From Terriglobus aquaticus (GTDB taxonomy: Bacteria > Acidobacteriota > Terriglobia > Terriglobales > Acidobacteriaceae), in assembly GCF_025685415.1 (NCBI RefSeq), contig NZ_JAGSYB010000001.1, forward strand, positions 1,612,001 to 1,676,000: a stretch of 64,000 nt of DNA, in the 5' to 3' direction. The notes under the pieces were generated by a model. It was given only the letters and a program-made list of their open reading frames with translations, was not told the origin of the DNA and ran no database searches. A program made the position numbers and the translations under genes. Position 1 is the stretch's first letter. The number at the start of each line of letters is the position of its first letter. Below, piece after piece: positions 1 to 64,000 of this stretch.

Positions 1-143
1 GCCGTCGAATTTCCATTAGTTCCTGCCATAGAGTGCCCAGTCGCTGACGGAACGATACGGCCTGATCTTCCGGTAATGGAACAAGGGATGGCCGTTGCTC
101 GCTACGATGTCACCCGTGAAAATGATAGGTTTGGAATCCAAAT

Positions 144-545
144 TCAGGAATGCGCAGGAGAGAATCTGCATGCCTGCGTGCTCTCGCAGCCACTCAGCGC
201 GGTGCGTCGTTCCCCAAAACTGCTTTCCTCCTTATCGTGGAAGGCTTCAGGTGCGACTCGATAGCCGATCTTCGGGATGGTCTCAATGAGATGCTTTCCA
301 CTCGCCGTCTTACCCACTGTCCGGCGAAGCAAGAGAACAGTTTGGGTCAGATTGGATTGTTCAACACAGGCATCTTCCCAAATATGTTTCCGAAAGGCCT
401 CATAAAGCACTGGTTCGCCTTTTGCACGAACGAGGAGGAGCAACACCTTCAACCGCCTTGAAGTGAGCCTTATTCTTCGCCCTCCTTCTTCAAGAAGAAG
501 AGGCCTTCTGTGAAGGGTATAGCGGCTGAAATGATAGGTGTTCAT
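144..545 (-). CDS. Winged-helix (OmpR/PhoB C-terminal type) DNA-binding protein
   Basis: A 133-residue protein whose first ~95 residues read as a Trans_reg_C winged helix: an N-terminal beta strand (YTLHRRPLLLEEGGRRIRLT), the helix LTSRRLKVLLLLVRAKGEPV, the recognition helix in SNLTQTVLLLRRTVG, and the closing hairpin ending IETIPKIGYRVA, which is the classic end of CadC/ToxR-like DNA-binding domains. No receiver domain, membrane segment or TPR region follows; the tail of ~35 residues is nondescript. The start at 545 (MNTYHF) is chosen over an upstream in-frame ATG at 581 because homology-like sequence begins there. It lies 3' of the CHAT-like cassette on the same strand but 578 bases away, so control of that cassette is only possible, not shown. 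The short length could also mean a truncated regulator. Confidence 0.72.
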   Translation of the reverse strand: MNTYHFSRYTLHRRPLLLEEGGRRIRLTSRRLKVLLLLVRAKGEPVLYEAFRKHIWEDACVEQSNLTQTVLLLRRTVGKTASGKHLIETIPKIGYRVAPEAFHDKEESSFGERRTALSGCESTQACRFSPAHS

Positions 546-1122
546 AGCTTGCACCTGAGAGAATAGACACTGACAGATCAACTCTTAACTCGTTGAAGCT
601 CTTTTGGAACAGCTTTTTTAGAGTTCCTTCAATGTCGGCAGAGTCGATTGCGCGGCATCGAGGGACGCACGTTGCGCAAGCCAATCTTCTTCTCCCAGTA
701 CTCTTCCGCGCGGGATACTCGCCGAGTCGCTAGTAATCGGACCGGTGTCGTAAGTGCATTGGCCTGTTCTCGCCGATCGAGAACAAGCTCATCCAGAATG
801 GCGAATGATGTTCCACCTCGCCAAACCTGTCCTCGGCATTACGCTGCCTGCTAACCTTCTCGCTCGCGGAAGCTCAGCATAGTGCCGTCAGGGTGGCTAG
901 AAGCTGTTTATGAGGCGCACCCTTGCCCGCTCTCACAGTCCAATGCGGTTGACTGCCCATCATTCGGAGTTTGCGTTTAGCTTCGAACTACTGTCGCGAA
1001 CCATGTCCGGCTGCCGGATGCGTTCGGCCACGCACTCGATGCTCGAGAACCGAAGCCGCCGCTTCCAAGCAGACCTCACCGCTGGCCGACTTGACTACAC
1101 AAAGGGTGAGATCCAATGCCCG
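546..1122. other. Stretch without a convincing gene; possible coding remnant
   Basis: No start-to-stop gene is convincing here. On the minus strand 629..847 is an open frame of about 72 codons with protein-like composition (it contains FAILDELVLDRREQANAL) but no ATG, GTG or TTG near its upstream end. It may be the tail of a decayed gene. Nothing else could be recognised. Confidence 0.3.
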
Positions 1123-1512
1123 CTACTTACCTGACGCCAGCAACAATTGGATCAGCTGCATCGTCTCGCTGGCCGGCAATTGTCGTGCCATGACCAGCAC
1201 CGTGTCGGTACGGACCTTCTCCCGCCAGAAACTTAACATCTGCGGAGCAATCGCTGCAAACGAGATGCCTGTCGCCGTGAACAGGCCCGTAATCGCCAGC
1301 GTGTTTGCACGGTAGACATAGATCAGAAAGCAGCAACCCGCAAACACGGCCACCAAAGCTCCGATACAGAGCCGAAAATACATCTCGTTGTTGGTAATCA
1401 CCGTTTTCAGGTCGGCAATAAGCTGTTCTTGTGAAGGCTGGGTCTCTTGGGCGGCTACCGCTTCACCTAGATGGTAAGAACGCGCACCTAATACGTCTCT
1501 TAGCCTTCTCAT
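1123..1512 (-). CDS. Small two-helix membrane protein, third gene of the CHAT-like cassette
   Basis: A 129-residue protein with a hydrophilic N-terminal ~44 residues, two hydrophobic segments (about 46-66, FRLCIGALVAVFAGCCFLIY, and about 70-95, LAITGLFTATGISFAAIAPQ) and a short soluble tail. The start ATG shares four bases (ATGA) with the stop of the CHAT-like gene, so the two are almost certainly translationally coupled. The architecture resembles the small two-transmembrane domains that accompany prokaryotic conflict effectors such as the TRADD-N-associated membrane domain. That resemblance is an impression from layout, not a match I could test. It could anchor or be a target of the putative protease, or form a membrane-damaging effector. 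Function otherwise unknown. Confidence 0.75.
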   Translation of the reverse strand: MRRLRDVLGARSYHLGEAVAAQETQPSQEQLIADLKTVITNNEMYFRLCIGALVAVFAGCCFLIYVYRANTLAITGLFTATGISFAAIAPQMLSFWREKVRTDTVLVMARQLPASETMQLIQLLLASGK

Positions 1513-2429
1513 CCTTTTCTCCTGAACGTCTCGCGAACGTCAAAGCTGGCTTCGGGGAAAGTTTTAGCCGTCCGGTGAATACGGTCGATGACCTGGCGAT
1601 AGAAAGCCATTCGGACTGAAAGGTCAGCGCTTTGTTCATTGCATAGGCAGTGCGTGCCGGGACACGCATCGTGGATCAATTGCGCGAGCAGCACGGAATT
1701 GCATACCGTCAGGTCTAGCCAGGAAGGCATCCGTTCGGGAAGCCCGGCCAGAATGTCGGTGACCGTCTGAAAGCCTTCGCTGAATTCCACTGCTGCTCCC
1801 CGGCGGAACATGCCCGGAGCAGCATCTTCAAGCTGCAGCCTGCGAAGTTGCCACTGCACCTGCTGCGCGGTCAGAAAACCTGCCTGCTTGGCAGCCGGGC
1901 TGTTCTCGTTCAGACGGCCTTCCAGCGCGCGGTTCAGCAAAGCGAGCAACTCGCCTGCTTCCATCTCGCGATCCATCGCCACTTCGCAGTCCATCGCGAT
2001 CAACGTCTGCCGCAACGTAAAATCACTCCACGCCAGTTTGGCTAACGCCTCTGCATCGGTCAGATCGCTTTTGCGAAAACGGGCGCTTCTCCAGTGCGCC
2101 ACCAGCGACACCACTGGCCAGGAGCGGCAAAGTTCATACCAGTCCTCCAGCCGTGCGTTGCGGATCACTCGCACACCTAACCGCTCCACATGCCGCAGCA
2201 AGTCCTCGATCATTCCAGCCAGGGGCGCATATTTCCCCCAGCGCTGCACGGGAGACAGATATCGATACTCGGGGCGGTCGTTTTCCCGGACGAACGTTCC
2301 CTCTTCTCCTTCCTCAAAGGCTCGCACGAATGTCTCCACCTGGAGAGGCACGCAAACCGCGATGGCACAGTTACGCGGCTCTGTTACCGCTTGGCCCCAA
2401 CCCGCTTGGCCGCCTGTCCTCCACAACAT
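1509..2429 (-). CDS. Divergent CHAT-like (caspase-fold) putative cysteine protease
   Basis: A 306-residue protein. After an N-terminal strand (NCAIAVCVPLQ, ~20-30) comes a helix and strand (APLAGMIEDLLRH then VRVIRN, ~68-91), the strand PVVSLVAHW placing a candidate catalytic histidine at 112, a ~120-residue variable region, the strand WLDLTVCNS placing a candidate catalytic cysteine at 243, then a strand (THCLCNE) and the helix DLSVRMAFYRQVIDRI. This order, with His at the end of one core strand and Cys at the end of the next, is that of CHAT and other clan CD peptidases. The usual HG after the histidine is HW here, so it is divergent. The ATG at 2429 has an AGGAAGGA-like ribosome site 5 bases upstream; the gene overlaps its upstream neighbour by 59 bases and its downstream neighbour by 4. 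Family call moderate; peptidase activity inferred. Confidence 0.65.
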   Translation of the reverse strand: MLWRTGGQAGWGQAVTEPRNCAIAVCVPLQVETFVRAFEEGEEGTFVRENDRPEYRYLSPVQRWGKYAPLAGMIEDLLRHVERLGVRVIRNARLEDWYELCRSWPVVSLVAHWRSARFRKSDLTDAEALAKLAWSDFTLRQTLIAMDCEVAMDREMEAGELLALLNRALEGRLNENSPAAKQAGFLTAQQVQWQLRRLQLEDAAPGMFRRGAAVEFSEGFQTVTDILAGLPERMPSWLDLTVCNSVLLAQLIHDACPGTHCLCNEQSADLSVRMAFYRQVIDRIHRTAKTFPEASFDVRETFRRKG

Positions 2430-5400
2430 ATAGGTCCTTCCTCTGCGAGTTCACGAGATGAATATCCACCTTCCTAATGCCGGGATGAGCCTTCTGCAAG
2501 TCGATTTCAAGTCGTCGGAGCGCAAAAAACAGATCGGCTTGTTCCGAGACGGCGTGGAGCAGGACACCAATCTGTTGGGGAAGCAAAGCTGCGGCCGAGG
2601 CCATATCTGAAAAGAACAGGCGGATGCGGATCAACAGCGGCTTACCAAACCAGCCTTTCGCCGGAATCTCAAGGCTCGCGTCTATGACCGCATGTCCGTC
2701 GACCATGTGCGGTGCGGAAACCTCCCGCACTGTTGCCTTAGAAAGGTCGTACTCGGCCGTAAGTGCGCGGATATCTTCCTCGGACATGGAACCTTCAAAG
2801 CTGGCATCTACCGCTTCGTGGTCCTTCATCTGCGCTTCGGTACTGCGCACGAACCCTCGACCTTCTTCTTCATCCACACCTTGAAAATGCAGATGGAGGC
2901 TATCCGCGCCTAAGGTATCTTCGGCTGTAGAGCGCACCGCTTCTACAGCCGCCGGCAGGTTGTCCGCCTGCATGTGCAGGCCCGCCGGACCCACGATGTC
3001 ATAGCGGTGGTCCGCAACGCGCGATACGATTATCACCGGTTTCGCTTGTTTCGCTTTGCCTGCGGAGAACGCGGCAACAAGCCGGCTCCTCTCAGGATCC
3101 GGTGCGTCTTTAGTGCTCCACCATCCCGGCGTGTCTCCGCCGTCCGGCACCTGCCTAGGGTCAAAGCCCATGCTCGCGCCTTCGGCAAACCGGCCGCCGC
3201 GCGGGTACAGGCTGTCGGTGAGCGTGCGCAAATCGCTCGCCTGGTCCTTTAGCATCCCTTGAATTTCCCGCTTCAGCACCTCCGGATCTTTCTCCGCGTC
3301 CCGTCCCGCAAGGCGGGCAGTCTCCGGTATCTTTTCAGCGTCGGCTTCGCTGTGGTACACCACCGCGTGACCATCCTCCGTAGTGACACGCACCTCACCC
3401 GCCCGCAGCGAACTGTCCACCTTAAAGTCCGTCACGGCTGCGGAAAGATTGTGCCCACCGGTGGCGCCGGCGACCTCGCCCATTGCGGTCGAAAACACCA
3501 CGGACGGCGTGTGTATCCAGATCGATCCGGATCGGCTGTTAGCCTCATTTTCGTAAAGCATTCCTGCTACTGTCCGAAACTCAGCAGACAGAACGGGTTG
3601 CAGCGCCGACGATACGCGCTGGCACAGATGTGCGATCGTCCGCGTATCCTTGTCGCTGCTAGCGGCTCCTGACCGAGCTGCTGCGGGATCGGCGATGCAC
3701 GCGATCAACTCGTCGTACTGCTCCGGCGAAGCCTCTTCCGAGAACTTCTCCAAAAGGCCGTGCGCATCGCGGATGCTGGCGCTCACCGGGTCGTCGCCCT
3801 GGAATAAAGGATCACTGTCCTTTTTCTCCGTGATAGCTTTGATGAGCTGACCGGTTTTTTCCTTCAGTACAGAGACAGCATGATGCTCGTGATTGCCCGG
3901 AGTGGCCTTGATGCCAAAGTGGGTAAATATCTGGTACAGACCGGCATACTGCACCACACGCACCAGATTCGGGTCGCTGAGCTGGCTGTAGTATCCGTAT
4001 GCCGTGTCCTCAGCTTGCCGCAGATTCGCATTATCCAGCGCTAAGTAATCGATTGGAAGTGAGCCGAGCTGGTTCAAGGAAAACACCTCGAAGCCGGAAA
4101 ACTGTGACACGTAGCCAGCACCGCGAGTGTTCCAGTTAAACAAGACCTCGTTTGTGTTTGCCTCCCGGTTCAGTGGTTTTCGAAACGGATAGGTTGCGGG
4201 ATCAGGATAGGGGAAATTGACATACCGGATTAGCCCATGCATCGACCAAGATTTGAGCATCTGGTCCGTAATATTTAAGAGGCTGCCGTATTCCGTGTCG
4301 AGGAGCTGGTCGCTCAGGTAGATCGGTGCCCAGTCAATTTTTTCCGCGCCGTTTCCGGTCTGGTCTGTCTTGCCTGCCCACAAAAACTTGCGCTCGTAAC
4401 TCTGCTCCAACTCCCCGGTGTTCGCCGACGCCAGTTGCAGGATCGTCTCTGTCCGGAGTGGAGGCATCCACGCAATCGACGTCGATCGAGTCCGCCCCAC
4501 GATCGCCACCTTCTTGGCGGATCCGATCGCTCCTAATATCAGGTCAGAATCGACGGCAAACTCCCGTGCTTCCACGCTCGACTTGTCCAGGTTAGCGTCC
4601 TCGCCCACGCACCACACTACGAGGCCAGGTTCGGCCGTTGCGTACACCCCATGCGCGCCCGAATCCAGCAGCGTCTGTAATGTCACGGAGTTCCCGCCCA
4701 GAACTGGTCGCAGTCTCAACACCTCCGGATCCGACGGTTTCGCTCTGTGCGGAAGGGCGGCAAGGAAGAACATCAAAAACACCAGCGTCAGAAACGTGAG
4801 CGACAAAGGCCGGCTCCTGCGCAGCAGCTTGCGCGCAAGCCACAGGTATACGAACAGGATCGCCAGCAGAACGGAGATAGCCGCGATCGAAAACGAGGAA
4901 GGCCGCTCCCGTGTTCCACCGATCAGCCAGCGGTTTAATTGCGAAGAGGTCACATGCAAGTTCAGATCGGTGCCCGGGGCGGTCTCTCGCACTCCATTCA
5001 CTGGTACGGTGTATGCCTTGTACGCCGTGCCGAATAGCGTCCTGTGGAGCGCGATCACCAACTCTTGGATCTGTTCGTCCCTACACGGACGCAAACGCAT
5101 CACGATGTCTTTGACCCAGCCGTCCACGCCGAATCGCTTCTTCGCCGTTTCCGTCGAAGCGATGCACGGTGACAGCCTGCTCACATCGTCGAGAGCTACG
5201 TTGGGCGGAGGCTCCGAAACGATCAGGGTCCGGCTGCCATCCTCACCTGACCGAGAGAGCGCGACGACCTGAAGGTGGAACGGATGAGATGTGCGAAAAC
5301 TTTGCCACGCTTCAATCTGCGCGCCTGAAGCGCTCGTCCCGTCCGCCTCTTGGCTATGAGCGCAAGGAGAGATCGATAGAAAAGTCAGAAGCGACGTCAA

Positions 5401-5430
5401 GATAAAGTAACTAGCCCTGCTATGGCGCAT
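2371..5430 (-). CDS. Large exported/membrane protein of unknown family, first gene of the CHAT-like cassette
   Basis: A 1019-residue protein starting at MRHSRASYF. This start has AGGAG 5 bases upstream and opens a clear signal peptide ending near CAHSQEADG; an in-frame ATG 44 codons earlier lacks both. Residues ~30-175 are a soluble domain. Two hydrophobic helices follow (FSIAAISVLLAILFVYLWL, ~180-200, and LSLTFLTLVFLMFFLAAL, ~210-227), separated by a basic loop (ARKLLRRSRP) that by the positive-inside rule is cytoplasmic. The remaining ~790 residues would then be periplasmic. I recognise no domain in it; the middle is rich in aromatic residues and the last ~300 residues in acidic, helix-forming sequence. 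It overlaps the CHAT-like gene by 59 bases, implying one operon. It might be the sensor or substrate of the protease, but its likely periplasmic placement makes direct contact uncertain. Confidence 0.8.
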   Translation of the reverse strand: MRHSRASYFILTSLLTFLSISPCAHSQEADGTSASGAQIEAWQSFRTSHPFHLQVVALSRSGEDGSRTLIVSEPPPNVALDDVSRLSPCIASTETAKKRFGVDGWVKDIVMRLRPCRDEQIQELVIALHRTLFGTAYKAYTVPVNGVRETAPGTDLNLHVTSSQLNRWLIGGTRERPSSFSIAAISVLLAILFVYLWLARKLLRRSRPLSLTFLTLVFLMFFLAALPHRAKPSDPEVLRLRPVLGGNSVTLQTLLDSGAHGVYATAEPGLVVWCVGEDANLDKSSVEAREFAVDSDLILGAIGSAKKVAIVGRTRSTSIAWMPPLRTETILQLASANTGELEQSYERKFLWAGKTDQTGNGAEKIDWAPIYLSDQLLDTEYGSLLNITDQMLKSWSMHGLIRYVNFPYPDPATYPFRKPLNREANTNEVLFNWNTRGAGYVSQFSGFEVFSLNQLGSLPIDYLALDNANLRQAEDTAYGYYSQLSDPNLVRVVQYAGLYQIFTHFGIKATPGNHEHHAVSVLKEKTGQLIKAITEKKDSDPLFQGDDPVSASIRDAHGLLEKFSEEASPEQYDELIACIADPAAARSGAASSDKDTRTIAHLCQRVSSALQPVLSAEFRTVAGMLYENEANSRSGSIWIHTPSVVFSTAMGEVAGATGGHNLSAAVTDFKVDSSLRAGEVRVTTEDGHAVVYHSEADAEKIPETARLAGRDAEKDPEVLKREIQGMLKDQASDLRTLTDSLYPRGGRFAEGASMGFDPRQVPDGGDTPGWWSTKDAPDPERSRLVAAFSAGKAKQAKPVIIVSRVADHRYDIVGPAGLHMQADNLPAAVEAVRSTAEDTLGADSLHLHFQGVDEEEGRGFVRSTEAQMKDHEAVDASFEGSMSEEDIRALTAEYDLSKATVREVSAPHMVDGHAVIDASLEIPAKGWFGKPLLIRIRLFFSDMASAAALLPQQIGVLLHAVSEQADLFFALRRLEIDLQKAHPGIRKVDIHLVNSQRKDLYVVEDRRPSGLGPSGNRAA

Positions 5431-6034
5431 ACTCACTCCTGGACAGTCGTTGTTGCGGAGGTGACTGGCCCTGAAAATCACGTGTCTAACGCAACGGTCC
5501 GTCATCAGGCATGCCTGCCCTGATTTGAGGAGGCCCATTCTGTTGAAGAAAGGGGTCTCCACGCGTCACTTGCCTGAGGCGACAGCACGGGAAGTGTGCG
5601 CCAGCATAGCAGGTCTACAGGAGTGTGCAACTACAATATTCTTTTCGCTGCGGACTTTAGCCGCTGCTGAAAAACAGCCTCGAAGGCAGCAGTGGCTTTA
5701 GTCCACCGAACCGAGTACTTCATAACCCGAGGCTGCGCTGTCCGAACGTGTGCTCGTTATGCCGAACGAACAGTTCACGGTGAAAGTCACGATTGCATGC
5801 GCTTCCCAACGGAAGCAAATCGCAAGCCTGCTCACGATTAGTCCAGCGTCCCCGTCATAACCAGTATCCCTTAGTAGAGTTGCTGTGGCTTTGTCACTGC
5901 TATTGCCTCCCCATCGCGGCTGACGGCGAATTCTCGTGCCTCTCAGAAAGCTGAGGCGACTTATTCAGATCGAGATGCGACAACAGATGCGTCTGAAGTG
6001 AACTTAATGATCGCAAACCACACGGAGCCTGCCT
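5431..6034. other. Intergenic region upstream of the CHAT-like cassette
   Basis: About 600 bases without a supported gene. It holds the ribosome site of the 1019-residue protein (AGGAG just above 5430) and presumably the cassette promoter. No repeat, RNA gene or terminator was evident by eye. Confidence 0.5.
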
Positions 6035-6271
6035 CTATTCGGCTATCTCAGGTGGCTCCACTTCGTACGGCTCTACGGGTTCAGGCGGTTCAGGAACTTC
6101 CGGACCTTCTTCGGGGCCGGGGAACGCTGGCGCTGGAATGAGTTGTGGGCCGTCATCCGGGTATAGGTCAGGGACGTTCGATGGCGGGGGGCCTGGCAGG
6201 GTTTCGTAATTCGGCTCTTCGAGCTCCGGTGGTGCAGGCCCGGGTTCTGGTATAGGCGGGTAACTAGACAC
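6035..6271 (-). CDS. Small proline- and glutamate-rich protein
   Basis: A 78-residue protein beginning with GTG at 6271. The start is well supported by AAAGGAG eight bases upstream. Composition is extreme: roughly a third proline and about a fifth glutamate, in runs such as PEPGPAPPELEEP and PEEGPEVPEPPEPVEP, ending PPEIAE, with no hydrophobic core, no signal peptide and almost no basic residues. It is expected to be disordered and strongly acidic. It stands alone between the CHAT-like cassette and the integrative element. I recognise no family; a linker-like or ligand protein for SH3/WW-like or secretion partners is conceivable but not supported. The strong ribosome site argues it is translated. 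Confidence 0.6.
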   Translation of the reverse strand: MSSYPPIPEPGPAPPELEEPNYETLPGPPPSNVPDLYPDDGPQLIPAPAFPGPEEGPEVPEPPEPVEPYEVEPPEIAE

Positions 6272-7261
6272 GGCGCAGTCTCCTTTGGCGAATCTTGAGC
6301 GAACCTAGTTTCTCGAATCGTAGGATAGTTCATCTGACTGATCAACAGGATTCCTAAGTCGCGAAAAGCTTGAGGCCTTCAGCTTCGTCAGATCGTTTCT
6401 CTACCCGGGATCTGCATTGTGTCATGCGTCTTCGCCGCCGTGTTCAGTGAAGCTTTTGTCGGTCGGACGCAGTTCACGCGCGCTGAAGCTCAAGTCGGGC
6501 GACCAGAGAACCTTCGCGGCAGCTGTTAGGTACTGCAGAAGCGATCCGAGTGTCTTCACAGGTCTAATCATTGATGTCAGTGTCGATGTGGCGGCCGCCA
6601 AGATCGTACGGGCCAACTCCAGGCTGATAGGTCCTACAAAGCCCTCGTCCGTTCGCCGGTCAAATCATCAGGCAGGTGCTGATCCCCCTGTGGTTCTACG
6701 AGAAGCGACCGAGCGGGTGAGCTTGCTCCATCCGCCTGTAGCGCCGGTCCACGGACATCCGGCCTTACCCAATTGGGGAAGGTAAAGACGGCGCTGACGT
6801 TTCCGAAGGGCACCGGTTCGCGCTCACGGATACTTTCGAGCAGTGTGGTTGCGCGCAGTGTCTCGCGAAATCGCGGATTCTAAGCGGCGTCCGGATGAAG
6901 CGCGGAGGCGCTCTGCTCCAAGCAGTTAACCGCGTTAGCTCACCACAGAGCCCGAGACAAGTGGTTGGCCCCCACTAGTTGAATCTCAACGAGCGATAAA
7001 TCGCCAATGCACTCGTGGACCATCGAACGAGCGCAAGCGCGGTAGCCTTAAACTCCGGTAGCACGCGAGCCATCGCTTTAGCTTGGAGAACTAACTCCCC
7101 GGAGTCTCCTCTCGCAGACGCACAACAGGCCGCCATGGCGTCAGGATCTGCCAGCTTCGTCGAGAAACATCGACGGCCCGATCAGTTTAACCTCCGCCGG
7201 AGACGATGGCATTACCATTCCCAAAATTGAGAAGTGACCTAGAGACGGGGCAGCGCATCGG
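6272..7261. other. Gene-poor stretch at the left of the integrative element
   Basis: Nearly 1 kb with no reading frame that looks coding on either strand. The longest frames lack ribosome sites and protein-like composition. Probably decayed element DNA. The second attachment site expected for the tRNA-Ser element was looked for here and not seen. Confidence 0.45.
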
Positions 7262-7606
7262 CTACGAAGCTGGAAAGCGGGCCTGAGAATCGAACGTGGT
7301 AGATACCATGCTGCTTGAATCTCTGATTTTGCAGACTTCAGCGAGACACGATGTGACTTGCCGGCGCCTGACCTTGCCCAGAAGTGCTGCAGCGTCCGAA
7401 GCTCTAACCATCACCTCGATCGCGATATCTTGCAAGCTCGCTGTCGATTCGCCGTGCCTTAGCGCGCTGCGACTTGCCTCCCAACGGCTCGCGGCGTCAC
7501 GGTGCTTTATCCATGGATGTGCAGATGTTTCGGTTACGAGGGTGTCTTCTGGAGCGAGCGGAAAGAGCGGTTCATCTTCGTTTTGGTTGTCGATTGCCTC
7601 GTGAGA
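7262..7606 (-). pseudogene. Open frame without a start codon, possible gene remnant
   Basis: A 114-codon open frame on the minus strand between stops at 7607-7609 and 7262-7264. Its translation looks like real protein (for example EPLFPLAPEDTLVTETSAHP and SRWEASRSALRHGESTASLQ), but the first usable start (GTG-ATG) lies more than half way through and has no ribosome site. It could be the body of a gene whose beginning was lost by frameshift. I do not recognise the family. Confidence 0.3.
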
Positions 7607-7714
7607 TCACTTCTCATCGGACGTGGTCTAGCGGCAAAGCCTGAGCGCCCGCTCTTAGCGACTCAGACAAAGCAGAGCAGCGAAGAGCAAGCACCGGGCT
7701 CAGCGAAGAAGGGA

Positions 7715-7957
7715 TCACATGACCCATTCCGTTTCTTTAGACTTGTCATCCTCTTCAAGAGCCTTCCGCGCGGCTGCCGCATAATGCTGCAGGACTTCGA
7801 GCATGCCCTGTTCATTGAGGTAATGCGCCAGGTGCACGAGACAGGCTCTCGCCGGAGCAAGCGTGATGCAAGCGTCCTTTTCGAGGTCTGAAAGGTTAAA
7901 GAGAATCGTCACGCTAGCAGCAGCGCGATCAAGAAGAAGATCGGGTGAATCGGTCAT
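7715..7957 (-). CDS. Small hypothetical protein of the integrative element
   Basis: An 80-residue protein starting MTDSPDLLLDRAAASVTILF. The ATG at 7957 has GAGG eight bases upstream, which decides it over longer in-frame starts at up to 8095. The sequence is mostly helical (SVTILFNLSDLEKDACITL, HLAHYLNEQGMLEVLQHYAA) and ends in a charged tail EEDDKSKETEWVM. There are no membrane segments and no family I recognise. It is the last gene of the minus-strand run that includes the recombinase and the 125-residue protein, so it is likely element cargo or a small regulator. Confidence 0.55.
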   Translation of the reverse strand: MTDSPDLLLDRAAASVTILFNLSDLEKDACITLAPARACLVHLAHYLNEQGMLEVLQHYAAAARKALEEDDKSKETEWVM

Positions 7958-8100
7958 AAATCTAACCTCGGTGTTGTTTGTTGGTGGTGAGGACAAGCAA
8001 CTGGCACTGAGCCCGTCGCCAGCCCGTGGGCGCGATCTAAGATCGCCTCTGTGATTCAGGTGTTCGTTCCAGCGCTCGCTGGTTCTGCGAGGCAACAGGT

Positions 8101-8135
8101 CTGGCTAAAGCTCCTCAGTGAGGAGCTTTAGCCAG
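8101..8135. repeat. Perfect 17-bp inverted repeat just past the 125-residue gene
   Basis: Bases 8101-8117 and 8119-8135 are exact reverse complements around a single central base. The site starts four bases past the stop of the gene at 8139. The minus-strand transcript would form a long hairpin, but no run of T follows it, so it is either a Rho-independent-like processing or terminator structure or a protein-binding palindrome. Its core (8111-8129) recurs exactly at 10708-10726. Confidence 0.7.
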
Positions 8136-8138
8136 CTC

Positions 8139-8516
8139 TCAGGCGGCCTCCTTCATCTCGGGGCTTTCTAACAGTTGCAGTTCGATCAACTTGCTATGGC
8201 CCTGTGTCGCCGGGTTAGGCGTTTTCAGCATCCTGATACGCGTGGCAATCAGCTCCGCGTGAACGCGGAAGCACTGATTGATAGCGCCGTACCCAAGAGG
8301 CTCATCTTGCGGCCACTTGTGACCAAGGTAGTCACGAAGAACCGCCGCCCATTGGCTTGGGCTCTTAGGGCCGCTGCACTGCTCGGCGCGCTCTCTGAGC
8401 AGCCCGCAGAGCGGTTCAAAAAAACGCACGGTCTTGTATAGCTCGAGCTGATCTCCGCGACGAAGTAGAAGATTCCTGCGTGAGATGGATCGTGTTGGTG
8501 GGAGGTCGGTGTACAC
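8139..8516 (-). CDS. Hypothetical protein (125 aa) with a near-perfect ribosome site
   Basis: Starts with GTG at 8516, preceded by AGGAGGTGA only a few bases upstream, an almost ideal anti-16S match, so this frame is very likely translated. The protein is basic and helical (RRNLLLRRGDQLELYKTVRF, FRVHAELIATRIRML) with no membrane segment and no domain I can name. Its first 268 bases lie inside the out-of-frame 3' end of the serine recombinase. That overlap suggests the recombinase originally stopped before ~8520 and now reads on through this gene. Likely element cargo or an accessory DNA-binding protein; function unknown. Confidence 0.6.
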   Translation of the reverse strand: MYTDLPPTRSISRRNLLLRRGDQLELYKTVRFFEPLCGLLRERAEQCSGPKSPSQWAAVLRDYLGHKWPQDEPLGYGAINQCFRVHAELIATRIRMLKTPNPATQGHSKLIELQLLESPEMKEAA

Positions 8517-9799
8517 TCACCTCCTACCAACACGCCTGAAGAACGCGCGTTTTGGCCTGAGAAGATGTCCACCTCGCCGATGACGCAGACCTGGTCTGTT
8601 CCGTCGATGGTGTCAGGGTAGAGCTTTAGGCGAACGAGATGATCTTCGAAAAGAGTCCGCGCAAGCGCAACATCTTCCTGCAACACCTTCTTGAACTTGC
8701 TCAGGTTCTGTCGAACCAGTTCCGTCAGGGTTTCCGGGGAGACCACGACCTTGCGTCGACTCTTCGCGATCCGCAACTTCTCACGTAGAGAGATGGCTTC
8801 TCTTTCCAACGCAGCTATGCGTTCTGCGACCACGAGAGACGGTCCCTGCTCCGCGATGACGAGAAGATTCTGAATGCCTTCTTGCTTCAACCGGAGTTGG
8901 CTTTCCATCTCTCTCAGGCCTGCCCGGCTCGCCCGTTCCTCTTCTCGCCTGAACCTTGCGGTCAATTCGGCGTGGGTGGAGGAGACGAGAGGCTCGAAGT
9001 TCGCGGCGCTCAGCAGCTTCGAAGCGAAGAGTTCGGTCAGTTGTTCTGAGAGAACAGATTCGGGTATGCTCAACCGGCTGGTGCACCCGCGGTGCATGCG
9101 TGCGTTCTCGCACCTGTACCGAGATCGACTCTGTAAGCCGTTTGCGATCAGTTTTTCGCCACAGAGACCGCAGAACAGGAAACCGCTGAAGAGGTATGGC
9201 CGGTCCTTGGCCCTGTTGTAACCGCCCTCCACCCGAGACTTCTGCTTGCTGGACATCTTGGATCGACGCTCCGCAGCTGCTGCCCAGAGCTCGTCTGAGA
9301 CGATCCTGAGTTCTGGCGCGTCGATGCGAACCCACTCTGTCTCAGGCTTGTCGACCTTCTGGATCTTGCCGGTATCAGGGTCTTCTTCCTGGTGGCTGAC
9401 ATTCCAGATGTACTGGCCTATGTACTTGACGTTTTTCACGATCGTCTTGATCGGATCTGAACCCCAGTTCGATTCCGTCTTGCGCGCTCGCGAATTGATC
9501 GGCGACGGAATCATTTCCGCGTTCAGCAGCTTGGCGATCCCCATCATGCTCTTGCCGTCCGCGTACATCTGGAAGATGCGCCGTACCACTTCAGCCTCCT
9601 CTTCAAAGATCACGAGCTTGGAGCCGAGGGTTCCGCCTTGCGTCGTCGCGTTCGGGGCGTTCGGATCGAGGACACGGTCGCACCTATAACCGTAAGGAAC
9701 ACTTCCGACGTGGAAGCCCGCGAGGACGCGTCCCTTCTGCCCGGCAAAAGACTTGTCTTGCAGGTTCTTCACGAACTGCTGATCGATCATCGCGTTCAC
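8249..9799 (-). pseudogene. Large serine recombinase, C-terminal part (frameshifted; recombinase, zinc-ribbon and coiled-coil domains)
   Basis: This 516-codon frame continues the serine recombinase after a frameshift near 9804-9810. It begins with NAMIDQQFVKNLQDKS, the linker helix that follows the catalytic domain, then the Recombinase domain (PYGYRCDR, EAEVVRRIFQMYADGKSM, NWGSDPIKTIVKNVKYIG), a zinc ribbon (FCGLCGEKLIANG followed by YRCENARMHRGC), and a coiled coil (~270-350). After about residue 425 (IGEVDIFSGQNARSSG) the sequence loses protein character and runs for ~90 codons through the next gene in another frame, probably because the true stop was lost. Without the N-terminal part this frame cannot catalyse strand exchange. 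An RNA-level or sequencing explanation of the shift cannot be excluded. Confidence 0.8.
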
Positions 9800-9801
9800 A
9801 T

Positions 9802-10215
9802 TCAGGATGATCTCCCAACGGTTCTAGACGTGTCGATGTCCTGCTTCGCGAAGCAGACCGCGGTTTTGCGTTTTCCTGCGTCTTTCACGAACTCCAAGAT
9901 GTCGTGTACATCCCGGGCGCACCGCGACGTATCGTCAAAAAGCACAACGCCGAACTCTCTCGGCTTGCGCTTCATGGCCGCGCGCAGGGCCCCAAAGCCC
10001 GGCCGATTCCGTGTGTTTGTCCCAGATTGAGCGGCGTCCTGATAGATGTGGTCATCAAGAAGAATGATGCCGTTCTTTTCGGCATACTCTCGGCAGGATC
10101 GCTCTTGATCCTGCAGGGAGGCGGGGCGCTGCATCGAGGTCGAGTACCTCGCGTAAAGCGCTGCTCGACGTGTAACACCGCCTGTCGAGGTGTTGGTGAG
10201 GTTAGAGGGTCTCAA
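9802..10215 (-). pseudogene. Large serine recombinase, N-terminal catalytic domain (cut by frameshift)
   Basis: A 137-codon frame starting with TTG at 10215, with GGAAGG seven bases upstream. It carries the resolvase/invertase catalytic domain: ALYARYSTSMQ with the nucleophile serine at 25, then QDQERSCREYAEKNG, GFGALRAAMKRKPREFGVVL and DDTSRCARDVHDI. It ends prematurely at DTSRTVGRSS. Restoring one base in the GGG run at about 9807-9810 would join it directly to EIILNVNAMIDQQF of the next frame, as expected for one ~650-residue enzyme. So a one-base loss in a G run has split the gene, by real decay or by a sequencing error. It is the second recombinase of the element besides the tyrosine integrase. 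Confidence 0.82.
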
Positions 10216-10359
10216 TGTTTCGCCTTCCTTTCAGCGGCGCAGGGTCCGACCTGCTGAAGCCGGTGCCTTGTCTGGTGGTCTGAGAGCAAGAAGGTGGACA
10301 GGATCCGCCCAATCCCTTGCAAGAGCGTTTGTGGTGCGTGGTCAGGGAAGATCCCGGGA

Positions 10360-11124
10360 TCAACTGGAAGACGGACGCTGTTCCGTTGCTTCTGGTCTGG
10401 CCGTATGGGCGCGGTCCGGATCGCGCTGGTCGGGCTTGCTGGTTGCCTTGCCACCTTGTTCCTCCTTGTTGCTGCGATCAGCGTCGGTTAAGGTCACGGG
10501 AGCTTCGGGCGAAGCGGAAGCTTCCAGGTCGGGGGTGGCAGGCGGAGCCGGCGTGATCTCTTCGGCCACCAGTTTCGGATTTGGAACTCTCTGAAGCTCG
10601 TCAGCGAGAATCCTCATGAAGCTCGCCTTCTGCTCCGCGCTCAGGTGCTTGCGATGGAGCAACCGTGCGTACCTCATGGCGAGGTTCTGGACTTCAACGT
10701 CGCTAATCTCCTCAGTGAGGAGCTTTCTCCTGCCGATGAACTCCTGGACGTAGCGGTCAGCAGTCGCCTTGCTGATCCCCGCCTGCTTGAGTAACTTGCT
10801 CCACTTGCCGTCCCGGCCGGTCTTCGCCAAGGCTTCCTTGTAGGCAGCAAGGTTTCTTCCGAGCTCGCGCCTGTTCTCTTGAAGCTGCTTCCGGGTCTTG
10901 GCGACTGCTGCCCTCGTCTTTGCCTTCGCAGACCAGAGCTCCGTGATCTTCAACTCCATGGCGTCAAGCTCCGAGCTGGAGGTCTCCGCAGCAGGTGGTT
11001 TCGTCGTACCCGAAGTTGCGATCGACGTGATGCACGGCATAGGGCAGCTAGCACCCTGCTCAGCCTTGACGATGGCTGGCTTCTTTGCCGAGGGTGGCGG
11101 TCCGCTGAACTGGATGGTGTTCAT
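10360..11124 (-). CDS. DUF3102-like helical protein with disordered tail
   Basis: A 254-residue protein. The ATG at 11124 follows GGAAGGTG and overlaps the stop of the excisionase-like gene by four bases (ATGA), so the two are coupled. A low-complexity N-terminus leads into a long helix (KAKTRAAVAKTRKQLQENRR) and then the segment LGRNLAAYKEALAKTGRDGK, followed by WSKLLKQAGISKATADRYVQ. That segment has the shape of DUF3102 and ParB/KilA-linked helix-turn-helix modules found in phages and plasmids. The last ~80 residues are Pro/Ala/charged and probably disordered. It may act in element control or partition; the DUF3102 resemblance is read by eye. It contains the second copy of the palindromic repeat at 10708-10726. 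Confidence 0.65.
   Translation of the reverse strand: MNTIQFSGPPPSAKKPAIVKAEQGASCPMPCITSIATSGTTKPPAAETSSSELDAMELKITELWSAKAKTRAAVAKTRKQLQENRRELGRNLAAYKEALAKTGRDGKWSKLLKQAGISKATADRYVQEFIGRRKLLTEEISDVEVQNLAMRYARLLHRKHLSAEQKASFMRILADELQRVPNPKLVAEEITPAPPATPDLEASASPEAPVTLTDADRSNKEEQGGKATSKPDQRDPDRAHTARPEATEQRPSSS
10708..10726. repeat. Second exact copy of the 19-base palindromic core
   Basis: Nineteen bases identical to 8111-8129, with a 7-bp inverted repeat (ctcctca / tgaggag) around one base. Here it sits inside the coding sequence of the DUF3102-like protein, encoding KLLTEEI. Two exact copies 2.6 kb apart within the element are unlikely by chance and suggest a binding site or a copied segment. 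Confidence 0.6.
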
Positions 11125-11366
11125 TTCGCCACCTTCCCGTTGAGCATGCGGCTGTCGAGCCAAACCGCGAGGGCGATTGGGTCGAAGCGGTACCCGTTCG
11201 GGGTGCGTAACGCAGGCAGGCGTCCGCTTGCGCACCATCCACAAATGGTGTTGCGGCCGAGTTGAAGTAGGTTCATAACCTCTCGTGTGGTCAGGTAGCG
11301 GTCGAACTGGCGGATGCTGTCCACCAGGCTCGTCCGCGCATCGGGAGCGTCTTTCAAGGCGTTCAT
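11121..11366 (-). CDS. Excisionase-like helix-turn-helix protein
   Basis: An 81-residue protein from the ATG at 11366. It contains a MerR/excisionase-type HTH (helix_turn_helix_17): YLTTREVMNLLQLGRNTICG, then WCASGRLPALRTPNGYRFDP and ALAVWLDSRM. The pattern of strand, turn with GRLPA, and G-[YW]-RF is typical of AlpA/Xis-like recombination directionality factors. Longer frames reach 11738 but read as non-protein and overlap the integrase. It lies between the integrase (141 bases away) and the DUF3102-like gene, with which it shares ATGA, which fits a role in excision control. Confidence 0.75.
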   Translation of the reverse strand: MNALKDAPDARTSLVDSIRQFDRYLTTREVMNLLQLGRNTICGWCASGRLPALRTPNGYRFDPIALAVWLDSRMLNGKVAK

Positions 11367-11506
11367 ACTGGCTAATACCGACCGGTTGTCCCGAACCTGA
11401 ATATGGGGCTGTGGAAAACTTTCGCGCCTGCACTGGGCCGTACAGCTTGCCTCGGGCCACACCGACGCGAAGCCGGGCGCTGGTGCAGTCGCTCGGCCCG
11501 AAGCCA

Positions 11507-12754
11507 TTAGCGGCACTCCGGTTCTTCCAGAAAGCTGAAGCTTGCGTTCACCTGTGAGCGAGTCCTGTCGGAGCGCAGGTCCGCCGCAGCCAGGTACCGG
11601 AGCGTGGTCGTCAGGTCGGAGTGTCCAAGCCATCGCTGGATAGTGGTCGCTGGGACGCCGGCTTCCGCATGGGAAGTCGCGAGGGTCCGGCGAAATTCGT
11701 GCAGGCCCCAGCGCCGGCACACCGCCTTGCTGGAACACCGTTGACCACCACGTGTCACGCAGGAATTGCAGTTGAGGCCTGCATGGAAGGCGAGGCGCTG
11801 CAGTTCGCGGAGGTGATGACGGTTTGGAGCTCCGGATTTTGACGGAAAAAGGAGGGAGGATTGACTGCCAGCCTTCAGATTCTCCAATTCTTTGATCAGG
11901 CTGTCCGGCACCGGAACTGACCGCTCTTCCTTGTCCTTCAGTCGGAACTTGTATGCAGGCTTACTGCGCGCCGAGATGACCTTGTTGCGGAAGTCGACAT
12001 CGTCCCAGGTGCAGTGCGTAACCTCCTGCTCGCGAAAACTCGTGGCCAGAAAGAATGTGAAGAGGATGCGCTGTCGCGTGGTGGCGGCCTGCAGAAGTTT
12101 GGCGACCTGGTCCGGGTGGTAGGCACTCACGACCTTCTCGTCATAGCGAGGCCAGTCTGCGGGCCGAAGAACTCGCGCGGTCCCGTTGCCAATGAGCAGG
12201 GAGTTGATGCGCGCCACGTGGTTGAACACGGTGCGGTCGCTAAGTCCCTTTGCCTTCAGGTGCAACATGTGCTGCAAAATGTCATTGCGGCTAATGTCCG
12301 CGACCAGACGAGAACCATACCGGCCGGCGAAGAGGCCCAGCATGTTCTTACAAGCAGCGAAGGTCTTCGCTGCACGCATTGCTCGGACTTCGTCTAAGTA
12401 TTCCTGGACTGCGATCTGTACAGTGCGCGCAACTGCGGCTCTGACTGATGGAGTGTTGGGTGCAGGATCTTGGACCGCACGCCCAAGCGCAGTGGCGGAC
12501 AGATCATGCTCACGGTTGCGGAGAGCGGCCACTGCGGCCTGCGGTTCGGCACCTACGGATTCCCAGACCCTCTTGCCGTATTTCGCGTAGCGGAGATAAT
12601 AGACCCCCTCCGGATGGGCTGCCTGCTTTCCGTCGATAATGGCGTAGCCGGCTCTCAGCGTGTGATTTTTGTTCCACGCAGGAGCCGCGAACAGGTCCTT
12701 GCGGCCCTGCTTGATACGGATGTAGAGGCGAACTTTCGGAACCTTCGTCTTCAA
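11507..12754 (-). CDS. Tyrosine site-specific integrase with a Cys-rich insert
   Basis: A 415-residue integrase: N-terminal arm-binding region, core-binding (SAM-like) domain at ~112-190 (VQIAVQEYLDEVRAMRAAKT), and catalytic domain at ~210-390. Catalytic residues are visible: Arg241 (SFREQEV), His352 and Arg355 (LHEFRRT), His378 (LGHSD) and Tyr387 (LRYLAA). Between Arg241 and His352 is an unusual insert with Cys329, Cys332, Cys340 and Cys346, spaced like a zinc-binding knuckle. The TTG start at 12754 has GAGGG six bases upstream, and that GAGGG lies in a hairpin arm. Read away from tRNA-Ser(CGA), it most likely catalyses insertion at the 3' end of that tRNA. The gene appears intact. Confidence 0.9.
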   Translation of the reverse strand: MKTKVPKVRLYIRIKQGRKDLFAAPAWNKNHTLRAGYAIIDGKQAAHPEGVYYLRYAKYGKRVWESVGAEPQAAVAALRNREHDLSATALGRAVQDPAPNTPSVRAAVARTVQIAVQEYLDEVRAMRAAKTFAACKNMLGLFAGRYGSRLVADISRNDILQHMLHLKAKGLSDRTVFNHVARINSLLIGNGTARVLRPADWPRYDEKVVSAYHPDQVAKLLQAATTRQRILFTFFLATSFREQEVTHCTWDDVDFRNKVISARSKPAYKFRLKDKEERSVPVPDSLIKELENLKAGSQSSLLFPSKSGAPNRHHLRELQRLAFHAGLNCNSCVTRGGQRCSSKAVCRRWGLHEFRRTLATSHAEAGVPATTIQRWLGHSDLTTTLRYLAAADLRSDRTRSQVNASFSFLEEPECR

Positions 12755-12759
12755 ACAGA

Positions 12760-12788
12760 AACCCTCGAAGGCATATACCTCGAGGGTT
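12760..12788 (-). promoter_or_regulatory. Hairpin that would cover the integrase ribosome site
   Basis: Bases 12760-12768 and 12780-12788 form a 9-bp inverted repeat. In the integrase mRNA the GAGGG ribosome site is in the arm nearer the TTG start and pairs with CCCTC of the other arm. This could hold integrase translation down, or the palindrome could be an operator. Confidence 0.5.
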
Positions 12789-12800
12789 ACCTGAAAGACG

Positions 12801-12855
12801 ATTACTAGTCGCCGGAGCGCCTAGTAATGCCGAATGTGTCACAACGAGTGTCACA
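12801..12855. promoter_or_regulatory. Inverted and direct repeats between integrase and tRNA-Ser
   Basis: An 8-bp perfect inverted repeat, attactag at 12801-12808 and ctagtaat at 12821-12828, is followed by two direct copies of gtgtcaca at 12836-12843 and 12848-12855, 12 bases apart. Repeats in this position are typical of integrase or excisionase arm-type sites near an attachment site, or of an integrase promoter operator. Confidence 0.4.
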
Positions 12856-12895
12856 GACTGCAATTTGGAGCCGAAACTTGGGAACTTTAGAAAAG

Positions 12896-12987
12896 TGGCG
12901 GAGAGTGAGGGATTCGAACCCCCGATCGCCTTACGACGATGTCTGATTTCGAGTCAGGTGCATTCAACCGGGCTCTGCCAACTCTCC
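12896..12987 (-). tRNA. tRNA-Ser (anticodon CGA)
   Basis: Read on the minus strand, the acceptor stem GGAGAGT (from 12987) pairs with ACTCTCC (12906-12900), with discriminator G and an encoded CCA at 12898-12896. The anticodon loop is CTCGAAA within a CTGA/TCAG stem, giving anticodon CGA. A long variable arm (about 12920-12940) and the T arm GGTTCGAATCC are present, as required for a class II serine tRNA. Without CCA it is 89 bases. It is the likely insertion site of the neighbouring element. Confidence 0.95.
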
Positions 12988-13039
12988 GTGGCTCTAGTTT
13001 ATCGCACTCCGGGCAGCCGCGCGGTCTCCGCGCTTCCAC

Positions 13040-13378
13040 TCAGATCGAGTTCGATTCCGCGCTTCTCACTTCAAAGACGTCCAGCGCCTCCTCCAAAGGC
13101 GCTCTCCAGTCCATCTGCGTTGTCGGATCATTCCGACGCGTTACGCGGATACTCACCGCAGAACACTTGTGCTTGCGCGCTAGCTCAAGCAGCTCCTCAA
13201 AGAACTCGTGGTACACGCCTGGGGGCGTTCGCTTGCCAAGGATCATTGGTGCAAGGTTCTCCTGGACTTCTTCGCCGGTGTCCGGCTGTCTCTTTGCCTT
13301 CCGAGAGATGCCACTCTCCCGAACGGGCGTCGGTGGCAACATCAGTCCCGCTTGGGGTATGGGTGTCATCCGAATCAT
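13040..13378 (-). CDS. Hypothetical protein
   Basis: A protein of ~112 residues if started at MIRMTPIPQAG. Earlier in-frame starts at 13402 and 13438 would add a Cys-rich leader (GKCMGCYNCCS) that looks less natural; no candidate start has a strong ribosome site. A flexible Pro-rich first third is followed by a helical segment (GVYHEFFEELLELARKHKCS) and a strand-rich end (AVSIRVTRRNDPTTQ, LEEALDVFEVRS). No membrane segment. It lies between tRNA-Ser and nrdA on the opposite strand to nrdA. Not recognised; the codon pattern and composition look genuine. Confidence 0.5.
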   Translation of the reverse strand: MIRMTPIPQAGLMLPPTPVRESGISRKAKRQPDTGEEVQENLAPMILGKRTPPGVYHEFFEELLELARKHKCSAVSIRVTRRNDPTTQMDWRAPLEEALDVFEVRSAESNSI

Positions 13379-13556
13379 GCTGCAGCAGTTGTAGCAGCCC
13401 ATGCACTTTCCCGGGTAGATTCGAGCCCACACAGTCAACCCCGGTCAAACATCCGTTTGATTTCCAAAAGACGGACCAGCCTTCCACAAGCGGGTTCGGC
13501 GTACCATGCAGGCTTGTCAGCCAGGACCACAAGCTTCGTCCCACATTTGCACATGG

Positions 13557-13572
13557 GCCCTATATCTTGTGC
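13557..13572. promoter_or_regulatory. NrdR-box-like site upstream of nrdA
   Basis: The 16 bases gccctatatcttgtgc closely resemble the NrdR consensus acaCtATATcTtGTGt, especially in the right half. It lies about 210 bases upstream of nrdA. NrdR boxes normally come in pairs about three helical turns apart; only a degenerate candidate is visible ~31 bases upstream, so the call is tentative. Confidence 0.45.
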
Positions 13573-13781
13573 TTGCACGGTTCACTGGCCCGAGCTAGAG
13601 TAGGCATACCTCGAAAGCGCGCCACTGGCTCGCTTTCCAGATGAAGCCGGCAAAGGCGAAATTAAGGCGAATACAATGAGAATGTGGCAGCTTGGCGGAG
13701 CTGCCCTGCTGCCCGCCCGCTCGGACTGCACTCGTAACTAGATCGATTCCGGGCAGCAGCGGCCCACAAGCAAGGAGCACT

Positions 13782-16271
13782 ATGGCGACCACAACCCTGC
13801 AGACCAGCCTTTCCGACATCAACTCGGGCTTCCCGTCCCGCGACGAAACCCCGGTGATGCACGTAAAGAAACGCAACGGCTCCCTGGAAGCCGTGGACGT
13901 CAACAAGATCGTCCGCGCCGTTCAGCGTTGTGCCTTTGGCCTGCAGCACGTGGATGCGATCCGCATCGCCTCCAAGACCATTGGTGGCCTGTACGACGGC
14001 GCGACCACCCGCGAGCTCGACACCATCTCGATCGACACCGCGGCCGCGCTGATCGCCGAGGAGCCGCAGTACTCCAAGCTCGCCGCCCGCCTCTTGCTGG
14101 CCACCATCATCAAGGAAGTCGCCAACCAGAACCTGCACTCGTTCTCGCAGTCCGTCGAATACGGCTTCCAGCAGGGCATCGTCTCCGACGCCACCGCCGA
14201 GTTCGTCCGCGTTCACGCCCGCAAGCTGAATCACGCCATCGACGAAACGGCCTCCGACCGCTTCGAGTACTTCGGTCTGCGTACCGTGTACGACCGCTAC
14301 CTGCTGCGCGATCCTCTCTCCCGCAAGGTCATCGAAACACCGCAACACTTCTTTCTGCGCGTCGCCTGCGGTCTGGCCGGCACACCCAACGAAGCCATCG
14401 AGTTCTACAAGCTCATCGCCGCGCACGAGTACATGCCCAGCTCGCCGACGCTTTTCAACTCCGGCACCAGGCACCCGCAGATGTCCAGCTGCTACCTGCA
14501 CGACTCCCCGGGCGATTCGCTGGAATCCATCTACGACGCTTATAAGGATGTCGCACTGCTGTCCAAGTTCTCCGGCGGCATCGGCCTCGCCTTCCACCGC
14601 GTCCGGTCTGAAGGTTCGCTCATCCGCGCCACCAACGGCCTGTCGAACGGCATTGTGCCGTGGCTGCGCACGCTTGATTCGTCCGTCGCCGCCGTCAACC
14701 AGGGCGGCAAGCGCAAGGGTGCCTGCTGCGTCTATCTGGAGCCGTGGCATGCCGACGTCGAAAACTTCCTCGAACTCCGCGAAAACACCGGCGACCTCTC
14801 CCGCCGCACCTACAACCTGAACACCGCCAACTGGATCCCCGACCTCTTCATGAAGCGCGTCGACCAGGACGGCCTGTGGTCGCTCTTCGATCCCAAGGTG
14901 GTACCGCATCTGCCTGATCTCTTCGGCCCCGACTTCGATGCCGCCTACGAAAAAGCCGAAGAAGAGAAGCTGTACAGCAAGCAGATGAAGGCGCGCGACC
15001 TGTACGCCAAGATGATGCGCTGCCTCGCCGAGACCGGCAATGGCTGGATGACCTTCAAGGACGCCTGCAACCTGAAGAACAACCAGACCGGCGGGCCCGG
15101 CAACGTCATCCATCTCTCCAATCTCTGCACCGAAATCACTGAGGTGACCAGCAGCAACGAAACCGCTGTCTGCAACCTGGGCTCCATCAACCTGGGCCGG
15201 CACACCACGCTCGACGAGGACGGCCGCGTCGTCTTCGACTTTGCGAAGCTGGCCAACACCGTCCGCATCGCGGTACCCATGCTCGACCGCGTCATCGACA
15301 TCAACTTCTACCCCATCCAGACCGCGGCCGACGCCAACAATCGCTGGCGCCCCGTGGGCCTCGGCGTCATGGGCCTGCAGGATGTCTTCTTCCAGATGCG
15401 TCTGCCCTTCGACTCACCTGAGGCACAGGCACTCTCCGCCCGTATCCAGGAAGAGATCTACTACCACGCACTCGTGGCCTCGGTCGCGCTGGCCGAGAAG
15501 GCGGGCCCGCACGCTTCCTTCCACGAAACTCGCCTCAGCAAGGGCCAGTTCCAGTTCGACCTGTGGAACGTGAAGCCCACTCACGAAGCTCGTTGGAACG
15601 ATCTGCGCGAGCGCGTCGCCAAGTTTGGCGTCCGCAATTCCCTGCTCATCGCCATCGCGCCCACCGCAACCATCGCGTCCATCGTCGGCTGCTACGAGTG
15701 CATCGAACCCCAGATCTCCAACCTGTTCAAGCGCGAAACGCTCTCCGGCGAGTTCCTCCAGGTCAACCGCTACCTCATCGACGAGCTCAAGGCGCGTGGC
15801 ATGTGGAACGACGCCATCCGTACCAAGCTCAAGATCGGCGAAGGCTCTATCCAGAACATCGATGAGCTGCCGGACGACCTGAAGCTGATCTACCGGACCG
15901 TGTGGGAAGTTCCCATGCGCTCGCTCATCGAAATGGCTGCCGCACGCAACGCCTATGTCGACCAGGCACAGTCACTCAACCTCTTCGTCGAGTCGCCCAA
16001 CATCGGCCGCCTGTCGTCCATGTATATGTTCGCGTGGAAGGCCGGCCTGAAGACCACCTACTACCTGCGCTCGCGTCCGGCCACCAAGATCGCAAAGACC
16101 ACCGTGCAGCGCGCCGCCATGAGTTCGGCCCAGCCGCTCGCTGGTGTTCCCGGCACCCTGCAGGCACACGAACCCAAGTCGTCTGAGGTGCCGCCCACCG
16201 TTCCGGCAGCCACCGCCGAGGCAATAGCCTGCTCGCTTGAAAACCCGGAAAGCTGCGAAGCCTGCCAGTGA
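13782..16271 (+). CDS. nrdA: Class I ribonucleoside-diphosphate reductase, alpha subunit
   Basis: An 829-residue large subunit that reduces ribonucleoside diphosphates to deoxyribonucleotides with NrdB. The ATG at 13782 follows AAGGAG. An ATP-cone domain fills ~23-115 (VKKRNGSLEAVDVNKIVRAV), giving allosteric activity control. Core motifs follow: SSCYLHDSP (redox Cys), GGKRKGACCVYLEPWHADVE (active-site Cys and Glu), NLCTEI (second redox Cys), ATATIASIVGCYECIEP, and the radical-transfer tyrosine pair in LKTTYYLRSRPATK. The C-terminus ends CEACQ, the swinging CxxC reduced by thioredoxin. nrdB follows after 124 bases on the same strand, and an NrdR-box-like site precedes. The gene appears intact and typical. 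Confidence 0.97.
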   Translation: MATTTLQTSLSDINSGFPSRDETPVMHVKKRNGSLEAVDVNKIVRAVQRCAFGLQHVDAIRIASKTIGGLYDGATTRELDTISIDTAAALIAEEPQYSKLAARLLLATIIKEVANQNLHSFSQSVEYGFQQGIVSDATAEFVRVHARKLNHAIDETASDRFEYFGLRTVYDRYLLRDPLSRKVIETPQHFFLRVACGLAGTPNEAIEFYKLIAAHEYMPSSPTLFNSGTRHPQMSSCYLHDSPGDSLESIYDAYKDVALLSKFSGGIGLAFHRVRSEGSLIRATNGLSNGIVPWLRTLDSSVAAVNQGGKRKGACCVYLEPWHADVENFLELRENTGDLSRRTYNLNTANWIPDLFMKRVDQDGLWSLFDPKVVPHLPDLFGPDFDAAYEKAEEEKLYSKQMKARDLYAKMMRCLAETGNGWMTFKDACNLKNNQTGGPGNVIHLSNLCTEITEVTSSNETAVCNLGSINLGRHTTLDEDGRVVFDFAKLANTVRIAVPMLDRVIDINFYPIQTAADANNRWRPVGLGVMGLQDVFFQMRLPFDSPEAQALSARIQEEIYYHALVASVALAEKAGPHASFHETRLSKGQFQFDLWNVKPTHEARWNDLRERVAKFGVRNSLLIAIAPTATIASIVGCYECIEPQISNLFKRETLSGEFLQVNRYLIDELKARGMWNDAIRTKLKIGEGSIQNIDELPDDLKLIYRTVWEVPMRSLIEMAAARNAYVDQAQSLNLFVESPNIGRLSSMYMFAWKAGLKTTYYLRSRPATKIAKTTVQRAAMSSAQPLAGVPGTLQAHEPKSSEVPPTVPAATAEAIACSLENPESCEACQ

Positions 16272-16294
16272 TCTTCATCTTCTCGACACGTCCA

Positions 16295-16348
16295 ACAGTG
16301 TCATCCTGAGCGAAGCGAGGGATCTGCTCTCCTTCGCTCAGGCATACC
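16295..16348. repeat. Intergenic repeat-like element with inverted ends between nrdA and nrdB
   Basis: The spacer contains gtcatcctgagcgaagcgag followed by ggatctgctctccttcgctcaggc, so the parts tgagcgaag and cttcgctca form an inverted repeat. The tgtcatcctgagcgaagcga module is one I know as a widespread dispersed intergenic repeat in acidobacteria and some other phyla. In the nrdAB mRNA it would form a stem-loop between the two genes. Confidence 0.55.
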
Positions 16349-16395
16349 TTTTCTCGGAGCCACGGCTCCGACCCAGCACCACCAGGAGCCCACCG

Positions 16396-17487
16396 ATGTC
16401 CGCAACCCTCGATCCAATCTCCGTCGCCGCAAACGGAACTGCCCACAACAATCCAATTACCTCCGGCTCAGCGGTCACCGCGCCTGACAACATCCTTGAT
16501 CCGGGCCTGTGCTTGACGCTGCGCCCGATGAAGTACCCGCAGTTCTATGACATGTTCCGCGACGGCATCAAGAACACCTGGACCGTCGAAGAAGTCGACT
16601 TCTCCACCGACCTGGTCGACCTGCGCTCCAAGCTCTCGCCTGCGGAAATCCACACCATCAAGCGCCTCGTCGCCTTCTTCGCCACCGGCGACGCGATCGT
16701 CTCGAACAACCTCGTGCTCAACTTATACAAGCACGTCAACTCGCCGGAAGCGCGCCTCTACCTCTCACGCCAGCTCTACGAGGAGGCCGTGCACGTGCAG
16801 TTCTACCTGACGCTGCTGGACAACTACGTCCCCGACCAGGAAGAGCGTTACGAGGCCTTCGCCGCCGTCGAAAACATCCCGTCCATCCAGAAAAAGGCCG
16901 ACTTCTGCATGAAGTGGATGGATTCCATCCAGGCATTGGACACGCTGCAGACCCGCGAAGATCGCCGCCAGTTCCTGCTCAACCTCATCTGCTTCGCATC
17001 GTCCATCGAAGGCCTCTTCTTCTTCGCCGCCTTCGCCTACGTCTACTTCTTCCGCAGCAAGGGCCTGCTCCACGGTTTGGCCTCGGGTACCAACTGGGTC
17101 TTCCGCGACGAGAGCTGCCACCTCGAGTTCGCCTTTGAGGTCGTCAACGTCGTTCGCCAGCAGGAGCCCGACCTCTGGGACGCCGACCTGGAACGCCAGA
17201 TCGTCGAAATGCTGGAAGAGGCTGTGGACTGCGAAGCGCAGTTCGCCGAGGACCTGCTCGCCGGCGGCGTAGCCGGCCTCTCCGTCCGCGATATGCGCGC
17301 CTACCTCGGCTACGTTGCCGACTCGCGCCTGCAGCGCCTGGGCATCGCCCCGCACTTCAACACCAAGAACCCCTTCAGCTTTATGGAGCTGCAGGACGTC
17401 CAGGAACTCACCAACTTCTTCGAGCGCCGCGTCTCCGCCTACCAGACCGCAGTGGAAGGTGAAGTCGCATTCGGCGAAGACTTCTAG
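16396..17487 (+). CDS. nrdB: Class I ribonucleoside-diphosphate reductase, beta subunit
   Basis: A 363-residue ferritin-like subunit that houses the di-iron/tyrosyl radical cofactor. The ATG at 16396 has AGGAG nearby; a longer frame from 16237 overlaps nrdA and looks non-coding. Metal ligands are visible as an acidic residue in SPAEIHTIKRL, the EEAVHVQFY motif (Glu, His and, four residues on, the radical Tyr), a Glu in the helix SSIEGLFFFAAF, and RDESCHLEF (Glu and His). The C-terminal tail AVEGEVAFGEDF matches the type that docks on NrdA. The radical tyrosine is kept, so this is a Tyr-radical enzyme rather than a class Ic variant. Co-transcribed with nrdA. Confidence 0.96.
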   Translation: MSATLDPISVAANGTAHNNPITSGSAVTAPDNILDPGLCLTLRPMKYPQFYDMFRDGIKNTWTVEEVDFSTDLVDLRSKLSPAEIHTIKRLVAFFATGDAIVSNNLVLNLYKHVNSPEARLYLSRQLYEEAVHVQFYLTLLDNYVPDQEERYEAFAAVENIPSIQKKADFCMKWMDSIQALDTLQTREDRRQFLLNLICFASSIEGLFFFAAFAYVYFFRSKGLLHGLASGTNWVFRDESCHLEFAFEVVNVVRQQEPDLWDADLERQIVEMLEEAVDCEAQFAEDLLAGGVAGLSVRDMRAYLGYVADSRLQRLGIAPHFNTKNPFSFMELQDVQELTNFFERRVSAYQTAVEGEVAFGEDF

Positions 17488-17672
17488 TCGCCACAGCACC
17501 TACAAGCAGGCTCGGGTCGAAATTCACGACCCGAGCCTGTCTAGTTCAGCAGTAATCCCACCGCCTTTGGCGTCAGCAAACCAGTCACCGACTGCCGAAA
17601 TTCGGCGCCGATGCGTGGACTCGCTACCTTCAGGCACCTTCTTCCCTTTTCATCACATCCATCTTTGCAGCT

Positions 17673-18311
17673 ATGTCAGAAAAGTTTGCAGGCCTGAACC
17701 CGACCGGCGCCGACACCGTGGACCCTGACCAGGTCGAAACCACGATCCAGGGCAAGCAAATCGGCGAGCGCATCCGCCGCCTGCGCACCCGGCGCAGCAT
17801 GGGCCTGGTCGAGCTTGGCACTCGCACCGGTCTTTCCGCCAGCTTTCTATCCCAGTTGGAAACCGGCCGCGTCGTGCCCACCGTCCGCAATCTGGCACGC
17901 ATCGCCATGACCTTTGGCAAGGACCTGAGCTACTTCTTCCGCGAAGACCAGCCTGCGCCCTTCCGCATCATGCGCAGCACCGAACGCATCCGGCTGCACC
18001 GCGCCTCGGACGCTACGCCCTCCTTTGTCTCGGAAAGCATGCACTCCCTGGTCTCCGACGGCCAGATGGTGCCATGCCTTGCCGAGTTCAACGGCAGCGA
18101 TCGCGACGAGGTCTTTCGACCCAAAATCTTCGATGGCGTCGAGTTCACCTTTGTGCTGCAGGGCCCGGTGATTCTCAATACTGACAACGAAAACACCACC
18201 CTACAGACCGGCGACGTGGCTTGGCTCGATGGCGGTCGCAAACGGCACTATTGCTGTCCCGCCGGCACCCACGCCAAAGCGATGATCATCACCCGCCACA
18301 ACAAGAGCTAA
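17673..18311 (+). CDS. XRE-family regulator with C-terminal cupin domain
   Basis: A 212-residue regulator. Residues ~28-85 form an XRE helix-turn-helix (GERIRRLRTRRSMGLVELGT, then RTGLSASFLSQLETGRVVPT and VRNLARIAMTFGKDLSYFF). Residues ~130-205 form a small beta-barrel cupin (IFDGVEFTFVLQGPVILNTD, GDVAWLDGGRKRHYCCPAGT). This HTH-cupin form (PuuR/SutR-like) usually senses a small metabolite. It stands alone 185 bases after nrdB; the spacer shows no clear ribosome site, so the start is set by the sequence pattern. The ligand cannot be told. A shared bidirectional terminator closes this gene and the CDF-like gene opposite. Confidence 0.88.
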   Translation: MSEKFAGLNPTGADTVDPDQVETTIQGKQIGERIRRLRTRRSMGLVELGTRTGLSASFLSQLETGRVVPTVRNLARIAMTFGKDLSYFFREDQPAPFRIMRSTERIRLHRASDATPSFVSESMHSLVSDGQMVPCLAEFNGSDRDEVFRPKIFDGVEFTFVLQGPVILNTDNENTTLQTGDVAWLDGGRKRHYCCPAGTHAKAMIITRHNKS

Positions 18312-18345
18312 CAGGCGACTCAAGCTAATCCGAAGCACACAAAAA

Positions 18346-18374
18346 AGCAGGAGCTATCTAGCTCCTGCTTTTGC
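18346..18374. terminator. Bidirectional Rho-independent terminator
   Basis: A perfect 10-bp stem, agcaggagct at 18346-18355 and agctcctgct at 18360-18369, has a 4-base loop. It is flanked by A residues on the left and T residues on the right, so it can end transcription from both the XRE-cupin gene and the convergent CDF-like gene. Confidence 0.88.
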
Positions 18375-18395
18375 TTCTATGCGGAATCTTCTCGA

Positions 18396-19091
18396 TTAGT
18401 GGCAGCAGGCATTGCCGCGCAGCGCTTCCCGTCCCGCTCGGTATAGAAACGGCACCAGCACCAGTCCAGCAACGGCGTCCGCCCAGCCCACGTGCAGCAC
18501 TGAGCGCACCAGCAGTCCACCCAGAACAATCCCAGCCTGAATCGCGCAGAAATTCGTCTGGCGAGCATCCGCCATCATCGCTCGGCTGTTCAACCCCTGG
18601 GCCACGGTACGCTTGGCGCGCGTCAGGATCGGCATGCTCACCAGCGCTGCCGCGGTGATCGCCATGCCCGTCCATCCTGGAGTCTCAGCCCCGCCCCGCA
18701 TCAGCGAATACACCGAATCGATCAGGACATAGATAGCCAGGGCATAGAGGCACCAGCCGGCCACCTTCAGGCTCAACCGCTCTGCACGGTGCTTGCGGTC
18801 ATGATCCATCTCGTGGGTCATGCGCCAGTACAGCGCCGCGCCGCTCAGCATCTCGATGCAGCTATCCCAGCCGAATCCGGCCAGCGAGATACTGTGCTCC
18901 CGATGAGCCCCGGCCAGGGCCACTGTCGCCTCCAGTGCCGCCCAGCACACCGTGACGATCTCCAACTGCCTGCCGCGCCGGGCCAGCCGCTCCCGTTCCC
19001 CGTCCGTCAGTACCGTCGGTATCGTACAGGCGGCACCTTGCGCTGTTACTACGTCGGCCATCTGCTCCAGCATACTGCGCCTCGTCTTCAT
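18396..19091 (-). CDS. CDF-like (cation diffusion facilitator related) membrane protein
   Basis: A 231-residue integral membrane protein with about six helices (first near LEIVTVCWAALEATVALAGA, then ISLAGFGWDSCIEMLSGAAL, CLYALAIYVLIDSVYSLM, GMAITAAALVSMPIL, AIQAGIVLGGLLVRSVL and ADAVAGLVLVPFLYRAG). The pattern D-S-x-x-E-x-x-S-G in helix 2 and ADA-VAGL in the last helix is that of the compact CDF-related family, which lacks the large cytosolic C-terminal domain of CzcD. The tail GNACCH is a plausible metal-binding end. It probably moves a divalent cation, but the usual HxxxD metal sites are not all evident, so the substrate is unknown. The first ATG at 19091 or the second at 19070 could be the start. 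Confidence 0.7.
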   Translation of the reverse strand: MKTRRSMLEQMADVVTAQGAACTIPTVLTDGERERLARRGRQLEIVTVCWAALEATVALAGAHREHSISLAGFGWDSCIEMLSGAALYWRMTHEMDHDRKHRAERLSLKVAGWCLYALAIYVLIDSVYSLMRGGAETPGWTGMAITAAALVSMPILTRAKRTVAQGLNSRAMMADARQTNFCAIQAGIVLGGLLVRSVLHVGWADAVAGLVLVPFLYRAGREALRGNACCH

Positions 19092-19284
19092 TCGATGAAT
19101 CTTCGCCAGAATCGTCGCAAACCGTGTTCAAAACGCCCGATCTGTGGCAAGATAGAAGGGTTGGTCTGAGCAGGTGTGTCCAGCGTGGCAGAATCGCGCG
19201 GACGGGTCCATGCACCAGCCGCTCGCGGGTTCCCTCCACGAGCGGGCCGGAAGCGAGCTCAAGACACGTCAACAGGAGATCGTC

Positions 19285-19506
19285 ATGGCTAAGGTATGCC
19301 CCATCACCGGCAAGCGGCCCATGTCCGGCAACAAGGTGTCGCACGCGAACAACAAGACGCGCCGCCGTTGGGAGCCGAACCTGCAGTGGAAGCGCGTTTG
19401 GGTTCCGTCGGAAAAGAAGTTCATTCGTATGCGCGTCAGCGCGCGTGGTCTGCGCACCATCAACAAGCTCGGCGTTGAAGCCGCCCTGCTGCAGGCGAAA
19501 GGATAA
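19285..19506 (+). CDS. rpmB: 50S ribosomal protein L28
   Basis: A 73-residue protein starting [16 protein letters not shown], with the L28 signature [20 protein letters not shown] and the later [20 protein letters not shown]. The ATG at 19285 has AGGAG six bases upstream; the longer in-frame start at 19174 is not credible. CPITG holds only one of the Cys pairs seen in zinc-binding L28 proteins, so this is probably the zinc-free form. rpmG follows three bases after the stop, as in many bacteria, so the two are one operon. Confidence 0.97.
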
Positions 19507-19509
19507 CCA

Positions 19510-19662
19510 ATGCGCACCCTGATCAAGCTTGTTTCCTCTGCTGGCACCGGCCACTTCTACACCACCAGCAAGAACCCCAAGACCTCAACGGGTAAGCTGG
19601 AAATGAAGAAGTACGACCCAGTCGTGCGCAAGCACGTGCCCTACCGCGAAGCCAAGATCTAA
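19510..19662 (+). CDS. rpmG: 50S ribosomal protein L33
   Basis: A 50-residue protein, [20 protein letters not shown] through [17 protein letters not shown], with the family pattern of small basic strands and the typical ending K[YF]DP.V.KHV.Y.E.K. It starts three bases after the rpmB stop. The paired CxxC motifs of zinc-binding L33 are absent, so this is the zinc-independent type. A strong terminator follows 18 bases later. It is easily missed because of its length. Confidence 0.96.
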
Positions 19663-19680
19663 CTTCGTTCTAAGCTCTCG

Positions 19681-19709
19681 AAAGGCCACGCATTCGCGTG
19701 GCCTTTTGC
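19681..19709 (+). terminator. Rho-independent terminator after rpmB-rpmG
   Basis: An 11-bp stem, aaaggccacgc at 19681-19691 and gcgtggccttt at 19696-19706, with loop attc, followed by T residues. Confidence 0.9.
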
Positions 19710-19755
19710 ATTGGTTTGGTTCCTCCAGGCCGGCCTGGGTAGTAGCATGCTCGGC

Positions 19756-20211
19756 ATGAAGAACATCAGTCCGTTCCTTTGGTTCAACGACAACGCAGGC
19801 GAAGCCGCCGACTTTTACCTAAGCGTCTTTCCGCACGCCCGCAAAGTATCCGAGGTGCGTTCGAAAGGCGTTGGGCCATGGCCGGTCGGCAAGGTCGCTA
19901 CCGTCACGCTTGAACTGGAAGGTCAGGACATGATCTTCCTGAACGGCGGCCCCGCCCAACAGCTCACCCCAGCCTTCTCGTTCTTCGTAAGTTGCGACTC
20001 GCAGCAAGAAATCGACACGTACTGGGACAAGCTGATGCAGGGTGGCAAGCCCATGGCTTGTGGCTGGCTCACCGACCGTTTTGGCCTCTGCTGGCAGATC
20101 GCACCGCGCAACATCGGCCAACTCATTAGCCACCCGAAGGGCATGGCAGCCATGATGAACATGGTCAAGCTGGACATCGCAACGCTCGAAGCCGCCGCCC
20201 GCGAAGATTGA
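19756..20211 (+). CDS. PhnB-like VOC (glyoxalase fold) protein
   Basis: A protein of 151 residues from MKNISPFLWFNDNAGEAADF. Two beta-alpha-beta-beta-beta halves can be seen: YLSVFPHARKVSEVRSKG with VATVTLELEGQDMIFLNGGP, and FSFFVSCDSQQEIDTYWDKL with MACGWLTDRFGLCWQIAPRN. This is the 3-demethylubiquinone-methyltransferase-like/PhnB group of the vicinal oxygen chelate superfamily, whose members are mostly of unknown substrate. GWLTDRFGLCWQI, HPKG.. and the closing helix are typical of it. The start is uncertain: an ATG nine bases earlier is also in frame and neither has a clear ribosome site. It stands alone after the ribosomal protein pair. Confidence 0.87.
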   Translation: MKNISPFLWFNDNAGEAADFYLSVFPHARKVSEVRSKGVGPWPVGKVATVTLELEGQDMIFLNGGPAQQLTPAFSFFVSCDSQQEIDTYWDKLMQGGKPMACGWLTDRFGLCWQIAPRNIGQLISHPKGMAAMMNMVKLDIATLEAAARED

Positions 20212-20247
20212 TCTCTCCGCGATGTGCCGGCTCGGTCGCGGCAGCGG

Positions 20248-20420
20248 TTAGAACTGAATGCGTGCCGTCACCTGCAGCTGCCGCGGCCCATTCACCATGC
20301 TGTTCACTACCTGAAAGTCGAAGCGTTCGGTCCAAGATCATACGGTTGCGCAGACACGTGCCAGTTGAACGCCTCGAACGCCTCTCCCCACAGCGGAAAG
20401 TTTCTCCGACCTCCGTAATC
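20248..20420 (-). pseudogene. C-terminal remnant of an Oar-like TonB-dependent receptor
   Basis: On the minus strand the end of this stretch reads VVNSMVNGPRQLQVTARIQF and then TAA at 20250-20248. This is the hallmark C-terminus of acidobacterial Oar-like receptors (the intact receptor at 62834 ends RSGPRTLQLAAKFNF). Just upstream, in a second frame, is GRRNFPLWGEAFEAFNWHVS followed by GPNASTF, matching the penultimate strands that normally read like R.F..EAFN..N......P...ASTFG. A frameshift separates the two parts and nothing recognisable lies upstream. It is a relic of a deleted receptor gene. Confidence 0.7.
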
Positions 20421-20447
20421 CGTACCTAAGCCCTAATCCCACCGCTG

Positions 20448-21596
20448 CTACTCCACCAGCACGGCCTTACTCAGGTTGCGCGGCCGATCCACATCCACAC
20501 CATTCCGGACGGCCACAAAGTACGCCAGCATCTGCAGCGGGATTACCTCTTCGATCGGCAACAGATGCTCTGGCTGCTCGTCCACGAACAGCGTGTGCGT
20601 GCTCAGATCGGAAACAGCCGCGTCGCCGCGATTGGCAATCGAGAGCACGGTCGCTCCCTGCTTCTTCATGCCTTCCAGCAACTGCAGCGTGCTCTCGTAG
20701 CGCCGCACCGAATCGGCGTCGGCAGTATCGCGCGTGGCGATCACCACCAGCGGCACCTCGGGCGAGACCAGCGCGTTCGGCCCGTGCCGCAGCTCGCCAG
20801 TCGGGTAGCCCTCCGCGTGCAGGTAGCTCGACTCCTTCAGCTTCAGCGCACCCTCACGCGCCATAGGGTAGTGAATGCCGCGACCCAGAAAGAGCAGCGT
20901 CTTCGCCCGGCTATAGAACGGCGCGACCGCCTCCACCGCGCGCTCCCAGTCCGGCAACTGCGCCGCGATACTCCTCGGCAACGCAGCCAGCCGCTGCAGC
21001 CGCGTCGCAATCTCCGCCTCCTGCATCGATCCCCGCACCTCGGCCGCAGCCAGCGCTAGCAGGTGCAGCACCGTCAACTGCGCCGTGAAGCTCTTGGTTG
21101 CCGGAATGGCTACTTCTCGGCCGGCCGGCGTCGGCAGGCTCACCCCCGCCTCTCGCGCCATCGACGATCCTTCCACGTTGGTGATCGCCATCGTCCGGTG
21201 GCCGCGCTCGTTCGCCGCGCGCAGGGCGCCCAACGTGTCAGCGGTCTCGCCAGACTGCGAGATCGCCAGCACCGCCGCCTGCTTGCGAGCCGTCGCCGGA
21301 CGCAGTGCGTACTCGCTGGCATATTCCACGTCTACCGGCAAGCCGGCCAGGTCTTCGATCGCGATCTCGCCCGTCAGCCCCGCGTGACGACTCGATCCGC
21401 TCGCCACCACGATCATGTCTGGCGCGGACACCAGCGGGCGTACGCGCTCCACGAACTCCGGCCGCAGCCGGCCCTCCGCGCTGTACATTGCGATGGTGCG
21501 GTCCAGCGACTCCGGCTGCTCGTAGATCTCCTGCAGCATGTGGTGCGGCCATTCGCGTCCGCCGCCATTCAAAGACGTGCTTGGTGAAGAACTCAT
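20448..21596 (-). CDS. GlmS-like double-SIS sugar-phosphate isomerase/deaminase, no amidotransferase domain
   Basis: A 382-residue protein equal to the isomerase half of glucosamine-6-phosphate synthase. It starts near the HxMLQEIYEQP motif that follows the glutaminase domain in GlmS, then has two SIS domains: VVASGSSRHAGLTGEIAIED with ISQSGETADTLGALRAANER at ~55-190, and LFLGRGIHYPMAREGALKLK at ~230-370. The C-terminus RPRNLSKAVLVE matches the GlmS ending. With no N-terminal Cys glutaminase it cannot use glutamine, so it is better read as a NagB-II-type glucosamine-6-phosphate deaminase or a related sugar isomerase. The substrate is inferred. It is flanked by unrelated genes. Confidence 0.85.
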   Translation of the reverse strand: MSSSPSTSLNGGGREWPHHMLQEIYEQPESLDRTIAMYSAEGRLRPEFVERVRPLVSAPDMIVVASGSSRHAGLTGEIAIEDLAGLPVDVEYASEYALRPATARKQAAVLAISQSGETADTLGALRAANERGHRTMAITNVEGSSMAREAGVSLPTPAGREVAIPATKSFTAQLTVLHLLALAAAEVRGSMQEAEIATRLQRLAALPRSIAAQLPDWERAVEAVAPFYSRAKTLLFLGRGIHYPMAREGALKLKESSYLHAEGYPTGELRHGPNALVSPEVPLVVIATRDTADADSVRRYESTLQLLEGMKKQGATVLSIANRGDAAVSDLSTHTLFVDEQPEHLLPIEEVIPLQMLAYFVAVRNGVDVDRPRNLSKAVLVE

Positions 21597-21704
21597 ACCA
21601 GCAGTGTAAGGCGCACCTCGCTCGCTTTTCGACGCATCCTACTCGGTCAGATGCGCCCTCATGCCGACTGGCATCAATCCCAGGCGCACACACAAGGGGA
21701 CGCG

Positions 21705-22529
21705 ATGCAGTTGAAACGCTCCACATTAGCGATCGCCGCTTTATCCACCGCTCTGCTCGCGACAGCTTGCAAGAAATCCGACGCGCCTGCGCCCGGCACA
21801 ACGCCCTCCGGCAGTCAGCCGACCGCCGCCAGCGCACCCACCGGAACCACCAACGCCGTTCCTCCCCCGGCCGGAACGCCGGGCACCAGCCCTCAGCCTG
21901 TTGCCCCGGCGACTACCGCGTCCGACGCAAACGTTGCCCCTGGCACTGTCGCCGCTCCGCCGGCCAACGCACCGGTAGCCCGCGCCGCCACTCCTGTAGT
22001 TGCCGCACCTGCCGCACCGGTAGCTCCGGCCGCAATCACCGTTCCCGCTGGCACCCGCGTCACCGTGGTCACCAACCAGAGCTTGTCGGGCGAACATGAC
22101 GATGTGGGCACACCCTTTACCGGTTCGCTCAGCCGCCCGGTGGTCGTCCACGGTGCTGAAGTCTTCCGGCGCGGCACGGAAGTGCGCGGCGAAATCGTCT
22201 CGGCAAAGGGCCGCGGCCGCTTCAAGGGCGCAGGATACCTCGGTATCGCCCTCACCTCCATCGGCGGGTACCGCGTCGAGACGAGCGAATACTCCGTTCG
22301 GGCAAAGGGTCGCGGCAAGCGCACCGCCGGCTTCATCGGTGGTGGCGGCGGCGTCGGCGCGCTCATCGGCGGCCTGGCTGGCGGCGGCAAGGGCGCCCTC
22401 ATCGGCGGCCTGGCGGGAGCAGGCGCGGGTACGGCAGCAGGTGCCATGACCGGCAGCCGCGACGTTGTCATCCCGGCCGAGTCAGCCGTCGCCTTCACCA
22501 CCCGCAACAGCATCACCGTCAAGCGCTAA
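21705..22529 (+). CDS. Exported glycine-zipper protein with Pro/Ala-rich linker
   Basis: A 274-residue protein. The ATG at 21705 follows AAGGGG. An N-terminal signal segment (MQLKRSTLAIAALSTALLAT) ends at ACKKSD, possibly a weak lipobox that would attach lipid at Cys22. Residues ~25-115 are Pro/Ala/Thr low-complexity sequence. A beta-rich domain follows (AITVPAGTRVTVVTNQSLSG, FRRGTEVRGEIVSAKGRGRF), then a glycine zipper (~205-245, repeats of GALIGGLAGGGKG) that likely inserts in or packs against a membrane, then a last strand (VVIPAESAVAFTTRNSITVK). The sequence suggests an envelope protein. I know of similar glycine-zipper proteins in acidobacteria but not of an assigned function. Confidence 0.78.
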   Translation: MQLKRSTLAIAALSTALLATACKKSDAPAPGTTPSGSQPTAASAPTGTTNAVPPPAGTPGTSPQPVAPATTASDANVAPGTVAAPPANAPVARAATPVVAAPAAPVAPAAITVPAGTRVTVVTNQSLSGEHDDVGTPFTGSLSRPVVVHGAEVFRRGTEVRGEIVSAKGRGRFKGAGYLGIALTSIGGYRVETSEYSVRAKGRGKRTAGFIGGGGGVGALIGGLAGGGKGALIGGLAGAGAGTAAGAMTGSRDVVIPAESAVAFTTRNSITVKR

Positions 22530-22547
22530 CAAACCACTTCGGGATAG

Positions 22548-22576
22548 GAAAGGCCGCGAAGTTCGCGGCCTTTCTC
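22548..22576. terminator. Rho-independent terminator
   Basis: A 13-bp stem at 22548-22560 and 22562-22574 around a single base (in practice a 3-5 base loop), rich in GC and ending in ttt. It lies between the glycine-zipper gene and the convergent M29 peptidase gene and could serve both. Confidence 0.85.
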
Positions 22577-22602
22577 ATTTCCAGCGCATACGCGTTCAAC
22601 GA

Positions 22603-23655
22603 TCAGTAGTCCAGCAGAAAGTCGCCTTCGCTCATGATCTGCTCTTCCCCGCTGGCATTGCCGACCCAGATGTTGAACCCGAGGCCGACCACGTCGATGT
22701 GCGTGGAAGACTTCCACGGTGCGCCCGTGTGCGCTCCGTACGGGTCACCAAAGGCGATGTGAATTCCCGGAAACTTCTCATCCTGCAGAATGTTTCCGAT
22801 CACCCGCTCCACGCCAATGTTCGTTCCGATCGCAAACTCGCCCACCCGGTCCGAGTTCGCGTCCGTGTGCGTGTACGCCCAGAAATCCTTCTCCAATTGC
22901 TTGTTCGAGCAGGAGATCCGCTTGATGCGGTTCCCCTCGATCGCGATGGACAGCGGCTGCTTCCGCAGGATGCCGTAGCGCGCGCACAGGAAGTCGCCGA
23001 CCACGCCATCTACCACGAAAACCCCGTTCACTTCATCGGGAGCGGTGAAGCACTCGCCGCCCGGCAGGTTGCCCCACTTCTCCGTGGAGATGATGCCGCT
23101 CGTTTTAAACCACTTGTACTCCGGATTCAGCGTCACGTGGATGTCCGTGCCCGCCGGCGTCGTCGCACGCACATAGGTGGACTGGCGCACCTTGTCCAGC
23201 ACCGCCTGGCTCAGCCGGTCCACCTCGGCGAAATCGGCGCGCATGCCCTGCACCATGATCTCCGGCGTGATGTTGACCATGTGGGCGTGGCGCATGTGCC
23301 TGCGATTCACGACGTCCGTCATCTGCATGCGGCTACGTAGCTCATTCGGCTGCACTTCCACCGCAAAGATGCTCACCTGCGACGACTCCATGTCGTCCAG
23401 CACAGCGCGCGGCATGTCCGTCAGCGGCCGGGGCGCCAGTTCTTCCAGAACGAAACCGTTCCAGAGGCATCCAATGCGGTCCAGCTCCACCGCGATCGCC
23501 GCGGCGATCTCCATGGTCTTCTCGTCGGTGATCAGCGTCACCTTTTCTTCATTCTGGATCCGCAGACACGTGTTCACGGCGTTACGCGCACCCGCCTGGA
23601 ACGTCGGTGAGTACGGAACGGCGGTAAGTCGGGTAGTAGCTAATGCAGTCGCCAT
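22603..23655 (-). CDS. M29-family (thermophilic) aminopeptidase
   Basis: A 350-residue metallopeptidase of the AmpS/AmpT/PepS type. The N-terminal Rossmann-like part (NTCLRIQNEEKVTLITDEKT) is followed by the metal-binding part with the family ligands in order: Glu in LPGGECFTAPDE, Glu in DRVGEFAIGTN, His in GIHIAFGDPYG and His plus Asp in SSTHIDVVG. The family removes N-terminal residues using two metal ions. It is shorter than the ~410 residues of classic M29 enzymes but keeps all ligands. The ATG at 23655 has AAGGA just upstream. It stands between convergent and divergent neighbours and appears monocistronic. Confidence 0.85.
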   Translation of the reverse strand: MATALATTRLTAVPYSPTFQAGARNAVNTCLRIQNEEKVTLITDEKTMEIAAAIAVELDRIGCLWNGFVLEELAPRPLTDMPRAVLDDMESSQVSIFAVEVQPNELRSRMQMTDVVNRRHMRHAHMVNITPEIMVQGMRADFAEVDRLSQAVLDKVRQSTYVRATTPAGTDIHVTLNPEYKWFKTSGIISTEKWGNLPGGECFTAPDEVNGVFVVDGVVGDFLCARYGILRKQPLSIAIEGNRIKRISCSNKQLEKDFWAYTHTDANSDRVGEFAIGTNIGVERVIGNILQDEKFPGIHIAFGDPYGAHTGAPWKSSTHIDVVGLGFNIWVGNASGEEQIMSEGDFLLDY

Positions 23656-23835
23656 TGTCCTTAGTGTTTCAGATGCATGAAGGCGTCGGAAGACTTTCTC
23701 TGCCGCAATTTGCCCCGGGGCTGCGGTCTGGGCCAGGTCCGGCTGGGTCTGACCTCCGCCCCGAACTTTCCCATCCGCACGCAGAGACGCCCCTGAATCC
23801 AGGGGCGCTCTGGGAAGTGCGGTTGAGGACTGGCC

Positions 23836-25122
23836 TTACGCCCGGTAGATTTCGTGCGGAATGTGGTTCAGCATCTCCAGGTGCGCCGCCGTCGGCTGCG
23901 ACGGCCCGTTCATCACCTTCAGAAACGCCGTTTGGAATGCCTTCATTTCGACCGGCGTTCCCACCGTCACGCGCACATACGTCGGCAGCGCAGGCCACAC
24001 GCGGCCGATCGCCACCTTCTCCTGCAGCATGGCAGCCTGAACCTCGCGCCCCGGCCGGTTTACATCCACCATGAACATGTTCGCCTGCGATCCCGGGATG
24101 TACTTATAGTTGTGCTTCTCCAGGAAGCTCAGCGTGTCATCCAGGGTGTCGCGGTTGATCTTGCGCCGCAGCGGCACCAGGTCCTTGTCGGTGAGCGATG
24201 CGTGCGCCATGGCCGCCGCGATCAGCGAGATCGAACCGAGCTGCCGGTCGCTCGCCGTCACGGTCTCAAACTTCGCCAGCAAGTCCGGCCGACCAAACGC
24301 GAAGCCGGCGCGAACGCCTGCCATGCCGTAGATCTTCGAGAACGTGCGCAGGACGATAACGTCCTTCCCTGCGGCAACCTGGTCGATCACCGACTCCTGA
24401 TTCGAGAAGTGGAAGTATGCCTCGTCCACAATCACCACGGAACCGGCCGGCTTGTTCTGGATGAGCCAGAGGATGTCTTCGCGCGGCGTGATCGTGCCCG
24501 TCGGATTGTTCGGATTCACGATGTAGTACGCGCCCGGGCTGGGGTGGGCCGCCAACATTGCCTTCACGTCGTACTTCCAGGTCGTCTTGTCCAGCGGCAC
24601 CATGATCGCCTTGGTCTTCATGGTGGCTGCCGCACGCGGCCCCTGCTCATAGGTCGGGTCGCCGCACACCAGCGGCTTGTCCGGGCTGATGTTCGACATC
24701 AGCGCCATGTCCAGCGGTCCGCCGGAACCGGGATACAGCCGCACAAACGGCGTCTTGCCTGGGCCATACGGCAGGCCAAACTGCTCGCTGATCGTCTGGA
24801 TCGTCGCCGGCATGTATTCCTTGTCGTACCGGCCGCCCTTCTTCGCCGCCGGCATCATGGCCGCAAGCGCGCTTCCCGCGGGTCCCAGCGGGTTTTCGTT
24901 GGACGAAATGATGACGGTGTCCGGCGGCAAGGGACGGAACTCGCCCATGTCTCCGCCACGGCGGCCATAGCCGCCTGCCGCCGCGGCCTGTCCGGCCGGC
25001 GTGGGCTGCGCAGCCTGCTGGGCAAACGCGGGAACACTCATTGCTGCGGACGCGATGCCGGCCGAACGAAGAAAATTGCGACGGGAAAATGAAGTGCTGC
25101 TACAGAACTTCTGGAAATCCAT
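23836..25122 (-). CDS. Tat-exported HisC-like PLP-dependent aminotransferase
   Basis: A 428-residue class I/II aminotransferase with a twin-arginine leader: FSRRNFLRSAGIASAAMSVP followed by AFAQQ. The start MDFQKF at 25122 is set by GAGGAGAGG upstream; the frame extends 47 codons further without support. The enzyme fold shows SSNENPLGP, VRLYPGSGGPLDMAL, VNPNNPTGT, DEAYFHFSN and TFSKIYGMAGVRAGFAFG with the PLP-binding lysine, and ends LPTYVRVTVGTPVEM with the substrate-binding Arg. These are HisC-family motifs. Export of a PLP enzyme fits folded Tat transport, but its substrate outside the cytoplasm is unknown. No his genes are nearby, so histidine synthesis is unlikely. Confidence 0.88.
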   Translation of the reverse strand: MDFQKFCSSTSFSRRNFLRSAGIASAAMSVPAFAQQAAQPTPAGQAAAAGGYGRRGGDMGEFRPLPPDTVIISSNENPLGPAGSALAAMMPAAKKGGRYDKEYMPATIQTISEQFGLPYGPGKTPFVRLYPGSGGPLDMALMSNISPDKPLVCGDPTYEQGPRAAATMKTKAIMVPLDKTTWKYDVKAMLAAHPSPGAYYIVNPNNPTGTITPREDILWLIQNKPAGSVVIVDEAYFHFSNQESVIDQVAAGKDVIVLRTFSKIYGMAGVRAGFAFGRPDLLAKFETVTASDRQLGSISLIAAAMAHASLTDKDLVPLRRKINRDTLDDTLSFLEKHNYKYIPGSQANMFMVDVNRPGREVQAAMLQEKVAIGRVWPALPTYVRVTVGTPVEMKAFQTAFLKVMNGPSQPTAAHLEMLNHIPHEIYRA

Positions 25123-25376
25123 GGTGCCTCTCCTCAGGGTGGACTGCGGGGTGACAGAATCGGATACACGCCGGCAAAACGACGCGGAAGTGCGTTTGCG
25201 GTTGGGTTCAGCTTGGAAGGATGGATCACCTGTGCTACGTCTGTGCAAGATGATTTGTTTCAAAATACCGTGAAACGCGGCGTTGTGCGCGAGCTCATCG
25301 CAAATTCTGTGAATCGTCTTCCGGAATCTACACTCCAGCGTGGCTGCCGACGGTCTGAATCATCGGGACGCCTACC

Positions 25377-25727
25377 CTAGGCGGCGTCTTTCGCTGCGTA
25401 GATGTAAGCGGACACCATCGCCTTCGCCGTCCTCACTTCGGTGAGCACCCGGTCGTACTCGGCACCCTCGAACTCATCCAGCCGTTCCCACGCGCCCGCC
25501 AGATCGTCTGACTCGAGCACCATCACCGGAACGACTTCGCCTTCGCCGTCCAGTACCAGCGCCGGAAAGCCCATCGACGCACCCCACCCCTGCTCGATCA
25601 GCCTGCCTCGCACAGTGCCTTCCAGCCATTGCCCACGCAGGTCCGCCACTTGTCCGTGATTTTCCTTGCCAGGCGCCAGGCTGCCGTACACCGCCAGCCG
25701 AGGCGTCCCGTCTGCTTCGCTCATCAC
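25377..25727 (-). CDS. Gamma-glutamylcyclotransferase-like (AIG2/GGCT fold) protein
   Basis: A 116-residue protein with the fold's signature LAVYGSLAPGKENHGQVADL, where the YGSLxxG loop binds the gamma-glutamyl group, and WERLDEFEGAEYDRVLTEVR, where the Glu of EFEG-EY is the usual catalytic acid. GGCT enzymes release 5-oxoproline from gamma-glutamyl amines or dipeptides. The start is one of two adjacent ATGs (25727, 25724) with AGGAG upstream. It follows the YbdK-type ligase gene by 30 bases on the same strand, which suggests one enzyme makes and the other cleaves an amide bond. Confidence 0.88.
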   Translation of the reverse strand: MMSEADGTPRLAVYGSLAPGKENHGQVADLRGQWLEGTVRGRLIEQGWGASMGFPALVLDGEGEVVPVMVLESDDLAGAWERLDEFEGAEYDRVLTEVRTAKAMVSAYIYAAKDAA

Positions 25728-25757
25728 TGCTCCTGTTGCACAGGCATCTGCGCTCGC

Positions 25758-26861
25758 CTAAAGATCCGTCCGCGTCTCGCGCGCCATGTAGTCCACCACG
25801 GCTTTCAGGTCGCCGGTCTCGCGATACACTGCCAACTGCCGGTCGGCACCGCTCCCCTGCTCCAGCATCGTCCGGATATACCCGATCTGCTCGCGGCTGC
25901 CCAGGTCATCGACCACGTCGTCCACAAAGTGCAGATACTCCGCGATCAGGTCGCGCTCCGGCACCTCGCACTCCTTGCCGAAGTCGATCAGCTTGCCATC
26001 CAGGCCATACCGCACCGCGCGAAACTTGTTCTCCATCAGCAGCGCCCGCGAGTACTGCCGGAAATCCACGTTGTTCGCATGCAGGCAGTGCAGCTTCATC
26101 GCGGTCGCCTGGATCAGCGCCGCAATCGCAACCGACTCCATCGCCCGCATCGGGATATCGCAAACGCGGACCTCGACCGTATTGAAGAACGGGTGCGGAC
26201 GCACGTCCCACCACAGCTTCTTCGCGTTATCGATTGAGTTCGTCTTGATCAGCAGATTTACGTAGTTCTCAAACTCCGAGTAGCTGGCGAAGCTGTCGGG
26301 CAGGTTCGTCCGCGGAAAGTTCTCAAACACTTTGGCGCGATAGCTCTTGTAACCCGTCTCCATGCCCAGCCAGAAGGGTGAGTTCGTGCTCAGCGCCAGG
26401 ATGTGCGGCAGGAAGTACCGCAGCGAATTCATAATCCGAATTGCTGCCTCGCGGTCCTCGATTCCCACGTGCACATGCAGGCCGAAGATCAGGTTTGACC
26501 GCGCCACCAACTGCAAATCTTCCACCACCTGCGCGTATCGCGGATCGGGGTAAATCTCCTGCGAACGCCAGTCCGCAAATGGATGCGTCGCCCCGGCGAC
26601 CAGCGTCAGGCCATTCTCTTCTGCCAGATGGATCATGTTGCGGCGCAGATCGAAGAGGTCTTCCTGCGCCTCCTGGATGTTCCGGCAGACCCGCGTGCCG
26701 ACCTCGATCACGGACTGGTGCAGCTCCGCTTTGACGCGCTCTTCCAGCCGGATCTTGCCGTGCGCCAGCATCTCCGTCGACACGTGCGACCGCAGGTCGC
26801 GCGTCTCCGGATCAATCGTCTGGTACTCCTCTTCGATCCCGAGCGTGAACGATGGACGCAA
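25758..26861 (-). CDS. Carboxylate-amine ligase, YbdK/GCS2 family
   Basis: A 367-residue enzyme of the glutamate-cysteine ligase 2 family. It starts with TTG at 26861, preceded by GGAGGTG. Motifs include the N-terminal FTLGIEEEYQTID (metal-binding Glu cluster), GATHPFADWRSQEIYPDPRY, HVHVGIEDREAAIRIMNSLR, SPFWLGMETGYKSYRAKVFE, and WWDVRPHPFFNTVEVRVCDI. YbdK-type enzymes form gamma-glutamyl amides using ATP, weakly with cysteine; the natural partner is often unknown. Upstream on the same strand are a secreted protein and an ATP-grasp protein, downstream the GGCT-like protein. I read these as one biosynthetic cluster rather than glutathione synthesis. Confidence 0.93.
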   Translation of the reverse strand: MRPSFTLGIEEEYQTIDPETRDLRSHVSTEMLAHGKIRLEERVKAELHQSVIEVGTRVCRNIQEAQEDLFDLRRNMIHLAEENGLTLVAGATHPFADWRSQEIYPDPRYAQVVEDLQLVARSNLIFGLHVHVGIEDREAAIRIMNSLRYFLPHILALSTNSPFWLGMETGYKSYRAKVFENFPRTNLPDSFASYSEFENYVNLLIKTNSIDNAKKLWWDVRPHPFFNTVEVRVCDIPMRAMESVAIAALIQATAMKLHCLHANNVDFRQYSRALLMENKFRAVRYGLDGKLIDFGKECEVPERDLIAEYLHFVDDVVDDLGSREQIGYIRTMLEQGSGADRQLAVYRETGDLKAVVDYMARETRTDL

Positions 26862-26957
26862 TCTGCACCTCCGGCCACAGCCGATGCCGCCGTGGTGATG
26901 CAGATGCTATCGCATTGTGAATCGGTTGTTACGCCAGCCGCATACGAGCGGGCCCGG

Positions 26958-27500
26958 TTACTGCGCCGAGCCCTGGTTCAGCTTCTCGTACCACCGAGGC
27001 GGCCGCGCAAACAGCGTCAGCTCGCCGGCGTGAGACGCGGCACGCGATCCACTCTCGCAGTGGTTCTCCGTCACCACTCCCTTGTTCGCGATCTGCTGCA
27101 GGTTGTACCCCGGCATCGCCTCGCGGTCCGAAAGCTTGCGGCAGTCGAACAGACCATCCGGCACAGCCAGCACCCGCACGGGCGCAGCACTCGGGGCCGG
27201 CAACAGCGCCTCTCCCTGCTGATCTGTCGTCAACAGGTAGCCAGCCGAGTTCCGCTCGTCGTACCACACGCGCACACGCCCGTTGCGGATGGGCAGACTG
27301 CTACGCCCATCCAGCAACCGAACCCGGAAGTGAAGATCGCCCGCAGGCACCGCGGCCTCCGGCTCGGGCTTCGGCTGTTCCGCGGCGATCGGCGCAGGAG
27401 GCACCGGCACCCCGGCCGGCGGCCCCTGCAACTGCGCCCACACCTGTGAGCCGCCCAAGGCAAACACAGTCGCCATTGCCCACGGCGTGTAGCCACGCAT
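26958..27500 (-). CDS. Secreted beta-sandwich-like hypothetical protein
   Basis: A 180-residue protein from MRGYTPWAMATVFALGGSQV, whose start lies five bases after the stop of the ATP-grasp gene. A signal peptide ends near VWAQLQG; a Pro-rich linker (~30-52) leads into GDLHFRVRLLDGRSSLPIRN, GRVRVWYDERNSAGYLLTTD and QGEALLPAPSAAPVRVLAVP, which look like strands of a transthyretin/carboxypeptidase-regulatory-like sandwich. Cysteines at the end (LFDCRKL, ENHCESG) could form a disulfide. No family recognised. Its tight fit between two ligase genes suggests it is part of the cluster, for example as an extracellular binding partner of the product. Confidence 0.65.
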   Translation of the reverse strand: MRGYTPWAMATVFALGGSQVWAQLQGPPAGVPVPPAPIAAEQPKPEPEAAVPAGDLHFRVRLLDGRSSLPIRNGRVRVWYDERNSAGYLLTTDQQGEALLPAPSAAPVRVLAVPDGLFDCRKLSDREAMPGYNLQQIANKGVVTENHCESGSRAASHAGELTLFARPPRWYEKLNQGSAQ

Positions 27501-27504
27501 CCGG

Positions 27505-28620
27505 CTAGCGCGCAACGTCTTCGTCACGGCTCGCGTTCGCTGCCTGCTTCTTTGCCGCCGTCTTCTTCGCTGGAGCCTTCTTGGCGGGCCCACCCGCGCC
27601 CAACCCGGCTTCCTTCTTTGCCGGTGCTTTCTTCGGCGGTGGAGGTCCCTTCTTTGCGGCCTTCTTCGCCGCACCCGCAAGCTCGGCCTGGTGACCCAGC
27701 AGCGAAGCCCAGCGCAGCTCCGGCCCCTGGCCGTCGTTAGCCTGGGCGCGTTCCACCGCCAGACGCGCCACGGCGTCCACAATCCACTCGAAGTTCTCTT
27801 CGCCCACCGAGTGCAGGTCCGCATCGGGCGCCGGATTCATAAAGTCGATCGCGTATGGCACGCCGTCTTCCACGGCGAACTCAACCGTGTTCAGGTCATA
27901 GCCAAGCGCGCGGCACAGCGTCAGCGCATCGCGCTCCACCCGCTCCAACAGTTCTTGAGGATAGGTCGGCGGATTCTTCACGTACCGCTCATGGTGCGGC
28001 CGCGACGGATCGTACGGCATGATGCGAACCTCGCGCTGACCCACCACGTAGCACCGGAAATACTCGCGGAACTTAACCGCCGCCTGCAGCGTCATGCACA
28101 GGTCGCGGGTCTGGTGGTAGGCGTCGAAGAACTCCTCCGGCGAGTGAACGTGAAAGACGTCTCGCCAGCCGCCTCCATCGTGCGGCTTCAAGAACGCGGG
28201 AAAGCCCACGTACTCGAATACGCTCTGCCAGTCATACGGATACTGCTGGTTGCGAAAGCTCACATCGTTCGTATCGGGCGGCATCTGGAAGTGCGGCACA
28301 ATCGCCGTGCGCGGCACTGCGACGCCCAGCTTTGCGGCCAGAGCGTAATTGAAAAACTTGTCATCCGCCGACCACCAGAACGGGTTGTTGATGACGTCCG
28401 TTCCCGTCAGCACGGCATTCTTCAGGTAGGCGCGGTAGAACGGCACATCGTGCGAAATGCGATCCACGATTACCGAGTAGCCACTGGGCACCGCTTCCTT
28501 GACCGGCCCGATCTGTACAAACTCAGCCTGGATATCCGGCAGCCCCATCGCGTTCACCCGGTCCACGAACGCCTGTGGAAACGTGTTCTCCTGCCCAAAC
28601 AGAATGCCGATCTTCTTCAC
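27505..28620 (-). CDS. ATP-grasp-fold ligase-like protein with Lys/Ala/Pro-rich tail
   Basis: A 371-residue protein. The first ~295 residues resemble an ATP-grasp ligase: MKKIGILFGQENTFPQAFVD, then DKFFNYALAAKLGVAVPRTA, GFPAFLKPHDGGGWRDVFHV with the lysine and glycine loop that hold ATP, a second lysine region (VKFREYFRCYVVGQREVRIM), and EFAVEDGVPYAIDFMNPAPD with the magnesium-binding acidic/Asn pair. Such enzymes join a carboxylate to an amine via an acylphosphate. Residues ~315-365 are a tail of AKKAPAKK-type repeats like those of histone H1 or nucleoid proteins. It lies 58 bases after the esterase gene and five bases before the secreted-protein gene. Confidence 0.82.
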   Translation of the reverse strand: MKKIGILFGQENTFPQAFVDRVNAMGLPDIQAEFVQIGPVKEAVPSGYSVIVDRISHDVPFYRAYLKNAVLTGTDVINNPFWWSADDKFFNYALAAKLGVAVPRTAIVPHFQMPPDTNDVSFRNQQYPYDWQSVFEYVGFPAFLKPHDGGGWRDVFHVHSPEEFFDAYHQTRDLCMTLQAAVKFREYFRCYVVGQREVRIMPYDPSRPHHERYVKNPPTYPQELLERVERDALTLCRALGYDLNTVEFAVEDGVPYAIDFMNPAPDADLHSVGEENFEWIVDAVARLAVERAQANDGQGPELRWASLLGHQAELAGAAKKAAKKGPPPPKKAPAKKEAGLGAGGPAKKAPAKKTAAKKQAANASRDEDVAR

Positions 28621-28678
28621 GTGCCATGCTCCTTACTGGTCTGAGATGCCCGGCCTCTCTGAGCCGTTCGTCCGTTCG

Positions 28679-29404
28679 TTACAGATACTCCTGCGCCATC
28701 CGCTTCCACCACGGCCAGTCGTGCCCCGTGCCGTCGCCCCACACGTCCAGCCGCACCGGAATGCCCTTCTCCCGCATAATCCGCCCCAGCCGCTCGTTGT
28801 CGTCCCAGCACTGGTCATGGTGGCCCGTCGCCAGGACATACGTATTCCGACGCATTCGATCCAACCGCCAGCTCTCGCCCAGGTTCGGCAAGAAATGGGT
28901 CGGCAGCGTGAAGTACGCGTCGTCGTCGTAGTAGCCGCGCAACATGCCGGCCACAATATCGAAGGCGCCGCTCATGCTCAGCGCGGCCGTGATCACGTCC
29001 GGATGCTTCAGCGCCATGCTCATGGCGTGAAATCCGCCAAACGAACACCCCAGCACCGCAACGCTTTCCCGCCACGTGCGCCACCGAATGTGCGGGATCA
29101 ACTGATCCACGATGTATCGCTCGTACTGCAGGTGCCGCGCGATTCGCCATCGCCCCGGCACGTCCCGTGCGTACCAGCTCTCGCTGTCCACCGAATCCAC
29201 GCACCACAACTGGATCTGGCCGCGCTCGACTTTGTCGCGAACCGCCTCCACCATGCCGAAGTGCTCAAACTCGAAAAACCGCCCCATCGAGCTCGGAAAC
29301 ACAATCACCGGGAGCCCTGCGTGTCCCCCATCCGCGGAAAAGACGAGCCGTTCCATGGACCGTCCGAGCGCCGCGCTATGGTCGACAAAGTACTCCCGCT
29401 GCAT
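28679..29404 (-). CDS. Esterase-family alpha/beta hydrolase
   Basis: A 241-residue alpha/beta hydrolase of the putative esterase (Esterase D/enterochelin esterase) group. The nucleophile elbow is VAVLGCSFGGFHAMSMALKH with Ser in CSFGG; the oxyanion region is VIVFPSSMGRFFEFEHFGMV; the acid is probably in DDNERLGRIM and the His in GTGHDWPWWKRM. There is no signal peptide, so it is cytosolic. First gene of the minus-strand run that continues into the ATP-grasp, secreted, YbdK-type and GGCT-like genes; a second esterase is divergent 79 bases away. Linked esterases could release or transfer the product of the ligases. Confidence 0.87.
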   Translation of the reverse strand: MQREYFVDHSAALGRSMERLVFSADGGHAGLPVIVFPSSMGRFFEFEHFGMVEAVRDKVERGQIQLWCVDSVDSESWYARDVPGRWRIARHLQYERYIVDQLIPHIRWRTWRESVAVLGCSFGGFHAMSMALKHPDVITAALSMSGAFDIVAGMLRGYYDDDAYFTLPTHFLPNLGESWRLDRMRRNTYVLATGHHDQCWDDNERLGRIMREKGIPVRLDVWGDGTGHDWPWWKRMAQEYL

Positions 29405-29483
29405 CCGCGCGCTCCTGCCCTCGGGTGTTCCCCGGCCAACTTCGTCCCGCCCGGCCTGCTACCCTGCTGAGACTGTATCAAGC

Positions 29484-30419
29484 ATGGAAAGCCTGCTCCA
29501 ACGCGGTAACACCGCCCCGGCGCCCGCCCTCACGACGGCCAGTCTGGCCTTTCCGCGACAGCCTGAGCAGCGCTACTTCCGCCTGCAGAACTGGATTTCC
29601 GACGTCCTTCCCGCGCCGCGCGATCTCTTCCTCTGGCTCCCCGAGGCGTACCTGCAACAACCCGAGCGCCAGTTTCCGATCCTGCTGCTGCACGACGGGC
29701 AGAACCTCTTTGACGGCGAGCTCTCCTACATCAAGGGCCAGACCTGGCAGTGCGGCGACACGGCCGACGACGTCTTCGCGCGCGGGCTGGCGGAACCGAC
29801 CGTCCTGGTCGGCATCGCCAACACCGGCTCCCATCGCATGGCCGAGTACACCCCCACGCCCGACACTCGCCTGGGCGGCGGCAAGGGCCCGCGCTACGCC
29901 CGTCTGCTGACGGAAGAACTTCTTCCCGCCCTGCGCCGCGACCTTCGCCTTTTGCCCGGGCCATCCAACACGGGCCTTGCCGGATCGTCTCTCGGCGGCC
30001 TCATCTCCCTTGCCATCGGCCTGCGAGAGCCGGAGGTGTTCGGAAAGCTGGGCGTCTTGTCGCCTTCCGTCTGGTGGGACGGCCGCACCATTCTGGACGA
30101 TGTCCGCTCCCTCCCAGGTCACCTGCCGCTTCGCATCTGGCTCGACATGGGCACAGCCGAAGGCCAAATCCACGTTCGCGACACCGATCTTCTCTGTCAT
30201 CTCTTGCAGCGGAAAGGCTGGCACCTGGACGCTCGCTCCACGCCGCCTCTGCCCAGCGGTCTGCGCCGCGCCGCCAGCGTGTTTGAGCGCCCCAGGCCGC
30301 CCGTCAGCCCGGACGCCGACCTGCACTACGAGCGGGTTGCAGGCGCCTTCCACAACGAGGCAGCCTGGGCCGCGCGATTCGGCCAGGTGCTCCAGTTCCT
30401 CTTTCCGCCGCGGCCCTGA
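29484..30419 (+). CDS. Esterase-family alpha/beta hydrolase (divergent partner)
   Basis: A 311-residue hydrolase from MESLLQRGNTAPAP. The esterase pattern is clear: RDLFLWLPEAYLQQPERQFP, ILLLHDGQNLFDGELSYIKG (oxyanion loop), TVLVGIANTGSHRMAEYTPT, the nucleophile elbow NTGLAGSSLGGLISLAIGLR and the C-terminal DADLHYERVAGAFHNEAAWA with the catalytic His. IYDGQN/HDGQNLFD is typical of the YbbA/YieL-like carboxylesterases. No signal peptide. It shares a 79-base divergent promoter region with the other esterase. It is probably part of the ligase cluster, acting on the same or a related ester. Confidence 0.87.
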   Translation: MESLLQRGNTAPAPALTTASLAFPRQPEQRYFRLQNWISDVLPAPRDLFLWLPEAYLQQPERQFPILLLHDGQNLFDGELSYIKGQTWQCGDTADDVFARGLAEPTVLVGIANTGSHRMAEYTPTPDTRLGGGKGPRYARLLTEELLPALRRDLRLLPGPSNTGLAGSSLGGLISLAIGLREPEVFGKLGVLSPSVWWDGRTILDDVRSLPGHLPLRIWLDMGTAEGQIHVRDTDLLCHLLQRKGWHLDARSTPPLPSGLRRAASVFERPRPPVSPDADLHYERVAGAFHNEAAWAARFGQVLQFLFPPRP

Positions 30420-30634
30420 AGTCGCCGAAAAGACGTCAGTCGCTCGTTCCGAACTGGTCGCTGCCCCAGGCTAAAATCACACGGCAGTCACGTTACACTT
30501 CCCAAACAGCGCAAAATCGGCGATACTCATAGGGTTGGAATCAGTGTGCCCGCCGCGCACCGCGTGGCCCGGCTCCCAGTGAGCCGGATTCGCCACTCCC
30601 CACAAAGTTCGGAACGTTTGAGAGGGTATTTTCT

Positions 30635-30895
30635 GTGGTCATGATTCGTCTGGCGCGCGTAGGCGCCCGTAAGCAGCCGTACTACCGCGTCGTTGTCATC
30701 GAAAAGGACCGCGCCCGCAACGGACGTTCCATCGAAGTGGTCGGCACCTACAATCCCCGCACCGAGCCCGCGACCGTCAACCTGAAGCGCGATCGCATCG
30801 ACTACTGGAAGTCCGTCGGCGCTCAGCCCTCTGAGATCGTGGCCAAGCTGATCGCGAAGAACCCGGCACCCGCCCAGGAACCGGTCGCAGTCTAG
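30635..30895 (+). CDS. rpsP: 30S ribosomal protein S16
   Basis: An 86-residue protein, MVMIRLARVGARKQPYYRVV then EKDRARNGRSIEVVGTYNPR, with the S16 signature near the N-terminus. The GTG at 30635 has AGAGGG eight bases upstream; the internal ATG six bases later is less well spaced. First gene of the operon rpsP-khpA-rimM-trmD-rplS, an order kept across many bacteria. Confidence 0.97.
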   Translation: MVMIRLARVGARKQPYYRVVVIEKDRARNGRSIEVVGTYNPRTEPATVNLKRDRIDYWKSVGAQPSEIVAKLIAKNPAPAQEPVAV

Positions 30896-31092
30896 CTCCT
30901 TCGCCGCTCCGCCGCATTCCCATTCCGGGAATTGAGTCACCGTACACCCTGCCGGCCTCCACTCTGCCGCGCAGGGTGTACCTTTTTCTGCAATGTCGTG
31001 CCGCCTCTCCGGTTCTCTTGCCCTATCTTAGGAAGGGAGCGCGCAACCGCCAACGCAGCGATGCGCCAATCTGTATCCACCTAAAGGTTTGC

Positions 31093-31431
31093 ATGACGGT
31101 ACCTTCTTCCCAGAACACACCCGAGACCTTGCCCGACCGGATGTCTGAGCTGCTGCTCGCCATGGTCGAAAAGCTCGTGGACGACCCCGATTCCCTTCAC
31201 GTCGACACCGACACCAACGACGCCGGCACCACCTTCCGCCTCTACGTCGCACCTGACGACCTGGGCAAAGTCATCGGCAAACAGGGCCGTACCGCGCGCT
31301 CCCTGCGCACCATCCTCAGTGCCATCGGCAGCAAGGCGAATCACCGCATGCAGCTCGACGTGCTGGAAGACGACGAAGCAGACGACTTCGAGGATGACGA
31401 GGAAGGCAGCGACGAGGCAGCGGAAGACTAA
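31093..31431 (+). CDS. khpA: KH-domain RNA-binding protein KhpA
   Basis: A 112-residue protein. The KH domain covers ~20-90: LLLAMVEKLVDDPDSLHVDT, FRLYVAPDDLGKVIGKQGRT (the RNA-binding GxxG loop as GKQG) and ARSLRTILSAIGSKANHRMQ. The last ~20 residues are a run of Asp and Glu. KhpA acts with KhpB in RNA binding and cell-size or division control in Gram-positive bacteria, and is fixed between rpsP and rimM in many genomes. The acidic tail is longer than usual for the family. Confidence 0.92.
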   Translation: MTVPSSQNTPETLPDRMSELLLAMVEKLVDDPDSLHVDTDTNDAGTTFRLYVAPDDLGKVIGKQGRTARSLRTILSAIGSKANHRMQLDVLEDDEADDFEDDEEGSDEAAED

Positions 31432-31560
31432 CCGCTGCCGCGGCACACCTCGAGTCGGCAGAGCTGGACCTGACTTCGAAGAACGTGATGGATGCGTTCC
31501 AGCCGGGCAGCAGATTTCCTGCACTTTGCCGCAGCTCAACTTCTCTGCAATCCTGATCTC

Positions 31561-32148
31561 GTGACAACGCCGTCCCAAACCGATTGGACCCTGCTTGCCC
31601 AGGCCGTTCGCCCACAGGGTCGCCGCGGCGAGATCCTGTGCGATCTCCACACCGACTTCCCGGACCGGTTTGCCGACCGCCGGGAGCTCTTCCTGCGCCG
31701 CGGCACCGCCGAGCCCACCCCCGTTCAGCTTGAGAATCATTGGTTGCCGACGGGTAACTCCGCCGGCCGGGTCGTTCTGAAGTTCGCCGGTGTCGACAGC
31801 ATCGAAGCTGCGGAAGCCCTTGCGGGCGCCGAAATCGTCGTTCCGACCAGCCAGCGCGTCGCCCTCGGGCCAGACGAGTTCTACATCAGCGATCTCCAGG
31901 GTTGCACCCTGGTCAATGTGGCAGGCGGGGACGGCCCTGACGACCTGGGCACCATCACCGACGTCCACTTCGCAACCGACCGCAACGGCAGAAAGCTCGA
32001 AAATGCCACCCCCGTTCTGGTCGTAGAAAAGCCGAACGGCGACGAGATTCTCATTCCGCTGGCGTTGGAGTTCCTACGCAACCCCGACCTGGCAAATCGA
32101 CGGATCGAGATGGCGCTTCCCGGCGGCCTGGTCGAAGCCAATGGCTGA
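31561..32148 (+). CDS. rimM: Ribosome maturation factor RimM
   Basis: A 195-residue protein needed for 30S head maturation, binding S19. The RimM N-domain begins LLAQAVRPQGRRGEILCDLH and includes VVLKFAGVDSIEAAEALAGA with the family's V..A..L.G; the PRC-barrel half follows (FYISDLQGCTLVNVAGGDGP, LGTITDVHF, TPVLVVEKPNGDEILIPLAL). The GTG at 31561 (VTTPSQTDW) is taken as start because it sits at the usual distance from the domain; no good ribosome site is visible, and an ATG at 31492 is also possible. The stop overlaps the trmD start by 8 bases. Confidence 0.93.
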   Translation: MTTPSQTDWTLLAQAVRPQGRRGEILCDLHTDFPDRFADRRELFLRRGTAEPTPVQLENHWLPTGNSAGRVVLKFAGVDSIEAAEALAGAEIVVPTSQRVALGPDEFYISDLQGCTLVNVAGGDGPDDLGTITDVHFATDRNGRKLENATPVLVVEKPNGDEILIPLALEFLRNPDLANRRIEMALPGGLVEANG

Positions 32149-33010
32149 CGAGGCCGCAAACCGCTCGCGCACCGCCCTCCGTTTCGACATCCTGACCATC
32201 TTTCCAGAGTTCTTCTCGAGCGTCCTCTGCTACGGCGTTGTCGCCCGCGCCCTTCAGACGGGTATCGCGACGGTCCACACCACCGATCTCCGCGACTTCA
32301 CCACCGATCGCCACCGTACCGTGGACGATCGCCCTTTCGGTGGCGGCGAGGGCATGGTGCTCAAGCCCGAACCAATCTTTGCCGCCGCCGACGCGCTCGG
32401 GATCACGCCGAAGCCCAACCGCGACACCAAGCGCGAGACCGTCATCATGCTCACGCCGCAGGGACGGCCGTTTACCCAGGCAGTCGCCCGCACGTTAGCG
32501 CTAACGGAGCGCGTCGTTCTGCTGTGCGGGCGCTATGAGGGAGTGGACCAGCGCGTCATCGACCACCTCTGCGACCGGCAACTTTCCATTGGGGACTACG
32601 TGCTCTCCGGTGGCGAACTCGCAGCCGCGGCAGTGGTGGACGCGACCGTCCGCCTGCTTCCCGGCGTTCTCGGCAATGCGGATTCATCCCACTACGAAAG
32701 CTTCGGCCTTTCAGCGGACGGCGCCGCCGCCGACGCGGACACACCGCTCGCCGTCAGCCCCGCCGCCGGCCTGCTGGATTACCCGCATTACACCCGCCCG
32801 GCCGAGTTCCGCGGCTGGGCGATCCCGGATGTTCTCGCAGGCGGCAATCACACGGAAATCCGCCGCTGGAGGCGAGAACGCGCCCTGGAAACCACCTTGC
32901 AGAATCGCCCCGACCTGCTCCGCGAGGAAGATCTCACTCGCGAAGACCGCAAGATCCTGGGGAAACTCAGGGCAGCTGCTCCGTCCGCAACCCCTCACCG
33001 GACCGATTGA
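32141..33010 (+). CDS. trmD: tRNA (guanine-N1)-methyltransferase TrmD
   Basis: A 289-residue SPOUT methyltransferase that makes m1G37 in tRNAs with G at position 36, preventing frameshifts. Motifs: FDILTIFPEFFSSVLCYGVV, TVDDRPFGGGEGMVLKPEPI, RVVLLCGRYEGVDQRVIDHL, and the knotted SAM site SIGDYVLSGGELAAAAVVDA; the tRNA-binding C-terminal part includes LLDYPHYTRPAEFRGWAIPD and LAGGNHTEIRRWRRE. Longer than E. coli TrmD by ~30 residues at both ends. It is coupled to rimM through an 8-base overlap. Confidence 0.97.
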   Translation: MADEAANRSRTALRFDILTIFPEFFSSVLCYGVVARALQTGIATVHTTDLRDFTTDRHRTVDDRPFGGGEGMVLKPEPIFAAADALGITPKPNRDTKRETVIMLTPQGRPFTQAVARTLALTERVVLLCGRYEGVDQRVIDHLCDRQLSIGDYVLSGGELAAAAVVDATVRLLPGVLGNADSSHYESFGLSADGAAADADTPLAVSPAAGLLDYPHYTRPAEFRGWAIPDVLAGGNHTEIRRWRRERALETTLQNRPDLLREEDLTREDRKILGKLRAAAPSATPHRTD

Positions 33011-33113
33011 CCTGCTTCACGGCCCGGTGCAATGCGGGAAGCCCCAATTTCCTTCACTCCTCGGCCCTTTTCCGCTATACTGAACAACGACTCTAAGTAA
33101 GGAAAACTGCGTC

Positions 33114-33470
33114 ATGTCGATTCACCCCATCATGCAAAAGCTGGCAGACAAGCTCCAGCGCACCGATCTGCCCGAGTTCGCCCCCGGCGACACTGTCCGC
33201 GTGCAGGTGAAGATCAAGGAAGGCGACAAGGAGCGTCTGCAGGCGTTTGAGGGCATGTGCATCGCCCGCAAGAACGGACCGCAGGGTAGCTTCACCGTCC
33301 GCAAAATGAGCTTCGGCCAAGGCGTCGAGCGCATTTTCCCGTTCAACTCCAAGGTCGTCGACAAGGTCGAGAAGGTTCGCTCGTACGAAGTACGCCGCGC
33401 CAAGCTTTTCTACCTGCGCGGTCTGCGTGGCAAGGCTGCCCGTCTCCGCGAAGTGGGCCGCACCGCCTAG
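33114..33470 (+). CDS. rplS: 50S ribosomal protein L19
   Basis: A 118-residue protein with the L19 pattern [60 protein letters not shown] and [15 protein letters not shown]. The ATG at 33114 follows AAGGAAAA. Last gene of the rpsP operon, with a strong terminator after it. Confidence 0.97.
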
Positions 33471-33488
33471 TCCCTCCTCCGCTGCACG

Positions 33489-33519
33489 AAAACGCCGGCC
33501 TCGCGCCGGCGTTTTCTTT
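33489..33519 (+). terminator. Rho-independent terminator of the rpsP-rplS operon
   Basis: An 11-bp stem, aaaacgccggc at 33489-33499 and gccggcgtttt at 33505-33515, with a 5-base loop and following T-rich sequence. The A-rich left arm means it may also work for the convergent superoxide dismutase gene. Confidence 0.9.
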
Positions 33520-33549
33520 GCAGATGGAGCGCCGCGAAGCGCTTTGACA

Positions 33550-34281
33550 CTAAACCTTCTTTAGCGCGGCGTACCGCTCCTGAGCAAAGTCCCAGTTGAT
33601 GACGTTGTAGAACGCCTGCACGTACTCCGGCCGGCGGTTCTGGTACTTCAGGTAATAGGCGTGCTCCCACACGTCGATCCCCATGATCGGAAACATGCCG
33701 AGGCCGAGCGGAGAGTCCTGGTTGGCCATCTGTGCAACGCCGACCTCACCACCGCGTTTCATCGCCAAAAAAGCCCACCCACTACCGAACTGGGCGAGAG
33801 CGGCCTTGGTGAAGGCCGTCTGAAATCCCGCAAAGCTACCGAAGCTCTTGTCGATGGCCGCGGCCAGATCACCCTTCGGCAGCGCACCGTTGTTCTTCGC
33901 CAGCGATGGCCAGAACAGCGAATGGTTCGCATGTCCACCGCCCTGGTTGCGTACGGCGGTCCGCTTATCCTCCGGTACCACTTGCAGGTTTGCCACTAGA
34001 GCTTCAACGGGCATGGCCGACAGCTTCGGATCGTCCCCGATCGCCTTCACCAGGTTGTCCACGTAGGCCTTGTGGTGCTTGTCGTGGTGAATCGACATGG
34101 TCTGCGCATCGATGAACGGCTCCAGCGAGTCCGGTGCATAGCCGAGCGGCGGCAAAACCCCGATTGCGTGCGTTGCAACGGCTTGCGAAGCCTCAGCGGC
34201 CCACGCCCGAATGGAAGGCGAGAGCGCCAGAGCGCCTGCCGCCAAACCTGACATCTTCAAGAACTCGCGACGACCTGTCAT
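33550..34281 (-). CDS. Tat-exported Fe/Mn superoxide dismutase
   Basis: A 243-residue enzyme that dismutes superoxide. The leader MTGRREFLKMSGLAAGALAL has a Tat motif (RREFLK) and a cleavage-like AWAAEA, so it acts in the periplasm. The mature part has the metal ligands: His in MSIHHDKHHKAYVDNL, His in GGGHANHSLFWPSL, and Asp plus His in GIDVWEHAYYLKYQNRRPEY. GGEVGVAQMANQDSPL in the core does not settle iron versus manganese. The ATG at 34281 follows AAGGAG. Export of a Fe/Mn-type SOD is less common than export of Cu/Zn SOD. Confidence 0.93.
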   Translation of the reverse strand: MTGRREFLKMSGLAAGALALSPSIRAWAAEASQAVATHAIGVLPPLGYAPDSLEPFIDAQTMSIHHDKHHKAYVDNLVKAIGDDPKLSAMPVEALVANLQVVPEDKRTAVRNQGGGHANHSLFWPSLAKNNGALPKGDLAAAIDKSFGSFAGFQTAFTKAALAQFGSGWAFLAMKRGGEVGVAQMANQDSPLGLGMFPIMGIDVWEHAYYLKYQNRRPEYVQAFYNVINWDFAQERYAALKKV

Positions 34282-34313
34282 AGCTGTCTCCTTACGAAAG
34301 CGGTATCGTTCGT

Positions 34314-36599
34314 CTACTGCCCGCCAGCTTCGCCGGCGAGTTTCTCAATATAAGCAGCCTCGTTCGTCAGTGCCTGCACCAGAACGCCAAGCTGCTGCTG
34401 CGCCTCATCGTAGCGCCCATCTTCGACCGCTTCGCGAACGCCTGGCAAGGTGCTGGCGCCGTAGCCGGTGTAGGTGCCCGGCGCATACAGCAAATGCTTC
34501 ACCCAGGGACGGCCTGGCAGACCGGCGTCGCTCAGCAGCTTGCGCTCCGCGACTGCCAGATCGTTGTTCAGGGTTAAACGCTGGGCTGACGACAGGGCAG
34601 CAGCGTTAGCGCTAACGCTGCCATACTTCGTCGCCGCCGCGTCGAGTCTACTGACCGCCGCATCCAGGGTGCTGAAGTCCATCTGGGGCGGCACCGGCAA
34701 GGCTGGAGGCGGCAGAAGCGGGTTCTTGGGATCGTCTGCAAGCTTGTACGCACCGGCCTGCAAGGCGCGGTTGCGGCGCTCGGCCGCCTGACGCAGATCC
34801 TTCACCTCAGACTTGAGATTTTCGCTGTAATCGCGAACAGTCAGCGCGAGTTCATGAAAGCTGAGCGGCATCACGTCTGCATCGGCCACGCGCATGACCA
34901 TGGTGCCTGCCGTCTGTGCAAACAGCTTGCCGTAGACCTGGTCTTTGTCGGCGAACTGGTCCCAGTGCCACGGCGTGTCGTACGCGGAGTGGTAGGTGCC
35001 GCTGTGGTCTTCGCCGCCAAAGCCGATGTTGATCGACGCGACGCCCAGGTGATCGACAAACCCGGCGTAATCCGAGCCGCTGCCCGCCGGTCCGAGCGCG
35101 ACGGTCGCGCGCGCCTCACCCGCATCGGGACGAGCACCGCCCCGGCCGCGACCGGCCTGCTGTGCTGCCTTCTGCCGGGCAAAAACGGAGGTGTGGCTTT
35201 CGGGATCGGTCATCTCGCGAACCACGTCGTTGACCAGCAGTTCGTAACTCTGCGATCCCTGCGCGCCAAAGAAGCCCCGGCCGTTCTCGTCGGAGTTGAT
35301 GTAAATAGCGCCGTGCTTGGTCAGCTCGTCCGCATGCGCCTCCGCCCACTCGGTCGAGCCCAGTAGTCCCGGCTCTTCCCCGTCCCACGACGCATAAACC
35401 AGCGTCCGCTTGGGCTGCCATCCCTGCTTGTGCAGCTCGCCCAAGGCGCGTGCTTCTTCGATCATGGCGGACTGCCCGCTGATCGGGTCGTCGGCACCGT
35501 TGACCCAGCCGTCATAGTGGTTGCCGCGAACAATCCACGTCTCAGGCTCTTCGGAGCCCTTCAGGGTGGCGACCACGTCGAGCACCGGCTTGGTGCCCCA
35601 GTCGGATTCGATTTTCAGGTGAACCTTGGAAGCGCTGGGGCCGAACTTGTACGTAAGCGGTAACGCTCCGCGCCAGCCGGCGGGCACTGTGCGGCCCTGC
35701 AGTGAGGCGAGCAGAGGCTGCGCATCACCCCAACTGACCGGAATGGTCGGGATCGGCATGATGACCTTGCTGTCCGCGATCGCCAGGCGCTTTGCACCTG
35801 GGACGGACGCTACGCCGGGGGTCAGCGGATCGCCCGCGTAGAGCGTGGTGTCGGCAACCGAACCGCGCTGCACTCCCCACTCCGGCCGCATGGGACCGGA
35901 GGGGATGACGTCACCGGTGCCGAAGCCGTCGTCGGCCGGGTCGCTGTAGATGATGCAGCCAACCGCGCCGTGCATGGCCGCCAGCTTCGGCTTCAGGCCG
36001 CGCCAGCCACCGCCGTAGCGAGCAATGACGATCGCGCCCTTGACGCTGACGCCATAGCGGTCCAGTTCTTCATAGTCGGCCTTGTTGCCATAGTTGACGT
36101 AGATGAGCGGAGCGGTCACGTCGCCGTCGGCGGCGTAGATGTTGTACGGCGGCATGGCCGGGCTCTTGTCGTGGGTGTACGGATCTTCGGCGACTTCGGG
36201 TTCGCTGAGCCGCGCCTTGTACGGCTTGGGCCCGGTGAGTTCCAGGACGCGCGTCTTCGGCGTGGGGTAGAGCACGTCAAACTGCTCGATTTTGGCGTCC
36301 CATCCCCAGGACTGGTACTGCTTCAGGAGCCATTCGGCGTTGGCACGCTGGGCGGCGGAACCAACGTTGTGCGGGTGCGCGGCCAGCAGGTGCAGGTTGT
36401 CGCTGATCTTCTTTGCGTCGGGCAGCGCCTGAAACTTCGCTTCCCACTGGCGTTCCGTGGCGGAGTCCGCTGCGGTGAAACCCTGGAGCGGCTTGCTGGT
36501 GTCTGGCGTGCCGTTGGCGGCCTGTGCCTGCTGTGCGGTGAGCGACAAAAGCGGCTGAATCAGAACGGCAGCCACGGCAAGGACAGCAAGACGACGCAT
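34314..36599 (-). CDS. Secreted M28-family peptidase (glutamate carboxypeptidase II-like)
   Basis: A 761-residue exported peptidase. The start MRRLAVLAV at 36599 has GGGAG upstream and a signal peptide ending near AQAANG; a longer frame to 36944 runs into the feoA side and is not supported. A protease-associated domain (~120-280, VKGAIVIARYGGGWRGLKPK) precedes the M28 core (~350-560): IVRGNHYDGWVNGADDPISG with the first His and Asp ligands, YASWDGEEPGLLGSTEWAEA with Glu-Glu, GRGFFGAQGS, and SGSDYAGFVDHLG then GTYHSAYDTPWHWD with the last His. The C-terminal dimerisation-like domain (~600-760) completes the PSMA/NAALADase layout. It probably trims peptides outside the cell. Confidence 0.93.
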   Translation of the reverse strand: MRRLAVLAVAAVLIQPLLSLTAQQAQAANGTPDTSKPLQGFTAADSATERQWEAKFQALPDAKKISDNLHLLAAHPHNVGSAAQRANAEWLLKQYQSWGWDAKIEQFDVLYPTPKTRVLELTGPKPYKARLSEPEVAEDPYTHDKSPAMPPYNIYAADGDVTAPLIYVNYGNKADYEELDRYGVSVKGAIVIARYGGGWRGLKPKLAAMHGAVGCIIYSDPADDGFGTGDVIPSGPMRPEWGVQRGSVADTTLYAGDPLTPGVASVPGAKRLAIADSKVIMPIPTIPVSWGDAQPLLASLQGRTVPAGWRGALPLTYKFGPSASKVHLKIESDWGTKPVLDVVATLKGSEEPETWIVRGNHYDGWVNGADDPISGQSAMIEEARALGELHKQGWQPKRTLVYASWDGEEPGLLGSTEWAEAHADELTKHGAIYINSDENGRGFFGAQGSQSYELLVNDVVREMTDPESHTSVFARQKAAQQAGRGRGGARPDAGEARATVALGPAGSGSDYAGFVDHLGVASINIGFGGEDHSGTYHSAYDTPWHWDQFADKDQVYGKLFAQTAGTMVMRVADADVMPLSFHELALTVRDYSENLKSEVKDLRQAAERRNRALQAGAYKLADDPKNPLLPPPALPVPPQMDFSTLDAAVSRLDAAATKYGSVSANAAALSSAQRLTLNNDLAVAERKLLSDAGLPGRPWVKHLLYAPGTYTGYGASTLPGVREAVEDGRYDEAQQQLGVLVQALTNEAAYIEKLAGEAGGQ

Positions 36600-36753
36600 C
36601 GGGTCTCCCAAGGTGCAAGTTGGTTGCGGTAAGAACGTTATACGCTGTCGCGCGTCGCCCGACTCGGCTCGCGATGTCAGACCAAGCTGGTCCGCAATCT
36701 TGGTATGATGGTGAACGGGGCATTTCTCAAACTTGCTTGCCCCGGAGTTACCG

Positions 36754-36978
36754 TTGCATCTGGCAGAGTTGAGCACGGGAGAAAGAGCGGTTGTCACCGG
36801 CGTGGCGGTGAGCGATGCGCACTGCCAGTTGTGCGGGCTGGGCGTTGTGCCGGGCGCCGAGGTGGAGATTGTTCGCCACCTGAGCCGGAAGACCATGCTG
36901 ATTGTGCGCGTGGACGGGTCCGACGTTGCTCTGCGCGAGAGCACGGCGCAAAGCGTGAAGATTCGCAGGTCCGAGTAG
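36754..36978 (+). CDS. feoA: Ferrous iron transport protein A (SH3-like)
   Basis: A 74-residue protein with the FeoA pattern LAELSTGERAVVTGVAVSDA, LCGLGVVPGAEVEIVRHLSR and MLIVRVDGSDVALRESTAQS. The TTG at 36754 has GGAG six bases upstream; another TTG at 36733 is possible. FeoA is a cytosolic SH3-like partner that modulates FeoB. feoB begins two bases after its stop. The spacer to the divergent M28 gene is short and should contain promoters for both. Confidence 0.88.
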   Translation: MHLAELSTGERAVVTGVAVSDAHCQLCGLGVVPGAEVEIVRHLSRKTMLIVRVDGSDVALRESTAQSVKIRRSE

Positions 36979-36980
36979 CC

Positions 36981-38804
36981 ATGGAGTTCCAGACCATTGG
37001 CCTAATCGGGCCACCGAACGTTGGCAAGTCGACCCTGTTCAACAGGCTGACCGGGTTGCGTCAGAAGGTGTCGAACTACTCCGGCGTGACGGTGGAGCAC
37101 CGCAGCGGGCGGTTGCGCGGGACGAGCAAGACCGTCATCGACCTGCCAGGCGTTTGGACGCTGACTCCCTCCTCGGAAGACCAGAAGATCGCTGTCACCA
37201 TTTTGGAAGGCAAGCAGCCGCACCTGCCACGGCTGGATGCGGTGTTGCTGGTCGTCGACGGCACACAGTTTCACAAGTACAGCCTGTTGATCGGCGAAGT
37301 CCTGGCAAGAAAGCTGCCGACCATGCTGCTGATCAACATGGCGGATGAGTTGGAGCAGCGCAAGGGCTACATCGATCCACTGGCCGTGGCACGCGAACTG
37401 CACACACCAACGACGCTAATCAGCGCGGCCCGTGGTACCGGCATGGACGCCGTTCACCAATGGCTCAAGCAGGATCATTCCCCTGCAAACGTCTTACCCG
37501 TGCTACAGGCCGGTGGCAATGCCGCTCCGTGCGCGCCGAACTGCGGCGACTTGACGGCGGCGGGTGCGTACCGCAGGCCGCAGCACTCGACGCTGACGCG
37601 CGCGGTGGACCGCTGGGCGCTGCACCCGGTTGCCGGGCCGATCCTCTGCCTGATCTTTCTGCTGTTCGCGTTCCAGGTGATCTTTCGCGTGGCGTACCCG
37701 GCGGGGCAGGCGCTGACGAACTGGCTGGGCGACCTGGGCACCCGGGCTGGGACGATCCTGCCGGATACCATTCTGCGGGCCATCGTGGTGGACGGCATCT
37801 GGAACGGGATTGCATCGATCTTGGGCTTCCTGCCGCAAATTCTTTGCATGTTCCTGGTGATCACGGTGCTGGAGGACAGCGGCTACATGGCTCGCGCGGC
37901 CGTAATTGCGGACCGCACCATGGGACGCGTGGGGCTGAACGGCCGGTCGTTTCTGCCGCTGCTGTCGGCGTACGCCTGCGCGGTGCCAGCCATTATGGCG
38001 ACGCGGGCGATTCCGTCGAAGCGCGACCGCATTGCGACAATCCTGATCGCTCCATTCATGACGTGCTCGGCGCGGCTGCCCGTGTATGCGCTGCTGATTG
38101 CGGCGTTTATCCCGGCGCGCCCGCTGTTCGCGGGACCGCTGGGCGGCGTCGTCGGACTGCAGGCTGCGACGATGATGGGGCTGTATCTGGCGGGTCTGCT
38201 GGCGGCGCTGGTTACGGCGATGTTGCTCCGGTCTACGGTGATGCGCGGGCAGGCTTCAGCGTTTGCGATCGAGTTGCCGAACTACCGCATGCCGCGCCTG
38301 CGCACGATCGCGCTGGCGATTGTGGATCGCAGCAAGGTGTTTCTGAAGCAGGTTGCCACCGTAATCCTGGTGCTGAACCTGATTGTGTGGTTCCTTGCGC
38401 ACCTGCCGCTGCACAATGGGCAGCCGAGCGAGGTGGGGTCGAGTATCCTGGCGCGCATCGGGTCGTTGATCGAGCCGTTGCTGCATCCGCTTGGGTTCAA
38501 CCGGCCGGTTGGCATCTCATTGCTGACGGCGTTTGTTGCGCGTGAGAGTGTGGTGTCGACCCTGTCGACGCTGTACAACAGCGTGCATCCCGGCGATCTG
38601 CTGCGAGCCGACATCGGCATGGCCGGAGCGCTGGCGCTGATGATCTTTTTTGCACTGGCGATGCAGTGCACGGCAACGCTGGCGGTGGTTCGGCGTGAGA
38701 CAAATAGCTGGAAGTGGCCGATTGCGCAGTTCGGCTACATGACGGTGCTGGCGTATGTGGCGGCGTTTGTGACGTACCGCGTTGCGTTGATGCTACACCT
38801 CTGA
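36981..38804 (+). CDS. feoB: Ferrous iron transporter FeoB
   Basis: A 607-residue membrane protein importing Fe2+. The N-terminal G domain has G1 GPPNVGKSTLF, the G2 region NYSGVTVEH, G3 DLPGVW, and a modified G4 NMAD in place of the usual NKxD-like NxxD (as in other FeoB proteins), with SAARGTG as G5. The membrane part has about eight helices with the family motifs SGYMARAAVIADRTMGRVGL, GRSFLPLLSAYACAVPAIMA and MTCSARLPVYALLIAAFIPA, where the Cys lines the pore. It is shorter than E. coli FeoB (773) chiefly because the region between the G domain and pore and the C-terminus are compact. ATG at 36981; a frame reaching back to 36705 is a shadow over feoA. Confidence 0.95.
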   Translation: MEFQTIGLIGPPNVGKSTLFNRLTGLRQKVSNYSGVTVEHRSGRLRGTSKTVIDLPGVWTLTPSSEDQKIAVTILEGKQPHLPRLDAVLLVVDGTQFHKYSLLIGEVLARKLPTMLLINMADELEQRKGYIDPLAVARELHTPTTLISAARGTGMDAVHQWLKQDHSPANVLPVLQAGGNAAPCAPNCGDLTAAGAYRRPQHSTLTRAVDRWALHPVAGPILCLIFLLFAFQVIFRVAYPAGQALTNWLGDLGTRAGTILPDTILRAIVVDGIWNGIASILGFLPQILCMFLVITVLEDSGYMARAAVIADRTMGRVGLNGRSFLPLLSAYACAVPAIMATRAIPSKRDRIATILIAPFMTCSARLPVYALLIAAFIPARPLFAGPLGGVVGLQAATMMGLYLAGLLAALVTAMLLRSTVMRGQASAFAIELPNYRMPRLRTIALAIVDRSKVFLKQVATVILVLNLIVWFLAHLPLHNGQPSEVGSSILARIGSLIEPLLHPLGFNRPVGISLLTAFVARESVVSTLSTLYNSVHPGDLLRADIGMAGALALMIFFALAMQCTATLAVVRRETNSWKWPIAQFGYMTVLAYVAAFVTYRVALMLHL

Positions 38805-38852
38805 TCCCTTCGGGGGGACGCAGCATCCGGATCCGGCTTATTCTGAAGCCGA

Positions 38853-39815
38853 ATGATCACGTTCTACGTGCCGGTGAACGGCAAGCTGCAAGCGGATGCG
38901 GACGCCCGCTGTGACGAAGCGCTTTGGATCGATCTGTTCGATCCTTCTCCGGACGAGGAACACCGCGTGGAGCAGGAGCTCTCTCTGCAGATTCCCACGC
39001 GTGCCGAAATGCGCGAGGTGGAGAGCAGCAGTGCGCTGTACCGAGAAAGCCACGCAACCTTTGTGACCGTCCGCGCGGTGCTGCGCGACCCGGAGGAACA
39101 GCCGCGGCTGACGTCGATCACCCTGGTTCGCACGGACCGCGTCCTGATCACGGTGCGCTATGGGACGCCGAAGGCATTTCATGAGTTCCTGTTGCGCGTG
39201 TCGAAGGAGAGTGCCGAGGTCCACAGCAGCATCTCAGTGATGCTGTGCTTCCTGGAGACGCTCGTGGACCGCGATGCCGACATCCTGGAAGAGATTGGCG
39301 ACTCGCTGGACCCGGTGTCGCGCGAAATCTTTTCGCAGAACGCGGCGGCCATGAAGTCCATTGCAGCGGCAGACCTGGGCGGCGTGTTGAAGTCGATCGG
39401 GCGCAGCGGCGACCTGGCCTCGCGCGTGCGGGAAAGCCTGCACAGCGTTGGGCGATCAGTTCCCTTTCTGCTGACAGAGATCCATGACGATCACGCGGCG
39501 CGCGTTCGCCTGAAGACGCTCGCCAGCGACGTGAAGTCGCTGCTGGAGCACGACAACTTTCTGCAGACGCAGATTCAGTTCCTGCTGGACAGCAATCTGG
39601 GCCTGATCTCGATTCAGCAGAACGCCATCATGAAAGCGCTGAGTGTGGCGGCCGTGGTGTTTCTGCCGCCAACGCTGATTGGATCGATTTATGGCATGAA
39701 CTTTGAGCACATGCCGGAGCTGCATTGGCACTTCGGCTATCTGTATGCGCTGGGGCTCATGGTGCTGTCGGCGCTGGGGCCGCTGCTGTACTTCCGATGG
39801 CGACGGTGGCTGTAG
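38853..39815 (+). CDS. CorA-family magnesium/cobalt transporter
   Basis: A 320-residue CorA-like channel subunit. The soluble N-terminal domain (~1-250) is followed by a long stalk helix (KSLLEHDNFLQTQIQFLLDS) and two C-terminal transmembrane helices (MKALSVAAVVFLPPTLIGSI and FGYLYALGLMVLSALGPLLY). The signature GMN is present in IYGMNFEHMPEL, which forms the selectivity loop. The natural ion is probably Mg2+. It follows feoB by 48 bases on the same strand and may share its transcript. A terminator lies downstream. Confidence 0.93.
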   Translation: MITFYVPVNGKLQADADARCDEALWIDLFDPSPDEEHRVEQELSLQIPTRAEMREVESSSALYRESHATFVTVRAVLRDPEEQPRLTSITLVRTDRVLITVRYGTPKAFHEFLLRVSKESAEVHSSISVMLCFLETLVDRDADILEEIGDSLDPVSREIFSQNAAAMKSIAAADLGGVLKSIGRSGDLASRVRESLHSVGRSVPFLLTEIHDDHAARVRLKTLASDVKSLLEHDNFLQTQIQFLLDSNLGLISIQQNAIMKALSVAAVVFLPPTLIGSIYGMNFEHMPELHWHFGYLYALGLMVLSALGPLLYFRWRRWL

Positions 39816-39843
39816 CGATAGGCAGGCGACGCATTTCGGACGC

Positions 39844-39877
39844 GAAGAAGGGGCGGCCTACGGGCCGCCCTCTTCGT
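39844..39877. terminator. Rho-independent-like terminator between corA and the TonB receptor gene
   Basis: A GC-rich stem, with ggggcggcc near 39850-39858 and ggccgccctc near 39862-39871, extended by gaag/cttc pairs, lies between two convergent genes. The T tract is short, so efficiency is uncertain. Confidence 0.65.
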
Positions 39878-39893
39878 TGTGTAAGCGCTGCTG

Positions 39894-42800
39894 CTAGAAC
39901 AACACCTTCAGTGCAAACTGCACGACACGCGGCGTAAACGTGCTGCTGACGATGCCGCCGCCGGTTGGTGTCCCTGTGTTTGCGGTGGGAGCACCGCCCG
40001 TGAAGCTTTGCAGTGTCCCGGAAAGGCCGCTGGAGGGCAGGTAGAGGTTGGTGTGGTTCAAGACGTTGTACAGCTCTGAGCGGAACTCAAGCTTCACGCC
40101 TTCCGTGATGGGAAAGCGCTTGTTGACGTCCAGATCCGTCTGGTAAAAGGCGGGCGTGCGGGCGGGATTGCGGGACAGATTGCCGAAGGGCGCCTGGTAA
40201 AAGCCCTGCGCGTTTTGCGTGGCTGGCAACTGAAGCGCAGCGTAGTTCACGTATTGCACGTAGCCGGTGTTGGCCTGGCGAATGCTGCGGCCAAGCGTGA
40301 GCGGCTGGCCCGGCACGCGGTTCGGACGATATAGGTTGACGCCGCGGTAGTTCGCCGTGATCTGGAGTGAGGATGCGGTGGCGCCGTTGGGCGTGTAGGT
40401 GAGATTGAACGGTGTGCCGCCCTGCGCGGTGTTGACGCCGGTGAGTTGCCAGCCACCCAGCAGGGTGTCCACGAAGCGGTTGGCGTTGTTGCCGAAGCGG
40501 CGACCGCGGCCGTAAGGCACCTCGTACACCAGGCTGGTCACGTTGATAACTGGCGTGTTGTAGTCCGACTGCGCGTACTCGGCGGCAAGATTGTTTGCGT
40601 CTTGCGGCGACGGCGTGTTGCCCTCGAGCGAGGCGCTGGCGTTGTCGAGCGAGCGCGACCAGGTGAAGCTGTTGAGCAGGGTGAGGCCGCCCACCATGCG
40701 CTGCTCGTAACGGACCTGCAGGGCGTTGTAGTTGCTGTATCCCTCGTTGAGGGCCTCGGTAATGTCGGACGGCCAGTTGCCGAACGGACGCGAGTAGACG
40801 GGCGTTGCCGTGCCGTTGCTGGCGAAGGTAGTGCCGACCACGTTGCGCTGGTTGCCGTTGAGGAACTGCTGCAGTTTCAGGCCGTGATTGCCGACGTAGG
40901 CGACGTCGACTAGGCTGTTTTTGAAGAGCTGTCGCTGGACGGCCAGGTAGTAGTTCTCCACGTAGCTGTCGCGCGTGTTGCGCGGCACCCACGTGATGTT
41001 GTCAGACGCTTTGTTGAAGTTGGTGGCGAGCGTGGAGGGGAAGCCCTGTTCGATGGTGACGTAGCAGGATTCGGTGGTGGCGTTGAACGTGACGGAGTTG
41101 GCGGAGGCGCAATGGTTGGTGGCGCTGGGTGTCACCTGGGTAACGGCCGCGAACTGAGCCTGCGGAGCATTGATGGCGAGGATGTCGCCGGAACCGGCAC
41201 GCGTGTAGTGCACGAAGCTGGTTCCGAAGCCGCCGCGGATGGACAGTTTGGGGCTGGCAGCGTAGGCGAAACCGATGCGCGGAGCGAAATCGTTCAGGTC
41301 AGGGTTGACCAGCGTTTTGCCGTACACGCCACCCGCCGTGATCGGAGTGATGCCGTTGCCGGCAACGGCACCGGGCGAAAGCGTAAGCACGGTCTGGCTG
41401 GTCGGATCCCAATTGGAGATGTAGTTGTTCTTCTCCGAGTAAGGCGAGCCGTACTCCCAACGCAAGCCGGCGTTCAGAGTGAACTTGGACGAGACCTTCC
41501 AGTCGTCCTGCGCGTAGGCGCTGTGCAGCGTTTGCCGCAGATGCGCTTCGAAGTAGTTGGCCAAGGCGTAGGTATTTGACAGGCCAAAGAGGAAGTCCGC
41601 CCAGTAGCTATCCGCCACCTTGGCACCCACCGCACTGTAGCCGCCGCTGAATCCGTACTGACCATAGAGTGGGTTGTTGTCGAGAACGCCCATCCAGATC
41701 TTGAGGTACTCATAACCGAACTTGAGGGAGTGGTTGCCGCGCACCCAGGTATAGTTGATCTTCGGATCAATGAGGGCGGGGTTCTGGAATTGCGGGTTCG
41801 TCGTCTGGCGACCGAACGCAGAGAAGCCGCCGGAGATGCCGATGGCAGGCAGGCCACCCGCGAGGCTGGGTGTGGTGGGCAGGCCGGGGATTGGGATGAC
41901 GGGCGTTCCGGCACTCAGCGGAGTTTTGCCCGCCTTGGTACGTGAAAGTCCGAGGCGCACATCGAGCACGCGATTGGCACCGAAGAGGCCGGTGTAACCT
42001 AGAGCAATCTGCTGGTCGAGGATGCGCTGCGGGCCCGCGGTCTGACCTTCAAGTGGCAGAGGAATCGTTGGGAAGTTCGTGCCGGTTTCCTTGCGGTCGC
42101 TGATGCGGAGGAAGTACCGGGAGGCCGCGTTGGGAGCGTAATCGAAGCGGAGATCGCCCTTATCGCCGTAGTCCTTGAACGGGATCTGGGCGGAGTAGTC
42201 ATTGACGTTCGCACCGCCGCTGGAGGCGGGGCCGCTCTGCGGCAGGCCGGGGACTGCAGTGCGGAAGGCATTGACGATCTGGAGCGAGAGTGGGTTGAAG
42301 GCGCTCTGCGGTATGGGCGTGCCGGCGGTGTACGTCACTCCGGTGAGCGGGTTGCGAACGGGTGCAACGAGAACACCGTTGAGTTCGTTCTGCGTTGGCA
42401 GGGTAAGAACGAAGAGCGGCTTGGTGATGGCGCGCAGGCCTTCATAGTCCAGGAAGAAGAAGAGCTTGTCGCGGAAGATGGGGCCGCCGAAGTTGCCGCC
42501 GAACTGGTTGCGGTTGGTGCTCGGTTTGCGGAACGGAATGGGGCCTGTCTGCGTGTTGAGACTGACGGGCTTGAAGAAGCCGGCGGCGTTCAGGTCGGTG
42601 TTGCGAAAGAAGTCGTATACGGTGCCGTGGAACTGGTTACCGCCGGACTGGGTGGCGACGTTGATGGTGGCGCCGGAGCTGCGACCGTACTCCGCGCTTT
42701 CGTTGTTCGTGACGACGCTGAACTGCGCGACGGAGTCGGGCGGAACGGCGATGATCTGGTTGTCAAAGCCCTGGTTCGATTCGCCGTAGCTGTTGTTGTC

Positions 42801-43418
42801 CATGCCGTCGAGCAGGAAGTTGTTGAAGACCGAGCGCTGGCCGTTGACGTTGTACGCGCCCTGCCGAGTGAGACTGTTGCCGTTGCTGGACGTGGTGGCC
42901 GCGGTGGGTGCCTGGCGCACGCCGGTGACCAGGCCGAGCAGATCGCTGTAGTTGCGGTTGACGATGGGCAGCGCTTCGGACTGGTAGTTTGTGATGGTCT
43001 GGTCGCGCTGGCTGGATTCGGTCTGCACCTGGAGGGCGACGTCCGACACCTCGACCGTGGTGGATGCAGTGCCGATCTTGAGCGTTAGATCGATGCGTTG
43101 ACGATTTCCGACCGACACGGTGATGTTTTGCGCAACGGCGCTGGAGAAGCCGGGAGCTGTGGCGGTAACCGTGTACACGCCCACGCGCAACTGCGGGATG
43201 TCGTAGTTGCCGACCGAATCGGTCTTTGCGGCATTGCTGACGCCCGTGGCGGTGTTGACGATGGTGACATCGGCGTTGGGCACGGGCGCGCCACTTGCAT
43301 CGCGAATCGTGCCGAGCAAGCTGCCGTTTTCATACTGTGCGTGCACAGCCGGAGCAGACAGGACGGCGGCAGACGCGAGACAGATAAGTGCAGGGAGCGG
43401 GCGGAGGAGATGTCGCAT
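39894..43418 (-). CDS. Oar-like TonB-dependent outer-membrane receptor
   Basis: A 1174-residue protein with a signal peptide (RPLPALICLASAAVLSAPAV, cleavage near HAQYE). A carboxypeptidase-regulatory-like domain (~30-115: SLLGTIRDASGAPVPNADVT, GNYDIPQLRVGVYTVTATAP) is followed by a plug (~120-270: NYSDLLGLVTGVRQ, GQRSVFNNFLLDGMDNNSYG, SVVTNNESAEYGRSSGATIN) and a beta barrel to the aromatic C-terminus VVQFALKVLF. No TonB box is obvious. This is the OmpA-related/Oar family that is greatly expanded in acidobacteria and thought to take up large substrates or act in adhesion. There is no SusD-like partner. The substrate cannot be read from neighbours (CorA on one side, phosphate genes on the other). 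Confidence 0.93.
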   Translation of the reverse strand: MRHLLRPLPALICLASAAVLSAPAVHAQYENGSLLGTIRDASGAPVPNADVTIVNTATGVSNAAKTDSVGNYDIPQLRVGVYTVTATAPGFSSAVAQNITVSVGNRQRIDLTLKIGTASTTVEVSDVALQVQTESSQRDQTITNYQSEALPIVNRNYSDLLGLVTGVRQAPTAATTSSNGNSLTRQGAYNVNGQRSVFNNFLLDGMDNNSYGESNQGFDNQIIAVPPDSVAQFSVVTNNESAEYGRSSGATINVATQSGGNQFHGTVYDFFRNTDLNAAGFFKPVSLNTQTGPIPFRKPSTNRNQFGGNFGGPIFRDKLFFFLDYEGLRAITKPLFVLTLPTQNELNGVLVAPVRNPLTGVTYTAGTPIPQSAFNPLSLQIVNAFRTAVPGLPQSGPASSGGANVNDYSAQIPFKDYGDKGDLRFDYAPNAASRYFLRISDRKETGTNFPTIPLPLEGQTAGPQRILDQQIALGYTGLFGANRVLDVRLGLSRTKAGKTPLSAGTPVIPIPGLPTTPSLAGGLPAIGISGGFSAFGRQTTNPQFQNPALIDPKINYTWVRGNHSLKFGYEYLKIWMGVLDNNPLYGQYGFSGGYSAVGAKVADSYWADFLFGLSNTYALANYFEAHLRQTLHSAYAQDDWKVSSKFTLNAGLRWEYGSPYSEKNNYISNWDPTSQTVLTLSPGAVAGNGITPITAGGVYGKTLVNPDLNDFAPRIGFAYAASPKLSIRGGFGTSFVHYTRAGSGDILAINAPQAQFAAVTQVTPSATNHCASANSVTFNATTESCYVTIEQGFPSTLATNFNKASDNITWVPRNTRDSYVENYYLAVQRQLFKNSLVDVAYVGNHGLKLQQFLNGNQRNVVGTTFASNGTATPVYSRPFGNWPSDITEALNEGYSNYNALQVRYEQRMVGGLTLLNSFTWSRSLDNASASLEGNTPSPQDANNLAAEYAQSDYNTPVINVTSLVYEVPYGRGRRFGNNANRFVDTLLGGWQLTGVNTAQGGTPFNLTYTPNGATASSLQITANYRGVNLYRPNRVPGQPLTLGRSIRQANTGYVQYVNYAALQLPATQNAQGFYQAPFGNLSRNPARTPAFYQTDLDVNKRFPITEGVKLEFRSELYNVLNHTNLYLPSSGLSGTLQSFTGGAPTANTGTPTGGGIVSSTFTPRVVQFALKVLF

Positions 43419-43596
43419 AGGTTTGAGTGAACCGCGCCACTGTAACAGAGCAATGAACGAGCTGTGAAGGCCGGGTCAATGCGTCGTGGGAGCCGAAGTC
43501 CGGCGTTACTGCTGAATGAGCGGTGAGCAACGGGAACGGCTCCCGGAAAGACCGGAAGCCGTAGTCATGAACATAGGCAAGTTGCGGGTGTTGGAC

Positions 43597-44265
43597 CTAC
43601 GCGGACGGGCTTCCCTGGTGGCGCACGTCATCACCATGGACCCAGAAAATTACGTCCTCGGCGATGTTGGTGGCGTGGTCGCCAACACGTTCCAGGCTGC
43701 GCGAGATCACCAGCGTGTTGAACGCCTGCGGTGTGAGGTGAGGTTGTTCCTGGATAACGGTGGCAAGGGTGCTGAAGGTCTGACGATTTAGGTCGTCCAC
43801 CTCGTCATCCGCCATCAGGACCGACTGCGCGAGAGCGGCGTCGCCGACCAGGAAGGCCTGCAATGCGTTCCGAATCATGGCGACCGAGACCTTGGCCAGA
43901 CGCGGAATGTCAACCGGGATTTCTGCCGATGGCAGAGTCGCCAGTTCCTTCACCCGGCTGACGATGCTGACCGCCTGATCGCCGACACGCTCGAGGTCAG
44001 ACTTGATGCGGATCACGGCGAGCACGAGGCGCAGATCGCCTGCGAGCGGCTGTTCGGTTGCGAGCAGGTCGAGGGCGAAGCGGTCGATCTCGCGCTCCAT
44101 GCGATTGATTGCCGGCTCGCTCTGCAGCACCAGTTCGCACAGCTGCAGGTCTTTGCTGAGGTAAGCCTCAGTGGAACGCTGGATTCCCTGTTCGACCAGG
44201 CCGGCCATGACGAGCAGACGTTCCTTCAACTCGCCGAGCTTCTGCTGAAAATTGATGCGGCTCAA
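43597..44265 (-). CDS. phoU: Phosphate transport regulator PhoU
   Basis: A 222-residue all-helical protein with two PhoU repeats: [60 protein letters not shown], and [23 protein letters not shown] near the end, where E/DxxxD motifs bind metal. PhoU links the Pst transporter to the PhoR/PhoB sensor and blocks the Pho response when phosphate is plentiful. It starts with TTG, sharing TTGA with the stop of pstB and preceded by GGGAGG. Last gene of pstS-C-A-B-phoU. No phoR/phoB is in the window. Confidence 0.95.
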
Positions 44266-45020
44266 CCGAACCTCCCGGTGATGTAGTCTTCGGTGCGCTT
44301 GTCCGATGGGTTGGTGAAGATCTTCTCGGTTGCGTCGAACTCCACCATGACGCCCGTGAGAAAGAAACCGGTCTGCTCGGCCACACGCGCAGCCTGTTGC
44401 ATGTTGTGCGTGACGATCACGATTGTGTAGTCGCGCTTGAGTTCGAAGATCAGGTCTTCAATCTTGGATGTGGAGACAGGATCGAGCGCGCTGGCGGGCT
44501 CGTCCATCAGCAGAACTTCGGGGTCGACGGCGAGGGCGCGCGCGATGCAGAGGCGCTGTTGCTGACCGCCGGAAAGGCTGGCTCCCGACTTCTTGCGGAG
44601 ATCGTCCTTCACCTCGTTCCAGAGGGCGGCCTGCTTCAGCGAACGTTCGACCACTTCGTCGAGAACGCGACGTTTGCGGAAGCCGTTCAGGCGGAGACCG
44701 CTGGCCACGTTGTCGTAGATGGACATGGTCGGGAACGGATTCGGTCGCTGGAAGACCATGCCGACGCGACGTCGAACTTCGACCGGCGAAGCGTCGGTGT
44801 AGATGTTCAGGTCGCCCATGTTGATGGTGCCTTCAACGCGGGCGCCGGGGGTGGTCTCGTGCATGCGGTTCAGGCAGCGGACGAACGTGGACTTGCCGCA
44901 ACCGGACGGACCGATGAGCGCTGTCGCCTTGTTAGCTGGTATGTGGAGGCTTACGTCCTTGAGGGTATGGGTGGTGCCATACCAGGCGTTGACGTGCTCC
45001 ACTCGAATATCGACACCCAC
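44262..45020 (-). CDS. pstB: Phosphate ABC transporter ATP-binding protein
   Basis: A 252-residue ATPase with Walker [11 protein letters not shown], signature LSGGQQQRL, Walker [14 protein letters not shown] and the switch His in [14 protein letters not shown]. The PstB-specific pattern [20 protein letters not shown] and [20 protein letters not shown] is present. The start is set at GTG 45020 ([11 protein letters not shown]): GGGAGG lies eight bases upstream and the pstA stop is one base away. A longer frame to 45056 would overlap pstA by 35 bases. Confidence 0.96.
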
Positions 45021-45021
45021 T

Positions 45022-45900
45022 CTAACGTCCTCCCGCAAGGCTGTTGCGCGCGGCAAACAGCCGGACCAGCGTGACAGAAACCATAATCAACAGGATGAGC
45101 ACCAGCGCGCCCGCCCAGGCAAGACGATGCCACTCGTCGTAGGGCGACACTGCGTATGTGTAGATCTGCAGCGGCAGCGCAGCCATGGGCTGATTCAAGT
45201 TCAGGTTCCAGAATTGATTGCCAAAGGCGGTAAACAGCAGCGGCGCGGTCTCGCCGGCAACGCGCGCAAAAGCGAGCATGCAGCCCGTGATGATGCCGGG
45301 CGACGCGGCGCGCAGGCTGACGGAGAGCACAGTACGCCACTGCGGAATGCCGAGGCCAAGAGCAGCTTCACGCAGCGCCGTTGGGACCGTGGCAAGCATT
45401 TCTTCCGTGGTGCGCGTAACGGTGGGCACCATCATGATCGCCAGCGCGACGCCACCCGCGAATGCGGAGAAGTGGTTCTGCTTGGTGACGATCAACGAGT
45501 ACGCGACGATCCCCATGACGATGGAAGGCACGCCGTTCAGCACGTCGGCGGTGAAGCGCACGCCATGGCCCAGCCAAGTGCCGCGGCCGTACTCCGCCAG
45601 GTAGACGCCGGCCGCAATGCCGAGCGGGATACCCATGAGGCTGGCCACCAGGAGGATCATGCCAGATCCGACAATGGAGTTCGCCATGCCTCCGCCGCTT
45701 TCACCAACGGGTACGGGCACCTTGGTAAAGAAGGCGAGATTGAGCGAGCTGGCGCCCTTGTAGATGAGGTAGCCCAGGATTGCGACGAGTGGCACCAGAA
45801 CGACAAGGGTGCTGAGCACCGAGATCGCGGTGACCAGGTGGTCCTTTGCGGTGCGTGCGCGACTGCGGGCGAGGCTGGGAGCGTAAGGAGAGGTTGCCAT
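45022..45900 (-). CDS. pstA: Phosphate ABC transporter permease
   Basis: A 292-residue membrane protein with six helices, e.g. [20 protein letters not shown] and [20 protein letters not shown], and the permease coupling (EAA-like) loop [20 protein letters not shown]. The start at 45900 (MATSPYAPS) lies two bases after the pstC stop; an upstream in-frame start would overlap pstC. It pairs with PstC to form the channel of the high-affinity phosphate importer. Confidence 0.95.
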
Positions 45901-45902
45901 CG

Positions 45903-46964
45903 TTACACCGCCTTTGCCGTGTTGCCGCGAGTGACGGCCCACACCAGCAGCCGGGCCACAGCGTTGACCACGATGGTCACGATGAAGAGTGCCAGGCCGA
46001 TTTCGACCAGAGCGCTGAGATAGAGATCGCCCGTTGCCTCAGAGAACTCGTTCGCGATGACGCTGGACAGGGTGTGCGCCGGGTTGAACAGGTTCTTGCT
46101 GATGTCCGGGTGGTTGCCGATGACCATGGTGACGGCCATGGTTTCGCCCAGGGCGCGGCCAAGACCGAGAATCACGGCACCGACGATGCCGATACGAGCG
46201 TTCTGAAGGACGCCGAGGCGGATCATCTCCCAGCGAGTCGCGCCCAATGCGAGCGCGGCTTCGCGCTGGTGATTGGGTACAGCGCGCATCACGTCGCGAC
46301 TGATGGACGAGATGACCGGGAAGATCATGATGGCGAGGATCACACCGGCGGTGAACATCCCCACGCCGAAGTTCGGTTCGACGAAGAGGCCGGTCCAGCC
46401 CAGGGTTTTCTCCAGGAAGGGGCCGACCTTATCGCGGATCAGCGGCACTAGGACGAAGATGCCCCAGAGGCCGTAGACCACGCTTGGAATTGCAGCCAGC
46501 AGTTCCGTGAGGAACGAGATAGGTCCGCGCAGCGGGATGGGACAGATCTCGAGAACAAAGATCGCAACGGCGAGCGAGAGTGGCACCGCGATCAGCAGGG
46601 CGAGCAGCGAGGACACCAGCGTTCCGAAGATGAACGGGAGTGCGCCGAAGTCGCCGTTGACCGGATCCCAGTTGCTGCTGCGAAAGAAATGAAAGCCGAA
46701 CGCGTGGATCGAAAGCTGCGATTTCTGGATCAGGATCCAGACAATGAGCACCACGATCACAAAGAGGCTGAGAGCACCCAGCAGCATCAGGCCTGCAAAG
46801 CCGCGATCAGCCGCGTTCGCAGATCCTCGAGCGCGCAGGAACGCGCGGATGCCGCTCGCATCCTCAGACACAGCGCTGACCGGCGTCACCGGGGGCTCAG
46901 GCTGCTTCCTCGCGACTGTGACAAGCGGAACAGAAATGTTTTGAGGTGTCTCGTTATCTGCCAT
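45903..46964 (-). CDS. pstC: Phosphate ABC transporter permease
   Basis: A 353-residue membrane protein from MADNETPQN, with a soluble N-terminal ~60 residues longer than usual, then six helices (GLMLLGALSLFVIVVLIVWI, LLALLIAVPLSLAVAIFVLE, VVYGLWGIFVLVPLI and others) and the coupling loop REAALALGATRWEMIRLGVL. An alternative ATG at 46997 is in frame; neither has a clear ribosome site. It follows pstS after a hairpin and is tightly linked to pstA. Confidence 0.94.
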   Translation of the reverse strand: MADNETPQNISVPLVTVARKQPEPPVTPVSAVSEDASGIRAFLRARGSANAADRGFAGLMLLGALSLFVIVVLIVWILIQKSQLSIHAFGFHFFRSSNWDPVNGDFGALPFIFGTLVSSLLALLIAVPLSLAVAIFVLEICPIPLRGPISFLTELLAAIPSVVYGLWGIFVLVPLIRDKVGPFLEKTLGWTGLFVEPNFGVGMFTAGVILAIMIFPVISSISRDVMRAVPNHQREAALALGATRWEMIRLGVLQNARIGIVGAVILGLGRALGETMAVTMVIGNHPDISKNLFNPAHTLSSVIANEFSEATGDLYLSALVEIGLALFIVTIVVNAVARLLVWAVTRGNTAKAV

Positions 46965-47060
46965 GGGAGTTTGCTGCAATTGTTGGCCGTTCCACATGCG
47001 CAGTGCTCGACCAGAACACTGCCCGACCCCGGACCGTTTGGGTACGGTCTCTATAGTAAG

Positions 47061-47088
47061 CGGGAGCCGCTGGCGAAAGCGGCTCCCG
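47061..47088 (-). terminator. Hairpin between pstS and pstC, likely attenuator
   Basis: A perfect 11-bp stem, cgggagccgct at 47061-47071 and agcggctcccg at 47078-47088, with a 6-base loop, lies eight bases past the pstS stop. No real T tract follows on the minus strand. Such hairpins after pstS usually let PstS be made in excess over the membrane parts by stabilising or partly terminating the mRNA. Confidence 0.7.
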
Positions 47089-47095
47089 TTCGTTT

Positions 47096-48103
47096 CTAGT
47101 GGATCTGGTTGATGGTCTGTGCGACGCGGTCGGCCACGGGCTTGGGCAGCGGAGCATAGGTCATGCTGGCCGCTTCGGATTCGCCGTGCTGCAGCATCCA
47201 GCGAAGGAAGTCGACCATCACCTTGCCCTTGTTGGCGTCATCGAAGTGCTGGGGGATGAGCAGCCAGGTGAAGGACGCGATGGGGTAGCTGTTCGGTCCG
47301 GGAGCGTTGGTGATTGACACGCGGTAGTCGGCCGGGATCGTCTTGATTGCCGCAGCGGCTGCCGCAGTCACGCCGTCCGTGGAGGCCTTGACCCACTTGC
47401 CGGACGAGTTCTTCACTTGGCCGAAGCTCATGTGGTTCTGCTCGGCGTAGATCAATTCCACGTAGCCAAAGGAGAACTGGCTGTTGCGGACCATGCCGGC
47501 GACGCCCTCGTTGCCCTTCTGGCCGATGCCGACCGGCCACTTGACCGAGGTTGCGCGGCCGATTCGGCTCTGGAAGTCCGGGCTGACCTTGGACAGATAG
47601 TCGGTGAAGATGTACGTGGTGCCCGAACCGTCAGACCGGTAGACCGGCAGGATCTGGTGGTCCGGCAGGTTCACGCCCGGGTTGTCACGCGCAATGCGCG
47701 GGTCGTTCCAGTGATTGATCTGGCCCAGGTAGATGCCGGCCAGAACTTCCGGCGAGAAGTTCAGTTCTTTGTTGACGCCGGGCAGGTTGTACACCGGGAC
47801 GACTGCACCCAGAACCGTGGGAATGTGGAAAAGCTTGACCTTGGATTCCGAGAGCTGCTGGTCGGTCATAGGACCGTCAGAGGCGCCGAAATCGACGATC
47901 TTCTGTGAAACCTGGCGGATACCCGCGCCCGAACCGACGGATTGGTAGTTGATCTTCACGCCCGGGTGGGAGCCACTGTACTCGCTGAACCAGCGCGAAT
48001 AGATGGGATTCGGGAAGGTGGCACCGGCGCCGGTAATGTTCTGCGCGCCAGCTCCGACAGACAGGGTGGCCAGTGCAGCCAAAGTTGCGATTTTGAATTT
48101 CAT
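47096..48103 (-). CDS. pstS: Phosphate-binding protein PstS
   Basis: A 335-residue periplasmic binding protein with a signal peptide (MKFKIATLAALATLSVGAGA). Phosphate-binding motifs include QNITGAGATFPNPIYSRWFS, YQSVGSGAGIRQVSQKIVDF with GASDGPM, and YRSDGSGTTYIFTDYLSKVS. The ATG at 48103 has GGAG six bases upstream. First gene of pstSCAB-phoU; the DcaP-like porin gene precedes it by 108 bases on the same strand. Confidence 0.96.
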   Translation of the reverse strand: MKFKIATLAALATLSVGAGAQNITGAGATFPNPIYSRWFSEYSGSHPGVKINYQSVGSGAGIRQVSQKIVDFGASDGPMTDQQLSESKVKLFHIPTVLGAVVPVYNLPGVNKELNFSPEVLAGIYLGQINHWNDPRIARDNPGVNLPDHQILPVYRSDGSGTTYIFTDYLSKVSPDFQSRIGRATSVKWPVGIGQKGNEGVAGMVRNSQFSFGYVELIYAEQNHMSFGQVKNSSGKWVKASTDGVTAAAAAAIKTIPADYRVSITNAPGPNSYPIASFTWLLIPQHFDDANKGKVMVDFLRWMLQHGESEAASMTYAPLPKPVADRVAQTINQIH

Positions 48104-48211
48104 TCGGATCTCCACTCTCGTGCAAAACGTTGGATCACGTTGATCATCCGCATCCCACCCAGATGCTGTGTGCTGCGTGGGATGCGGGAATTTGACCGGA
48201 AGGATGCGCGT

Positions 48212-50092
48212 TTATGGGATGTAGTAGCGCATGCCCGTGTGGATCATGTTGTCCAGAGCGCGCGGACCGGACGGGAACCCCGTTGTTCCGGTCGCACCGG
48301 ACCAAAGGTTGCGCTGCAGGTAGCTGTACGTTGCCTGGTACTGCAGGCGACCGTACTTGGGGCTGCTGACCAGGCGATAGGTGAAGCCAATCATGGGCTC
48401 CTGGATGTAGCGCGTCGGTGCGTTGCAGTTCACAGGCGAGTCGGAACCGCCGGTGCTGGATGCTGGGTTCGCCGGCAGACCGTAGCATCCGGCGTTGTTC
48501 AGGTTGGGTGCACCGTAGCCGAGAAGAGCTCCGTTGAAGGCGCCGACGGTCTGACGGTAGTACGTACGCTGCGCGTACTCGCCGCCATAGTAGGCATATA
48601 CGTCAAGGTTCTTGGTCGGGTGCGTCTCAAGCGAGAACAGGCCGTGGTAGTTGTGGATCGGCTCAAGCGTTCCGTCGGGGCGAAGGGTTGCGTCTGCAAG
48701 CTGAGCAGAGCCGTACCGTCCCGTGCCGTCGCCCGCCATCATCTGCACGGCAAGATCGACATACTTGCTGGGCGAGACGCGAGCGCTGAGGAATGCGCCA
48801 CCGGCTGCCTTGGTGTTGTTGGTCGCCGTGGTGGAGAGGACGTAGGTGGCGGTGGAGCCCGTGCCGGTCGTGCCCAGAATCGGGAAGTACCGGTCACGCA
48901 TGAAGCGCGCGAGGCCACCGAGTTCGAAGTGCGCCTTCGGGTAGTCGAGGGCGAACTTGACGATCACGTCGGGCGCCACGTTGTTGGCGTAGGTGCCGTT
49001 GAAGGCGTTGAACAGACCGCCGTTCGCACCGGTTCCGGCGAAGTAGAAGTTGGTGGGAACGGCGCCCGTGGTGGCGGATGTCGCGGTGAAGTTGGTGATC
49101 TGCGCGTTCTCAAGCGACATGGCGGCAGTGATCTGACCGGTGCGGATGTCGCCAAAGCGCTGCTGGAGGCGGATTGCCGGCTGACGGGCCCAACTGAAGC
49201 CCACCATGTACTGCGGATCGACGGTGTTGGGCAGCTTCTCCGTCCGTACGTCGGTGCTGCGACCGTCTTCGGTCACGAGCGACCACATCTGACCACCGGT
49301 CACAGCAAAGCCACCAACGTCTGCCCTGCCCCAGAACTGGCGCTGGCGGAGTGTGTAGCTGTTGCTCTGGTTGTCGTTGGACGTGGTACCCGAGCTGAGG
49401 AAGTCAGCTTCGATATAGCCCGACAACGCGAAGCGCCCGGCGTTGCCCTGAACGAGGGCGCCAATCCGGCTCTGACGGCCGGAGAAGTTGAACTCGCTGA
49501 TGTGGCCCTCGTTCGCTGAGGGGAACGGGATGGAGTTGAACGGAGTGTTGATGTCAGAGTTCAGGGAGCGCTGACGCCACACGCCTTCTAGCGCGAAGAA
49601 GGCTACCGGGGTGATCGTCACGCCCTTGTAGTGGATCGCGGCGGGAGAGTTGATCTGCTCGGAGACGGCGGCCTGGTTGTTGACCACGGTCTCCGTCAGG
49701 GTGCTCTGCTCGGTCTCCAGTTGTGCAACGCTGCTCTTCACCTGCTGCACGTCTGCCGCGGTCTGGGCGGACTGCGTGGAGAGCTGCTGCGTGGTGGCCT
49801 GGGCTGCCGCTGCCTGCGTCTGTGCGTCGCTCGCGGACGCCTGCGCCGCCGTGACCTGCTGATCGCGCGTAGCCAACTGGCTCTTCAGCGCATCGATCTG
49901 GCCCTGCTGCGCGGCCATCATCTCGCGAAGTTCGCGAATCTGGCGCTCGCTGGAGCTCTCCACTTTACGGCGGGTTGCGGGCCTGCGCTTCTTCGCAGTG
50001 CTCTTTGCAGCCGTGTTGGCTTGCCCGGAGATGTTGTTGGAAAGCAGCGCCGTCGCAAGCAGCGCGGCGGTGAGACTGGCACGTCGTTTCAT
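48212..50092 (-). CDS. DcaP-like outer-membrane porin with N-terminal coiled coil
   Basis: A 626-residue protein from MKRRASLTAALLATALLSNN, with an Ala-rich signal region ending near ISGQANT. A basic patch (AKKRRPATRRK) precedes a coiled coil (~48-150: ERQIRELREMMAAQQGQIDA, LKSQLATRDQQVTAAQASAS) like that of trimeric DcaP or OprP-like porins. The rest is barrel-like: ITPVAFFALEGVWRQRSLNS, RFALSGYIEADFLSSGTTSN, FAVTGGQMWSLVTEDGRST, ending GLDNMIHTGMRYYIP-type aromatic strand. Placement between a PiT transporter and pstS suggests a role in phosphate entry across the outer membrane; sequence alone supports only a DcaP-like porin. Confidence 0.82.
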   Translation of the reverse strand: MKRRASLTAALLATALLSNNISGQANTAAKSTAKKRRPATRRKVESSSERQIRELREMMAAQQGQIDALKSQLATRDQQVTAAQASASDAQTQAAAAQATTQQLSTQSAQTAADVQQVKSSVAQLETEQSTLTETVVNNQAAVSEQINSPAAIHYKGVTITPVAFFALEGVWRQRSLNSDINTPFNSIPFPSANEGHISEFNFSGRQSRIGALVQGNAGRFALSGYIEADFLSSGTTSNDNQSNSYTLRQRQFWGRADVGGFAVTGGQMWSLVTEDGRSTDVRTEKLPNTVDPQYMVGFSWARQPAIRLQQRFGDIRTGQITAAMSLENAQITNFTATSATTGAVPTNFYFAGTGANGGLFNAFNGTYANNVAPDVIVKFALDYPKAHFELGGLARFMRDRYFPILGTTGTGSTATYVLSTTATNNTKAAGGAFLSARVSPSKYVDLAVQMMAGDGTGRYGSAQLADATLRPDGTLEPIHNYHGLFSLETHPTKNLDVYAYYGGEYAQRTYYRQTVGAFNGALLGYGAPNLNNAGCYGLPANPASSTGGSDSPVNCNAPTRYIQEPMIGFTYRLVSSPKYGRLQYQATYSYLQRNLWSGATGTTGFPSGPRALDNMIHTGMRYYIP

Positions 50093-50300
50093 GATGGCCC
50101 CTGTGAGAATAGGCATGCAAAATCGCAGACTTCGGTGCTTGTTTTCGCCAGATGTGCTGGTTGGCTTGAGTATTGCGAGAGCGCGTGAACGGCGCGTGAA
50201 CACAGAGTTGCAGGATGAACAATGCGCCCGGGCTCACTGCGGGTGCGCCCTCAGGCAAGAGGCGCTGGCGAGCTTCAGATTGTCGGTCCTAGAGAGAAAT

Positions 50301-50334
50301 AGCTCCGCACCGGCGAAGTGCCGGGCGGAGCTTT
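50301..50334 (-). terminator. Terminator after the PiT transporter gene
   Basis: A 13-bp stem with one bulged base (50301-50314 against 50320-50332). On the minus strand it is followed by atttctct, a modest U-rich tract, and it lies ~50 bases past the transporter stop. Confidence 0.6.
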
Positions 50335-50382
50335 AGGGCGCGCAGATAGATCGCTTGATCGCGCTTTCTGAGCGCGTCTGTT

Positions 50383-51996
50383 CTAGACGTTCGCGGTGAA
50401 GCGGGTGAAGACCCAGAACAATATGCCGGAGAGAACCGCTGCTGCCGGAAGCGTGAAGACCCAGGCAGCCGCGATACTCATGAGCGTCGACCGTTGCAGG
50501 CCGCTGCCGTTCGCAGCCATGGTGCCCGCCACGCCGGAACTGAGGACGTGCGTCGTGGAAACGGGCAGGCCAAAGCGGTCAGCGCCCAGGATGGTGACCA
50601 TGGCGACCAGTTCAGCCGAAGCGCCCTGCGCATACGTCAGGTGCGTCTTTCCGATCTTTTCGCCTACGGTGATGACGATGCGCTTCCACCCGACCATGGT
50701 GCCAAGGCCCAGAGCGAGCGCCACCGCGACCTTAACCCAGGACGGGATGTATTTGGTCGACTTGTCCAGGAAGCCCTTGTAGGCCGCGAGCGTCTGCGTT
50801 TCCGAGTCATTCATCTTCAACCCGGCCTTGGGCAGCAGCCGCATGGTCTCGCTGATCAGGTACATCTGGTTGCGCACGTTGGCCTGCAGATTCTGCGGCA
50901 CGTTGCCCAGCGAACCGTAGCTGACGGCTTCGTTGCGGACCGCGGTGACCATCTGTTGCAGGGCGGGAACTGTGGACGGCTGGTATTTGTGCGAGGAGAC
51001 AAACTCTTCCAGGTCACGATCCGGGTCCTGCACGACCGCGGCCGGATCGGCATAGTGCTGGAGCGTCTCGACCACAGCCGTAGAGGTGGCGGCGAACTGA
51101 ACAACGGAGCCGCGGTCGACGGTGTGGTTCAGGGCATAGGCCGTGGGAACCGTGCCGACCAGGATGAGCATGATGAGGCCCATGCCCTTCTGCCCGTCGT
51201 TGGACCCGTGGGCGAAGCTAACGCCCGTGCAGGTAAGGATGAGCAGCGCACGGATGTAGAACGGGGGCGGCTCTGCGCCTTCGGGCGCCTTGTAGAGCCG
51301 AGGATCGCGCGCGACCAGCTTAAAGAGAAAGAACAGAAGTGCCGCAAGAACAAAGCCAATGAGCGGCGAGAAGATGAGCGCCTTGAAAACCTTGATTACC
51401 TGCTCCCAGTCCACGCCGGAGGTGCCGGTGCGGCCATTCAGGAACTGGTTCGCCAGACCCACACCGAGCACGGAGCCGATCATGGTGTGGGAGGACGACA
51501 CCGGCAGACCGCGCCACCAGGTTGCCAGGTTCCACAACACAGCGGCGGTGAGCAGGGCGAAGACCATGGCGAAGCCTGACCCTTGCGACACCTTCAGGAT
51601 CAATTCAATCGGCAGGAGCGCCACGATTGAGAAAGCCACTGCGCCAGAGCTGGTGAGGACGCCGATGAAGTTCCAGAGGCCCGACCAGACCACCGCGACG
51701 TGCGGCTCCAGCGAATGGGTGTAGATGACCGTGGCCACAGCGTTGGCCGTGTCGTGAAATCCGTTTACGAACTCAAACCCAAGCGCGATGAGGAGTGCCG
51801 TACCAAGCAGCACATACGGAAAGACGGACGCCTGGTGCACGGGCGAAAGATCGATCGCGAGCCGAGAAACGATATAGATCACCCCGGCGACAAGGACCAG
51901 GGAAAAGGCGAACACCCCCCACTTGGCGGGCTTGTTGTTGCTAAGCTTTTGGTCCAGGATCGACGGCTGGGAGACCGCGGGAGCTGCTGTAGCCAA
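50383..51996 (-). CDS. PiT-family low-affinity inorganic phosphate transporter
   Basis: A 537-residue membrane protein starting with TTG at 51996, preceded by GAGGTGA. The family signature is seen twice: GFEFVNGFHDTANAVATVIY in the N-half and GADRFGLPVSTTHVLSSGVA in the C-half, with SHTMIGSVLGVGLANQF and FAHGSNDGQKGMGLIMLILV also typical (the GFHDTANAVAT and GSNDGQKG duplication). A long cytosolic loop of ~150 residues divides the two halves. Transports phosphate with protons or sodium when phosphate is plentiful, complementing the Pst system downstream on the same strand. Confidence 0.94.
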   Translation of the reverse strand: MATAAPAVSQPSILDQKLSNNKPAKWGVFAFSLVLVAGVIYIVSRLAIDLSPVHQASVFPYVLLGTALLIALGFEFVNGFHDTANAVATVIYTHSLEPHVAVVWSGLWNFIGVLTSSGAVAFSIVALLPIELILKVSQGSGFAMVFALLTAAVLWNLATWWRGLPVSSSHTMIGSVLGVGLANQFLNGRTGTSGVDWEQVIKVFKALIFSPLIGFVLAALLFFLFKLVARDPRLYKAPEGAEPPPFYIRALLILTCTGVSFAHGSNDGQKGMGLIMLILVGTVPTAYALNHTVDRGSVVQFAATSTAVVETLQHYADPAAVVQDPDRDLEEFVSSHKYQPSTVPALQQMVTAVRNEAVSYGSLGNVPQNLQANVRNQMYLISETMRLLPKAGLKMNDSETQTLAAYKGFLDKSTKYIPSWVKVAVALALGLGTMVGWKRIVITVGEKIGKTHLTYAQGASAELVAMVTILGADRFGLPVSTTHVLSSGVAGTMAANGSGLQRSTLMSIAAAWVFTLPAAAVLSGILFWVFTRFTANV

Positions 51997-52181
51997 GTTT
52001 CACCTCAGGGGGAGTCGAGGTGAGGGTACGTCTGGCGGCTCGGGCGCCGTGTTACGGATCCGTGAATTTGCAGAGAATCCGGCGGATTGTCTCGGCTTGC
52101 TCGCTGAGCCTTTAGATGACAGGGGCTGAGCAGCGTTACAGCTTTACGTTGCGATCGCTCAGCCCGCCACCACAGGTGGTG

Positions 52182-52475
52182 TTAGCGCATGCAAAAGGAC
52201 GTTCCCTCGGTTGCCGCCGAGCGAAGGCGCTGGGCGAGAGTGCGAGCGGGCCTGGCCAACTCGCCCATCGCGGGCCAGTCCTGCGACAGTTCTTCCATGC
52301 GCTCCGCGACAGCTTCGCACTTGCGCCATTCAATGACGCTGCCGTTGGACGCGGCCTCGATAAAGCTGTGGATGGGATCGGCACCAAAGGTTGGTTTTCT
52401 ACGCGCGGCCTGCTCCAGCCGATCGCAGAAACGCTTGTGCGAGATGTAGGTAGAAAAGGATGACACGGCGCTCAT
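52182..52475 (-). CDS. Hypothetical helical protein
   Basis: A 97-residue frame with a protein-like pattern (FSTYISHKRFCDRLEQAARR, IHSFIEAASNGSVIEWRKCE, AVAERMEELSQDWPAMGELA) and no membrane segment. The ATG at 52475 lacks a good ribosome site and no family is recognised. It lies 185 bases upstream of the PiT transporter on the same strand. It may be real, but could also be a spurious frame in high-GC DNA. Confidence 0.4.
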   Translation of the reverse strand: MSAVSSFSTYISHKRFCDRLEQAARRKPTFGADPIHSFIEAASNGSVIEWRKCEAVAERMEELSQDWPAMGELARPARTLAQRLRSAATEGTSFCMR

Positions 52476-52594
52476 TCCGCAGACGTTACTCGATGCTGGT
52501 GGAACCGAACTATAGTTCGGAGGGTGTACTGGCGCACTGGAAGTGGGATTGCTGGTGCCCCGTTTTGGGACGGCCGCGAAGCTCCGGAGGCATC

Positions 52595-52638
52595 GTGCAT
52601 GGTGGGTGAATGGTCCCCCTCATTCACCCACCATGCAC
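52595..52638. repeat. Perfect 18-bp inverted repeat
   Basis: Bases 52595-52612 and 52621-52638 are exact reverse complements with an 8-base loop (gtccccct). No T tract follows on either side, so it is not a standard terminator. It looks like a dispersed palindromic element or the stem of a structured RNA. Confidence 0.75.
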
Positions 52639-52831
52639 AGCAAAGACGAAGTCTGTGCTGGGACAAAATCCTACTGCAACGGGCCCTTCTGTCGATTACT
52701 TTCTAGTCACTAGCCACAGGTTACCGATTACGGGTGCACAACGTACCCTGGGTGTGACCCAAGTGGGGCATGTTCCCTACCTATCGAATCGAGCAAGATG
52801 GTCTTGTTCGTAACACAGACCTGGGAGAAGA

Positions 52832-52859
52832 GGGCTTCGGAGACGAAGCCCATTTTTTT
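52832..52859 (+). terminator. Terminator-like hairpin with T tract
   Basis: An 8-bp stem, gggcttcg at 52832-52839 and cgaagccc at 52844-52851, with loop gaga and then attttttt. It is a good Rho-independent terminator on the plus strand, yet no plus-strand gene is recognised before it, so it may end an unannotated small transcript. Confidence 0.65.
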
Positions 52860-53522
52860 GCCTTGGTGTGTGCGGATCCGACTCCCCCATCCCCGCTGGT
52901 ATTCGCCGCACCCATCAGAGCTCACTCTGCGTTGTCGCGGGCGCAAGGCTTACCAGGCTGGGACGCGGTCCTGCAGGCACGCCTGAAGAATGTGGATAGC
53001 GGAGTTGAGCACGAGCAGAGAGCCGAAGATGAACGAGCGTGTCTTTGTTGTTCCGAGTTGCATGTGGACTGTATCGGCAGCGATGAGAAGAAGATCTCTC
53101 TCGGAAGAGACGCCCGGGTCTTTGGCGGGCGAATGCCGGTCAGATGGATTTCGAGGACGTCCCCTCCGGCCGGGACGTTGCTCCATGTGCGCTTTTGGCG
53201 TGAGCGGGTTGCTCTGGTTATAGCCTATATTTCCAATCGTTTACGGCATGGAATGTCGTGCGGCTATGCGACAACCTGATGAAAGTGCTTAGCCATCTAG
53301 GTAGCAATCGGCTGAGCAAGCGAAGCTCTCGGTCGTAACCAGGGTCATCGGCCCTGGTGACAGCGGAAAGCTCATAGCCGGGCCGACGCCATCGTGCATC
53401 CGCGCGACGGACGCACCGAGACACGTCGACTCGGAATCAGCAATCCGAAACCCTCCCTTGCAAACCCCCTCGCCCGAACACGCTACACCCGGGCACCCAC
53501 CTACTCGCAAGGAGACTCCGCA

Positions 53523-54266
53523 ATGCCGCCCTCAAAATCGTCCGCCCCCAGTTCCCGTCAACTCCCGTTTGGCCCCAAGACTCTTGTGATTGGGGCTTCC
53601 GCGCTGGTTGCATTCGGCCTCACCAGACGTTCCAAAGCAGGGACCGCGCTCGCCGCCGTAGGTGGCGTGCTCGGGTACCAAGCCGCAAAGGCCTCCCCTG
53701 CCACTTCGAACACCAAAGTGGCGTTCCTTGTGAACGCTCCCGCGGATCAGGCGTACAAGTTGTGGCGGAACTTCAGTGGTCTGCCGCGCTTCATGGTTCA
53801 CCTTCAATCCGTCCGTGAACTCGATGCCCGTCGTTCCGAATGGGTCGCGTCAGGGCCGGCACAGCGTCAGATTCGCTGGAATGCGGAGATCACCGAAGAC
53901 ACGCCCAATCAGCGCATCGCATGGCGCTCTCTCCCCGGCTCTGACGTTCAGACGAGCGGGTCAGTCGAGTTCCGTGCCGATCCGCAAGGACGGGGCACGT
54001 TCGTGACCGTAGACATGCAGTACGCCGTGCCGGGTGGTCCTCTCAGCACGGGTGTCGCTGCACTTTTCGGTAAGAACCCGGACTTCGTGGTGCGGGAGGA
54101 TATGCGCCGCTTCAAGCAACTGCTCGAAACCGGTGAGGTCCCCACGACTCGCGGCCAGTCACACGGTCCGCGCGGGATCCACGGTCAAGCTGCGCAAGTT
54201 CTCCTTCGTGAGAAAGCCAACCTGCCGGATCCGCAGGTTCTGCAGGCGCACGGCCAATCCGCATAG
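53523..54266 (+). CDS. SRPBCC (polyketide cyclase/dehydrase-like) protein with N-terminal membrane anchor
   Basis: A 247-residue protein from [20 protein letters not shown], with AAGGAG eight bases upstream. A hydrophobic, glycine-rich N-terminal part ([38 protein letters not shown]) probably anchors it. Residues ~62-205 fit the START/SRPBCC fold: [60 protein letters not shown] and [20 protein letters not shown]. This is the cyclase/dehydrase (COG5637) group, often next to stress genes; its ligand is unknown. First of five plus-strand genes. Confidence 0.85.
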
Positions 54267-54351
54267 CAGGCTCCACCAGCGAATCCTGACGGCGTGCGGG
54301 TCACTCATCGCACGCGCCCGATCCCTCTTAATCGATACAAGGAGCTCCGTG

Positions 54352-55545
54352 ATGAAAGCCGTTTGCTGGATGGGCAAAGAAAAGATGCAGGTCCACGATG
54401 TTCCCGACCCCAAGATTCTCAACCCGCGCGACGCGATCGTACGTATCACTTCAACCTGCATTTGCGGATCTGACCTTCACCTCTACGACGGCTTTATCCC
54501 GACGATGGAACAGGGCGACATCATGGGCCATGAATTCATGGGCGAGATTGTTGAAGTAGGGCCCGGCATCAGCAAGGACAAGCTAAAGGTTGGTGACCGA
54601 GTCGTGGTTCCATTCACGATTGCGTGCGGCAATTGCCAGTCCTGCAAAGACCAGCTCTGGTCGTGCTGCGACAACTCCAACCCAAACGCATGGATTGCCG
54701 AGAAGATGATGGGCTACAGCCCGTCAGGTCTCTTCGGGTACACCCACATGCTCGGCGGCTATAGCGGCGGGCAGGCACAATATGCGCGCGTGCCCTATGC
54801 GGACGTCGGCCCACTCAAGCTGCCGAGTGACATACCCGACGAGAAGGTCGTGTTCCTCTCGGACATCTTCCCAACCGGCTACATGGGCGCGGAGAACTGC
54901 AACATCCGTCCCGGGGACACCGTTGCGGTTTGGGGCTGCGGTCCTGTCGCGCAGTTCGCGATCCGCAGTTGCTTCATGCTCGGAGCAGGACGCGTCATCG
55001 CCATCGACCGGATTCCAGAGCGGCTGGCGATGGCTCGGGCAGCCGGAGCGGAGACGCTGAACTTCGACACGGACAACATCCTGGACGCGCTGCACGACAT
55101 GACCGGCAACCGCGGCCCCGACGCATGTATGGACGTGGTCGGCCTGGAGGCTTCGGGACACGGCATGATGTATGCCTACGATCGCGCCAAGCAGATGGCG
55201 CGGATTGAGACGGACCGTCCCATCGTTCTCCGTCAGGCCATCCTGGCATGCAAGAAGGGCGGCACGGTCTCAGTTCCGGGTGTGTACGGCGGTCTCGTCG
55301 ACAAGTTGCCGATGGGCGCCTTCATGAACAAAGCCCTGACCATGAAGACGGGCCAAACCCACATGATGCGCTACATGGGACCGCTTCTGGAGCGCATTCA
55401 GAAGGGCGAGATCGACCCCTCCTTCGTCATAAGTCACAAGTTGCCGATCGACGCCGCACCCGAAGGCTATCGCATGTTCCGCGACAAGCAGGACCGCTGC
55501 ACGAAGATCGTCCTGAAACCGTGGGAAACATCGGCCGCAGCCTAA
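54352..55545 (+). CDS. Zinc-dependent alcohol dehydrogenase (formaldehyde dehydrogenase-like)
   Basis: A 397-residue medium-chain dehydrogenase. The ATG at 54352 follows AAGGAG. The catalytic zinc site is in [14 protein letters not shown] (Cys) and [16 protein letters not shown] (His-Glu); the structural zinc site has four Cys in [20 protein letters not shown]. The Rossmann NAD site reads [20 protein letters not shown]. The length and the long substrate-region insert ([20 protein letters not shown]) match the glutathione-independent formaldehyde dehydrogenase/Zn-ADH group rather than plain ethanol dehydrogenases. The natural substrate is not certain. In a run of stress-type genes. Confidence 0.92.
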
Positions 55546-55571
55546 CAGTGCTACCCGCAAAGGAGTGATCT

Positions 55572-55991
55572 ATGTCTGAATCAGCATATGGGAAGTCCTC
55601 TCTTGATTCCCTCCCCAAGGTCATCAGTCCTACGGCCCATGGCATCGTCGACTACTGTCACGCGGCCTTCTTCTTCACCGTTGGTATCGTCTGCGCACGA
55701 ACGCAGAACAAAGCGGCGTCGCGAGCTGCTTTTGGCACCAGCGGTTTTATCCTCCTGCAAGCGCTGCTCACGGACTATCGCCTCGGAGCCAAGCCGGTGA
55801 TGTCGTTTGAGACTCACGGCAAGATCGACGCGGTCGTCGCTGCAAGCTCCTGGGCCGTGCCGCTGCTCTTCGGCTTCCAGGACACCGCGGCCGGCAAGAT
55901 CTTCGAAATCAACTCTCTTGCGGAAGCCGGGGTAGTTGCGCTGACCGACTGGGACAGCCAACGTGCTCACGAGGAACGCGAGACGGCTTGA
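55572..55991 (+). CDS. Small membrane protein of unknown function
   Basis: A 139-residue protein. The ATG at 55572 has AAAGGAGTGATC upstream, a strong ribosome site. Three or four hydrophobic segments are visible (DYCHAAFFFTVGIVCA, AFGTSGFILLQALLTDYRLG, AVVAASSWAVPLLFGFQDTA, and the weaker AEAGVVALTDW), separated by short charged loops. It may be an SPW-repeat or DUF-type small membrane protein, which often travels with this kind of dehydrogenase; I cannot confirm the family. It begins 26 bases after the dehydrogenase gene. Confidence 0.72.
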   Translation: MSESAYGKSSLDSLPKVISPTAHGIVDYCHAAFFFTVGIVCARTQNKAASRAAFGTSGFILLQALLTDYRLGAKPVMSFETHGKIDAVVAASSWAVPLLFGFQDTAAGKIFEINSLAEAGVVALTDWDSQRAHEERETA

Positions 55992-56016
55992 AGGCAGGTC
56001 GCCCCGGAGTGTGACT

Positions 56017-57117
56017 ATGTTGCTTGTACGGCTCCAGCAGATCAGCGGGATTGCAATCGTTCTGCTGATCCTGCTGGATGTTTTCCTTACCGTTCTCTAC
56101 GCGAGGATGGGCAGTGGACTTCTGAGCCCACACCTATCTCGGCTGGTCTGGCTTGCTTTCCGCGGGCTCGGTCGGATCTTCCCTAGAAACTGTGACCGGA
56201 TCGCCTCCTTCTGCGGGCCCGTGATCCTTGTCTTCTTGGTGTTTGTCTGGACACTCGGGCTCACGGTTGGAAATGGGCTTCTCTTCCATCCGGTCCTGGG
56301 AAGCGCGATCCAGACCAGCAGCGGAAAGACGCCCACCGATTTTGTAAGCGCGCTCTATGCAGGAGGAAGTAGCATCTCGATCGTCGGAGCAGGCGATTTC
56401 TCTCCGCAGGTTTCCCGGTATCGCTTGATCTACCTCTTCAACTCCGTCGTGGGCCTATCGGTCACCTCGCTAACTTTGACCTACCTCATGCAGATCTACA
56501 GCCAGCTGCAACAACGAAACACATTCGCTCTGAAGATCTATCTCGCAACCTGCCGAACCGGAGATGCGGCCGTTTTGGTAGCGGGGTTGGCACCAGGCGG
56601 CGAATGGAGTCACGGCACCTCAGTACTTTGGGAGCTCGCTGCGGACATTGCTGCGGTGAAAGAGGCGCATCACTTCTACCCAATTCTGTTCTACATGCGG
56701 TTCACGGAACAGTACTACTCACTGTCCTTTGCCACCATGGTGTTACTCGACACGGTCACGATCATACGGTCAGCGTTGAGCGATCAGAACGCTACTGTGC
56801 AGCAGTTGCGCGCACTCGACCAGATCTGGGAGGGCTCGCTGTTGTTGCTCACTTCACTTGAGAAAACCTTTCTGCCCCAAGGCGTGCCGCCCACTCAGCC
56901 ACCAACTTCGCAGCAACGGGAGCTCTGGGAGAAACGTACCTCGAAGGCGATTACGCAGCTCCGGGAAGCAGGTCTTGATACGTCCGATTACACCAATGCT
57001 GGCAGCAAGTACATCCAGCTTCGCACCGTGTGGGACAGTCACATCCAAACTCTTGCGCCATCCATGCTGTATTCCATGCAGCAGATCGATCCTGCAACAT
57101 ACGGGCAAGCGCATTGA
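56017..57117 (+). CDS. Two-pore-helix ion-channel-like membrane protein
   Basis: A 366-residue protein from MLLVRLQQISGIAIVLLILL; GGAG lies upstream. Helices at ~9-28 and ~66-86 (CGPVILVFLVFVWTLGLTVG) precede a pore-like re-entrant segment FVSALYAGGSSISIVGAGDF (~109-128) and a third helix (RLIYLFNSVVGLSVTSLTLT). The pore segment resembles the K+ channel filter TVGYGD, but reads SIVGAGD. The last ~200 residues are soluble and helical, without an RCK/TrkA-N domain. The context and layout fit an Ion_trans_2-type channel; selectivity is doubtful because the filter Tyr is Ala. Confidence 0.75.
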   Translation: MLLVRLQQISGIAIVLLILLDVFLTVLYARMGSGLLSPHLSRLVWLAFRGLGRIFPRNCDRIASFCGPVILVFLVFVWTLGLTVGNGLLFHPVLGSAIQTSSGKTPTDFVSALYAGGSSISIVGAGDFSPQVSRYRLIYLFNSVVGLSVTSLTLTYLMQIYSQLQQRNTFALKIYLATCRTGDAAVLVAGLAPGGEWSHGTSVLWELAADIAAVKEAHHFYPILFYMRFTEQYYSLSFATMVLLDTVTIIRSALSDQNATVQQLRALDQIWEGSLLLLTSLEKTFLPQGVPPTQPPTSQQRELWEKRTSKAITQLREAGLDTSDYTNAGSKYIQLRTVWDSHIQTLAPSMLYSMQQIDPATYGQAH

Positions 57118-57163
57118 TCCAGTTGCAGGTTCAGCAAACTTTACTCATCAAGAAGGAGATCGT

Positions 57164-57739
57164 ATGGGACTCTTTGGATTCGGCAACAAGCAGCCGCTCG
57201 CCGGAAAGCGTATCGCGATCATCGCAACCGAGGGCGTTGAACAGGTTGAGCTGACAAGCCCACGAAAGGCGCTGGAGAAGGCTGGTGCGACCGTGGAACT
57301 AGTCTCCCCTCACAAGCTCATCAAGGGAGGAAAGATCAAGGCTTGGAACCTTGTGAAGTGGGGAGACTCGTTCAAGATCGATGTGAATCTCTCGCAGGCT
57401 AAGGTCTCCGCCTATGACGGACTACATGTTCCGGGAGGAGTGATCAATCCGGACATTCTGCGCATGAACACCGATGCCGTCGAATTTGTGCGGAGCTTCT
57501 TCGAGGCGGGAAAGCCGGTTTCCTCGATCTGCCATGGTCCCTGGATGCTGATCGAAGCGGAGGTCCTTCGGGGAAGAACATTGACCTCGTGGCCTTCCCT
57601 GAAGAAAGACATTCGGAACGCAGGCGCGAACTGGGTAAATGAAGAGTTCGTTCGAGACGGACGCCTGGTCACAAGCCGAGGCCCTCAAGATCTGCACGCC
57701 TTCAACAAGCAGATCACGAAGCTGTTCGAGGAGGCCTAG
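57164..57739 (+). CDS. DJ-1/PfpI-family protein
   Basis: A 191-residue protein with the DJ-1/PfpI fold: KRIAIIATEGVEQVELTSPR with the conserved Glu23, YDGLHVPGGVINPDILRMNT, and the nucleophile elbow SICHGPWMLIEAEVLRGRTL with Cys123 and His124. The ATG at 57164 has AAGGAG seven bases upstream. PfpI/YhbO-type members have been described as proteases, deglycases or stress chaperones; the sequence alone does not separate these. The run of five genes ends here. Confidence 0.92.
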   Translation: MGLFGFGNKQPLAGKRIAIIATEGVEQVELTSPRKALEKAGATVELVSPHKLIKGGKIKAWNLVKWGDSFKIDVNLSQAKVSAYDGLHVPGGVINPDILRMNTDAVEFVRSFFEAGKPVSSICHGPWMLIEAEVLRGRTLTSWPSLKKDIRNAGANWVNEEFVRDGRLVTSRGPQDLHAFNKQITKLFEEA

Positions 57740-57793
57740 CTTCTCAGGGGTTAGCCGAGGGAGGTCGTTATCAGCTTGGTCACAGCGGCGGCC

Positions 57794-58945
57794 CTAGTCA
57801 CGCGCCTGGACGAGGGTGAAGCGACGTTTCAGTTTCAGAAAAAAGGATTCGAAGTAACGGTACGACAGGTGAGCGACAACCACGCTCAGCACAAGCACCA
57901 CAATTGTGCCGAATGCATTGCGGCCCATCTCTCTCATCCCAAGGGAAGCAGCGACCCGGTTCAGGAGAGATTTCGCCTGTTCAAACACAAGGAAAAAGAC
58001 GAAGGAATGGAAGAGGTACAAACCGTATGAAATGCGGCCCAAGTACGCCAGCGCTTTCGGAACGTGATGCTCTGACATGCCAAGCATCGACAGGAACATG
58101 AGGCAGGTTCCAAGAAGAATCAGCAGCCAGCCGGCCACCGAACCCCCTGCGGTGGGCTGAGGCTCCCAGCTTTGCACCTGGAATCCCAGCATCGCCCCGA
58201 ACCAGCACGCAATGCCCGTAGCCATGCCAAGCAATCGGACAGGAGCCGACCACGTAATCAAGCGTCCTCGAAGCACAAGAGCGATGAGAGTTCCGGCAGC
58301 GAAGAACTGAAAGTGAACAAAGCTGTTCGTCCACTCTCCGTGGTCGCCGGGACTCCGGTGAAGTCCGTACAGGAAGACCGCGATGTAGGCGCCCGCGAGA
58401 CACCCGTAGCTGGTAACAGCTAAAGCCTTGCGGCCGCCCCAAGCGGCAAGTACCGGAACCAAAAGGTAGAACTGCTCTTCAACAGAAATGCTCCAGAGCG
58501 GGTCGACGGAGCCCGCGATCCAGCCTTTGAACGTGATGTACCAATTGCCCGAGAAGAATGTGAAGGCGAGCCATGCCAGGGGATTATCGGTTCCGACACC
58601 CGGGACGAATCGGTTCAACAGTGCGAGGCCGAAGAACACAGCGAAGTACAGCGGCCAGATGCGAAGAATGCGACGCACATAGAACGCGCGAACATGAATT
58701 TGGCCGGTCTCTGCCTCCTCGCGAAGCAAAAGCTCGGTGATGAGAAACGCGCTCAGCAGAAAGAACACCGGCACACCAAATGCGCCTACCGTGCACACTC
58801 GGTACACCCACAGGTCCTTTACCGGATCTGTAGGCACGTAGTCCATCCGGTGAAACGCGAAGACCGCGAGGAACGCCAAGAACCGCAGGACGTCCAGCTC
58901 TGGCCGGTAGTATCGCTTGGCCTGTTGCCTTGACGGCTCAATCAT
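57794..58945 (-). CDS. Acyltransferase 3 (OafA/YrhL-type) membrane protein
   Basis: A 383-residue membrane acyltransferase with about ten helices. The family pattern is clear: YRPELDVLRFLAFLAVFAFH with the conserved R/H pair, GAFGVPVFFLLSAFLITELL, FYVRRILRIWPLYFAVFFGL with the RR motif, WSISVEEQFYLLVPVLAAWG, and GRISYGLYLFHSFVFFLVFE. Such enzymes O-acylate cell-surface polysaccharides or other exported molecules. No SGNH domain is fused. The ATG at 58945 has only a weak GAAG upstream. It stands alone; the natural acceptor is unknown. Confidence 0.93.
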   Translation of the reverse strand: MIEPSRQQAKRYYRPELDVLRFLAFLAVFAFHRMDYVPTDPVKDLWVYRVCTVGAFGVPVFFLLSAFLITELLLREEAETGQIHVRAFYVRRILRIWPLYFAVFFGLALLNRFVPGVGTDNPLAWLAFTFFSGNWYITFKGWIAGSVDPLWSISVEEQFYLLVPVLAAWGGRKALAVTSYGCLAGAYIAVFLYGLHRSPGDHGEWTNSFVHFQFFAAGTLIALVLRGRLITWSAPVRLLGMATGIACWFGAMLGFQVQSWEPQPTAGGSVAGWLLILLGTCLMFLSMLGMSEHHVPKALAYLGRISYGLYLFHSFVFFLVFEQAKSLLNRVAASLGMREMGRNAFGTIVVLVLSVVVAHLSYRYFESFFLKLKRRFTLVQARD

Positions 58946-59408
58946 AAAAATCTGTTCTTCTCAGCGACACGCAAGCAATCCTTTCACGTCGCCGCTGGCC
59001 AACGAACAGGTGCAAGATCTCGGCACCAGTTCGCACCTCCCATCGGACCGTGCTGTCCGCGTCGGTGCGCGCAGTTCGCGGCACAGGTGCGACCGCAGCT
59101 CGCCTGACAATGGAAGCCTCGCCGAGTGTTCGGGCCCGACAGAGCAGTAGTCCCCATCCCCGATCGGAAACGCGTCAGTAGCGAACACCGGATGAGCGTC
59201 TTGACTGGACTGATCAGTATCGGCCTCGGTTCGCGCGACTGACAAGGCCTACAAAAGAAAAATTTACACTGGCGAAACTTGACGTTAAAATCGCTGAAAC
59301 TTATTCGCAATCTGAAGAAAGATGAAAGAACCTTTTCATCGCCAACCGGTTCGGGTCTCTACGCAGAGAGGCCGAACCATGCACATGCAGCGCCTTTAGG
59401 AGAGCCGG
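58946..59408. other. Intergenic region upstream of the second Oar-like receptor
   Basis: About 460 bases without a gene. A possible sigma-70-type promoter for the receptor is ttgacg at 59279-59284 and tattcg at 59302-59307, 17 bases apart; the -10 element is poor. The receptor's AGGAG lies just above 59409. Confidence 0.35.
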
Positions 59409-62400
59409 ATGTTGAGAAAGCTGGTGTTCGTTGTACCCATTGCCATTGCCGCTGTAAGCGCAAGCCTACCGGCGCAGACCATCACTGGAAGTGTGAACGG
59501 AACCGTGACGGACGCCTCTGGTGCAGCTCTGCCGAATGCGCAGATCACGGTCACCAACGTTGACACCAACGTGAGCAGCAAAACGCAGACCGCCGGCGAC
59601 GGTGTGTACAACCTGCGCTTCCTGCAGGTGGGCCGTTACAAGGTCACCGTCGAGGCGCCGGGGTTCGCACCTCAGATCCTCGGACCGTTCTCGCTCGAAG
59701 CCGGCCAGGACGCCAAGTTCGACGCCAAGCTCGGCGTCGCCGGCAACGCGCAGAACGTCGACGTCTCTGCATCGCTCGCGCCCCTGCTCAACACCGAAAG
59801 CGGCGAACTGGGCACCACCCTCGATACCCACGCCATCGACAACACGCCGCTGGTCGGTCGCAACTTCAGCTCGCTCACCGTCTTCACCGCGGGCGCCGTT
59901 GCCACCAACCCGACCGACTTCACCGGCGTGAACGCCATCGAGCGCAGCACGGGCGGCGGCGGACAGGTCTCCGTCAACGGCAACCGGCAGCAGGCCAACA
60001 ACTACCTGCTTGACGGTATTGAGATCAACGAGACCATCAACAACACCATCGGCTACAATCCCAGCCCCGACGCCCTCGACCAGGTCCGCGTCATCAGCGC
60101 CAACGCACAGGCCGAGTACGGCAACGTCAACGGCGGTGACATCGTCGCCCTGACCAAGAGCGGCACCAACCGCTTTCACGGCTATGGCTTCTACTACGTC
60201 AACGACGACTCCATCACCGCCAACAGCTGGGCCAACAACCTGAACAAGATCGCCAAGAGCAGCTTCACCAGCAACATCTTCGGCGGTGGCATCGGCGGCC
60301 CCATCCTCAAGGACAAGCTGTTCTTCTTCGCCGACTACTCTGGCAACCGCTACCACCTGGGCGGACCCGCGGTCTCCAGCGTTGCCACGGCACGTATGCG
60401 CGCCGGTGACTTTGGGGAATTGCTCGATCCAAACCTGAGCACCCAACCCACTCAGCTGTACAACTCCCTCGTTCCCGGCGCTCCGGCATACCTAAATAAC
60501 CGGCTGCCCGTCACCGCCGTCAGCCCGGCTGCACGTTACCTCTTCTCTCATCCCGAGCTCTACCCCCTGCCCAATAAGGCCGCCGTGGCAGGCACGGTCA
60601 TCTCGGGTAACTACGTCGGCGCCTCCAAGAAGCGCATCTTCAACGACCAGTTCGACGTCAAGGTCGACTACCACTACCACGACAAGGATCAGTTCTTCGT
60701 CCGTTATAGCCAGAGCACCGCGGGCGACACCAATACCAACCCCCTCGCCATTACCTTCCCGACCGCGTCCACCTATCCCACCAAGGGCGTTGCCATCAAC
60801 GAGGTGCACACCTTCAGCCCCTTCATCCAGAACGAGGCGCGCGTCGGCTTCTTCCGGACGGTTTGGCACCAGGGCCTGCCCGTGGACAGCACCGGTGCAT
60901 TTGGTCTGAATGGCAACAGCCTGCTCGGCGTCGGCATCGCCAACACCGTTCCGGGATTCACGGCTCAGGTCTTCAACATCAGCCCTGCCACCAATCTTGG
61001 CAACTCCGCCATCTACTCCGACAACGCGATGAACAACTTCACCTACGCTGACAATCTGACCATTCAGCGGGGCAGCCACGTCATCAAGATGGGTGGCCAA
61101 TTCATCCGCTACCAGCAGAACAGCATTTACACCGGCAACGACGGCGCGCAGGGCCAGATGCAGTACAACGGTGCCTTTACCGCGCGCAACAGCGCGGGAA
61201 CGCCACCGCCGGCCGGCATCAAGGATACCGGGTTCGACGTCGCAGACTTCTACCTGGACCGCGTCTACTATGCTGGCCGCGGCACCCTGGCCGGCCACAC
61301 CGGACAGCGCCAGTGGCGCGACGCGCTCTTCGTCCAGGATGACTGGAAGGTCTCGCCCACCCTCACCGTCAACCTCGGCCTGCGCTGGGAGTACGACCAG
61401 CCCATCTACGAGGTCAACAACAAGGAAGCCAACCTCAACCTCGCCACCGGTGCCATCCAAATCGCGGGCGTCGGCGGCAACAGCCGCGCCCTGTACAACT
61501 CGGTCTGGACCAACTTCATGCCACGCATCGGCTTCTCCTACAATCCGGTGCAGCGCGTCGTCGTCCGTGGCGGCTTCGGTACCACCACTTATCTTGAGGG
61601 CACCGGCGCCAACCTTCGCCTGACCATCAACCCGCCGTTCCAGACCTCGCTCTCGTATTCGGCCGCAATTCCCAGCGCCTCCAGCACCGGAACCAGCGTC
61701 ACTGCTGCCACTGCGTTCTCTTCCAGCAGCGCGGCCTGCAACAACCTCACCAACCCTGGCTGTGGCGGTCTCTTCCGCGCCTGGGATCCCAACCTGCGGC
61801 CCTCCACCGTGACCGAGTACAGCCTCACCACGGAGTACCAGCTCAGCAACTCCTCGTCGGTCCAGATCGGCTATGTGGGCGAGTACGGGTACCACCTGAT
61901 CCAGGCCGTCAACGCCAACCAGGTGTACAACTCCTGCTTCATTGGCGGACAGTACGTCGCGTACAACAGCGCGGCCTGCTTCGCGGTGAACAAGGCGCCC
62001 TACTACCAGCTGGTCGGCCAGAGCGGACGCGTGGCTAAGACCGCCTCGCAGGCCATGTTCAACTACAACGCGCTGCAGGCCACCTTCCGTCAGCGCCTGA
62101 AGTACGGTCTGCAGTTCACCGCCAACTACGCCTACAGCCGCTCCCTCACCAACAGCCTCGGCTTCTACGGCGTCGCCGGTGTCAGCGGCAACAGCGCCTA
62201 CGCCGCCGACCCGCGCAACAACACCATTGAGTACGGTCCCGCTGGCACCGATACGCCGCACAACCTCAACTTCACCATGAACTACGAACTGCCCTTCGGC
62301 CGTGGCCACGCCTTCGGCGGCAACGTCAATCACCTTGTCGACGACGTGATCGGCGGCTGGCGTTTGGGCGTATCGGGCTTCGTCTACGCCGGCTTCCCCA

Positions 62401-62834
62401 CCACCATTACCGCCCCGGACAACTCCTTCCAGAACGACGGCCAGCAGCGCGCGACCCGGTATCGCCCCATCAAAGTGGTGCATCGCACGACCACCAACTG
62501 GTTTGGTACCGATCCGTCTGCAGTCCCCTGCCAAACGGCAGGCGTCGATAACGGCGTCTGCGCCTACGGTCAGCCGGTGGTCGGTGCCATCAGCCAGCAG
62601 CGCCCCAACACGGAACGCACTCCCGGCTACCAGCAGTACGATGCCTCCGCCTTCAAGGACTTCCACATCCGCGAGGGTATGAGCTTCACCCTGCGCTGCG
62701 ACGCCTCCAACGTCTTCAACATCGCCAGCTACGGCAACCCGACTCGCGCGATCAACAGCTCCACCTTTGGTCGCATCACCACCACCCGTTCCGGCCCGCG
62801 CACCCTCCAGCTCGCAGCTAAGTTCAACTTCTAG
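59409..62834 (+). CDS. Oar-like TonB-dependent outer-membrane receptor (second)
   Basis: A 1141-residue receptor. The ATG at 59409 follows AGGAG. Signal peptide MLRKLVFVVPIAIAAVSASL with cleavage near PAQTIT; carboxypeptidase-regulatory-like domain ~22-110 (GSVNGTVTDASGAALPNAQI, GVYNLRFLQVGRYKVTVEAP); plug ~115-260 (NFSSLTVFTAGAVATNPTDF, VNGNRQQANNYLLDGIEINE, ANAQAEYGNVNGGDIVALTK); barrel to the end, RSGPRTLQLAAKFNF. It differs from the receptor at 39894 in plug and barrel and is probably for a different ligand. Between an acyltransferase and an oligosaccharide-oxidase-like gene, a carbohydrate role is possible but not shown. A strong terminator follows. Confidence 0.94.
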   Translation: MLRKLVFVVPIAIAAVSASLPAQTITGSVNGTVTDASGAALPNAQITVTNVDTNVSSKTQTAGDGVYNLRFLQVGRYKVTVEAPGFAPQILGPFSLEAGQDAKFDAKLGVAGNAQNVDVSASLAPLLNTESGELGTTLDTHAIDNTPLVGRNFSSLTVFTAGAVATNPTDFTGVNAIERSTGGGGQVSVNGNRQQANNYLLDGIEINETINNTIGYNPSPDALDQVRVISANAQAEYGNVNGGDIVALTKSGTNRFHGYGFYYVNDDSITANSWANNLNKIAKSSFTSNIFGGGIGGPILKDKLFFFADYSGNRYHLGGPAVSSVATARMRAGDFGELLDPNLSTQPTQLYNSLVPGAPAYLNNRLPVTAVSPAARYLFSHPELYPLPNKAAVAGTVISGNYVGASKKRIFNDQFDVKVDYHYHDKDQFFVRYSQSTAGDTNTNPLAITFPTASTYPTKGVAINEVHTFSPFIQNEARVGFFRTVWHQGLPVDSTGAFGLNGNSLLGVGIANTVPGFTAQVFNISPATNLGNSAIYSDNAMNNFTYADNLTIQRGSHVIKMGGQFIRYQQNSIYTGNDGAQGQMQYNGAFTARNSAGTPPPAGIKDTGFDVADFYLDRVYYAGRGTLAGHTGQRQWRDALFVQDDWKVSPTLTVNLGLRWEYDQPIYEVNNKEANLNLATGAIQIAGVGGNSRALYNSVWTNFMPRIGFSYNPVQRVVVRGGFGTTTYLEGTGANLRLTINPPFQTSLSYSAAIPSASSTGTSVTAATAFSSSSAACNNLTNPGCGGLFRAWDPNLRPSTVTEYSLTTEYQLSNSSSVQIGYVGEYGYHLIQAVNANQVYNSCFIGGQYVAYNSAACFAVNKAPYYQLVGQSGRVAKTASQAMFNYNALQATFRQRLKYGLQFTANYAYSRSLTNSLGFYGVAGVSGNSAYAADPRNNTIEYGPAGTDTPHNLNFTMNYELPFGRGHAFGGNVNHLVDDVIGGWRLGVSGFVYAGFPTTITAPDNSFQNDGQQRATRYRPIKVVHRTTTNWFGTDPSAVPCQTAGVDNGVCAYGQPVVGAISQQRPNTERTPGYQQYDASAFKDFHIREGMSFTLRCDASNVFNIASYGNPTRAINSSTFGRITTTRSGPRTLQLAAKFNF

Positions 62835-62852
62835 CGGCTCAGGCCAACACAA

Positions 62853-62890
62853 GAGAGCGGCAGCCAGTTTGGCTGCCGCTCTCGTTTTTG
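62853..62890 (+). terminator. Rho-independent terminator of the receptor gene
   Basis: A 14-bp perfect stem at 62853-62866 and 62870-62883 with a 3-base loop, followed by gttttt. Confidence 0.92.
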
Positions 62891-62989
62891 CTGAGGCTTC
62901 TGTGTGACTTGAAACGGATGTGAAGTTTCATTCGTCATCTAGGACAAGCGCCACATACGATGGGCTTACCTCTTCTTGGAAGATGAGCT

Positions 62990-64000
62990 ATGGCGATCCT
63001 CGTCCCACGGACCGATCCCCGATTTCCGGTTGCGAGCCGTTCCCGCAACTCGCGCTTCCCATCGTCGCAGGCGCACGTTGCCGGGCGGGTCGCGTACTGC
63101 GCCGACGCCGAGGATGTGGCACGCGCGTTGCAGCAGACGATTGATGCGGGTTTGCGGCCGACCGTACGGTCGTCCGGGCATTGCTATGAAGACTTCGTCG
63201 TCAACAATCCCAACGGCACCATTCTGGACGTTAGTGCTCTGGACCGCATTGGCAGTGGCGCGGGTGGCGCTGCGCCGTACACCCTGGGAACGGGCACGCA
63301 GCTTGGCCGCGCCTACGAAGGCTTGTTCAAGCTTGGGAACGTCTGCATCCCCGGAGGAACGTGCTACACCGTTACCGCAGGCGGCCACATCTCTGGCGGT
63401 GGGTACGGCACTTTGGCGCGCATGTACGGCCTGACGGTAGACTGGGTCACCGCGATCGATGTGGTGACGGTCGACGCCCAGGGCAAGGCCGTGCCGCGGC
63501 GCGTGAGCAAGACACAAGATCCTGATCTCTTCCGCGCTCTTCGCGGTGGTCAGGGTTCCAACTTCGGCATTATCACGGCGTTCCACTTCGATCGCCTGCC
63601 GCCAATGCCCGAGCAGTCTGTGCATGGCTCCGTCACGTGGGACTGGAACGAAATGACCGAGGACAAATTCGTTCGCATTCTGCGCGCGTATGGGGCTTGG
63701 ATGGAGCGCACCAGTCCGCAGAAGGAAGCGCGGGGCATCTTCGCCGGCCTATACATGACGAGCAAGGCAACTGGTCGCATGCAGATGCGGGCCGAGCTGA
63801 CAACAGAGACAGGGCCGGTCAAAGACGTCTCTGTGCTGCTGGACCTGCTGGATCAGTTCGGACCCTGCAAGCCATTGTCTGCAAAGCCCGAATCGAGCAA
63901 GCCAGTAGTGGATACCAACACGCCTGCATTCCGCATGGGCCCGCCGCCGGGTGACTCGGTGTGCTACGGCGAGCGGCCCGTCGTCCGCACACCCTGGATC
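62990..64000 (+). CDS. Berberine-bridge-enzyme-like FAD oxidase (partial, runs off the window)
   Basis: An open frame of 337 codons from ATG 62990 to the window end, with GGAAG upstream. The N-terminal FAD-binding (PP-loop) domain has VAYCADAEDVARALQQTIDA, RPTVRSSGHCYEDFVVNNPN, NGTILDVSAL, and CIPGGTCYTVTAGGHISGGG then YGTLARMYGLTVDWVTAIDV. The histidine in SSGHCYE (residue 64) and the cysteine in GGTCYTV (residue 125) match the two residues that bind FAD covalently in bicovalent oligosaccharide oxidases and BBE-like enzymes. The substrate domain follows (SVHGSVTWDWNEMTED). The C-terminal BBE motif is outside the window. It lacks a signal peptide in this reading. Likely oxidises a sugar or alcohol and reduces oxygen. 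Confidence 0.88.
   Translation, partial: MAILVPRTDPRFPVASRSRNSRFPSSQAHVAGRVAYCADAEDVARALQQTIDAGLRPTVRSSGHCYEDFVVNNPNGTILDVSALDRIGSGAGGAAPYTLGTGTQLGRAYEGLFKLGNVCIPGGTCYTVTAGGHISGGGYGTLARMYGLTVDWVTAIDVVTVDAQGKAVPRRVSKTQDPDLFRALRGGQGSNFGIITAFHFDRLPPMPEQSVHGSVTWDWNEMTEDKFVRILRAYGAWMERTSPQKEARGIFAGLYMTSKATGRMQMRAELTTETGPVKDVSVLLDLLDQFGPCKPLSAKPESSKPVVDTNTPAFRMGPPPGDSVCYGERPVVRTPWI

Follow-up and report, generated by a model that had tools for sequence, protein, structure and literature searches.

The systems closest to the locus described here include those in the sections of Kaur et al. (2020; PMC7159879) on GAP1-N1 and caspase systems. EACC1-caspase System 4, as presented in those sections, is a two-gene, membrane-associated arrangement for which membrane sensing and proteolytic activation are proposed; its membrane protein has one transmembrane helix and is encoded by the 5′ gene, and its caspase carries a variable C-terminal effector. 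In the GTPase-centred GAP1-N1 systems covered there, caspases and 2TM SLATT proteins are given as effectors, and 2TM proteins that form pores are put forward as effectors of related systems. Also among the closest are the CHAT peptidases (PF12770, clan CD), such as the TPR-CHAT of Craspase (PMC9729208). In CHAT peptidases a histidine and then a cysteine each follow a hydrophobic stretch.

The present locus lies in a 64,000-nucleotide stretch of the Terriglobus aquaticus genome (Acidobacteriota), hereafter the window. Open reading frame analysis bears out the three overlapping minus-strand genes that a first-pass annotation had described: a large exported or membrane-anchored protein of 1019 residues, the predicted sensor (2371–5430, with the ATG start at 5430; an alternative GTG start further upstream would give 1063 residues), a 306-residue protein of caspase/CHAT-like layout, the predicted cytosolic cysteine protease (1509–2429), and a 129-residue two-helix membrane protein, the predicted relay, anchor or target (1123–1512). 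The overlaps are of 59 and 4 bases, and a plausible Shine-Dalgarno stretch, judged by eye, precedes each of the three starts. Encoding a small membrane protein together with a caspase-superfamily protein recalls System 4, but order and composition differ, as in cassettes of the window type the large exported protein usually comes first and the two-helix protein last. The GAP1-N1 systems differ in that GTPase genes lie near the cassette at one locus only among the neighbours scanned.

The first-pass annotation could not assign the trio to any system, and no family library searched names it either: the three window proteins have no Pfam match above cut-offs, no PADLOC-DB (2023) family at E values up to 1, and no PHROGs match at E values up to 0.01. 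The trio is not described in the open-licence literature searched, as judged by title and start of abstract, nor was it found in the portions of Kaur et al. (2020) on GAP1-N1 and caspase systems.

Recurrence and mobility of the cassette

Single-sequence searches reached few relatives, with one further genome among 200 for the large protein (G067, same family) and one further strong case among 396 for the 306-residue protein (G560, same phylum); both loci carry all three genes in the window order. Most relatives were found with a large-protein profile, which gave 13 loci in genome contigs from 107 candidate stretches. One of these (L014) is the contig of G560 already represented by L009, with an identical 306-residue protein, and was left out of the counts. 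A further profile search added L084 and L085, giving 17 distinct large-protein loci (the window, L008, L009, L012, L013, L015–L024, L084 and L085) that span Acidobacteriota, Proteobacteria and Bacteroidota.

The 306-residue family adjoins the large gene in 13 of the 17 loci; it was not found beside the large gene at L018, L084 and L085, and the fourth locus without it, L020, is on a contig that ends inside the large gene. A 306-residue profile search of 12 genomes gave 14 matches in 10 genomes, every one inside the cassette. The large and 306-residue genes overlap in 11 of the 13 pair loci, by 8 to 74 bases, including L019, where the gene order is reversed; they are 7 bases apart at L015, and at L021 another gene lies in between. 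Eight of the 13 pair loci also encode the two-helix protein, seven of them as a separate gene (the window, L008, L009, L012, L015, L022 and L024, the last assigned by position and hydropathy rather than by profile search) and one, L013, as a fusion to the C-terminus of the 306-residue protein. It was not found at L016, L017 and L023, and the contigs of L019 and L021 end at the relevant position, so that the count of eight cannot judge these two. With the pair found at 13 of the 17 loci, eight of which also have the small protein, the three genes are a real recurring cassette, more than chance, and the co-occurrence by which the first-pass annotation had proposed to check the trio is borne out. 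Two weak 306-residue matches (G467 and G481) were dropped, as no cassette gene was found in the surrounding stretches retrieved, and three from Bacteroidales (G586, G590 and G594), limited to profile positions 552–652, were dropped as probable coiled coil.

The window cassette is cargo of a 13,984-bp tRNA-Ser island bounded by 23-bp exact repeats. One repeat (12893–12915) lies at the 3′ end of the predicted tRNA-Ser gene that forms the integration target (anticodon CGA; 12896–12987, minus strand), and the other copy (G000:C1:1610932–1610954) is 1.07 kb beyond the left end of the window. The minus strand also encodes a tyrosine integrase (11507–12754; PF00589, E=2e-21), an excisionase-like HTH_17 protein (11121–11738; PF12728) and the C-terminal part of a serine recombinase with its recombinase domain (8249–9799; Pfam), the resolvase N-terminal domain of which is in a separate ORF (9802–10215); the recombinase, split over two ORFs (8249–10215), may thus be broken. 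The mobile element that the first-pass annotation placed beside the cassette is an island that contains it. The region of about 2 kb on the 5′ side of the large gene (5563–7714) holds no convincing gene and no Rfam match and may be decayed island sequence; over window positions 1–13100, Rfam at gathering thresholds identified the tRNA only.

Closest among the relatives found, for all three proteins, is the Paraburkholderia locus L012 (39%, 39% and 35% identity for the large, 306-residue and small proteins, respectively), with the same-family genome G067 more distant (26%, 18% and 21%). A search of 18 further genomes of the genus recovered neither the large nor the 306-residue protein. The cassette is present in 3 of 396 genomes of a phylum sample, its own included, in the centre genome only of samples around the Paraburkholderia copy (1/196) and the Ruegeria copy (1/196), and in 6 of 247 genomes sampled around a Bacteroidales copy, with three of the six matching through probable coiled coil alone. 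At L024 a tyrosine integrase is encoded about 5 kb from the cassette, and plasmid records, phage records and viral contigs gave no match with the queries used. Within the cassette, pairwise identities of the large and 306-residue proteins covary across the 13 loci (Mantel r=0.52, p=0.0002, in a test that ignores shared ancestry) and across the nine loci outside Bacteroidota (r=0.83, p=0.0002, likewise uncorrected), and those of the small protein covary with the other two across eight loci (r=0.48 and 0.45, p approximately 0.015 and 0.013, again with shared ancestry uncorrected).

Comparison of the 306-residue protein with CHAT peptidases

A hydrophobic stretch ending in histidine, followed at a distance by a second ending in cysteine, is the layout of caspases and CHAT proteases, and in the canonical CHAT motif the histidine is followed by glycine. 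In the window protein, H112 sits in VVSLVAHW and C243 in LDLTVCNS. Named as a caspase-like pair in the first-pass annotation without an alignment, these two proved to be the only invariant residues among the five histidines and eight cysteines of the window protein when compared across 13 homologues (17–39% identical to it), so that a putative catalytic histidine followed by cysteine is present in 13 of 13. E215 and S245 are conserved in 12 of 13. The histidine is followed by tryptophan in 10 of 13 and by histidine in 3 of 13, never by glycine, and the His-Gly motif is accordingly found in none of the members. No clear membrane segment was found in the 306-residue protein.

The invariant pair is separated by 109–152 residues in nine members and by 36 in four members from Bacteroidota. 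In these compact forms a hydrophobic stretch ending in the histidine leads to conserved glutamate and proline residues and then to a second hydrophobic stretch ending in Cys-x-Ser. The members lacking the insert coincide with those lacking the small protein, although all four are from Bacteroidota and two (L019 and L021) are at contig ends, and a paired loss of insert and small protein is only hinted at. Three members (L016, L017 and L019) bear a C-terminal DUF4062 domain, which we take to be TIR-related.

Direct comparison with CHAT peptidases gave mixed results. Neither CHAT (PF12770) nor C14 was matched in Pfam by the 13 members at E values up to 1, nor by the four compact members at E values up to 10, and PDB sequence searches with the 306-residue protein gave no relevant match. 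An hhalign alignment to CHAT sequences (27 of 30 loci, with L040, L045 and L048 left out) was obtained only for the core from which the insert columns had been removed; it scored 19.0 and aligned the histidine and the cysteine each with its CHAT counterpart. Among 400 block-shuffled targets, 18 reached this score, 33 brought both residues into register and 3 did both; earlier shuffle runs gave 3/100, 5/100 and 7/300. With the insert kept there was no meaningful alignment (score 4.0), and global mode gave the same outcome (4.3). Against nine C14 sequences (L114 left out), the cysteine was in register and the histidine off by one, with 73 of 300 shuffles reaching the score. A HMMER profile of the core did not rank CHAT sequences above 159 unrelated proteins (p=0.78) or above reversed CHAT sequences (p=0.25), and placed them slightly above shuffled ones (p=0.04).

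The family resembles CHAT peptidases in its conserved segment between histidine and cysteine, and the candidate catalytic residues are in register with theirs in the hhalign alignment of the core; it differs from them in having no Pfam match, no TPR, H-W or H-H in place of H-G, and a long His-Cys insert in 9 of 13 members. The 306-residue protein might instead have another fold, with the invariant residues serving different chemistry such as metal binding or acyl transfer, a reading consistent with the lack of a family or relevant PDB sequence match, with profile tests that are marginal or negative, and with a residue after the histidine other than the glycine of canonical members. Against this, the two residues agree with the CHAT profile in their order and surroundings and both fall in register, which only 3 of 400 shuffled targets combine with an equal score. 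We consider a different fold quite unlikely. Because the homology tests are mixed, we describe the protein as caspase/CHAT-like in layout, a relationship predicted from sequence, and do not assign it to the CHAT family; a protease fold is probable.

Membrane components, gene neighbours and proposed signalling

The window large protein has an N-terminal hydrophobic stretch whose 19-residue mean hydropathy (1.49) is just below the threshold of 1.5, and a membrane hairpin near residues 180–226 of the 1019-residue form. Among 15 aligned members, 14 have a 19-residue stretch within the first 270 residues that passes 1.5 and is taken as the N-terminal signal or first membrane helix, preceded in some by zinc ribbons, and the L084 and L085 proteins begin with a hydrophobic helix as judged by eye. 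The N-terminus of the large protein is accordingly signal-peptide-like or a membrane helix, and the protein would carry an extracytoplasmic ligand-binding or enzymatic part, the side of the membrane being predicted. Invariant core residues include Q343, S344, Y345, R347, D366, E380, N386, D389, Q390, K393, W395 and N432–T435. Apart from zinc ribbons in some relatives, Pfam and NCBIfam gave no domain in the large proteins, and the cassette thereby reveals a large exported protein family unrecognised by these libraries here. A resemblance of a GGHN segment to phospholipase D was set aside, as a nearby histidine is not conserved.

For the small protein, the two-helix description of the first-pass annotation holds in part: the window copy has one strong hydrophobic helix and a second, weaker one below threshold, which passes in L012, L013, L022 and L024. 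Hydropathy of the large and small proteins upholds the membrane-linked character that had been proposed for the cassette. The 306-residue enzyme could cut the two-helix protein to release a holin- or SLATT-like pore, which the large protein would restrain until triggered. In favour of such a pore, the small protein is hydrophobic, its gene comes last and it is coupled to the enzyme, and effectors of related systems are proposed to be 2TM pores (in the sections of PMC7159879 on GAP1-N1 and caspase systems). A holin match (E=0.14) also points this way, although it is below cut-off and was rejected as an assignment. SLATT was not matched by eight small-protein members at E values up to 10, among 25 of the 26 Pfam families listed, which also separates the cassette from the GAP1-N1 systems; moreover, the L013 fusion equally fits a stable anchor, and three relatives lack the small protein. 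We consider a protease-gated pore unlikely. The most economical readings of the sequences are that the large protein would act as sensor and the small protein as anchor or relay.

Neighbours of the relatives were hand-picked for Pfam scanning and are part of all neighbours, with no control set. At L016 (Bacteroidales, 1–19410) they include four TIR proteins alongside a TPR-CHAT, a macro domain and a kinase match below cut-off. Those at L017 are a TIR protein, a sub-cut-off kinase match and HsdM, with a further TIR protein at L019. A NACHT protein is encoded about 6 kb from the L009 cassette on the opposite strand, an Mrr protein neighbours L018, which lacks the 306-residue family, and the L023 cassette lies 1.1 kb before GASH, DO-GTPase2, DO-GTPase1 and GAP1-N1 genes on the same strand. 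PP2C and kinase genes neighbour L008, where the N-terminal zinc-ribbon region of the large protein contains four copies of a PGVxW motif and the opposite-strand kinase two (4228–5745, 7349–11377); the motif is absent from the large proteins of the window, L009, L012 and L016. No conflict-type neighbours were noted at L012, L013, L015, L021 and L022, with 0–2 neighbours scanned at each.

The large gene has uses of its own, because three loci carry it without the 306-residue family. These loci (L018, L084 and L085), the zinc ribbons of several relatives and the PGVxW motif common to the L008 large protein and kinase would suit ordinary regulation, in which the cassette reports the state of the envelope by limited proteolysis and takes no part in conflict. 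The sparse spread through the phylum, the absence from the 18 same-genus genomes searched and the island location are unlike housekeeping genes, and we regard a role in envelope homeostasis as improbable.

We tentatively favour, at somewhat less than even confidence, a horizontally moving, three-component, membrane-spanning signalling cassette, in which an outside sensor acts through a relay on a protease to bring about death or stalling. The likely layout of outside sensor, membrane relay and inside protease follows from the N-terminal signal or membrane helix of the large protein. The model draws on the recurrence of the pair and of the trio, the invariant H112 and C243, the L013 fusion, the parallel divergence of the proteins, the confinement of 306-residue matches to the cassette, the island with its attachment repeats, the closest relatives in another phylum, and the occurrence among the hand-picked neighbours of relatives of TIR, NACHT, PP2C/kinase and GTPase-centred conflict genes. 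Counted against it are the mixed outcome of the fold comparisons, the lack of a match to a known defence model, the missing small protein at L016, L017 and L023, the three loci with the large protein alone, and the lack of plasmid, phage or viral matches with the queries used. We infer a role in defence or suicide only from the mobility, patchy spread and neighbours of the cassette, and likewise infer its trigger, signal direction and death outcome. The large protein would watch the envelope from outside for phage adsorption or injection, competitor attack or damage; its change of state would pass via the two-helix protein to the docked cytosolic caspase/CHAT-like protease; and the active protease would cut the small protein, host proteins or both, killing or stalling the cell under attack.

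A more specific and doubtful version of the signalling-cassette model is a so far undescribed, mobile transmembrane immune receptor, which would be the bacterial counterpart of a death-receptor-to-caspase pathway. Its outward-facing sensor would belong to an unnamed family and would act by way of a two-helix relay on a caspase-like protease in the cytosol that carries out cell death; in a Bacteroidota branch the protease bears DUF4062 and is encoded close to TIR genes. In many bacterial defence systems, sensing takes place within the cell. If the signalling-cassette model is correct, the coupling of an extracytoplasmic sensor across the membrane to a caspase-like protease would amount to death-receptor-like logic in bacteria.

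Several further features were observed near these loci. At L016 one of the four TIR proteins is fused to an FGE-sulfatase domain, within a dense cluster around the cassette. L008 encodes a 1478-residue protein (13555–17988) with no Pfam match at E values up to 0.001, which by eye seems to begin with a nucleotide-binding part and to include a segment resembling actin/Hsp70 (GIDFGTTNT). The chromosomal part of the window encodes two long TonB-receptor-like outer membrane β-barrels with carboxypeptidase-regulatory N-termini (39894–43418 and 59409–62834).
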